Origin: a virus
DNA length: 32,614 nt
IMG/VR virus record: IMGVR_UViG_3300043409_001227
Location: 1-32,614 of that record
Reading direction: 5' to 3' (one strand)
In this document: positions 1 through 32,614 of the stretch, piece by piece
Position numbering within the stretch: the first letter of the stretch is position 1
How the letters are laid out: each line of letters starts with the position of its first letter
Made by a program: the position numbers and the translations under genes
The notes under the pieces: model-generated
Databases searched by the model: none
The model's input: the letters and a program-made list of their open reading frames with translations, nothing else
What the model was told of the DNA's origin: nothing

Positions 1-1
1 T

Positions 2-190
2 CCGATCTGGTATCTAGAGTCGCAAGTGATACTGGATGATGGTAGCGCGACTCCATGGGGAACAATAGGCCGCTATCGCACAAGAAAAGGCGCGATTCAT
101 GTGGGAATGATCATGCGAGAAAGGGGAGAGTCCATATCATGGCCGGGCAATGCGATTCGCATGGGCTTGGCGATGGTGGAGTCTTGTTGA
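2..190 (+). CDS. hypothetical protein, 5' truncated by window
   Basis: Frame 2 is open from the first bases of the window to a TGA at 188-190, giving at least 62 residues without a start. The sense of the sequence looks protein-like (visible piece ends ...NAIRMGLAMVESC), with a mix of hydrophobic and charged residues and no low complexity. The competing frame beginning at 55 reads through the promoter and leader of the next gene, so I prefer this one. No family recognised. The -35 box of the next promoter overlaps its stop codon. Function unknown; only the C-terminus is visible. Confidence 0.5.
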   Translation, partial: PIWYLESQVILDDGSATPWGTIGRYRTRKGAIHVGMIMRERGESISWPGNAIRMGLAMVESC

Positions 191-215
191 CTAATCTGCA
201 TAAAATGCATATACA
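187..215 (+). promoter_or_regulatory. sigma70-type promoter P1
   Basis: TTGACT (187-192), 17-base spacer, TATACA (210-215). It lies directly upstream of the leader and start of the gene at 257. A GAGTC (GANTC) site begins at 217, so it falls at or just before the expected transcription start. A second promoter with the same layout is at 671-699. Confidence 0.65.
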
Positions 216-259
216 TGAGTCGTCCCCACAACGGGCGCACACAACGGAGTCGGACAATG
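198..259 (+). repeat. promoter/leader cassette, copy 1
   Basis: About 62 bases that closely match 682-743 with a few substitutions and one-base indels. Shared elements in order are an ATGCATAT core within the -10 region, GAGTCGT, CCCACAA, GCGCACACAA, GGAGTCGG and ACAATG, the last being the start codon. The cassette carries the promoter -10, a GANTC site at the start point, the ribosome-binding GGAG (inside a second GANTC) and the ATG. Confidence 0.75.
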
Positions 260-433
260 ATCAAGTATCGTAAAATCGGCGGAATTCGCTTTCTTGCTAT
301 CGCGCGCTTGCGGATTAGCTTTTGTTTGGCAAGTAAGGTTAAGCCCGAAACAATGAAACAAGCCAAGCTTTTAAAAGAGCCGGGTTTGCATAATGACAAG
401 CTGCATATTGGTTTCGGAATCATAGCGCGCTAA
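257..433 (+). CDS. small hypothetical protein (58 aa)
   Basis: The ATG at 257 is chosen because GGAG lies 7 bases upstream and because the same leader precedes the gene at 741. A longer start at 215 would fall inside the promoter/leader. The product is strongly basic (many K and R) with a short hydrophobic stretch around residues 8-25. It begins MIKYRKIGGIRF. No family recognised. It sits in a chain of very small genes typical of phage early or accessory regions and is followed 13 bases later by another small gene, probably in the same transcript. Function unknown. Confidence 0.55.
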   Translation: MIKYRKIGGIRFLAIARLRISFCLASKVKPETMKQAKLLKEPGLHNDKLHIGFGIIAR

Positions 434-446
434 GGGAGTCCATGCC

Positions 447-611
447 ATGACAAAGCATTGGCGCATTCAAGTAGAGTTGCGGGAGTTTCGCGATAGCTTG
501 CCGATTAAATATTGGCACACGACTCTTGCCGACTCTGAATTTGAGGCAGTGGAAAACGTGAAGGAACGTCACAACAAAGCCTATTCGGTTAAGGTGCTAG
601 GCGTTTTTTAG
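447..611 (+). CDS. small hypothetical protein (54 aa)
   Basis: ATG at 447 with GGGAG 8 bases upstream; stop TAG at 609-611. The product begins MTKHWRIQVELREF and is mixed charged and hydrophobic, with an alternating pattern that suggests a small alpha/beta fold (strand, turn, then a helix around residues 30-45, ending in a strand VKVLGVF). No family recognised. It follows the gene at 257 by 13 bases and ends 25 bases before an intrinsic terminator, so it closes the P1 transcript. Confidence 0.6.
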   Translation: MTKHWRIQVELREFRDSLPIKYWHTTLADSEFEAVENVKERHNKAYSVKVLGVF

Positions 612-635
612 GCCAAAGAATCCTTGCCAAGGGAT

Positions 636-666
636 AGGCTGGAGTCATTGCGACTCCGGCCTTTTT
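636..666 (+). terminator. intrinsic terminator
   Basis: An 11-bp stem (AGGCTGGAGTC / GACTCCGGCCT, one G-U wobble), 5-base loop ATTGC and a T run. Both stem arms contain a GANTC site. It ends the transcript carrying 257-611. Confidence 0.85.
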
Positions 667-670
667 GCGC

Positions 671-699
671 TTGCACAATGCGCACAATATGCATATATT
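671..699 (+). promoter_or_regulatory. sigma70-type promoter P2
   Basis: TTGCAC (671-676), 17-base spacer, TATATT (694-699). It starts 5 bases after the terminator and drives the gene at 741. GAGTC begins at 700, directly abutting the -10 box, as in P1. Confidence 0.65.
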
Positions 700-743
700 G
701 AGTCGTGCCCACAATGGCGCGCACACAAGGAGTCGGGACAATG
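682..743 (+). repeat. promoter/leader cassette, copy 2
   Basis: Second copy of the 198-259 cassette, including -10 region, two GANTC sites, GGAG ribosome-binding site and start codon. Its conservation across two unrelated coding regions implies that the cassette itself is the selected or duplicated unit. Confidence 0.75.
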
Positions 744-938
744 GCCAGCACAATCGCCGAAAAGCTAGAAGAGAAAAGAGAACGAGTCGCGCAAGCTAAT
801 GATTGGCACAATGATCGAGTCTATTGGGCGCGCTATTGTTTTGATCATGAATTGATAGACTCAACGGAATATGTGCGGCGCCTGCGAAAGGCCGATATCC
901 AATGGGGAAAGATGATTGACGCAATCTATGCGGAATAG
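741..938 (+). CDS. small hypothetical protein (65 aa)
   Basis: ATG at 741 with AGGAG about 8 bases upstream within the leader cassette; the in-frame ATGs at 705 and 714 lie inside the promoter/leader and are rejected. The product is highly charged and predicted helical: an N-terminal amphipathic helix rich in E, K and R (residues 3-22), then a W/Y/H-rich segment (DWHNDRVYWARY) and a second helix with YVRRLRKADIQWGK. No family recognised. Monocistronic: own promoter P2 and own terminator at 961. Function unknown. Confidence 0.65.
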   Translation: MASTIAEKLEEKRERVAQANDWHNDRVYWARYCFDHELIDSTEYVRRLRKADIQWGKMIDAIYAE

Positions 939-960
939 ATAAGGCGCAAGGTAGCAATGA

Positions 961-989
961 AGCCCCGGTTAATCGCCGGGGCTTTTTTT
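961..989 (+). terminator. intrinsic terminator
   Basis: A perfect 8-bp GC-rich stem AGCCCCGG / CCGGGGCT with a 7-base loop, followed by a run of seven T. It ends the transcript of the gene at 741. Confidence 0.9.
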
Positions 990-997
990 GTGCGCGC

Positions 998-1026
998 TTG
1001 CATATACATAAGCTAGACTTTAATCG
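998..1026 (+). promoter_or_regulatory. possible promoter P3
   Basis: TTGCAT (998-1003), 17-base spacer, TAATCG (1021-1026). The sequence GCGCTTGCATATACAT also resembles the core of the two leader cassettes, so this may be a decayed third copy. The -10 box is weak. It would transcribe the tiny ORF at 1047 and perhaps terS. Confidence 0.35.
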
Positions 1027-1046
1027 TTTGGCCTGGAGCTATTGCC

Positions 1047-1112
1047 GTGATTAAGTTGCGTAGGATTGGATTAGAAGGCCGTGGGCGCGTTTTAAGCTTG
1101 GCCGCTATATAG
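1047..1112 (+). CDS. possible 21-residue leader peptide
   Basis: A GTG start with GGAG 8 bases upstream opens a 21-codon frame that stops with TAG at 1110-1112. It begins MIKLRRIG, which resembles the start (MIKYRKIG) of the gene at 257, so it may be a decayed relative of that gene. At this length coding is uncertain. Confidence 0.25.
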   Translation: MIKLRRIGLEGRGRVLSLAAI

Positions 1113-1147
1113 GTAGCGCGCACCTTAGACTTGGCCGTTTTCTTGTT

Positions 1148-1175
1148 TTGTTCTCAGGGGCTTATGTGGTATAGT
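1148..1175 (+). promoter_or_regulatory. probable terS promoter
   Basis: TTGTTC (1148-1153), 16-base spacer, TATAGT (1170-1175), 85 bases upstream of the terminase small subunit start. The stretch 1113-1259 otherwise holds no gene that I can support. Confidence 0.5.
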
Positions 1176-1259
1176 GTTGGCATTGGGAAAGCGCTTGTGT
1201 GTTGTGATACAATCCCTTGACTCGCCATTGCATGGCCGGGAAAGCAAAAGGGGAATCAC

Positions 1260-1892
1260 ATGACAAGCGAAAGCGATAGCAAAGCCCATAAGGCGGAACA
1301 AAAGGCGGAAGCCCGCAAGGCGCGTAATGAAGCGCAAGCGATAGAAGAGACTGCAATCTGGCAAGGGATAGAAGAGAACGCTAGCAAGGCGAAAGAGCTA
1401 GTAAGCCGCAAGCCGGTCATCCCATATACGGAAGAGCTAGCAATCCAGATATGTGAAGAGCTATCCAATGGCGTCTCATTGGCGCGTATATGCGCAAGGC
1501 CGGAAATGCCAGCGCAAGGGACAATCTATCGGATGATAGTGGAAAACCCTTTCTTTCGTGAGATCTACACGCGCGCACGTGAGAACGCCGCTCATACGTT
1601 GTTTGACGAGATGATAGATATCGCTGACGACTCAAGCCGGGATCTGCTAGAAGACGGAAGCGCGAACAATGCCGCGATAGCTAGAGCGCGCCTGCAAATT
1701 GAGACGCGCGCCCGTGTGGCTGGAAAGCTTGCGCCGCGCGTATATGGCGAACGAGTCGAGCAGTTCGCGCAAGCCGTCACCATTAATAACAACACGTTAG
1801 CGATAGACGCGCGCGCCCTAGACGGGACGCAACGCGAGTCCTTGCGCGCCATGCTATTGCAAGCGCGAGACGCTAAGACCATCGATGGTTAA
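1260..1892 (+). CDS. terS: terminase small subunit
   Basis: A 210-residue protein with ATG at 1260 and AGGGGA 5 bases upstream. Residues about 1-50 are a charged, A/K/E-rich helix. Residues about 55-120 match the Sf6 gp1-type small terminase pattern: a DNA-binding helix-turn-helix (QICEELSNGVSLARIC, then MPAQGTIYRMI) followed by NPFFREIYTRARE and the oligomerisation helix ending DEMIDIADD. The C-terminal part contains the usual ARLQIETRARVAGKLAPRVYG. It recognises the packaging site on concatemeric DNA and recruits the large subunit. Oddly, terL is not adjacent: the two are separated by about 2 kb carrying leftward genes and the parS sites. Its codon use (many GCG/CGC pairs) and its GANTC sites match the small genes to its left more than the late genes to its right. 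Confidence 0.9.
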   Translation: MTSESDSKAHKAEQKAEARKARNEAQAIEETAIWQGIEENASKAKELVSRKPVIPYTEELAIQICEELSNGVSLARICARPEMPAQGTIYRMIVENPFFREIYTRARENAAHTLFDEMIDIADDSSRDLLEDGSANNAAIARARLQIETRARVAGKLAPRVYGERVEQFAQAVTINNNTLAIDARALDGTQRESLRAMLLQARDAKTIDG

Positions 1893-2087
1893 CTTGACCT
1901 TGGCTTATCCAGGCGATTGCTTTGATTGTGTTGGGATTTCCGGGGGACAGAAACAGAGCTTTGAGGTCCCTCATCCGGACCACCACCATAGGCCCCCTAA
2001 TAGCTAGCCGGGTAGGGTTTAGGTTCAAATCCCCTCCCCTGCTATATGCCCAAACATACAAACCCATATAGGACTGCATACCATGCG

Positions 2088-2103
2088 TGTTTCACGTGAA
2101 ACA
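2088..2103. other. parS: parS site 1
   Basis: A perfect copy of TGTTTCACGTGAAACA, the canonical chromosomal ParB/Spo0J binding palindrome. Like all four copies, it is followed on the + strand by TT. It is intergenic, downstream of the leftward genes. Confidence 0.9.
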
Positions 2104-2134
2104 TTGCCCCCCGGCCCAGGTACCCCCCACAGTT

Positions 2135-2201
2135 AGCCATATGGCTTACTACCTCTAACTATCCCATAGTGTCCCATACCTATGGGATGTAGGCATAGGT
2201 A
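2135..2201. repeat. cluster of palindromes
   Basis: AGCCATATGGCT (2135-2146) is a perfect 12-bp palindrome. TCCCATA-CC-TATGGGA (2172-2187) is a 7-bp inverted repeat that overlaps a second one, TACCTATG (2177-2184) with CATAGGTA (2194-2201). The two overlapping dyads are mutually exclusive as hairpins. They lie between parS sites 1 and 2. Confidence 0.65.
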
Positions 2202-2245
2202 TACCCCCCTACCCTCCCCGGTAGTAGGTTCCCTCCTATAGGGTC

Positions 2246-2425
2246 CTAGCCATGTGTTTCACGTGAAACATTCTCGGCTGGCAGCTCTGTAGGTTTGTCT
2301 GGCAGGCTGCCATCCCTTTGGTAGGGAGGCTGGAACCCGCACTTGTCGCAGTAAAGCTTGTAGTCCTTGATATGGACTGCGCCTTCACAACGACGGCAAC
2401 GCTTGGTTGTTAATCTTAGCGTCAT
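2246..2425 (-). CDS. small zinc-ribbon protein (59 aa)
   Basis: Starts ATG at 2425 (minus strand) with AGGGGA 6 bases upstream. Cys10-x2-Cys13 (CRRC) and Cys26-x2-Cys29 (CDKC) form a four-cysteine zinc ribbon in a basic N-terminal half; the tail is P/E-rich. It stops at TAG (2246-2248). The C-terminal codons (NVSRETHG) are read straight through parS site 2, so this site is inside the gene. Third gene of the leftward group, 22 bases downstream of the unknown gene at 2447-2713. A DNA- or protein-binding adaptor role is plausible for such ribbons but is inference. Confidence 0.7.
   Translation of the reverse strand: MTLRLTTKRCRRCEGAVHIKDYKLYCDKCGFQPPYQRDGSLPDKPTELPAENVSRETHG
2255..2270. other. 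parS: parS site 2
   Basis: Exact TGTTTCACGTGAAACA, 167 bases from site 1. It lies within the 3' end of the zinc-ribbon gene and is translated. Confidence 0.9.
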
Positions 2426-2442
2426 CTAGTTTCCCCTACCAG

Positions 2443-2458
2443 TGTTTCACGTGAAACA
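2443..2458. other. parS: parS site 3
   Basis: Exact TGTTTCACGTGAAACA. The TGA stop of the leftward gene 2447-2713 is formed by bases of this palindrome. It is also just upstream of the ribosome-binding site of the zinc-ribbon gene. Confidence 0.9.
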
Positions 2459-2713
2459 TTTATAAAAGGTAGGCCGCCATTTGCCGTCCCGCAGGACATA
2501 GGCCGTTTCTTTGTCACGGCCAGAAACCGTTGCGACAACCTGCACATCTGGCATTAACCTTGTTGCAAAATTAATTGCTCCGGTCATGTCAGTGCAGTTC
2601 TTAGGGCACAGGGTAAGCTGAACCGACTTGGCTACAAAGTCTGCCTGCACCTCCATAAGGGAACACATAAGTTCCTTGTTGAACAGCGCAGTTTCAAGAT
2701 CTACCTGATCCAT
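2447..2713 (-). CDS. hypothetical protein (88 aa)
   Basis: I place the start at ATG 2713 (MDQVDLETALFNKEL), because AGGA lies about 7 bases upstream. An in-frame ATG at 2734 has no Shine-Dalgarno. The product is a small mixed alpha/beta protein: acidic N-terminal helices, then CPKNCTDM, a helix and a C-terminal strand pair (VQVVATVSG, ETAYVLRDGKW). Two cysteines sit in a C-x3-C arrangement. No family recognised. Middle gene of the leftward group. The last codons and stop (KCFT, TGA) are supplied by parS site 3. Confidence 0.6.
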   Translation of the reverse strand: MDQVDLETALFNKELMCSLMEVQADFVAKSVQLTLCPKNCTDMTGAINFATRLMPDVQVVATVSGRDKETAYVLRDGKWRPTFYKCFT

Positions 2714-2743
2714 CTGGTTTCCTAACCATTTCAATAGTTTACA

Positions 2744-3379
2744 TCACTTTGGTGGGGGTGGCAACGGCATCCAGTGGGTTACACCCCCTAGCCAATTGCC
2801 AGATGCATTAGACCAGCCAGCTTTAAACTCGTTAGCTTCCCATGCCGCCGTTTGGTAAAACCCAGGCTCATAGACAATGATAACCGTCCCATCCTTGGGT
2901 GCCGTCTCTATAGGGTGCCAATTGCCACTGAACCGGGGTTGATACATCCCATAGCGCTTTAACGCCGCCTTCATGCCATCGACGTTCTTGCCGTAGTGCA
3001 TGGCTACCTCCCGGTAGCTGCCGCCTTTGCCAAGCATCTGCGCAGCTTCCGCCAGGCGCTCTTTGGTCCAGAAGTACCCCTCCTCTCGCTTTTCCTTGGT
3101 AGGGACTGCCGTAGGTACAATCGGTGCGCCCATCTCAATGTTGATAGCCTTGGCAAGCGCCTCAATGATCTTGGGGCCACATCCAGCAGCAAACCTCCAC
3201 TCAGCAGGCCCGTCTACAACAACGTCCCACATGGAACCGTCATGACCGTACACATGGCCAAGAAACCCGCACACCCGCCGATTGATGCTATGCGGGCCAA
3301 AATCATGCCGGGGCGAGTCCTCAAGGGTTACCATAAAGTCCCCAACACTTAGGTTCCTAAGCTTTTCTTCAAAGTCCAT
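2744..3379 (-). CDS. HTH protein with C-terminal DUF551-like domain
   Basis: The preferred start is ATG at 3379 (MDFEEKLRNLSVGDF), since AGGGGG lies 5 bases upstream. The alternative ATG at 3412 is inside parS site 4 (MFHVKH) and has no ribosome-binding site. The product is 211 residues. The N-terminal half is of unknown fold (residues 1-85). The middle (about 100-145) contains WTKERLAEAAQML and a helix-turn-helix-like SYREVAMHYGKNVDGMKAAL. The C-terminal 60 residues follow the DUF551 pattern: W-x-P-I-E-T-A-P-K-D-G-T near the start and THWMPLPPPP at the end. DUF551 proteins are common in phages and of unknown role. The HTH suggests DNA binding. First gene of the leftward transcript. Confidence 0.7.
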   Translation of the reverse strand: MDFEEKLRNLSVGDFMVTLEDSPRHDFGPHSINRRVCGFLGHVYGHDGSMWDVVVDGPAEWRFAAGCGPKIIEALAKAINIEMGAPIVPTAVPTKEKREEGYFWTKERLAEAAQMLGKGGSYREVAMHYGKNVDGMKAALKRYGMYQPRFSGNWHPIETAPKDGTVIIVYEPGFYQTAAWEANEFKAGWSNASGNWLGGVTHWMPLPPPPK

Positions 3380-3395
3380 TTGATCCCCCTGAGGA

Positions 3396-3411
3396 TGTTT
3401 CACGTGAAACA
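3396..3411. other. parS: parS site 4
   Basis: Exact TGTTTCACGTGAAACA, immediately upstream of the first leftward gene and next to another dyad, GTAAC-C-GTTAC (3419-3429). Located between promoter and first gene, it could act as an operator as well as a ParB loading site. Confidence 0.9.
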
Positions 3412-3721
3412 TTTGGTTGTAACCGTTACCCAGACCATCCGGGCACCCCCTGACTTGCTGGCACGGTTAACACCAGCAGGGCATCTTGGAGTCCGTTGCC
3501 CCTTTTTCAGGGCTTCGTGAACCCGCTGGCACGGACAAACACCAGCCGAATGTCTTGGTGGGCTGGATGGGCTCCCAGCATCTTGAGGTCCCATAGCGCT
3601 ATGGGGTCTTACCGGCCTTCCCGGCCACCATCTCTTATATAACATACCCCCTATATTTTTACAAAAACATACTAGCATGATTTTAACAAAGGGCTATATT
3701 ATTTTTAGGCAGGGGGCGGCT
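3412..3721. other. divergent intergenic region with repeats
   Basis: About 310 bases with no firm gene. It holds a near-direct repeat (GCTGGCACGG...AACACCAGC at about 3470-3490 and 3529-3550), each half a GCTGG/CCAGC hairpin; a perfect 16-bp palindrome CCCATAGCGCTATGGG (3586-3601 region); an AT-rich divergent promoter zone (3636-3690); and a leftward frame (3400-3678) with no ribosome-binding site. That frame's translation, including the repeated A-G-V and a KSGGARM string, resembles the degenerate sequence of phage Ash-type ORFs, so a small protein cannot be excluded. Confidence 0.45.
3636..3664 (-). promoter_or_regulatory. probable promoter of leftward genes
   Basis: On the minus strand TTGTAA (3664-3659), a 17-base spacer and TATATA (3641-3636). 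It would give a leader of about 250 nt that includes the 16-bp palindrome, the GCTGG/CCAGC repeats and parS site 4 before the gene starting at 3379. Confidence 0.5.
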
Positions 3722-3889
3722 ATGCGCAAAAATATTTCCAAACGTCGGTGGCGGGCTAGGCTCTTGATGGGCAAGTGGGTTCCCGGCTTGGTCCTGCATC
3801 ATTATGGGTTCTACAATATGCCGCCGTCCGAGTTTGAAAACCATCCGACAGCGGACTTTTACAAAATTTGGCTTCCCATTTGGAAATGA
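3722..3889 (+). CDS. small basic protein upstream of terL (55 aa)
   Basis: Start at ATG 3722 (MRKNISKRRWRARLL) with AGGGGG 6 bases upstream; the in-frame ATG at 3677 lacks this. The N-terminal 20 residues are very basic; the rest is aromatic (HHYGFYNMP, FYKIWLPIW). It ends 4 bases before the terL start, so translation is probably coupled. No family recognised. A small nucleic-acid-binding or packaging accessory role would fit the position but is inference. Confidence 0.6.
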   Translation: MRKNISKRRWRARLLMGKWVPGLVLHHYGFYNMPPSEFENHPTADFYKIWLPIWK

Positions 3890-3893
3890 TAAA

Positions 3894-5621
3894 ATGACAA
3901 CGCTTAACCTTGATGGCCAGCAGATTGACATCGAACGCCAGCTCATGGAACTGGATAGGGCCGACTGTGAAGACAGCCTCTACACATTCTTGAAGCACTC
4001 ATGGAAATATATTGATGCGTCACCCTTCACGGAGGGCTGGCCTATTGAAGCCATAGCTGAGCATCTTCAGGCAGTTGCTGATGGCGAGATCCGCAGGCTC
4101 ATCATCAACATCCCGCCTAGAATGGGAAAGTCCTCCATTACCTCCTGCGCTTTCCCTGCATGGGTATGGGCGCAGCCATGGCGGACCCCAACCAGTGGGC
4201 CGGGCGTCCAGTTCCTGCATGCCTCCTACGCCCAGCAGCTTTCCCTGCGTGATTCGGTGAAGTGCCGCCGCCTCATTGAAAGCCCATGGTACAGGGAACT
4301 TTGGGGCGACAGGTTCAAGCTGACCTCCGACCAGAACACCAAAGGGCGTTTTGACAATGATCAGAATGGTTCCCGTCTTTCAACGTCTGTGGGTTCAGCT
4401 CTCACTGGTGAGGGCGGCTCTATTATTGTTGTCGATGACCCCAATGCAGCGCAAGAAGCCTTCTCTGAAGCAACAATTGCCGCAACCATCGAATGGTGGG
4501 ACTCTGCGCTCTCGACCCGTCTCAATGACCCCAAGACGGGAGCGTTTGTTGTTATCCAGCAGCGGCTGTCTGAAGAAGATCTGACCGGCCACATCATGTC
4601 CAAAGACGAAGGCGAGTGGACGCACCTCTGCCTTCCCATGCGCTATGAATGGCAAAGGCACAGCTACACATCGATAGGCTGGAACGACCCCAGAGGCTGC
4701 GACGACAACGGGACGCCTCTGGTTGAAGTGACCGAAGAAGGTGACCGTGTCGCCATCAGCCCGGAAGCCCAAGTTGAATTGGACGACCGTGAAGGCAAGC
4801 TCCTTTGGCCGGATCGTTTTGGCGAGACCGAAGTCATGATCCTTGAGAAGCAGCTTGGCCCATGGGCGGCTGCCGGTCAGCTTCAGCAACGCCCGGAGCC
4901 CAAGGGCGGCGGCATCATCAAGCGGGAGTGGTGGAAACCTTGGGAGGCAACCAACTTCCCAGCCATGGATCTCATAATCGCTACCCTGGACACCGCATAT
5001 ACGGCCAAGACCCAGAACGACCCGTCAGCCATGAGCGTGTGGGGCGTCTTTAGCGACGAGAACTCAGGCTCTGCCAATGCTCCCGGCCATGCAGGCAGCA
5101 GAGGTGGCGAACGTGTCAGCTACGCCCGCAGCTACGTTGATGAAGCGCCAAAGGTCATGCTGATGTACGCATGGCAAGGACGGTTTGAGCTTCATGACCT
5201 TGTCCTGAAGGTGTCCGAGACTTGCCGGATGATGAAAGTGGACACCCTGCTCATCGAAAACAAAGCCGCCGGTCACTCCGTAGCCCAAGAAATGCGCCGC
5301 ATGTACGGTGGTGAGCGCTTTGGCGTCCACATGTACGATCCTAAAAGCCAAGACAAATTGGCCAGGCTTTATTCTGTCCAGCATTTGTTTGCCGAAGGGC
5401 TGGTCTATGCCCCCATCAAGCAGTGGGCAGAGATGGTCATCACCCAAGTAGGCCAGTTTCCTAAAGCCAAGCATGACGATTTGGTTGATACCGTAAGCAT
5501 GGCAATGCGTCATCTGCGCGATACGGGCGCGATCATGCGCAACGACGAGTTCCAGTTGGGCGTTGACGATAGCTTGGCCTTTAAGGGCAATAATCAATGG
5601 GAGCCGCTCTATCCAGTTTAG
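3894..5621 (+). CDS. terL: terminase large subunit
   Basis: I start at ATG 3894 (MTTLNLDGQQ), with GGA about 9 bases upstream and directly after the small ORF. This gives 575 residues, normal for the family. The ATPase domain has Walker A PPRMGKS (about 74-80), a Q-rich adenine-side element (YAQQLSLRD) and Walker B SIIVVDDP (about 176-183). The RNase H-fold nuclease domain shows an acidic strand TLDTAYTAK near residue 366, a central LLIENKAAGHSV, and the final HDDLVD near 526-531, giving the three acidic metal-binding positions. It drives DNA into the prohead and cuts the concatemer. It belongs to the Terminase_6-type TerL group. First large gene of the late operon. Confidence 0.95.
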   Translation: MTTLNLDGQQIDIERQLMELDRADCEDSLYTFLKHSWKYIDASPFTEGWPIEAIAEHLQAVADGEIRRLIINIPPRMGKSSITSCAFPAWVWAQPWRTPTSGPGVQFLHASYAQQLSLRDSVKCRRLIESPWYRELWGDRFKLTSDQNTKGRFDNDQNGSRLSTSVGSALTGEGGSIIVVDDPNAAQEAFSEATIAATIEWWDSALSTRLNDPKTGAFVVIQQRLSEEDLTGHIMSKDEGEWTHLCLPMRYEWQRHSYTSIGWNDPRGCDDNGTPLVEVTEEGDRVAISPEAQVELDDREGKLLWPDRFGETEVMILEKQLGPWAAAGQLQQRPEPKGGGIIKREWWKPWEATNFPAMDLIIATLDTAYTAKTQNDPSAMSVWGVFSDENSGSANAPGHAGSRGGERVSYARSYVDEAPKVMLMYAWQGRFELHDLVLKVSETCRMMKVDTLLIENKAAGHSVAQEMRRMYGGERFGVHMYDPKSQDKLARLYSVQHLFAEGLVYAPIKQWAEMVITQVGQFPKAKHDDLVDTVSMAMRHLRDTGAIMRNDEFQLGVDDSLAFKGNNQWEPLYPV

Positions 5622-5662
5622 GCTTCTTCCTGTAATATCTCCCGACTTACCAAGGATTTACC

Positions 5663-5875
5663 ATGAACCAGGTGCTTGCCAGCGCAGTCGTAGACATCAT
5701 TAAGCCTTCGACGCCCACCACAATTGGAAACTTTAGGGTTGAGGTATGGGGCCAGCCGCCCTACGACTTTGTTCGGACCTATGAAATCTTGGCAAAATCC
5801 GATAATGTAGCTGCACAGGAAGGCATCCAGCGCTTCGTCAAAGAGATGGAAGCTCTGGATACACCGAAGGAATAG
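5663..5875 (+). CDS. hypothetical protein between terL and portal (70 aa)
   Basis: ATG at 5663 with AAGGAT 6 bases upstream. The product starts with a short hydrophobic segment and a strand-rich part (FRVEVWGQPPYDFVRTYEI), and ends with a charged helix (IQRFVKEMEALDTPKE). No family recognised. It ends 5 bases before the portal start and so belongs to the late operon. A small conserved ORF in this place is common in podovirus-like genomes; its role is unknown. Confidence 0.7.
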   Translation: MNQVLASAVVDIIKPSTPTTIGNFRVEVWGQPPYDFVRTYEILAKSDNVAAQEGIQRFVKEMEALDTPKE

Positions 5876-5880
5876 CTTCC

Positions 5881-8205
5881 ATGCCCATGACGCCCGGCTT
5901 GATGCCCAATATCCGGCAGCCTGCACCCGAAGAGGAAGCTATGGGCGACAACAACGTCATCGTTGAGATCATTGATGACGCCAAGGACACGGCAAAGACC
6001 GACAAGGATGGGGCTATCCTTGAGATTGAGCATGCAGACGGCTCAATCACCATTTCACTGGATGGGAAGCCCATCAATGACGACCGCAAAGAGCGCGACG
6101 AGACCGATTGGTATCGCAATCTGGTTGAAGATGTTGCTGAAGGCGCTCTAAACGGCATTGCACAGGACCTCCTGCGCGGCATTCGCGACGATATCTCCAG
6201 CCGCAACGACTGGATTGAGGATCGCGCGCAGGGCATCAAGCTCCTTGGCCTCAAGATTGAGATCCCCGGCTTGCAGGGAGCGACTGACGGCGCTCCGGTA
6301 GAGGGCATGAGTAAGGTCCGACACCCGCTGCTGCTTGAAGCAGTGCTGCGATTCCAAGCAAACGCGCGTTCTGAGCTGCTCCCAACTGATGGGCCGGTCA
6401 AAATTCGCGACGACAACAACAATGCGACCCTTGAGAGCGATCAACTAGCCAATGCGTTGGAGAATGACCTCAATCATTACCTCACAGCGACGGCCACAGA
6501 GTACTATCCGGACACGGATCGCATGCTGTTGATGCTTGGCTTTGGCGGAACGGCCTTCAAGAAGGTCTATTACTGCCCACTGCGCAACCGTCCGGTGTCT
6601 GAGAGCGTCGATGCGAACGATTTGATCGTTAACAACGCTGCTACGGACCTCCGGAACGCCAAAAGGATCACCCACAGGTCCTATATGCGTCCCAGCACGG
6701 TCAAAAGGTTGCAAATTCTCGGTGTGTACGCCGATATTGACCTATCAACCCCTAAAGCTCCGACCCTTGACAGCGTCCAGCGCGAAAAAAACGCTCAGCA
6801 GGGCATCACAGCCGAATCAATGAACCCTGAAGACCGTGATCGCGAGATCTATGAGGTCCATTGCGAGCTAGATCTGCCGGGATTTGAGCATAAGCACAAA
6901 GGCAAGCCGTCTGGTCTTGAGATTCCTTACACGGTCACCATCGATCTGTCGTCTCAGCAAGTTTTGTCGGTGGTAAGGAACTATGATGAGGATGATCAAG
7001 AGCTTCCAATCGCTAAGCGTCGCTTTGTTAAGTATACTTTTGTCCCTGGCATGGGCTTCTATGACATTGGCCTGCTCCATATACTTGGCAATACGACAAA
7101 TGCTATCACGGCGGCATGGCGGGAACTCCTAGACGCTGGCATGTACAACAATTTTCCCGGTTTCCTTATGGCGGACACCGGAGCTAGGCAGAACACCAAC
7201 ATATTCCGTGTCCCTCCTGGTGGGGGTGCCTTGGTTAAGACCAATGGCATGCCAATTAATCAAGCTATCATGCCGCTCCCCTACAAGGAGCCATCTGGCG
7301 CTCTGATGAACCTGGTTAACCAGATGTCAGAGACCGGCATGCGTGTAGGCGGAACATCTGAAGTCATGGTGACTGAAGGTAAGCCTGACGCTCCGGTGGG
7401 AACTACGCTTGCGATGATTGAGCAGGCCCAGAAAGTCCTGAACTCGGTCCACAAGCGCATGCATGCATCTCAAGCTGAAGAGTTTGATATGCTTGTTGAG
7501 TGCTTCCGTGAGCATCCTGAGAGCTTCTGGATGAAGCGCCGCAGGCCTGCCTATCCATGGGATGAGAAGACGTTCTTGGACGCCTTGGACAGCTACTACT
7601 TTGTCCCGCAGGCGGACCCAAACACATCGAGCCAGACCCAACGCCTGATGAAGGTGCTGGCGCTCAAGCAGTTGGTGGCTTCTAACCCGTCCCTGTACGA
7701 CCCGATTGCGGTTGATACGGCTGCGTTGCAGGCTCTGGGCTGGTCTAATCCGTCGCAGTTCATGATACCCAAGTCTGCGCAGGGCAAGCCGCCGCCGGAG
7801 CTGATGCAGGCTATGGCCAAGGCTCAGAACGACAAGAGCAATGCTGAAGCCCGCATGATGGACAGCCAGACGCGCGCGCAGGAGTCTCAGGCCCGCCTTG
7901 AGCTTGATCATCTGCGCCTCCAGATGGAGATGCAGCGCGACCAAGGCGACCCAGCCAAGATGGCACAGGTCGATACGCAGCAGATGGAGATCCAGCAGCG
8001 CGCTCAAGACGGCATTCTAGACGCCATCAACAGGAAGCGCGACCGGGAAAGCCGTGAGCGCCTTGCTGCTATCAAGCTTGCTGAAGAAGTCATGCGCAAC
8101 CCTGAAGGGCTTGCGGATGCTCAGCAGTTCCTAGACCCCAATATGCTTGAGCGCTTGGAAGAGAATGAGCCCACCCTAGACGGAACCCAGACCGGAGAAC
8201 TGTGA
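5881..8205 (+). CDS. portal protein (P22-like, long form)
   Basis: 774 residues, the length of P22-type portals. ATG at 5881 is preceded by AAGGA about 10 bases upstream. Residues 1-75 are acidic and variable. The core runs from about 80 (WYRNLVEDVAEG) through the clip and stem region. It contains MLLMLGFGGTAFKKVY, HRSYM, FVPGMGFYDIGLLHILGN, then LMNLVNQMSETGMRVGGTSE and the PDAPVGTTLAMIEQAQKV pattern typical of this portal group. The C-terminal 170 residues are a Q/A/R-rich helix (about 620-735), as in the P22 portal barrel. The portal forms the dodecameric ring at one capsid vertex, nucleates assembly and docks terminase and tail. Overlaps the next gene by one base (TGATG). Confidence 0.92.
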   Translation: MPMTPGLMPNIRQPAPEEEAMGDNNVIVEIIDDAKDTAKTDKDGAILEIEHADGSITISLDGKPINDDRKERDETDWYRNLVEDVAEGALNGIAQDLLRGIRDDISSRNDWIEDRAQGIKLLGLKIEIPGLQGATDGAPVEGMSKVRHPLLLEAVLRFQANARSELLPTDGPVKIRDDNNNATLESDQLANALENDLNHYLTATATEYYPDTDRMLLMLGFGGTAFKKVYYCPLRNRPVSESVDANDLIVNNAATDLRNAKRITHRSYMRPSTVKRLQILGVYADIDLSTPKAPTLDSVQREKNAQQGITAESMNPEDRDREIYEVHCELDLPGFEHKHKGKPSGLEIPYTVTIDLSSQQVLSVVRNYDEDDQELPIAKRRFVKYTFVPGMGFYDIGLLHILGNTTNAITAAWRELLDAGMYNNFPGFLMADTGARQNTNIFRVPPGGGALVKTNGMPINQAIMPLPYKEPSGALMNLVNQMSETGMRVGGTSEVMVTEGKPDAPVGTTLAMIEQAQKVLNSVHKRMHASQAEEFDMLVECFREHPESFWMKRRRPAYPWDEKTFLDALDSYYFVPQADPNTSSQTQRLMKVLALKQLVASNPSLYDPIAVDTAALQALGWSNPSQFMIPKSAQGKPPPELMQAMAKAQNDKSNAEARMMDSQTRAQESQARLELDHLRLQMEMQRDQGDPAKMAQVDTQQMEIQQRAQDGILDAINRKRDRESRERLAAIKLAEEVMRNPEGLADAQQFLDPNMLERLEENEPTLDGTQTGEL

Positions 8206-9230
8206 TGTCCTACCAAGATTGGCTTAACTATATCATCCGTCGAGCCAGCACTGGCGCGGACGTTGTAGACCCTGCAACGGGTCGTCGGTTTCCTCACACG
8301 CAGCCGGGCGTCCAAGGCGCAACCCGCCTTAAGGGCGCTCCGGTCCAGCCTGATCCATGGGCTGAGCTTGTTGAGCAAACTGGCGCAATCTATGATGCTG
8401 GCAAACAGCAAGCCGCCAACGCTGGTCGCGGCACTTTTGATTATCTGACAAAGCCCCAGCCGGTTGTGAACCGTGACACAGGTTATGTGCTTCGCATAAC
8501 GGACCCCAAGAACCCTAATTGGGGCAAAAAGCGCGAAGGTGCATTGGGGGAATTTACGCCTGGCCAGCGCGTAGCCCAGGCTGGCGCTGCTACCGCAGTC
8601 GTCGCCCCCACTGCTGCGCTTGTTAACAGGGAAATGGACCGCCGTGAAAACCAAGCAATGATTGACGCCGCTTTGAGGCGCGCAGACGGTTCTATTTCTG
8701 GCGAAGAGTATGGCGGTAGGTATGACCAAGCGCTGCGTGACGGGACCATCAGCGGTGAGGGATATGGTGATCGCTACAATCGCGCCATGGCTGACGGTTC
8801 TATAACCGGCGAGACATATGGCGTAGGTGCCATGCCAAGAAATGTCATGCCGCCCCGGCGTCCTGCCGAGTTTACGGCTGCAAGGCCCGCCCCTATGCCG
8901 CCATCGCGCGAACTTCAAGCGCAGGCTAGGGCCGCACAGCCGTCTGAGGGAATCCTGTCCAAGATCTTCTCTGGTCAGGACTACCAGTCGGCCAATGCGC
9001 TTTCATCTGATCCTAGAACCCGTGGCTACAGCGCCCCTGTAGTGCAGGACAAGCGCATTAACTGGGGCGACTCCGACAGCGCTGCTGACTTCTTCCGTGC
9101 TGACAAAGCCATGATGGCCCAGAGAAAAGGAGAAGAGGGCTTCAAGAGCGGCGGTGCGGCCAACGCCAAACCGGATTCGGTTCACAAAGCCCTTGAGATC
9201 ATCCATCATCTCCTGACGCGCGGTCACTAA
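8205..9230 (+). CDS. uncharacterised late protein with 18-residue repeats
   Basis: Starts at ATG 8205 overlapping the portal stop (TGATG), with GGAG 6-7 bases upstream; a GTG three bases earlier is an alternative. 341 residues. The middle has an alanine-rich helix (VAQAGAATAVVAPTAALV, possibly membrane-active), then nearly three copies of an 18-residue repeat with core D-G-x-I-[ST]-G-E-x-Y-G (DNA 8682-8825). The C-terminus has a K-S-G-G motif followed by ALEIIHHLLTRGH, an ending shared by other phage proteins. No known fold assigned. Its place after the portal suggests a virion or ejection protein; this is inference. Confidence 0.75.
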   Translation: MSYQDWLNYIIRRASTGADVVDPATGRRFPHTQPGVQGATRLKGAPVQPDPWAELVEQTGAIYDAGKQQAANAGRGTFDYLTKPQPVVNRDTGYVLRITDPKNPNWGKKREGALGEFTPGQRVAQAGAATAVVAPTAALVNREMDRRENQAMIDAALRRADGSISGEEYGGRYDQALRDGTISGEGYGDRYNRAMADGSITGETYGVGAMPRNVMPPRRPAEFTAARPAPMPPSRELQAQARAAQPSEGILSKIFSGQDYQSANALSSDPRTRGYSAPVVQDKRINWGDSDSAADFFRADKAMMAQRKGEEGFKSGGAANAKPDSVHKALEIIHHLLTRGH

Positions 9231-9240
9231 GGGGACGACT

Positions 9241-11874
9241 ATGGCGGGTAAGAACACAAAGGAAGCTTTGAGGCTTGCTCGCCAAATTCGTGCGGAAGGC
9301 GGCAAAACGGCCTATCTGTTCAACGATCCAGTTGGATATTTAGCCAAAAAAGGCAAGGGCCTTAGCGAGATACCTGGACAAATAGCGGACGCTACGTCTT
9401 CTGTTTGGGGGCACCCAATCACCAAGGCAATGCGGGTTGCTCCGGTGGAAACCAGCCAAGCTATTGGAAGGTATGTTGCCGCTAAGGGTCGAGAGGGTGC
9501 CGAATACGTTTACGAGAGTCCGTTTGCGGCTACTCGCAAAGCGGTTGATTTTGCCACTGATTGGTCTCCTAACCCTTATGTCCAGGGCGCAAAAGCAATG
9601 TTTTCTTCGTCCCCAGCCAATGCTGGTGAGGACGAAATGGCTCGGCAAGTTCAATACGGCATCCGGCCCGAAAGCGAATACCGGGGCGAAGAGCAGTATC
9701 AGCTCCCTGCACAGTTTGCTGATGGGGGCATTGCTCGCCAGCGCTATGCTGATGACGGCGCAACACGCTCTAAAAAAGCAGATGGCGGGATCAATTATAC
9801 TGGGGACTTCTCAACTCCCCAGTATGCTCAGATGTACTATGAGGGTCTGCCAAAAATTGGCCCTGCTGGGCAAATTCTTGGGCGGCTGTTCCCAAATCCA
9901 ACGACAACCGGCGCATACGACAAGTACATGACCAGCCAACAAACTGCGTCTGCGCCCACTGCTGCGCCTGCGCCCCTTGATACCCCCGGCCAGCGCCCAA
10001 TAACAAATGTGTCCGCTAACACATCCCCACCAATGCGGGCTTCAATTGATCTTGTAAAATCAGGGAACGCCTCTTCTTCTGGGGGCAACCTTGCGGGCTC
10101 TCCTTGGGGCGGCGTCTACGCAGGCGGGAACAGCTCAGATTTCTTTGGTCAACTTCAGAAGGACATCGCTGGCCAGCAGTCTAGGCCGCTGCCAAAAATT
10201 GCCCCACTCACGGATCGCGGCCCCCAAAATGAAGCGCCAAAGCTTGCTGCCCCAAGCAATAGCGTTTCTGAAGCTGGAGGCGCACCTACCGGCAACGCAG
10301 CCCCTGTTCCCCGGAGCCCTTTTGAGCCCAGCGGTGGTGGGGACGGCCTGACTGGATCATATAACCTGCCTTCAGCTACTCCTGAGGGCATAATGTCATC
10401 GACATCAACTGGCCCATCCATGCCGTCAGGGGCAACGCCGAGCTTCTCGTTTACGGGCGCACCGATAGGCAAGGTTGATACCTTTGACCTTCCTGCTCCA
10501 ATAGCGCCGGAACCCATTGGCACAAAATCGGTTTCCACAACGTCTGTCGCGCCTACGCCGGGCATGTTTGGCAATATGTTTACAGGGAAGGCTACTGCCC
10601 CTGCTGCGCTTGGGATGGCCAACAATGCTGCGGCAAACCAAGCCGCTCTAGGCGCTCAAGTGGGCACTCAAGTTGGCAATGCGTTGAACACAATAGGGTC
10701 AACGCCAGCGGCTGGCCCGGCGGCTTCTGCGGGCAAATCCTCAAGCCCATATGGGGCGCTTGGAGTTGGGCCTCAGAGCAACCAACCTACGTTTGATGCC
10801 ATGGGCAATGTGGCTACGCCTGGCTCAAGCCCTTATACGGCAGCGCCATCTGCTCCTGCGCCGGGAGCGCCTTCCTCCAAGGGCACAACGCCGGGTGTTC
10901 AATCACCCTCATTTGCTGCGCCGCCTCCGTTTGCGACAGCGGATGAGCTTGGCAAGGATGTGCCTGAGGACATGCTTGGCGCAACTATTGGCGGTTTGCC
11001 GTTTAGCCAAGCCGCACAAGACCAGTCAGTAAGCGGCGAAACAGGATCATTTGGAGCAGCGGCATCATTGGCGTCTGGCGCTTTTGGGGATGCTACTCCA
11101 GGGGCAAGCCCAGGGCCGTCTGGGTCAAATGAGGGAACTGCTGGTTTAGGCGCTGGCACACCGGGCACTACAGGCGCTGACTTAGGGTCTAACGCGCCAT
11201 CAGCAGCCCCTGCCATGGGCATTTCAGAAATGAATCCTGCTGACATGCCAGCGGATATGGCTGCTGCAATAGCCGCTGCGCAGAACGAAGCTGCCCCTCC
11301 TGATGCGCCGGATGCTCCTGACGCGCCATCGGCACCGGACGCCCCGGCAGCCCCAAGCGCCCCGGACGCTCCTGCGGCTCCTGCGGCTCCTGCGGCCCCT
11401 GATGACGCTGCGGATAAGGGAGATGATGAAGGCGACGAAGGCGATGATGAAGGCGACGAAGGCGACGAAGGCGATGAGGGTGAAGGCGAAGGCGAAGGTG
11501 AGGGGGAGGGCGAAGGTGGAGGAGGGGGTGAGGGCGGCGGTGAAGGTGGCGACGGCGATGGTGACGGCGATGGCGACGGCGACGGCGATGGTGACGGCGA
11601 TGGCGACGGCGATGGGGGAGACGGCGGCGAAGGTGGAGAGGGCGGTGAAGGGGGAGGCGGCGATGGTGGTGGAGATGGCGGCGGCGGTGAAAAGCGCGGT
11701 GGCCGTGTAGCGCCTCACGTGAAGAAAGCTTTGCGCCTTACCGACAAGCCTGCAAAACGGATCAAGCTAAAACCGCATGCGTCTTCTACCAAAAATCTTG
11801 ACACGCAAAAAATGGTAAAGACAGCCATGGGTATTTTGGATAAAAGGAGGAAGCAGCGCGCTAAAGGGGGATAA
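9241..11874 (+). CDS. large low-complexity late protein
   Basis: 877 residues, ATG at 9241 with AAGGGGA 5 bases upstream. Residues 1-200 are ordinary and mainly helical (ALRLARQIRAEGGKTAYLF...), with A-D-G-G-I motifs at about 160 and 180. Residues 200-685 are A/P/G/S/T-rich and probably disordered. Residues about 687-720 are D-A-P/S-A-P repeats. Residues about 721-819 are almost pure G/D/E (GDEGD, then GEGE, then GDGD dipeptides). The last 58 residues are basic, beginning K-R-G-G-R. The acidic tract followed by a basic tail suggests a long linker that repels or mimics DNA. The tract is encoded by hexanucleotide-like repeats and so may vary in length. Probably a virion component from its operon; function unknown. 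Confidence 0.75.
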   Translation: MAGKNTKEALRLARQIRAEGGKTAYLFNDPVGYLAKKGKGLSEIPGQIADATSSVWGHPITKAMRVAPVETSQAIGRYVAAKGREGAEYVYESPFAATRKAVDFATDWSPNPYVQGAKAMFSSSPANAGEDEMARQVQYGIRPESEYRGEEQYQLPAQFADGGIARQRYADDGATRSKKADGGINYTGDFSTPQYAQMYYEGLPKIGPAGQILGRLFPNPTTTGAYDKYMTSQQTASAPTAAPAPLDTPGQRPITNVSANTSPPMRASIDLVKSGNASSSGGNLAGSPWGGVYAGGNSSDFFGQLQKDIAGQQSRPLPKIAPLTDRGPQNEAPKLAAPSNSVSEAGGAPTGNAAPVPRSPFEPSGGGDGLTGSYNLPSATPEGIMSSTSTGPSMPSGATPSFSFTGAPIGKVDTFDLPAPIAPEPIGTKSVSTTSVAPTPGMFGNMFTGKATAPAALGMANNAAANQAALGAQVGTQVGNALNTIGSTPAAGPAASAGKSSSPYGALGVGPQSNQPTFDAMGNVATPGSSPYTAAPSAPAPGAPSSKGTTPGVQSPSFAAPPPFATADELGKDVPEDMLGATIGGLPFSQAAQDQSVSGETGSFGAAASLASGAFGDATPGASPGPSGSNEGTAGLGAGTPGTTGADLGSNAPSAAPAMGISEMNPADMPADMAAAIAAAQNEAAPPDAPDAPDAPSAPDAPAAPSAPDAPAAPAAPAAPDDAADKGDDEGDEGDDEGDEGDEGDEGEGEGEGEGEGEGGGGGEGGGEGGDGDGDGDGDGDGDGDGDGDGDGGDGGEGGEGGEGGGGDGGGDGGGGEKRGGRVAPHVKKALRLTDKPAKRIKLKPHASSTKNLDTQKMVKTAMGILDKRRKQRAKGG
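11403..11696 (+). repeat. GGYGAY/GGYGAR simple-sequence tract
   Basis: About 290 bases of imperfect three- and six-base units (GGCGAC, GGCGAT, GAAGGC, GGTGAG) within the 877-residue gene. They encode its G/D/E tract. Unit variation suggests slippage in the past. Confidence 0.85.
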
Positions 11875-11877
11875 GCG

Positions 11878-13470
11878 ATGTCTGATTGCGGTGTAACGTC
11901 GTCTTTTATCAAAGAGTTTTGTGTTTTCAGATCGTCTGCTGACAGAACCTACAAGAACTCCGCTGGCAAAAGGATGCAGTGGATTCTTGATCTGCGGTTG
12001 GCCATGTTGGATGGCCGCATTCTCCATGAGGTAGCCAGCCAATTTTGGGACATGTTTGGCGACATAGATTGCCAGCTTGCCGGTATTGAAATGGCCGGTA
12101 TCCCATTGGTGTCGGCCATTGCTCTTGAAGGGCACAGGCGCGGCAAAGATGTCTCTGCCCTTATTGTTCGCGTCAAACGCAAGAAGCACATGGCGGCTGA
12201 GATCATTGAAGGTGCGCCAAACGGCAAACCGATCCTCCTGATAGATGACGCGCTCAATTCTGGCCGCAATGCTGAGCTTGCTAGGAAGAAGCTTGAAGCC
12301 ATAGGCCTAAAGGTTGCCGGTCTGTTCTGCATTGTTGATTTCCGGTCTAATGCTGGCATCCATTGGCGCGTAAACAACAAGGTAGAGGTTACCAGCCTTT
12401 TGGATTTAGGCAGTTTGAACCTTCAATACTCCCGATCTCATGCCCCCCTTGCAGACTACGAGATCAAATGGTCGTTTGCGGCCCCCAATCCTAAGCTTGA
12501 CTTTGCGGTGGCCAAATCAACGCCTGTGATCTTTGAGGACAAGATTATTTTTGGCTCGGATTCAGGGATTGTGTGGGGCGTTGAGAAGAACACAGGACGT
12601 ATTTGCTGGCAATTTAAGACCAATGACCGCACTGGTAAGGGAGTCCTGTCTTCTCCCGTTGTTCGGAACGGAAATGTCTATTTCGGTTCCTATGATGGCG
12701 GTTTGTACTGCCTAGACGCAAAGACTGGGCGTCAGGTATGGGCAAGCATGTGCTGCAATTGGATTGGCTCAAGCCCAGCGGTCCATGGTGACAAGATCTA
12801 TGTTGGTTTGGAGTACAGAAGCTCAACGCAGGGCGGCAAAATAACTTGTTTTGACCTAAAAGGTCAGATTTTGTGGACTAAACCGACCGTCAAACCCCTG
12901 CATTCCTCACCAATCATCCATAGCCATGGCGGCAACGACTATCTGATCACTGGCACCAATGATTGCGACCTGTTTGCGCTTGATCCGGCCACTGGCGATG
13001 TTATTTCGCACGTTAAAACAGGCGGTCCAACCAAATACCATTGCGCTGCATGGGGTAACCGGGCTGTGGCCTGCGCTTTTGATGCGATCTATGTCTGGAA
13101 CTATCTGACTGGGGACGTTCTCCTTAAGTTAGAGACCGAAGACATCAATTATTCCAGACCTTTAGTGGTTGGGGACATAGCATTTTGCGGGTCTGCTGAT
13201 GGCAACCTCTACATGATCAACATGCGGTCCTGCGAATTGGTTGGACAGATTGATGTGGAGGAGAAGATTCATTCCTCACCAGCGCTCATTGGCGGACTGG
13301 TCTGGGTTGGGACATCAGCGGGAGAGCTGATCGCAATCGACCCCATAAACTTTGAAATGATGTACCGATTTGCCTTTCCAGAGCGCATAACGTGTACACC
13401 CGTGTCAGATGGGAATTTAATCTTTGTTTACACCTACGATAACCGCATTTGGGCTATATCCAAGAAGTAG
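11878..13470 (+). CDS. phosphoribosyltransferase-like domain fused to beta-propeller
   Basis: 530 residues; ATG at 11878, 3 bases after the previous stop, with AAAGGGGGA inside that gene's end. Residues about 25-180 resemble orotate phosphoribosyltransferase (PyrE): SAGKRMQWILDLR (28-40), GIEMAGIPLVSAIAL (69-83), the flexible-loop pattern R98-x3-K102-x-H104 (as R-x3-K-x-H in PyrE), EG, and the PRPP-loop strand ILLIDDALNSG (119-129) with both aspartates 123-124. The phosphate-loop threonines are replaced (N127, R130), so catalysis is uncertain. Residues about 200-530 hold seven to eight PQQ/BamB-type propeller blades, recognisable by repeated SSP-x-V, G-x-x-x-G and LD-x-x-T-G elements. No signal peptide. 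The domain fusion is unknown to me; it could be a sensor, modifying enzyme or virion protein. It sits within the head operon, not with nucleotide genes. Confidence 0.85.
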   Translation: MSDCGVTSSFIKEFCVFRSSADRTYKNSAGKRMQWILDLRLAMLDGRILHEVASQFWDMFGDIDCQLAGIEMAGIPLVSAIALEGHRRGKDVSALIVRVKRKKHMAAEIIEGAPNGKPILLIDDALNSGRNAELARKKLEAIGLKVAGLFCIVDFRSNAGIHWRVNNKVEVTSLLDLGSLNLQYSRSHAPLADYEIKWSFAAPNPKLDFAVAKSTPVIFEDKIIFGSDSGIVWGVEKNTGRICWQFKTNDRTGKGVLSSPVVRNGNVYFGSYDGGLYCLDAKTGRQVWASMCCNWIGSSPAVHGDKIYVGLEYRSSTQGGKITCFDLKGQILWTKPTVKPLHSSPIIHSHGGNDYLITGTNDCDLFALDPATGDVISHVKTGGPTKYHCAAWGNRAVACAFDAIYVWNYLTGDVLLKLETEDINYSRPLVVGDIAFCGSADGNLYMINMRSCELVGQIDVEEKIHSSPALIGGLVWVGTSAGELIAIDPINFEMMYRFAFPERITCTPVSDGNLIFVYTYDNRIWAISKK

Positions 13471-13551
13471 TCCCGCCGCTTTTCTTGTGATAGTGTCTGA
13501 ATAGGCAATTCGCCAACGGGGACGCCCGTAATCCTGGTACTAGGAGTCGTC

Positions 13552-15135
13552 ATGTCAGATATGGCAAAACAGGCCCGTGCGGCCATGAAAGCTAAGGCTC
13601 AGCGCCTTGGCGGTGATCGCCCAACCGAAAAAGTTGATTCGTCCACTTTTACGCCCCCGGAGCTTTTGAACAGCGATGTGCAGACCGGCATGCGTCCGAT
13701 CTCGCGCCGTGCGTACAAGGCTGGCGGCAAGGTTCAGGGCGCTAAGGGTCCTGCTAACATGGGCAAAGCTCCCCGGTCTGGCAGCAAGCCTATGACGGCT
13801 GATTCCATGGTCAATAAGGACATGAAGGAAGCCAATCAGGAGCGCGAAGGCATCAAGCACATTGGTGGCCTGAAGTCTGGCGGTCGCACCAAGAAAATGG
13901 GTGGCGGTCCTTTGCCCGCAAGCATTGGCAATGCCCAAGCCATGATGGACAGGGCCAAGGCTACCTCTAGCGTCCCGATCACCAACCTTGGGTCTCAGAC
14001 CAGGCCGGGGTCAAACAGGTTTAAGCAGGCTACCGGCTTGAAGAAGGGTGGCGCTGCTAAGCATGACGACGTTAAGGAAGACACGGCGCTCATCAAGAAG
14101 ATGGTGAAGCCGTCTGCCCGCACCGGCAAAATGGGCGGTGGCCTTGCTGGTCTTCTTGGCGGCGTTGGTGCTGGCATTGCTGCGGACGAAATGGGCCGCG
14201 ACAAGGATGAAAAAAAGCATGGTGGCCGCACCGGCAAAGACATGGGCGGCGAAGCCGACATGGGCGGCGACGATGGCTTTAAGAAGGGCGGTCGTGCCAA
14301 GCGCGCTGGCGGAGGGGCCAATAAGGACAAAGGTTCTTACTGGGAAAATGCTGGGTTAACAGCCCCGGAACAAAAAGTTATAAATGCCCTTAAAAGCCAT
14401 GGGAATAATTATACCAGAATAGGTGGCGTAATTCATGGGATTGAGCCGGGTGGGCAAATGTCAGAACCTATTGGCACTAGTGTCCCAAAGCTTCGCGAAT
14501 GGCTTGGTTACAAAGAAGGTGGCCGTGCCAAACGGGCTACCGGAGGTCAGGTTTTTTCTGGCTCTGGCTATCCCGGCAAAGTTCCCGGCGTAGTGCCCGG
14601 CGGTCGCACTGCCCATGCTCGCGGCGGCAAGGCTGGCAAGAGTAGGGGCAAGGGCAAGACCAACATCAACATCGTCATTGCTTCCGGCAAGCCTGCTGGC
14701 CCCGGCGACATGATGGGCAACCCAATGGGCGGGCCAACCAGCCCTCCCGGCATGGATGGGATGCCCGGTGGCATGCCTATCGCTGTGCCGCCTCCTGCTG
14801 GCGGTCCTCCCGGTGGCGCTCCTATGCCTATGCCTATCCCGATCCCAATGCCGGGTCCGGCTGGCCCTGCTGGCCCTCCCGGCATGCCTATGCCCCGGAA
14901 GTCTGGTGGCCGGGCATATCGCTCCTATGAGGACATGGATGCCGGTGCTGGCTCTGGTAAGGGCCGCTTGGAAAAGGCTGAGATTGCAGAGAGCAAGCGT
15001 AGCGCTCGCAAGGTTGGTGGCCGCACCTATAGTTCTTACAAGGACATGGATGCTGGTTCCGGTGGTGGTTTTGGCCGACTTGAGAAGGCCGAGATTGCTT
15101 CAAAGACTGCCCGTATAGAGAAGGGCAACTACTGA
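13552..15135 (+). CDS. glycine-rich protein with repeated K-x-G-G-R motifs
   Basis: 527 residues; ATG at 13552, GGAG 5 bases upstream. At least ten short basic elements of form K-[AKSHEV]-G-G-[RKA] (for example KAGGK, KSGGRT, KKGGRAKR, KHGGRT, KEGGRAKR, KVGGRT) are spread along it. There is a glycine patch AGLLGGVGAGI near 200, a compact insert at about 260-320 (YWENAGLTAPEQ...LREWLGYK) flanked by two GGRAKRA copies, a P/G/M-rich collagen-like part (GPAGPAGPPG), and a C-terminal duplication of about 36 residues with core Y-x-S-Y-x-D-M-D-A-G...G-R-L-E-K-A-E-I. Probably disordered and DNA- or capsid-binding. Related motifs occur in several neighbours. No characterised family known to me. An 81-base gap separates it from the propeller gene. 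Confidence 0.75.
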   Translation: MSDMAKQARAAMKAKAQRLGGDRPTEKVDSSTFTPPELLNSDVQTGMRPISRRAYKAGGKVQGAKGPANMGKAPRSGSKPMTADSMVNKDMKEANQEREGIKHIGGLKSGGRTKKMGGGPLPASIGNAQAMMDRAKATSSVPITNLGSQTRPGSNRFKQATGLKKGGAAKHDDVKEDTALIKKMVKPSARTGKMGGGLAGLLGGVGAGIAADEMGRDKDEKKHGGRTGKDMGGEADMGGDDGFKKGGRAKRAGGGANKDKGSYWENAGLTAPEQKVINALKSHGNNYTRIGGVIHGIEPGGQMSEPIGTSVPKLREWLGYKEGGRAKRATGGQVFSGSGYPGKVPGVVPGGRTAHARGGKAGKSRGKGKTNINIVIASGKPAGPGDMMGNPMGGPTSPPGMDGMPGGMPIAVPPPAGGPPGGAPMPMPIPIPMPGPAGPAGPPGMPMPRKSGGRAYRSYEDMDAGAGSGKGRLEKAEIAESKRSARKVGGRTYSSYKDMDAGSGGGFGRLEKAEIASKTARIEKGNY

Positions 15136-15136
15136 G

Positions 15137-15203
15137 TTTGCGGCCAATGCGCGCTTAGGCCGCAAATTGGGTGGAGATGCGATCCCCCTTCGTGTCTCCA
15201 CCC
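15137..15203 (+). other. tandem stem-loops
   Basis: Hairpin 1: TTTGCGGCC (15137-15145) with GGCCGCAAA (15158-15166), 9 bp perfect. Hairpin 2: GGGTGGAGA (15169-15177) with TCTCCACCC (15195-15203), 9 bp perfect. No T run follows either, so they may be mRNA processing or stability elements or weak terminators between the glycine-rich gene and the next gene. Confidence 0.6.
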
Positions 15204-15237
15204 TCCAATCATAAGGGGGAACTGTCAGGGGGCAGTT

Positions 15238-15450
15238 ATGAAAACCACATATCAAGCCTACTACCAATATGAACTGAAGAAACTGATCCATGAGAACATC
15301 GAGAGACTGAAAGAAGGTCTCGTAAGTTCTTATCAAATCGAAGGTTTTGACTTTTCGGGCTACCGACACCAAGTAGGTAGGGTCGAAGGACTTCGCTTGG
15401 CTCTCCAGCTTTGCGAAGATGCAGAAGCCATTGTAAATGGCAAAGAGTAG
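15238..15450 (+). CDS. small helical phage protein (70 aa)
   Basis: ATG at 15238 with AGGGGG 5 bases upstream. Mostly helical: YYQYELKKLIHENIERLKEGL, then a short G/Y-containing turn and HQVGRVEGLRLALQLCEDAEAI. The pattern H-x2-G-x2-x-G-L-x2-A-L-x-LC-E is one I associate with small phage proteins found next to head genes. Role unknown. It ends 11 bases before the co-chaperonin-like gene and is probably co-transcribed. Confidence 0.7.
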   Translation: MKTTYQAYYQYELKKLIHENIERLKEGLVSSYQIEGFDFSGYRHQVGRVEGLRLALQLCEDAEAIVNGKE

Positions 15451-15461
15451 GGGGATTAAGC

Positions 15462-15854
15462 ATGCCGTATATGCAGATGGAACATGAAACCGATCCGGCT
15501 CAAAGCCTGAAGAATGACCTGGGGGACATTTCAGACGTTGAAGTCTTCAACAATCAGATACTGGTGGCGGTCTACATCCGCCCTCAGAAGACAAGAAGTG
15601 GAATCATACTCACTGACAAAACAACTGAAGAAGACCGTTACCAGTCCAAGGTAGGTTTGGTTGTCAAGAAAGGCCCGCAGGCCTTTTTGGACAAGTCTGG
15701 TGAATGGTTCAAGGGTATCTCAATCGAAGAAGATGATTGGATCGTGTTCCGCCCGGCTGACGGTTGGAGCATTGTCGTCAACAATGTCCTGTGTCGCATG
15801 ATTGACGATGTCAATATCAAGGGTCGCATAAGCCACCCTGACCAGGTCTGGTAA
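15462..15854 (+). CDS. GroES-like co-chaperonin (Cpn10 fold)
   Basis: 130 residues; ATG 15462 chosen for AGGGGGAT upstream (the in-frame ATG at 15411 lies inside the previous gene). The sequence follows the Cpn10 plan: VEVFNNQILVAVYIRP then a mobile-loop-like KTRSGIILTDKT, YQSKVGLVVKKGP, an acidic EEDDWIVFRPADG (GroES has G-D-x-V) and a closing strand pair with VLCRMIDD. The hydrophobic I-I-L triplet in the loop is what GroEL binds in GroES and T4 gp31. It probably partners host GroEL to fold the capsid protein, in keeping with its place just before scaffold and capsid. Similar genes occur in other phages. Divergent from bacterial GroES; assignment by pattern only. Confidence 0.75.
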   Translation: MPYMQMEHETDPAQSLKNDLGDISDVEVFNNQILVAVYIRPQKTRSGIILTDKTTEEDRYQSKVGLVVKKGPQAFLDKSGEWFKGISIEEDDWIVFRPADGWSIVVNNVLCRMIDDVNIKGRISHPDQVW

Positions 15855-15865
15855 GGAGAAAAACC

Positions 15866-16780
15866 ATGGCAGAAGCAGAAGAGACATTAGAATTTAGACT
15901 GGACGACGCACCTAAAATGGATCGAACAAAAGACAGCGAAGCCGTTGTTGAAATTGTTGATGATCCCGTTTCTCCGGATGATGGAAAACCGGAGAAGGAT
16001 GTCGATAAGGCTCTGAAAAAGCTCAATAAAAAGCTTGATGAGGAGCGCAAGGCCCGCATGGAAGCTGAAGCTGTGGCTAGGCAAGCTACAGAACAGGCCC
16101 GTGTCCTCCATAATGAAGCCAGCGACAGCAATCTGCACCTTGTCAGCGGCGCTATCGAGTCAGTTAGGCGCGATCAGGAGATCTTAAAGTCTCAGCTTCG
16201 CGATGCTATGGCCATTGGCGACTATGACAAAGCCGCTGATGTGCAGGAGCAGATGGCTTCTAACATCACAAATCTGCGTCAACTTGAGCGCGGCTTTGAC
16301 GAGATGAAGCAGCAGCCAAGGTTGCAGCCGCAAGCTGCTCCCAGCTCTGAGGTTGATGTTGACTATCTAATCAACAACGTCACCCCAAGGTCTGCCGAAT
16401 GGTTGCAGCGGAACCGTGAGCATGTCTCAGATGCTCGCGCTATCCGTGTGATGAAGCGAGCCCATGAAGACGCAGTGGACTACGGCATTGCGCCGGAGTC
16501 TGATGCCTATTTCCAGTTTGTAGAGAACCGGATGGGCATTGGTGGAGACAACCGGAAGTCCATACCAGAAGTAGACAACGTCATGTCTTCAGCGGCTTCC
16601 AGCACCCAGAGGCGCTCTGCGCCGCCATCGGCTCCTGTTTCGCGTCAGCCAATTGATTCGCCAAACCGTCCGGGGGTCATCCACCTGACGGCAGCGGAGG
16701 TTGAGGCTGCGCGAATCAGTGGGATCACCCCACAGGAGTACTACAAAAACAAAACGCGCGACTCTGGTCGCCTGAACTAA
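15866..16780 (+). CDS. putative scaffolding protein
   Basis: 304 residues; ATG at 15866 with AAGGAG upstream. Acidic N-terminus (residues 1-50), a long charged coiled coil (about 50-160: ALKKLNKKLDEERKARMEAE and following), then a folded part with VDVDYLINNVTPRSAEWLQ and RAIRVMKRAHEDAVDYG, and a short basic C-terminus (YYKNKTRDSGRLN). Acidic coiled coil with basic tail, location two genes before the capsid gene and size all suit a scaffold that lines the prohead. Not recognised as a named family, so the call rests on architecture and position. Confidence 0.7.
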   Translation: MAEAEETLEFRLDDAPKMDRTKDSEAVVEIVDDPVSPDDGKPEKDVDKALKKLNKKLDEERKARMEAEAVARQATEQARVLHNEASDSNLHLVSGAIESVRRDQEILKSQLRDAMAIGDYDKAADVQEQMASNITNLRQLERGFDEMKQQPRLQPQAAPSSEVDVDYLINNVTPRSAEWLQRNREHVSDARAIRVMKRAHEDAVDYGIAPESDAYFQFVENRMGIGGDNRKSIPEVDNVMSSAASSTQRRSAPPSAPVSRQPIDSPNRPGVIHLTAAEVEAARISGITPQEYYKNKTRDSGRLN

Positions 16781-16790
16781 GGAGAAAACC

Positions 16791-17387
16791 ATGTCTGATA
16801 CAGCAAAACGTCGCGGTCGCCCGCCCAAAACCCTTTCTGAGGCTATTGCAGACAACAATCTGCCGTCAGAAGCCGATAACTTTGCACCGGCAAGGGATCG
16901 CCCAACCATGCGACCAGTTATGCGTGAAGAAGATCCCAGGGTGTCCGCTGCCCGCCGTGCTGCGGAAATTCGCGGGCATTTGGGGAATATGGATGAGGGT
17001 GAGGACAAGTTCCGGGCTCCTCCTGCTCCTCCCGGCTGGGAATACGAGTGGAAGCGCCGCCTTCTCCTTGGTCAGGAAGACCCGTCATATCAGGTATCAC
17101 TTGCGCGAATTGGCTGGGAACCTGTCCCGACCTATCGCCACCCTGAAATGATGCCTTTGCAGGGTAACCACCCGACAATTGAGCGTGATGGGATGGTTCT
17201 CATGCAGCGTCCGGGCATAATTTCGGATGAAGCGCGCGCAATGGAGCTGAGCAGGGCCAGAGGCCAAGTTCGCGTGAAAGAACAGCAGCTTAACGCGACA
17301 CCGGATGGCACTTTGACCCGTGACCATCCCAGTGCCCGGCCCCAAATCAAGAAGGGCTACGAGCCAATTCCTGTCCCGGAAGGCTAA
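16791..17387 (+). CDS. conserved phage protein, head module
   Basis: 198 residues; ATG at 16791 with AAGGAGAA upstream, 10 bases after the scaffold stop. It begins with an AT-hook-like KRRGRPPKT. The central part has PGWEYEWKRRLLLGQEDPSYQ, then GWEPVPTYRHPEMMP and GMVLMQRPGIISDEARAMEL, a series I associate with conserved proteins in marine and freshwater phages near capsid genes. Function unknown; the AT-hook may contact DNA. It is the last gene before a terminator. Confidence 0.75.
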   Translation: MSDTAKRRGRPPKTLSEAIADNNLPSEADNFAPARDRPTMRPVMREEDPRVSAARRAAEIRGHLGNMDEGEDKFRAPPAPPGWEYEWKRRLLLGQEDPSYQVSLARIGWEPVPTYRHPEMMPLQGNHPTIERDGMVLMQRPGIISDEARAMELSRARGQVRVKEQQLNATPDGTLTRDHPSARPQIKKGYEPIPVPEG

Positions 17388-17399
17388 AATAAAACAATT

Positions 17400-17428
17400 A
17401 AGGGGCTGGCCAAAAACCGGCCCCTTTA
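17400..17428 (+). terminator. intrinsic terminator
   Basis: AAGGGGCTGG (17400-17409) pairs with CCGGCCCCTT (17417-17426), 10 bp with one wobble, loop CCAAAAA, followed by TTT. It separates the scaffold transcript from the capsid transcript. Confidence 0.8.
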
Positions 17429-17453
17429 CATTTGTGATTTATAGATGTAATTT
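17425..17453 (+). promoter_or_regulatory. possible capsid-gene promoter
   Basis: TTTACA (17425-17430), 17-base spacer, TAATTT (17448-17453), starting at the tail of the terminator in an AT-rich stretch. It would give the decoration and capsid genes their own strong transcript, with a leader of about 110 nt containing two hairpins. Confidence 0.45.
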
Positions 17454-17479
17454 TTGCTTCGAAGCCTTTGCAGGCTCAT

Positions 17480-17538
17480 CTGTCCCCCGGCGCGGACAGC
17501 TAACTCATCCCTGGTTCCTAATCTCCCCGGCGCGAGAT
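17480..17538 (+). promoter_or_regulatory. twin hairpins with identical loops in capsid leader
   Basis: Hairpin A: CTGTCC (17480-17485), loop CCCGGCGC, GGACAG (17494-17499). Hairpin B: ATCTC (17521-17525), loop CCCGGCGC, GAGAT (17534-17538). The stems differ while the 8-base loops are the same, so the loop sequence looks selected. They lie upstream of the ribosome-binding site AAAAGGAG for the gene at 17570. Confidence 0.6.
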
Positions 17539-17569
17539 GACGAGCTTCCTGTAAAAAGGAGATTCCGTC

Positions 17570-18151
17570 ATGGCGAACACGCAAGCCTATAACGGTTTCA
17601 GTCAGTATAAGGGGAATGGCTCTGCTCCGACCTATGAACAGGTCGTTGCCACCATTCAGTCCACCAATACCACTGCAATTTACTTTGGCGATCCCGTTGA
17701 GCCCAACGCCGCTGGCTATATCATCCAGGGCACTGGCTCGCTCACCGTTGCCGGTGTTTTCGTTGGTTGCAAGTATCTCTCGACAAGCCAGAAGCGCACT
17801 GTTTGGTCTAACTGGTGGCCGGGCGCTGACAATACGGGCAATGTTGAGGCCTACATCATCAACGATCCCAATGCTCAGTTCGTTGCGTCTGGCGACACCT
17901 CCACCTCTCTGTGGGTGCAGGCTGCCATCAACGCCAACTGCGGCTACGCGATTGGTACGGGCAATACCGCAACTGGTATTTCCGGCGCTTATCTCGACTC
18001 CACCACCATCAACACCACTTCAACTCTGCCGTTCCGCGTTGTCGGGTATGTCGTTGATCCCCCTGGGGCTCCCGGCACCGAGACTGGCGCGTATCGTAAG
18101 GTCATCGTCGCTTTCAATAGCGTCTCGACCAAGCAGCTTACCGGCATCTAA
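17570..18151 (+). CDS. putative capsid decoration/head protein
   Basis: 193 residues; ATG at 17570 with AAAAGGAG upstream. The composition is T/S/G/A/V-rich and beta-strand-like, with SLTVAGVFVGCKYLS near residue 57, VWSNWWPGAD, and a central GTGNTATGISGAY. It ends with strands FRVVGYVVDPPG and VIVAFNSV. Position directly before the major capsid, size and predicted beta fold suggest a head decoration or cement protein, or a head-associated stabiliser. No family is certain. Confidence 0.65.
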   Translation: MANTQAYNGFSQYKGNGSAPTYEQVVATIQSTNTTAIYFGDPVEPNAAGYIIQGTGSLTVAGVFVGCKYLSTSQKRTVWSNWWPGADNTGNVEAYIINDPNAQFVASGDTSTSLWVQAAINANCGYAIGTGNTATGISGAYLDSTTINTTSTLPFRVVGYVVDPPGAPGTETGAYRKVIVAFNSVSTKQLTGI

Positions 18152-18165
18152 GGGAGTAAGGACCA

Positions 18166-19077
18166 ATGGCTGTCAATCTCAGTTCCATTAAAGACCTTCT
18201 CCTCCCCGGTCTCCGTGGCGTTGAAGGCAAGTACGAGCAGATCCCTGCGCAGTACGACAAGATTTTCACCAAGCATGAGTCGAAGATGGCTCTTGAGCGT
18301 ACCGCTGAAATGCGGTTCCTTGGCTTGGCCCAGCTTAAGACCGAAGGCGGTCAGACTGCCTTTGATAACGGCGCTGGTGAGCGCTACATCTACAATCAGG
18401 AGCATACCGAAATTGCTCTTGGTTATGCCATCACTCGCAAGGCGATTGATGACAACCTGTACAAGACCCAGTTCATGCCTTCGAACCTCGGCCTGATTGA
18501 ATCTTTCCATCAGACCAAGGAAATCTACGGCGCGAACGTCTTGAACACGGCGACGACCTATAACGCCTCTGTTGGCGGCGACGGTGTGGCTCTTTGCTCC
18601 GCTTCGCATCCTATCGATGGTGGTACGGTCTCCAACCTTCCGGCAACTCCCGTTGACCTGAATGAGTCGACCCTGCTGAATGCGATGATTGGCATCAGGA
18701 CGGCGTTCAAGGACCAGGCTGGTCTGAAGATCTTCGCCCGTGGCCGCAAGCTCATCGTTCCTCCGCAGCTTGAGCCGGTTGCTATCCGCCTCACCAAGAC
18801 GGAACTCCGTCCGGGCACTGCGGACAATGATGTCAATGCGATCATGATGACTGCGGGCGGTCTGTCCGAAGGCTACATGGTCAACGACTTCTTGACCTCT
18901 GCTCGTGCATGGTTCCTGCTGACCAACATTGACGGTCTCTCCTATATGGAGCGTGTCAAGTTTGAATCAGACATGCAGGTTGACTTTGTTACCGATAACT
19001 TGCTGGTTAAGGGCTACGAGCGTTACAGCTTTGGCTACTACAACTGGCGCGCTATCTGGGGCAGCTTCCCGACCTAA
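18166..19077 (+). CDS. major capsid protein (HK97 fold, likely)
   Basis: 303 residues; ATG at 18166 with AAGGA and GGGAG upstream, 14 bases after the previous stop. It starts with a short helix and LLLPGLRGVEGKYEQIP, then an E-loop-like region with GQTAFDNGAGERYIYNQ, a spine helix near 105-140 (KEIYGANVLNTA), LNAMIGIRTAFKDQAGLKI, RKLIVPPQL and a C-terminal YERYSFGYYNWRAIWGSFP. This series matches Mu gpT-like/HK97-fold capsid proteins of phages. It forms the icosahedral shell. A stem-loop terminator follows. Expected to be the most abundant protein. Confidence 0.9.
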   Translation: MAVNLSSIKDLLLPGLRGVEGKYEQIPAQYDKIFTKHESKMALERTAEMRFLGLAQLKTEGGQTAFDNGAGERYIYNQEHTEIALGYAITRKAIDDNLYKTQFMPSNLGLIESFHQTKEIYGANVLNTATTYNASVGGDGVALCSASHPIDGGTVSNLPATPVDLNESTLLNAMIGIRTAFKDQAGLKIFARGRKLIVPPQLEPVAIRLTKTELRPGTADNDVNAIMMTAGGLSEGYMVNDFLTSARAWFLLTNIDGLSYMERVKFESDMQVDFVTDNLLVKGYERYSFGYYNWRAIWGSFPT

Positions 19078-19084
19078 GGCTAAC

Positions 19085-19110
19085 GGGCGGCGTCACAAGC
19101 GCCGCCCTTC
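19085..19110 (+). terminator. probable terminator after capsid gene
   Basis: GGGCGGCG (19085-19092), loop TCACAAG, CGCCGCCC (19100-19107), then TTCAT. Strong stem but short T run, so read-through to the next genes is likely. Confidence 0.6.
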
Positions 19111-19188
19111 ATCTAGGACTCACAGTCGCGTTGACCGGCCTAGCGGACGCTGCACAAGACAACGCGACGACTCGTGCAGGAGGCCTTT
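19111..19188 (+). promoter_or_regulatory. structured leader of the gene at 19189
   Basis: A 9-bp perfect inverted repeat GTCGCGTTG (19125-19133) with CAACGCGAC (19160-19168) encloses 26 bases. A TTGACC lies in the left arm but no good -10 follows at 17 bases. AGGAGG precedes the ATG at 19189. Confidence 0.45.
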
Positions 19189-19647
19189 ATGGCTACTTCT
19201 ACTTTCACTGGCCCTCTCAAGGCTGGCGATGTTCTTAATACGACCGGCACCACTGCCGGTACGGTTAAGAATGTTGGCTTCGTCGAAATGGCGCAGTTTG
19301 CTACCGTTACGCAGTCGGCTACCGCTGCGGCAACGACCATCGTAATCCCAGCCAACAGTTTGATCACTTCGATTGACCTGTTTGTTACGGCTGCCTGGAC
19401 CAGCGCAACGACGACATACACTATCAGCGTCGGCACCTCCGCCACGGCCACTGAACTGGTTGCGGCGACGAATGCCAATGCTATTGGTCTTCTCTCGCTC
19501 ACCCCCGGCACAGATGCTACCCGCACTGGTGTTTGGCTCAATACCGGAACTACGGATGACATCATCTATGTTCTGTCCGGTGCGCTGAGTGCCACTGCCG
19601 GTACAGGCACTCTTGTCGTTCGTTATATTCAAGCAGCTAACGCTTAA
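19189..19647 (+). CDS. small beta-rich virion-type protein
   Basis: 152 residues; ATG at 19189 (MATSTFTGPLKAGDV) chosen for a perfect AGGAGG 5 bases upstream instead of the ATG at 19174. T/A/V/S-rich with strand-forming stretches (TTIVIPANSLITSIDLFV, TTTYTISVG, GTLVVRYIQAANA). It starts much like phage head-decoration or structural proteins that carry TFTGPLKSG. Located directly after the capsid gene, so a decoration or minor head protein is likely. Confidence 0.65.
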   Translation: MATSTFTGPLKAGDVLNTTGTTAGTVKNVGFVEMAQFATVTQSATAAATTIVIPANSLITSIDLFVTAAWTSATTTYTISVGTSATATELVAATNANAIGLLSLTPGTDATRTGVWLNTGTTDDIIYVLSGALSATAGTGTLVVRYIQAANA

Positions 19648-19663
19648 GCCATAGGAGGCTTCT

Positions 19664-19921
19664 ATGAAGGGTAAAGGTCAGCACAAACTTGGGAACCCGT
19701 CGCCTAAGGCTCCTGGCGGCGATTTCTACGCTGGTGGTCAGTCCGAAGTTGCTAAGGAATCCAAGGACAAGACCGAAGGTTTCAAGCGCGGCGGCAAGAC
19801 CGTCAAGATGGATGGCAAGAAGGCCAAGGCTGATATGGGTCGTATGCCCCGGATGAGCGGTGGCAAGGTCATGTCGTCTGCTGCGGCTGGTACGCCGCGC
19901 GGCAAGTCTTCTCACTACTAA
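19664..19921 (+). CDS. small basic K-x-G-G protein (85 aa)
   Basis: ATG at 19664 with AGGAGG 5 bases upstream. Lysine- and glycine-rich: FKRGGKTVKMDGKKAKA and MSGGKVMSS show the same K-x-G-G-K element found in the genes at 8205, 9241, 13552 and 32372. Probably disordered. Virion or DNA association is inferred from charge and position. Confidence 0.7.
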   Translation: MKGKGQHKLGNPSPKAPGGDFYAGGQSEVAKESKDKTEGFKRGGKTVKMDGKKAKADMGRMPRMSGGKVMSSAAAGTPRGKSSHY

Positions 19922-19949
19922 GATCTCCTCCCGATCTGATGTGAGACTT

Positions 19950-19971
19950 ACGGGGGCGCATGCGCCCCTGT
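19950..19971 (+). terminator. possible terminator hairpin
   Basis: GGGGCGC (19953-19959), AT, GCGCCCC (19962-19968), extended by wobble and A-T pairs to about 10 bp. The 2-base loop is too tight, so the real stem is shorter. No clear T run. Lies between two small genes. Confidence 0.4.
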
Positions 19972-19990
19972 ATTGCTATAGGGGATAGCC

Positions 19991-20230
19991 ATGAGTGGTG
20001 CTTGGACACGCAAAGAAGGCAAGAACCCTGAGGGTGGGCTTAATGAGAAGGGCCGGGCGTCTCTGCGCGCTCAAGGCCATGATATTAAGCGTCCTCAACC
20101 AGAAGGGGGCTCGCGAAAGGACAGTTTCTGCGCTAGAATGACCGGAATGAAGCGAAAGCTGACTGGATCTGCAAAAGCTGCTGACCCGGATAGCCGCATC
20201 AACAAGTCTCTTCGCGCTTGGGATTGCTGA
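19991..20230 (+). CDS. DUF6321-like protein (79 aa)
   Basis: ATG at 19991 with AGGGGA 5 bases upstream. It matches a conserved phage pattern: W-T-R-K-E-G-K-N-P-x-G-G-L-N-x-K-G-R-A-S near the start, QPEGG, S-F-C-A-R-M-x-G-M near the middle, and D-P-D-S-R-I-N-K-S-L-R-A-W-D-C at the end. I recall this as the DUF6321 type, found alone or at the C-terminus of phage proteins; function unknown. One base separates its stop from the next start. Confidence 0.8.
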   Translation: MSGAWTRKEGKNPEGGLNEKGRASLRAQGHDIKRPQPEGGSRKDSFCARMTGMKRKLTGSAKAADPDSRINKSLRAWDC

Positions 20231-20231
20231 C

Positions 20232-20393
20232 ATGGACAAGCCTTTCTGGGAAAAAGATGCTCCAAAAGATGCTAAAGTGAAGCATCTTGATCGAAAGCAG
20301 AAGCAGTCGGCTAAGGCCATGGCTAGGGCTGCCGGAAGGCCTTATCCCAATCTGGTAGATAATGCCGCTGCGGCTCGCGCGAAGGGAAAATAA
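20232..20393 (+). CDS. small basic phage protein (53 aa)
   Basis: ATG at 20232, one base after the DUF6321-like stop, so translation is probably coupled; no strong ribosome-binding site. It contains a KQKQSAKAMARAAGRPYPNLVD stretch (AGRPYPNLVDN is the diagnostic part), ending AAARAKGK. This small K/A-rich protein type often accompanies the DUF6321 gene in phages. Role unknown; basic and likely nucleic-acid-binding. Confidence 0.7.
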   Translation: MDKPFWEKDAPKDAKVKHLDRKQKQSAKAMARAAGRPYPNLVDNAAAARAKGK

Positions 20394-20394
20394 C

Positions 20395-20715
20395 ATGCAA
20401 TACCAGGCGCTCACTAAAACCAGCACAGGCCGCAGCGGCATTTGCGTTGTTGACGACTTCCAGACCCCCTTCAACATTGGCGTTGCCGTCACGCTGAGTT
20501 CGACCGCAACATTCACGGTTGAGTACTCGCTCGATGACCCAACTGTTGCCGGTTACACGGCAGCCGCAGCAAATTGGTTTGTAGCCCCAGGGTTCACCTC
20601 TGGCTCGGCTGCCGTTGCAGGGGCGATCACTATCCCTTGTCGCGCCATCTGCATCAATGCGTCGGCCAATGCGGGCACCATCACTGCTAATATCGTTCAG
20701 GCTGGGCCTGCCTAA
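20395..20715 (+). CDS. small beta-rich virion-type protein (106 aa)
   Basis: Start ATG 20395 (MQYQALTKTSTG) with AGGGA 8 bases upstream, just after the previous stop; the in-frame ATG at 20362 lies inside that gene. T/A/V-rich, strand-forming (VAVTLSSTATFTVEYSLDD, AGTITANIVQAGP). The repeat of GAITI/AGTITANI strands suggests an Ig-like or jelly-roll fold. Position between head genes and the adaptor suggests a minor virion component. It shares one base with the next gene (TAATG). Confidence 0.65.
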   Translation: MQYQALTKTSTGRSGICVVDDFQTPFNIGVAVTLSSTATFTVEYSLDDPTVAGYTAAAANWFVAPGFTSGSAAVAGAITIPCRAICINASANAGTITANIVQAGPA

Positions 20716-21404
20716 TGGCGACAAGCGGCACATACACTTACAATCCCGGCTTAGGCGAGATTACGCTCTATGCGTACAATCTCATTGGGATTCGTAATAC
20801 TGCTGTGCTTCAGGAGCATATGCAGTCGGCCCGCATGGCCGCAAACATGATGCTGTCCCGCTGGTCCAACCAAGGGGTCAACCTGTGGGCCGTGGATCTA
20901 ATCACTGTGCCTTTGGTGGCCGGGCAGAAGACCTATTCGGTCGATGCTAACACGGTCGTCATGCTGGATACCTACATCCAGACAGACAATGGCAACGGGC
21001 AGCCAGTTGATAGGTTGATTTTGCCTGTTAGTCGTACCGAGTATGCATCATATCCTAACAAGGATCAGGAAGGCTTTACGACGACCTACTGGTTTGACAG
21101 GCTCCTGTCGCCGAATGTGACGCTCTGGCCGGTCCCTGATGGGACGACGACTTCGCTGAAATACTACCGGGTTCGCCAATTGCAGGACTCCAATCTGCAA
21201 AATGGCCAACAGGTTGAGATCCCATATCTCTGGATGGAGGCCTTTGCCTACGGCTTGGCCCAGCGCTTGGCTACAATCTGGTCTCCGGACAAGGTGGCGA
21301 TCTTGAAGCCTATGGCTGATGAGGCCTATCAGATTGCCGCCGCCCAGAACATCGAAACAGCCCAGCAATACATCTCGCCAATGATTTCCGGCTATTTCCG
21401 GTAA
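20715..21404 (+). CDS. head-tail adaptor (P22 gp4-like)
   Basis: 229 residues; ATG at 20715 overlaps the previous stop. N-terminal helices EITLYAYNLIGIRN and MQSARMAANMMLSRWSNQGVNLW are the pattern of P22 gp4-like head completion/tail accessory proteins. They are followed by a beta part (TVPLVAGQKTYSV, NVTLWPVPDG) and C-terminal helices (MEAFAYGLAQRLATIW, EAYQIAAAQ) that pack on the portal. gp4-type proteins form the ring below the portal and close the head after packaging. Confidence 0.8.
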   Translation: MATSGTYTYNPGLGEITLYAYNLIGIRNTAVLQEHMQSARMAANMMLSRWSNQGVNLWAVDLITVPLVAGQKTYSVDANTVVMLDTYIQTDNGNGQPVDRLILPVSRTEYASYPNKDQEGFTTTYWFDRLLSPNVTLWPVPDGTTTSLKYYRVRQLQDSNLQNGQQVEIPYLWMEAFAYGLAQRLATIWSPDKVAILKPMADEAYQIAAAQNIETAQQYISPMISGYFR

Positions 21405-21413
21405 GGAGAAGCC

Positions 21414-21917
21414 ATGGGCTACGCTTCACAGGCTGGTAGAGCCAAAACTAGCTCCACAAACCCCCAAGCGCATGCGATATGCGACAGGTGCGGGTTTCGG
21501 TACAACCATGTCAATCTCCGCTGGCAGTATGACTGGCGCGGCGCATCCTTGCAGAATCTGCGTCTTCTGGTTTGCAGCACGTGCTATGACGCGCCCCAAG
21601 AGCAGCTTCGCGCCATTGTGGTTCCGGCAGATCCTACACCGATTGTGAACCCCAGAGTGCAGGACTTCGTCACTGCTTCGCAGGACACGCGCGTCACATC
21701 TGGCCAGAACACAGTCGATCCGACTACTGGCATACCTGTTCCTGGTGGGGACACCCGTATCACTGAAGCTGATCAGACCCGTGTCACCCAGCAAACTGGC
21801 GAACCTCCGAACGGTCTTAATACTCGTCCGGGCACCGATCCCAATGCTCCCGGTGACAACGATCCGGGACTACCTTATAACAATGACACAGTTCCAGAGA
21901 CAGGGCCGTTGACATGA
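21414..21917 (+). CDS. zinc-ribbon phage protein
   Basis: 167 residues; ATG at 21414 with AAGGAG 6 bases upstream. Cys23-x2-Cys26 (CDRC) and Cys54-x2-Cys57 (CSTC) flank a conserved core, RWQYDWRGASLQNLR, followed by PQEQLRAIVVPADPTPIVNPR. This is a conserved phage zinc-ribbon protein found between the gp4-like adaptor and tail genes. The C-terminal half is T/P/N/G-rich and probably disordered. Its stop overlaps the fibre start (ATGA). Function unknown. Confidence 0.75.
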   Translation: MGYASQAGRAKTSSTNPQAHAICDRCGFRYNHVNLRWQYDWRGASLQNLRLLVCSTCYDAPQEQLRAIVVPADPTPIVNPRVQDFVTASQDTRVTSGQNTVDPTTGIPVPGGDTRITEADQTRVTQQTGEPPNGLNTRPGTDPNAPGDNDPGLPYNNDTVPETGPLT

Positions 21918-24625
21918 GCGTCAAACAAATACCCAACCTTACGGCGGCTACATCTCTCAACGGAACTGAGCAGTATGAGGCCGTCCAGTCTGGAACATCT
22001 GTCAGGGTAACCACCGCTCAGATTGGCGCTTACATCAATACGCAATATCCTGCGCCCGGCATCTCTTCTGTCACTGCAAGCTCGCCCCTGACCTCCAGCA
22101 CCGTGTCTGGTGCCGTGACGATTTCCCTCCCCAGCCAGAGCATTACCAATGCTTTCCTTGCCACAATGGCGGCTGGTACGGTTAAGGCAAATCTAACTGG
22201 GTCAGCGGCTACGCCAACTGATGTGACCCCCAGTGCCATTCTTGATACGTTTGGGACATCAACCGGCTCCTTGGTCTATCGCGGAGCATCTGACTGGGCA
22301 GCGCTTCCTCCAGGCACAAACACCTATCTTTTAACATCAACTGGGACTTCTACCGCCCCTTCTTGGCAGGCCCTTTCTGTCCCCTCCGGAAGCATAACCC
22401 CTACTGGCGTGACGGCTGGGACATATGGGACGGCAGCATTTGTCCCTCAATTCACTGTTCTTGCCAGCGGCCAGATCTCCAGCGTCACCAATACGGCCAT
22501 CGCGATCAACGTGTCAGCGGTCTCTGGCCTAGCCCCATCGGCTACGATTGACACAACGAACGCGAGCAACATCACCAGCGGGAACCTTGCTGCGGCTCGC
22601 TTTAGTAGCACAATCTCCGCTGCTTTGGATTCGGCTGCTGGTGCTACGCAGGGCAGCATCCTTTACCGAAATGCTTCTGGCTGGATCGAGCTTGGGCCGG
22701 GAACTGCCGGTCAGATTCTTCAGACCCAAGGCGCTGGCGCTAATCCTGTCTGGTTCTCTGTCTCCACTGGCGGCTCTGTTGCACAGGTCAATTCAGGGAC
22801 GGGCCTGACGGGTGGGCCTATCACCACTGTCGGAACGCTTAGCATTGCCAGTACCGGGGTCACCGCTGGCTCATATGGCTCGTCTTCTGCTGTGCCTTCG
22901 ATTGCGGTCAATGCGCAGGGCCAGATCACCTCTGTCAGCAATACGACGATCAATGCCGTCACTCTGACGACTGGCACGATCAGCACCCTCCCATCCAATG
23001 GGACCGACATCGCCAACAAGGATTATGTCGATAGTGTCGCGCAGGGCCTGAACTTCCACCCTGCCTGTAACTACGGGTCCACTGCCGCCCTTCCTTCCTA
23101 CACCTACAACAACGGTGCTTCTGGCGTCGGTGCGACGATCACAGCCGTTGCCAACGGCGCGCTAGTCTTGGACGGCAAAACCTTTACTAGCCCGGCGGAC
23201 CTTGGCCTGCGTGTTCTAATCAAGGACGAAACGGCTGGGAACGCTCCCTACAACGGTGCTTACACCGTCACTGCAACTGGTGCTGCCGGTGCTGTGTTTG
23301 TTCTGACACGCGCTACTGACTATGACACCTCTGGCACCGGCACCAATGAGATCGATGCTGGTGACTTCCTGTTGATCCTTTCCGGCTCGACTCTTGCTAA
23401 CACCTCCTGGGTCCAGCAGACACCGCTCCCCATCGTTGTCGGCACAACTGGAATCGCTTTTACGCAGTTTGGCGCTCCTATCCTGTACTCCGCAGGGACC
23501 GGGCTGTCTCTGGCAGGGAATGTCTTCAGCATCGCCAATACTGCTGTGACAGCCGGGGCTTATGGCTCGGCGTCGTCTGTCGGCACGTTTACCGTCAATG
23601 CGCAGGGCCAGCTTACACTGGCCGGAAGCACTAGCATCGCGATTGATGCGTCTCAGGTCACTTCTGGCACGTTCACTGTCGGGCAGGGCGGAACGGGTGC
23701 GGTCTCGCTCACCGGCTACCTAAAAGGCAATGGCACAAGCGCCTTCACTGCTGTCAGCACCATCCCAAGCTCGGACATCACCGGCCTTGGCACGATGGCG
23801 GCGCAGAACTCCAATTCTGTCACCATCACTGGCGGCACGATCAATGCGACTGCGATTGGCGGCACAACGCCTTCCACTGGTGCCTTTACGACGCTGGGTG
23901 CCACAGGGGATGCAACCCTAGCTACCATCATTGCTGGCACATGGAATGGCTCTACAATTGGTGTCGCATATGGCGGCACTGGCCTGACAACGGCACCAGC
24001 TAATGGCGCGTTGCTCATTGGCAATGGCACAACCTACACATCTGCCACCCTGACGGCAGGCACGGCTATCAGCGTCACCAACGGCTCTGGCTCGATCACC
24101 GTTAACAATACTGGCGTCACATCCGCTGTGGCTGGGGCTGGCGTGACAGTCAGTGCCGGAACTGGCGCTGTGACTTTCAGCATTGGTCAGGATGTGGCTA
24201 CATCAAGCGCAGTCACCTTCGCATCTCAGACAATCAGCGGAAGCTCGCAAATCTCTTCTTTGGGTGTTGGCACTGCTGCCTCTGGCACTGCTGGCGAAAT
24301 CAGGGCGACAAACGCTGTCACCGCCTACTATTCAGACGACCGCCTGAAGACCCGCAAGGGCAACATTCAGAACGCCCTAGCCAAGGTTGAATTCCTCAAC
24401 GGCTTCAACTATGAAGCAAATGAAATCGCGCAGGCTCTGGGCTACAAGGTCAAGCCGGAAGTCGGCGTCTCGGCGCAGGAAGTTCAGGCTGTCATGCCTG
24501 AAGTTGTTGTGCCTGCCCCTATTGATGAGAAGTACCTGACGGTTCATTATGACCGCATGGTCCCGCTTCTCATCGAAGCTATCAAAGAACTGTCCGCCAA
24601 GGTCAAAGAACTGGAGACGAAATAA
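21914..24625 (+). CDS. tail fibre/spike with S74 intramolecular chaperone
   Basis: 903 residues; ATG at 21914 overlaps the previous stop by 4 bases. Residues 1-800 are S/T/G/A-rich beta repeats. A unit of about 34 residues with core G-V-T-A-G-x-Y-G...V-N-A-Q-G-Q-I-x-S-V occurs three times (DNA about 22408, 22857 and 23546), separated by other modules. The last 97 residues are an intramolecular chaperone/peptidase S74 domain: Ser807-Asp-Asp-Arg-Leu-Lys812 supplies the Ser-Lys dyad, then GVSAQEVQAVMP and a final coiled coil. The domain trimerises the fibre and then cuts itself off. The fibre binds the host surface. Confidence 0.9.
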   Translation: MSVKQIPNLTAATSLNGTEQYEAVQSGTSVRVTTAQIGAYINTQYPAPGISSVTASSPLTSSTVSGAVTISLPSQSITNAFLATMAAGTVKANLTGSAATPTDVTPSAILDTFGTSTGSLVYRGASDWAALPPGTNTYLLTSTGTSTAPSWQALSVPSGSITPTGVTAGTYGTAAFVPQFTVLASGQISSVTNTAIAINVSAVSGLAPSATIDTTNASNITSGNLAAARFSSTISAALDSAAGATQGSILYRNASGWIELGPGTAGQILQTQGAGANPVWFSVSTGGSVAQVNSGTGLTGGPITTVGTLSIASTGVTAGSYGSSSAVPSIAVNAQGQITSVSNTTINAVTLTTGTISTLPSNGTDIANKDYVDSVAQGLNFHPACNYGSTAALPSYTYNNGASGVGATITAVANGALVLDGKTFTSPADLGLRVLIKDETAGNAPYNGAYTVTATGAAGAVFVLTRATDYDTSGTGTNEIDAGDFLLILSGSTLANTSWVQQTPLPIVVGTTGIAFTQFGAPILYSAGTGLSLAGNVFSIANTAVTAGAYGSASSVGTFTVNAQGQLTLAGSTSIAIDASQVTSGTFTVGQGGTGAVSLTGYLKGNGTSAFTAVSTIPSSDITGLGTMAAQNSNSVTITGGTINATAIGGTTPSTGAFTTLGATGDATLATIIAGTWNGSTIGVAYGGTGLTTAPANGALLIGNGTTYTSATLTAGTAISVTNGSGSITVNNTGVTSAVAGAGVTVSAGTGAVTFSIGQDVATSSAVTFASQTISGSSQISSLGVGTAASGTAGEIRATNAVTAYYSDDRLKTRKGNIQNALAKVEFLNGFNYEANEIAQALGYKVKPEVGVSAQEVQAVMPEVVVPAPIDEKYLTVHYDRMVPLLIEAIKELSAKVKELETK

Positions 24626-26319
24626 TGGCTACCGCTCTCGTAAGCACTGGGGTTCAGTTCCCTGACGCCACCATCCAGACCAGCGCCGCAGCGCCGTCAC
24701 CTACCGGCTCGATCACCATCGCGTCTGGCAGTTCTAGCCGTGTTCTCGGCGCGTCAGGAACTGGCTCTACTGCCACTCTCACGTTTTACCCTAGTTACAC
24801 CATCCCTGCCGGATCATCGGTTAATGTTGCGGGCATAACACCTACTGGCTACAACAATTCTTCCGCTATAGTCACGGCATCGTCTACCATTTCTTTTTCC
24901 GCCACAGGCTCGATTTCCGGCACTACGCTGACAGTTTCCAGCGTGACTGGAACTGTCTCCATTGGGCAGACAATTACCGGCGCTAGCGTCTTAGGGAACA
25001 CATATATAACCGCTGGAAGCGGGACGACTTGGACGGTCAGCCTATCTCAAACAGTTCCTTCGACAACCATTACTGGTTCTTGCGGCTCGGTGTCCTATGC
25101 CAATACAACCACCGGGTCTTTGACTGTTGCTGGGACAGTTGCAGTCTTCCCGCCCGGATACCTACCTTGTGATGGCTCTATCTATACAAGGACTTCCTAT
25201 CAAGCACTTGCTGACTTAGTTGGTACCCCGGTAAATTTCACCACCCCTACAGTTATTAATTCTAGCTTAGGGGCATTTGCCACTGCCAACACCCTTACAA
25301 GTGCAAACAATGTTATTTTTGGAAACGGGACCGTTGTTGCAAATTCGCAAAATGCGGCTGTTGCAAACGCTTACAGGTCAAGCACTGATGGTGGCGTTAC
25401 ATGGTCTCTTAACACGGGATGGAACGTCACCACTTATACAGGTGTCGTTCAAGTTATTCACGGCAACGGCGTCTATGTTTCTACTGGAAACTACAACTCA
25501 GCGGCTAGCACTGTTTACGCGACCTATGGCTCAACTCCGACAGGCATAAGCAACAGGGCTGCTGTTTACACAAACGCATCTTATGACTCCTCTGGCATCT
25601 CTACGATAGCTTTTGGCGGAACATCCAATTTGTTTGTGGCATATATTGCTGTCGCTAACCCCTGCACATACGGGAACGCGGTCGGTTATTCCAGCAGCAA
25701 TGGTTCAACTTGGACCGCAATTACTATGCCAGCCACCTATGCGGCTCCTCTATACAATCTACAGGCTAATGCTTACGGCTTTATAAGCGTAGTTACTAAT
25801 ACCGTTTATTGGTCTGCAACTGGCACTGGAAGCTGGGTCAATATCACTTCAAATTTTTCAGGGACTGTTAACCCCCAGAGCGTTTCAGCCACTAACAAGC
25901 TGTTTATTGTTAGGTCTAGCACTGGCATTTACACTAGTGTTACGGGTGCAACTGGGACATGGACTTTGATGCCTGATGCCAGAGGCCTTATATCGGCATC
26001 CGTTGCTGTTGCCGCCGTGCGGTGGTACTGGAATGGGCAGGCTTACCTGACCAATACCGGTCTTATCACAACGGACCTTGTGAATTATTCTTATTCAAAT
26101 TTGGGCACTACTGCTACCGGAAGCGTCTACGGCAACGCTGCCATATATAATAATTCTTTTGTTTGGAACAACAGTTCTCCCGGTTCTATTAATTCCTCTA
26201 ACAGCAATTCATATACTGCCGCAACCCAGTTCCCTGTCCCCAATCTTGGTAGTGCCTATTATGGAAACAATCAAGTTAACGGTGGTTTAGTTCAAGGTTC
26301 GTACTTCATCAAAACGTGA
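24625..26319 (+). CDS. second tail fibre, collar-like and propeller-type
   Basis: 564 residues; ATG at 24625 shares a base with the previous stop (TAATG). N-terminus VQFPDATIQTSAA is the pattern of fibre attachment segments. Residues about 45-170 hold a beta module (PAGSSVNVAGITPTGYN...GSVSYANTTTG) split by a second module. Then comes a tail-collar-like FPPGYLPCDGSIYTRTSYQAL (about 175-200). The rest is an N/S/Y/T-rich exo-sialidase-like repeat region with Asp-box-type elements (STDGGVTWS, SSNGSTWT). Codon use is more AT-rich in this last part than in the neighbours, suggesting acquisition. Probable receptor-binding or glycan-recognising fibre. Confidence 0.8.
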   Translation: MATALVSTGVQFPDATIQTSAAAPSPTGSITIASGSSSRVLGASGTGSTATLTFYPSYTIPAGSSVNVAGITPTGYNNSSAIVTASSTISFSATGSISGTTLTVSSVTGTVSIGQTITGASVLGNTYITAGSGTTWTVSLSQTVPSTTITGSCGSVSYANTTTGSLTVAGTVAVFPPGYLPCDGSIYTRTSYQALADLVGTPVNFTTPTVINSSLGAFATANTLTSANNVIFGNGTVVANSQNAAVANAYRSSTDGGVTWSLNTGWNVTTYTGVVQVIHGNGVYVSTGNYNSAASTVYATYGSTPTGISNRAAVYTNASYDSSGISTIAFGGTSNLFVAYIAVANPCTYGNAVGYSSSNGSTWTAITMPATYAAPLYNLQANAYGFISVVTNTVYWSATGTGSWVNITSNFSGTVNPQSVSATNKLFIVRSSTGIYTSVTGATGTWTLMPDARGLISASVAVAAVRWYWNGQAYLTNTGLITTDLVNYSYSNLGTTATGSVYGNAAIYNNSFVWNNSSPGSINSSNSNSYTAATQFPVPNLGSAYYGNNQVNGGLVQGSYFIKT

Positions 26320-26327
26320 GGTTGGAT

Positions 26328-26600
26328 ATGTTAGACGCCGTGATCCGTGAGTATAATAGGTACTGCTACTCCACCGGCAACAGCCGGGTGATAGGCCTGA
26401 TGGAGGGAATCCCCCCCATGTGGACGGATGCTCCATTCCCTGAAATCCCTTCGGGACAGTTCGCCATGTTTGTGCATGGCGGCTGGATCATAACACCCAA
26501 CCCGCAGAGTGATCCTCCTGCACAAGAGTTAGAAGCTGCGCCGCTTCTCAAGCCAAGAGATGTCATAGCGGCTGCGCAGAGCGGCATTACGGTGCTGTAA
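26328..26600 (+). CDS. small protein after fibre genes (90 aa)
   Basis: ATG at 26328 with GAGG 6 bases upstream; a GTG at 26316 overlapping the fibre stop is less likely. The product has IREYNRYCYSTGN, a P-rich middle with MWTDAPFPEIP, then FVHGGWIITPNP and an A/P/E-rich tail. No family is certain. Small genes in this place often assist fibre assembly. Overlaps the cupin start (TAATG). Confidence 0.6.
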   Translation: MLDAVIREYNRYCYSTGNSRVIGLMEGIPPMWTDAPFPEIPSGQFAMFVHGGWIITPNPQSDPPAQELEAAPLLKPRDVIAAAQSGITVL

Positions 26601-26866
26601 TGATGACTTTAAAGCCTGTTAACTTTGGCAACCTCATGGGCAAGATGTACGACTTCCCGGAGGTCAACGATGTCCTTCCCATGCACACGCATGGTGAGGC
26701 TGACAACCATATCTCAGTCGTCTCCAAGGGTTCCTTCAAGGCTCATGGAGATGGATGGGAGATGATAATAACAGCAGGCAATGTGGTTGATTGGCCAGCC
26801 AATCAGGCGCATGAATTTATCGCTCTTGAGCCGAACAGTCGGCTGGTCAACATCACCAAGAGCTAA
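26600..26866 (+). CDS. cupin-fold protein (88 aa)
   Basis: ATG at 26600 overlaps the previous stop. Single-domain cupin: motif 1 is H29-x-H31-x5-H37-x6-G44, where His37 occupies the usual glutamate position; motif 2 is G60-x5-P66-x-N-x2-H71. Three to four metal ligands are therefore present. Such small cupins bind metal and small sugars or acids; here the substrate is unknown. Placed between fibre and lysis genes, so it may help fibre maturation or modify a host-surface compound. Confidence 0.8.
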   Translation: MMTLKPVNFGNLMGKMYDFPEVNDVLPMHTHGEADNHISVVSKGSFKAHGDGWEMIITAGNVVDWPANQAHEFIALEPNSRLVNITKS

Positions 26867-26880
26867 CAAAGGGGGTCTAA

Positions 26881-27054
26881 ATGGATAACTTGACTGTCAC
26901 GCTTCCGGTTCAGGCTTGGAACAACATCCTTGCGGTTTTGGGGGACCGCCCGTTCAAGGACGTTGCAGATCTTGTCATGTCGATCAAAGCCCAAGCGGAA
27001 GCTCAGTTGGCTGCCAAAGCTGACGAGCCAGCGCCTGTCGCTGAAGCTGCTTAA
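26881..27054 (+). CDS. small helical phage protein (57 aa)
   Basis: ATG at 26881 with AAGGGGGT 4 bases upstream. It starts with a strand (NLTVTLPVQAWNNILAVLG), then helix RPFKDVADLVMSIKAQAEAQL and an A/P/E tail. The VQAWNNILAVLGDRPF part resembles short conserved phage proteins of unknown role found near lysis genes. Confidence 0.65.
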   Translation: MDNLTVTLPVQAWNNILAVLGDRPFKDVADLVMSIKAQAEAQLAAKADEPAPVAEAA

Positions 27055-27068
27055 GGAGACTTGGCACT

Positions 27069-27299
27069 GTGGATCAGACAACCATCAATCTGGCCATTGG
27101 TGCCGCTCTTGCAGTTGCTGGATGGTTTGCCCGCATCCTGTGGGAAGCCGTCCAGTCACTCAAGTCTGATGTTCATCAAATTGAAGTGGACTTGCCAGTA
27201 AACTACGTTCGCAAGGACGACATGGACAAGCGCATGGACCACATCGAAACGATGTTCCAACGCATCTATGACAAGCTGGATGGGAAGGCCGACAAGTGA
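27069..27299 (+). CDS. membrane-anchored small protein
   Basis: 76 residues from a GTG at 27069, with AAGGAG about 10 bases upstream. One N-terminal TM segment (INLAIGAALAVAGWFARILW), then a charged coiled coil ending DDMDKRMDHIETMFQRIYDKLDG. This TM-plus-coil plan fits an accessory holin or XhlA-like protein of the lysis cassette. Its stop overlaps the next start (GTGA). Confidence 0.65.
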   Translation: MDQTTINLAIGAALAVAGWFARILWEAVQSLKSDVHQIEVDLPVNYVRKDDMDKRMDHIETMFQRIYDKLDGKADK

Positions 27300-27766
27300 T
27301 CAGCGCAGACACCCTCACCAAGCCGGTAGCTGCTGTGACAGCGATCATGGCAATGATTGGTGGTGGATACTCGCTGTACGATAAGGTCAAGTTACCTCCC
27401 AAGGACATTCTTCAATGGGATGCGGAACACTTTAGCATCACCAATGGGCCTGCCTCTGGCTCGTTCAAGGTGGTCGTAGCCCGCCAGAAAATTCGGGATG
27501 ACTGCACAGTTGAAGATTTCAGCCTTGAGGTTCGTGACTCGGACTACATGGTTCACAAGGCACTGCCGTCTGTTGCCAAGTTTTCTGGCCCAGCCAGCCC
27601 AACGGTAGATAAATTTGGCTACACAATGACGGTTGAAAAACCAGAAGGCGTTGCCCTTGGCGGCGCAAAGCTGATCGCCCGCATCATGTACAAATGCCCT
27701 GAAGGCAATGTTGTGATTGCATATCCTGACCACAAAAACCTGACCTTTAACATTGAGGGGCGATAG
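27296..27766 (+). CDS. membrane-anchored lysis-region protein
   Basis: 156 residues from a GTG at 27296 overlapping the previous stop; GGGAAG lies upstream. N-terminal hydrophobic segment (PVAAVTAIMAMIGGGYSLY) and a beta-rich rest with two separated cysteines (DDCTVEDF, MYKCPEGN). If the segment inserts, the body would be periplasmic. A spanin-like or other envelope role is possible from its place before the holin; no family recognised. Confidence 0.6.
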   Translation: MISADTLTKPVAAVTAIMAMIGGGYSLYDKVKLPPKDILQWDAEHFSITNGPASGSFKVVVARQKIRDDCTVEDFSLEVRDSDYMVHKALPSVAKFSGPASPTVDKFGYTMTVEKPEGVALGGAKLIARIMYKCPEGNVVIAYPDHKNLTFNIEGR

Positions 27767-28288
27767 ATGGACCTATTAAAACAATTTGGCCCACTGCTCA
27801 GCCAGGTTGCTCCTACCATCGCAACTGCCCTTGGTGGCCCACTGGCTGGGGTTGCCGTCAAGACGCTTTCGAGCGCTCTCTTTGGGCATGAGGATGGCAC
27901 TGAGGAGCAAATATCGGAGGCCATGTCCAGCGCCTCCCCTGACCAGCTTGCCGCCATCAAGAAGATCGACGCTGACTTCAAGGTCCAAATGAAGTCTCTG
28001 GACATTGACCTTGAGCGCATCGCTGCCGGTGACCGTGATAGTGCCAGGCAGATGCAGCGCGAGACCAAGGATTGGACCCCTAAGGCTTTGGCCTTCTTCA
28101 TCACGTTTGGGTTCTTTGGAGCGCTGATCTGGATCATGGTGTTTGGCATCCCCCAGACAGGAACGGAAGTCCTTCTAATGATGCTGGGGTCGCTCAGCAC
28201 CTCATGGACCGGCGTTGTGCAATTTTATTATGGCTCGTCTGCTGGCTCCAAGGCCAAGAACGACCTACTTGCTGCAAAGGACAAGTGA
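27767..28288 (+). CDS. holin, GTA-type 3-TM family
   Basis: 173 residues; ATG at 27767 directly after the previous stop, GAGGGG 6 bases upstream. A weak hydrophobic N-terminal segment (APTIATALGGPLAGVAVKTL), a charged middle with RDSARQMQRETKDWTPK, then TM helices ALAFFITFGFFGALIWIMVF and TEVLLMMLGSLSTSWTGVVQFYYGSS. The RQMQ...DWTP element and the closing YYGSSAGS are the pattern of the three-TM holin family known from gene transfer agents and alphaproteobacterial phages. It makes the membrane lesion that releases endolysin. One base separates it from the endolysin gene. Confidence 0.85.
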   Translation: MDLLKQFGPLLSQVAPTIATALGGPLAGVAVKTLSSALFGHEDGTEEQISEAMSSASPDQLAAIKKIDADFKVQMKSLDIDLERIAAGDRDSARQMQRETKDWTPKALAFFITFGFFGALIWIMVFGIPQTGTEVLLMMLGSLSTSWTGVVQFYYGSSAGSKAKNDLLAAKDK

Positions 28289-28289
28289 C

Positions 28290-28799
28290 ATGAAAGAGAA
28301 CTGGGATGACAGTTTCGCCGCCGTTTTGAGGCATGAGGGTGGGTTTGTGAACCACCCAAAAGATCCAGGTGGCATGACGAATTTGGGTGTTACCAAGGCT
28401 GCTTGGGAAAGTTACGTTGGCAAGACGGTAGACGAAGCCTTCATGCGCTCCTTAACGCCTGAAGTGGTGAAGCCTTTCTACAAGGCCATGTATTGGGACA
28501 AGATCAAGGGTGATCAGCTTCCTGCCGGGGTGGATTACGCCGCCTATGACTTGGCTGTTAATTCGGGCGTTGGCAGGGCGGCCAAGTTCCTACAGACAAT
28601 TGCTGGCGTCACGGCGGACGGTATCCTCGGCCCCAAGTCTATGGGTGCCATCAGGGAGTGCGACCCTGAACAGGCGGTTGATGCCCTCTGCGACATGCGT
28701 TTGGACTTCCTCAAGCGCCTGCCTACGTTTGACACGTTTGGCAAAGGCTGGAGCCGCCGAGTTGCGGAAGTGAAAGACAAGGCGTCTGGCATGGCGTAA
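28290..28799 (+). CDS. endolysin, glycosyl hydrolase 108 type
   Basis: 169 residues; ATG 28290, one base after the holin stop; the earlier ATG at 28215 lies inside the holin gene. The N-terminal domain has VLRHEGGFVNHPKDPGG, with catalytic Glu16, and MTNLGVTKAAW, the hallmark of GH108 muramidases. The C-terminal half (about 85-165) has VNSGVGRAAKFLQ and the peptidoglycan-binding PG_binding_3 pattern VTADGILGPKSM. It cleaves the glycan chain at lysis. No signal peptide, so it depends on the holin. Confidence 0.92.
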   Translation: MKENWDDSFAAVLRHEGGFVNHPKDPGGMTNLGVTKAAWESYVGKTVDEAFMRSLTPEVVKPFYKAMYWDKIKGDQLPAGVDYAAYDLAVNSGVGRAAKFLQTIAGVTADGILGPKSMGAIRECDPEQAVDALCDMRLDFLKRLPTFDTFGKGWSRRVAEVKDKASGMA

Positions 28800-28841
28800 A
28801 TTGCTGAGCGGTGATATAAAGGGCGGATCAAGAGGTTACCC

Positions 28842-29615
28842 ATGACCACAGGTCTCACTTATTCGCAATATGTCACCCAGATCGCTACGATGGCGGTTGT
28901 TGCGGAGACTGATCCTGCGTTTGTGACAATCCTCCCGCAGATGATCACCTACGCCGAAAACAGGATGTATCGTGACATCGACTTTATGTTCACTTCGACT
29001 TCTCTGCATGGCGTCAGCTTTGTCTTGACTGCTGGCAATAGAAACTTGTCGTTTAACATAAACTTGGCTTCCAATATTGATTCGCAGGCAGGCACATTTG
29101 TTGTCAGTGAACAGATCAATTTGCTGACAGACGCTGCGGGCAATGCCTCTACAACCACAAATCCAGATGCCTGCGTTCGCGTCCCTCTTTTGCCAACGAC
29201 AAAAGAGTTCTTGGACGCCGTCTATGGTTCGTCTTTGGCTGCAAATTGGGGCCAGCCCCAGTATTTTGTGCCGTTCAACGAGACGTTGTTCTTTGTTGGT
29301 CCTGTCCCCAACCAAAACTACCCGGTGGAGGTTGTAGGCACATACCGCCCCAACAGCCTTTCTGCGACTAATACGACGACCTTCATCAGCCAGTACCTCC
29401 CTGATGTGTTCATCATGGCCTCTATGATCTACATCTCTGCCTACCAGAGGAACTTTGGGCGGGCTAATGATGACCCTCAAATGGCCATAACTTACGAGAG
29501 CCAGTACCAAGCGCTCCTGAAGAGTGCAGTTGTTGAAGAGGCTCGCAAAAAGTTTGAAGCAACTGCATGGTCTTCACAATCTCCATCTCCTGTTGCTACT
29601 CCAAGCAGGGGCTAA
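28842..29615 (+). CDS. phage adaptor / tail accessory protein
   Basis: 257 residues; ATG at 28842 with AGAGG 6 bases upstream. N-terminal helices around ITYAENRMYRDIDF and a beta centre, then C-terminal YLPDVFIMASMIYISAYQRNFG and QYQALLKSAVVEEARKKFEA. This matches the phage adaptor (gp11/gp4-like ring) family and pairs naturally with the following nozzle-like gene. Four bases separate the two. The genome therefore has two ring-type proteins (this one and that at 20715). Confidence 0.75.
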   Translation: MTTGLTYSQYVTQIATMAVVAETDPAFVTILPQMITYAENRMYRDIDFMFTSTSLHGVSFVLTAGNRNLSFNINLASNIDSQAGTFVVSEQINLLTDAAGNASTTTNPDACVRVPLLPTTKEFLDAVYGSSLAANWGQPQYFVPFNETLFFVGPVPNQNYPVEVVGTYRPNSLSATNTTTFISQYLPDVFIMASMIYISAYQRNFGRANDDPQMAITYESQYQALLKSAVVEEARKKFEATAWSSQSPSPVATPSRG

Positions 29616-29618
29616 CAC

Positions 29619-31907
29619 ATGCCCCATCAATCGCTCAAAATTCTGCCGGGTGTCGATCAGAATAAGACACCGGCCCTCAATGAGGCGGCTATTTCTCAGA
29701 GCCAGCTTGTCAGGTTCATCCCTGACAGGACACTGGTTGGGCTTGTCCAGAAGCTAGGCGGTTGGACGAAGTTCTTCTCCAATGCCATAGCTTCGACTGT
29801 AAGGTGCCTTTGGGCTTGGGAAGACACCAACTCCAATTCATATCTTGCGGTTGGGGCCGAAGCCTCCCTTCAGGTTATATCTGCGGGTAGCTCAACGGAC
29901 ATAACCCCAAAAGCGACAACCGTGAATGTCGCCGTCAATGCGACAACCGTGCTTGGCAGCAATGCTGTGGTCATTACAGACACCGGCAGGAACGTCAGCC
30001 AGTACGATGTCGTAGATATCCGGACGCAGATCAGCGTTGGCGGGCTCATACTTTTTGGCCAATACCCCTGCTACAACCCAACTGGCAGCGCCAATATCTA
30101 CACAATTTACGCGACAGATCCGCTGGGGAATGCTGCGCCCGCCCTGTTCTCTACAACTACCCCTGTGGTCACAACAGGCGCTTCTGGCACTGGTGCCGTA
30201 GCTACGTTGACCTTCGCTGGGGCGTATGTCTTCCCAGTTGGGAGCATCATTACGGTCGCTGGTGTCACGCCCGCCGGGTACAACGGCGCATATGTTGTGA
30301 CGGCCTCTTCTGCGGGCAGCGTCTCGTATGCGAGTGCGACAACAGGCGCGCAGACAGTTGCTGGGACTATTTCCAACAACGGTCTGGTCCCTCAATTTTC
30401 GACAACAATCAGCACTGCCAATATCACCGTCACCCTTGATAACCATGGGTATTTGGTTGGCGACACGTTCCCTGCTCTCATCGCTACCAGCGTTGGCGGC
30501 ATTACGATCTATGGGAATTACACGGTTCAGAGCGTCACATCTGCGAGCGCGTTCGTCATCGGTTCAAGGACCTCTGCCACATCTACGGCTTCTGGCTATG
30601 AGAACGCTGGCTTGGCTCATTATGTTTACCGCAAGGGGATCACACCTCCTCCGGCAGGGCAAGGCTATGGCTACGGCCCCTACGGAAGCGGCGCGTATGG
30701 CTTAGGGATAACTCCTCCCGTCACCCCTGGGACAACGATTACAGCGATTGATTGGACGTTGGACAATTGGGGCGAGACACTTATTGCCTGCCCTCTGAAT
30801 GGGCCGATATATGCATGGTCACCTACAACCGGCCAGCCGATTGGCACTGTGATCTCTGAGGCCCCCACCGTTAATGACGGCATGTTTGTCGCCATGCCAC
30901 AGCGGCAGATCATTGCTTGGGGATCGACTTTCAATGGTATCAAGGACCCCCTCCTGATCCGTTGGTGCGATGTAGACAACTACGATCAGTGGATTGTCAC
31001 GGTCACCAATCAGGCTGGCTATTATCGCATCCCCAAGGGATCTCGGATTGTCCAATGCATCCAAGCCGGGCAGCAGGGGCTTGTCTGGACTGACCTTGGC
31101 GTATGGGCGATGCAATACGTTGGGTCTCCCTATGTCTACCAGTTCAACGAGCTTGGAACAGGCTGCGGCCTTGTAGGCAGGAAAGCGGCTGCATCGGTCA
31201 ACGGCGTCGTCTATTGGATGGGGCAGAGCCAGTTCTACAAATTGTCTGGCAATGGTGTAGAGCCGATCCGCTGTCCGGTTTGGGATGTTGTTTTCCAAGA
31301 CTTGGATACGACAAACCTTGATCGCATCAGGGTTGCCCCAAACTCCCGCTTTGGCGAGATCACATGGTATTTCCCAACTTATGGGAATGGCGGCGAGAAC
31401 TATGGCTACGTGAAGTACAACTATGTCCTTGAGCAGTGGGACTACGGCTCCAACTCTACAGCCAACCCCTATGTGGCAAGGACTGCTTGGATCAACGAAT
31501 CTGTCCTTGGCGCTCCAATTGGTGCTGCCCTGAACAATTACATCTACCAGCATGAGACTTCGACAGACGCTGATGGCGTAGCGATGGATTCATATTTCCA
31601 AACTGGCTACTTCGTTCTCACCGAAGCTGATGTGAAGATGTTCATCGATCAGGTCTGGCCTGACATGAAGTGGGGCTACTACGGTGGGACGCAGGGTGCC
31701 AACGTCTTGCTGACTTTCTATGTCACAGACTTCGCCGGGCAGACGCCGATAGCGTATGGTCCGTTTACCCTGACGCAGGCCACAACCTACATCACCCCAA
31801 GGTTCCGGGGCCGTCTTGTCTCGATCAGGATTGAGAGCAATGACATCGGCTCGTTCTGGAGGCTTGGGAACTTCAGGTACAGGATTCAACCGGATGGGAA
31901 ATTCTGA
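29619..31907 (+). CDS. tail nozzle/hub beta-propeller protein
   Basis: 762 residues; ATG at 29619. N-terminus SLKILPGVDQNKTPALNEA and FIPDRTLVGLVQKLGGW is the usual start of P22 gp10/T7 gp12-type nozzle proteins. A short inserted module at about 184-260 (PVGSIITVAGVTPAGYN...GSVSYASATTG) is also found in the fibre at 24625. The propeller body continues with WTLDNWGETLIACPLNGPIYAW, QRQIIAWGST, WCDVDNYDQW, GLVWTDLGVWAMQYVG and YNYVLEQWDYG. It forms the distal tail tube below the adaptor ring and carries the needle or fibres. Overlaps the next start (TGATG). Confidence 0.85.
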   Translation: MPHQSLKILPGVDQNKTPALNEAAISQSQLVRFIPDRTLVGLVQKLGGWTKFFSNAIASTVRCLWAWEDTNSNSYLAVGAEASLQVISAGSSTDITPKATTVNVAVNATTVLGSNAVVITDTGRNVSQYDVVDIRTQISVGGLILFGQYPCYNPTGSANIYTIYATDPLGNAAPALFSTTTPVVTTGASGTGAVATLTFAGAYVFPVGSIITVAGVTPAGYNGAYVVTASSAGSVSYASATTGAQTVAGTISNNGLVPQFSTTISTANITVTLDNHGYLVGDTFPALIATSVGGITIYGNYTVQSVTSASAFVIGSRTSATSTASGYENAGLAHYVYRKGITPPPAGQGYGYGPYGSGAYGLGITPPVTPGTTITAIDWTLDNWGETLIACPLNGPIYAWSPTTGQPIGTVISEAPTVNDGMFVAMPQRQIIAWGSTFNGIKDPLLIRWCDVDNYDQWIVTVTNQAGYYRIPKGSRIVQCIQAGQQGLVWTDLGVWAMQYVGSPYVYQFNELGTGCGLVGRKAAASVNGVVYWMGQSQFYKLSGNGVEPIRCPVWDVVFQDLDTTNLDRIRVAPNSRFGEITWYFPTYGNGGENYGYVKYNYVLEQWDYGSNSTANPYVARTAWINESVLGAPIGAALNNYIYQHETSTDADGVAMDSYFQTGYFVLTEADVKMFIDQVWPDMKWGYYGGTQGANVLLTFYVTDFAGQTPIAYGPFTLTQATTYITPRFRGRLVSIRIESNDIGSFWRLGNFRYRIQPDGKF

Positions 31908-32362
31908 TGCCCGCATCGCTTGACGATATCCTCACTACCCAAAAGAATGGCGTCGTTGCCATCAACGGTCTCAACCAGAGCCTAAGGCTAATTGAGGCTG
32001 ATCTTCCGTGCATTTGCACCAATCTGGCGCTGCTCGTCACCGCTATCAACGGTGTGGCTGGCAACACATACCCATCAACTGTCAGCGCAACCATTGCTGC
32101 CTCAACAACAACCCTTTTGGTTGCCGGTACAGGCAAGCTGTTCAGCGTCTCCATCCCGGTACATGCCGGGTCTGCCCAAGTCTACGTCTATGACTCTGCG
32201 ACCACTGGCGGGATATCGGCAGCAAACCTGATCTATGCATCCTTGCCCTCCAATGCCGCCTCCTTCACCCCTTACCAAGATGTGAGGCTGCCGTATAAGA
32301 ATGGCCTAGTTCTGAAGACTGACGCCGGGATGAACTTCTGTGTCGGCTATACGCCAAATTAA
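31907..32362 (+). CDS. small tail-associated protein (151 aa)
   Basis: ATG at 31907 shares a base with the nozzle stop. An N-terminal helix (DDILTTQKNGVVAINGLNQSL) and a T/A/S-rich beta C-terminal part (STVSATIAASTTTLLVAG, VYVYDSA). No family is certain; this place and size fit a tail needle, plug or fibre-attachment protein. Confidence 0.6.
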   Translation: MPASLDDILTTQKNGVVAINGLNQSLRLIEADLPCICTNLALLVTAINGVAGNTYPSTVSATIAASTTTLLVAGTGKLFSVSIPVHAGSAQVYVYDSATTGGISAANLIYASLPSNAASFTPYQDVRLPYKNGLVLKTDAGMNFCVGYTPN

Positions 32363-32371
32363 GAGGACGCC

Positions 32372-32614
32372 ATGCCGCTGAAAAAGGGTTCCTCCAATGC
32401 TGTTGTAAGTTCTAACATCCGAGAGCTTATGAAATCTGATCACCCGCAGAAGCAGGCGATAGCTATTGCTCTCAGCGAATCACGCAAGAAGCGGGCTACC
32501 GGCGGCAAGCTCAAGGCTATGGCCCCTCCCATCCCTTCGCCGGGCACGGTCATCCAACCTCATGTAGGCCCCATCCATAGTGCGGTGGCTGGGAGGACTG
32601 ACCATCTCCCCATG
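32372..32614 (+). CDS. DUF6496-like N-terminus, K-x-G-G protein, cut by window end
   Basis: ATG at 32372 with GAGG 5 bases upstream; 81 codons to the window end without a stop. [16 protein letters not shown] and [14 protein letters not shown] follow the DUF6496-type pattern of phage proteins. Then comes a T-G-G-K element and a proline-rich stretch with [18 protein letters not shown], a string I associate with larger phage proteins of unknown role. Expected to continue beyond the window. Confidence 0.75.

Follow-up and report, generated by a model that had tools for sequence, protein, structure and literature searches.

Why does a phage without a recognisable ParB carry several perfect chromosomal parS sites beside its terminase genes? 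The window, by which we mean the whole stretch of DNA that was analysed (32,614 bases), is an IMG/VR viral record classed as linear. We found that its gene content is that of phage packaging, head and lysis (Sf6-like terS, terL, portal, capsid, adaptor and endolysin). The head-gene region also holds a 530-aa protein (11878-13470) with a phosphoribosyltransferase-like part and a PQQ/BamB-type beta-propeller, and an 877-aa ORF (9241-11874) containing an extended low-complexity tract that is acidic and rich in glycine (runs of D, G and E).

Four exact parS sites lie between terS and terL

When we scanned the window, the 16-bp palindrome TGTTTCACGTGAAACA was present exactly at four positions, all between the two terminase genes:

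1260..1892, plus strand: terminase small subunit (Sf6-like), bounding the interval on the left (PF20901, E 1.6e-35)
2088..2103, no strand: parS site 1, a perfect 16-bp palindrome, 196 bp 3' of the terS stop
2246..2425, minus strand: 59-aa ORF that carries paired CxxC motifs and has parS site 2 at its end
2255..2270, no strand: parS site 2, overlapping the final codons of the leftward 59-aa ORF
2443..2458, no strand: parS site 3, overlapping the stop codon of a leftward 95-aa ORF
2447..2713, minus strand: small gene (ORF), function unassigned, MDQVDLETALF...
2744..3379, minus strand: accessory gene with a DUF551 domain at its C-terminus (PF04448, E 2.8e-5)
3396..3411, no strand: parS site 4, closely 5' of the leftward DUF551 gene
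3894..5621, plus strand: terminase large subunit, bounding the interval on the right (phrog_38, E 3e-85)

Beyond these four sites, the window holds no match to the palindrome at three or fewer mismatches. The sequence-only reading had reported the same four positions, a further TT shared by all of them, and an expectation far below one per window; each of these points was confirmed. None of 100 dinucleotide shuffles contained four matches, base composition predicts 5e-6 exact sites in the window, and TT directly follows the palindrome on its 3' side at all four sites. The earlier identification of the sites as chromosomal-type parS is likewise supported, by the exact match to the consensus and by conservation in relatives. 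Sites 2 and 3 overlap the ends of ORFs, so the sites of the window lie at gene borders and are not all non-coding. Site 4 would encode MFHVKH if the DUF551 gene started at the ATG at 3412 instead of the start codon at 3379.

The cluster is conserved in one clade while its surroundings turn over

We scanned viral contigs for terL and obtained 80 related loci, among which exact parS clusters recur upstream of terL. Exact or one-mismatch sites were present in 35 of 50 whole related records, and a reversed control pattern gave zero matches; in the records whose positions were inspected, the sites of one record form a single cluster, and the long records have no parS outside the cluster interval. 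To compare like with like, we considered 21 terS-terL intervals, consisting of the window and those relatives in which both terminase genes are assembled and TerL is at least 80% identical. The sequence-only reading had named relatives that lose the sites and keep the genes as what would speak against it; within the clade the outcome is in its favour, as all 21 intervals retain between one and five exact or one-mismatch sites. Together they hold 72 sites, and none with two or three mismatches. Three further loci (L027, L028 and L040; TerL 80-83%, no sites) end before terS and are therefore uninformative, and they were left out.

The intervals are 0.5 to 5 kb long, and the genes and surrounding sequence turn over among them. 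All 21 share no 9-mers other than sub-words of parS. Comparison of the window with its close relative L005 shows 64/64 identity at the parS positions and 84% identity in the remaining interval. Because the gene content of the interval differs among relatives, the DUF551 gene is not required for the cluster. A homologue of the small gene at 2447..2713 is found in G045 (32695-32961) with parS at both its ends. Five relatives have a tRNA-Gln(TTG) on the minus strand within the interval, which might aid in tracing the host:

L045, 7355-7430, minus strand: tRNA-Gln(TTG)
L046, 5807-5880, minus strand: tRNA-Gln(TTG)
L020, 1411-1485, minus strand: tRNA-Gln(TTG)
L022, 3294-3367, minus strand: tRNA-Gln(TTG)
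L025, 5918-5991, minus strand: tRNA-Gln(TTG)

The relatives provided about 100 distinct sites, which come from related sequences and are not independent events; they comprise 91 exact sites, 9 with a single mismatch and 0 with two. Flanking these sites, a purine precedes the palindrome in 97/100, and a pyrimidine (90/100) and then a T (70/100) follow it; other flanking positions carry nearly no information. The spacing between parS and terL is not fixed (68 to 4749 bp) and shows no helical phasing across the clade intervals, which rules out an operator tied to a promoter by a fixed distance or helical phase. Contamination from a host origin region is ruled out by the terS-terL placement in some 20 separate contigs. 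A marker of the replication origin is likewise ruled out: the cumulative GC-skew minimum of the 61-kb relative G025 is at about 16 kb and its parS sites are at about 30 kb; matches to the DnaA box are not near parS.

In sister groups (TerL identity 45-75%), parS is mostly absent. Two loci, L048 (TerL 72%) and L260 (69%), have one one-mismatch site each in the equivalent interval, and the sister groups L042, L051, L053, L057, L060 and L065 have terS and terL and lack the motif. Conservation within the clade intervals and absence from most sister groups indicate, at the level of sequence comparison, that the cluster is an old, selected feature of one clade.

The sister groups also bear on whether the reader of the palindrome is instead phage-encoded (TerS, the GcrA homologue described below or a Cro/YdaS-like regulator, for example), with the palindrome serving as a packaging or operator site and its identity with parS being coincidental. 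The cluster adjoins terS, near the usual location of the packaging site in such phages, and several phage HTH proteins are present. Against this, the palindrome is missing from sister phages whose TerS and TerL are of the same kind, which speaks against a pac site read by TerS; an unrelated 16-bp palindrome would equal parS by chance with a frequency of 1.5e-5; and the identical sequence is found in unrelated phages whose hosts belong to other phyla. We consider a phage-protein reader very improbable.

No ParB, ParA or tyrosine integrase is recognised in the clade

The sequence-only reading had noted no visible ParB, and this observation extends to the relatives. The window gave no ParB_N (PF02195) match even at E<=1, and ParB_N was found in 0 of 51 records (the window and 50 related), while control genomes gave matches. 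These records include G025 (61,106 bases), which has a 146-bp end overlap at 99.3% identity and is most probably a closed genome. The search for parA, parB and integrase genes that the same reading had suggested was run on the relatives, where the 19 longer records also contain no ParA-type AAA_31 (PF13614; 0/19) and no tyrosine integrase (PF00589; 0/19, in a search restricted to tyrosine as opposed to serine recombinases). Outside its structural genes, G025 encodes among others ERF, YqaJ, RusA, an O-like initiator, a helicase, a primase and Cro/YdaS-like regulators. In a non-exhaustive search we recognised no CI-like repressor, nor lysogeny genes that would make long-term partition obviously useful.

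These results bear on two suggestions of the sequence-only reading, that the phage has its own ParB outside the window and that the sites partition a prophage. The first finds no support in the 50 related records that lack ParB_N, and an ordinary integrated or ParABS-bearing prophage is not supported by longer relatives that lack ParB_N, AAA_31 and tyrosine integrase alike. The sites could still be the centromere of a plasmid-like prophage whose ParA and ParB are encoded beyond the window, since the window is a fragment and relatives have Cro/YdaS-like regulators and an O-like initiator; set against the closed relative and 49 further records without ParB_N, and the 19 longer records described above, this is already largely refuted and the least probable of the explanations we weighed. 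A divergent phage protein outside PF02195, with parS-like specificity, may also read the sites.

The probable host is alphaproteobacterial

GcrA is an alphaproteobacterial cell-cycle regulator. We found a GcrA homologue in all four relatives tested (E 4e-24 to 3e-18):

G025 (L085), 11756-12463: GcrA homologue
G045 (L098), 15342-15875: GcrA homologue
G033 (L095), 11460-12011: GcrA homologue
G021 (L089), 17291-17761: GcrA homologue

These homologues suggest that the host of this freshwater clade is probably alphaproteobacterial; phiCbK also encodes a GcrA homologue (PMC9437464). The closest TerL matches in GTDB genomes lie on MAG contigs whose labels are too mixed to indicate a host (beta, Paceibacterota, Rhizobiales and Opitutae). 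The parS of H. neptunium is identical to TGTTTCACGTGAAACA and its ParB binds the site in vitro (PMC6650430), which supports recognition of the clade sites by a host ParB, and the parS sites of Caulobacter are close variants (PMC7022226).

The alphaproteobacterial genomes with parS that we inspected have 2-3 copies in 3-9 Mb, at one locus; this is too small a number of chromosomal sites for the flanking preference to indicate host origin. A phage of 45-61 kb thus equals a whole alphaproteobacterial chromosome (2-3 per genome) in its number of sites, so that replication would give a large excess of sites. Replicating phage genomes could then act as a decoy that titrates ParB off the host centromere and disturbs segregation and division, with resources freed or division blocked; in Caulobacter and Hyphomonas, ParB is an essential protein (PMC7022226). 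However, a decoy would not have to sit at a set position, and the cluster keeps to one interval with no sites elsewhere in long records, and some members have a single site (L038). We therefore regard a decoy as distinctly unlikely.

A second motif also touches on the host cell cycle. GANTC, the CcrM methylation motif, is depleted across these phage genomes, as may be expected for phages of hosts with CcrM. Upstream of terS in the window it is dense:

1..1259, no strand: GANTC-dense block upstream of terS, with 22 GANTC as compared to 2.2 expected at the rest-of-window rate

In G045, 28257-31256 holds 40 GANTC as compared to 6.3 expected, and in G028, 27069-30068 holds 24 as compared to 4.8; the block upstream of terS is weaker in G025, G021 and G033. 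Other palindromic pentamers are also raised in G025, so the GANTC effect may be partly one of local composition. The block is a possible second cell-cycle-linked element, and together with the phage GcrA it may mean that the host cell cycle is read in two ways. Within the window, a promoter-like repeat occurs twice, at 206-258 and 690-744: GCATATA(C/T)AT...GAGTCGT(C/G)CCCACAA, then GGAGTCGG(G)ACAATG, in which GAGTC adjoins the AT-rich element and again adjoins the ribosome-binding site.

parS clusters recur in distant and unrelated phages

Three scans of IMG/VR for closely spaced parS pairs returned 20, 29 and 22 stretches, many of them outside the clade, and only 2 of 24 multi-site records had ParB_N above the cut-off. 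Among reference phages, several of them cultured and unrelated, the following carry multiple sites and no ParB_N:

Ruegeria phage vB_RpoS-V10 (MH015255): 3 exact parS
Ruegeria phage DSS3_MAL1: 2 exact parS
Lactobacillus phage Bacchae (MG765277): 2 exact parS and 1 near
Bacillus phage vB_BcoS-136 (MH884508): 4 exact parS
Butyrivibrio virus Arian (MN882551): 3 exact parS, one overlapping a predicted promoter
Gordonia phages MK450435 and MH479923: 2 exact parS each
Inovirus (filamentous) L415, bajarodino virus 6 (PQ006135, 5,910 bases): six exact parS
phi29-like PZA: 3 one-mismatch parS
phi29-like Goe23: 4 parS, one exact

We found no parS in phiCbK, CcrColossus, Paracoccus phage Pkon1, Manatee Spring phage MW202675 or Roseobacter phage CRP-902; the absence from phiCbK, CcrColossus, Pkon1 and CRP-902 indicates that alphaproteobacterial phages at large do not share the strategy.

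Several of the parS-pair records fall in the same terminase/portal group, as very distant lineages, and have parS upstream of terL, at about 140 bp in G066/L437, about 420 bp in G055/L108 and about 490 bp or more in L442. In one distant family, recovered in a portal-based survey, the sites are downstream of terL in 6 contigs and upstream in 5. Placement is therefore strict only in the clade of the window, and beyond it we do not claim that parS generally goes with a position upstream of terL. One-mismatch sites were also seen about 320 bp upstream of distant terL genes in four contigs (L330:1972, L377:722, L385:2786 and L388:234).

This placement raises the alternative that the location itself is functional. 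ParB clamps loaded upstream of terL would cover the beginning of the late operon, the packaging start or both. They would damp terL transcription or terminase action until replication dilutes ParB per genome, or would organise concatemers for packaging together with SMC. The strict terS-terL placement in the clade despite turnover of the interval, and the upstream sites of the three distant lineages, are consistent with such control of late genes or packaging, which fits the fixed place better than capture and retention do. However, the wide range of spacings to terL without helical phasing and the mixed placement in the distant family count against it, as does the report that loss of native Spo0J left the expression of parS-adjacent genes unaltered in B. 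subtilis (PMC7022226). We consider location-coupled control rather unlikely.

A host-ParB loading zone is the probable reading

The phages of this clade, which have parS and no recognisable ParB, very probably borrow the ParB of their host. Use of host ParB, one of the options of the sequence-only reading, is the best reading of the sequences, given chromosomal-type sites and no recognisable phage ParB. On these grounds the cluster is probably a host-ParB loading zone, or pseudo-centromere, beside the packaging and late genes. It is very likely that the chromosomal ParB of the probable alphaproteobacterial host would recognise the one to five sites, close as a CTP clamp and slide across the terS-terL segment. 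As a likely second step, a host partition complex would form on the phage DNA, where ParA, polar anchors and SMC/condensin could act.

What the phage would gain is more tentative, as the three functions offered by the sequence-only reading (partition, sequestration, silencing or insulation) would look the same at the level of sequence. The benefit may be capture, positioning or retention in the host of a phage chromosome that is not integrated, for example retention while lytic growth is deferred, as might be drawn by analogy from phi29 with Spo0J. Capture and retention have precedents in phi29/Spo0J and SGI1; simple partition leaves the fixed place beside terL unexplained, which counts against the loading zone as a partition device.

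More broadly, centromere borrowing could be a recurrent and largely unrecognised phage strategy, tied in this clade to the packaging/late-gene junction, GcrA and the GANTC block, and coupling DNA position, late development and the host cell cycle via ParB and CcrM/GcrA; we regard this as possible but doubtful. The signature is a clear comparative one of phages recruiting a host chromosome-segregation protein, for which the main example so far has been spore entrapment of phi29. It bears on how integrase-less phages persist in slow-growing or asymmetrically dividing hosts, and the Ruegeria phages vB_RpoS-V10 and DSS3_MAL1 are cultured systems open to study. It also calls for caution, as parS in a contig need not signal a chromosome origin.

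Comparison with known systems

P1, N15 and mycobacterial prophages encode their own ParA and ParB. They likewise have centromere-like sites on phage DNA, but no ParB_N or ParA-type AAA_31 was found in the clade records searched. In the open literature we found phage use of chromosomal parS only via citations of phi29, and of plasmid parS via SGI1. That a phage can carry host parS while encoding no ParB is already known from phi29. In the literature searched, which included few subscription journals, we found no description of an exact cluster that is clade-wide and fixed in position in probably alphaproteobacterial phages, or of its recurrence in unrelated phages.

SGI1 has parS-like sites that recruit the ParABS of IncC plasmids, which stabilises SGI1 and disturbs the owner of the system (PMC10954446). 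As in the clade, a mobile element without a partition protein mimics the parS of another replicon; in contrast, SGI1 is an integrative mobilizable element that copies a plasmid parS, whereas here a phage carries a chromosomal one.

For phi29, Spo0J of B. subtilis is reported to act on the phage genome in spore entrapment (Meijer et al. 2005, as cited in PMC9437464). Like the phi29/PZA group, the clade of the window combines several parS sites of host chromosomal type with no ParB of its own. In the phi29 group, however, the sites are spread over the genome and mostly have one mismatch, whereas those of the clade are exact and clustered between terS and terL. Furthermore, the probable host of the clade does not sporulate, and the two groups have different terminase and portal families.

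Lytic deferment and CtrA sites have been described in alphaproteobacterial phages (PMC9437464), which are wired to the host cell-cycle machinery and share the class of the clade's probable host. CtrA-type regulation was ruled out here, as TTAA-N7-TTAA sites are not enriched in the clade phages, and in the phages of that study GcrA-type sites had no uneven distribution (PMC9437464). In contrast to the CtrA-site phages, the candidate links to the host cell cycle in the clade of the window are ParB and perhaps GcrA/CcrM.
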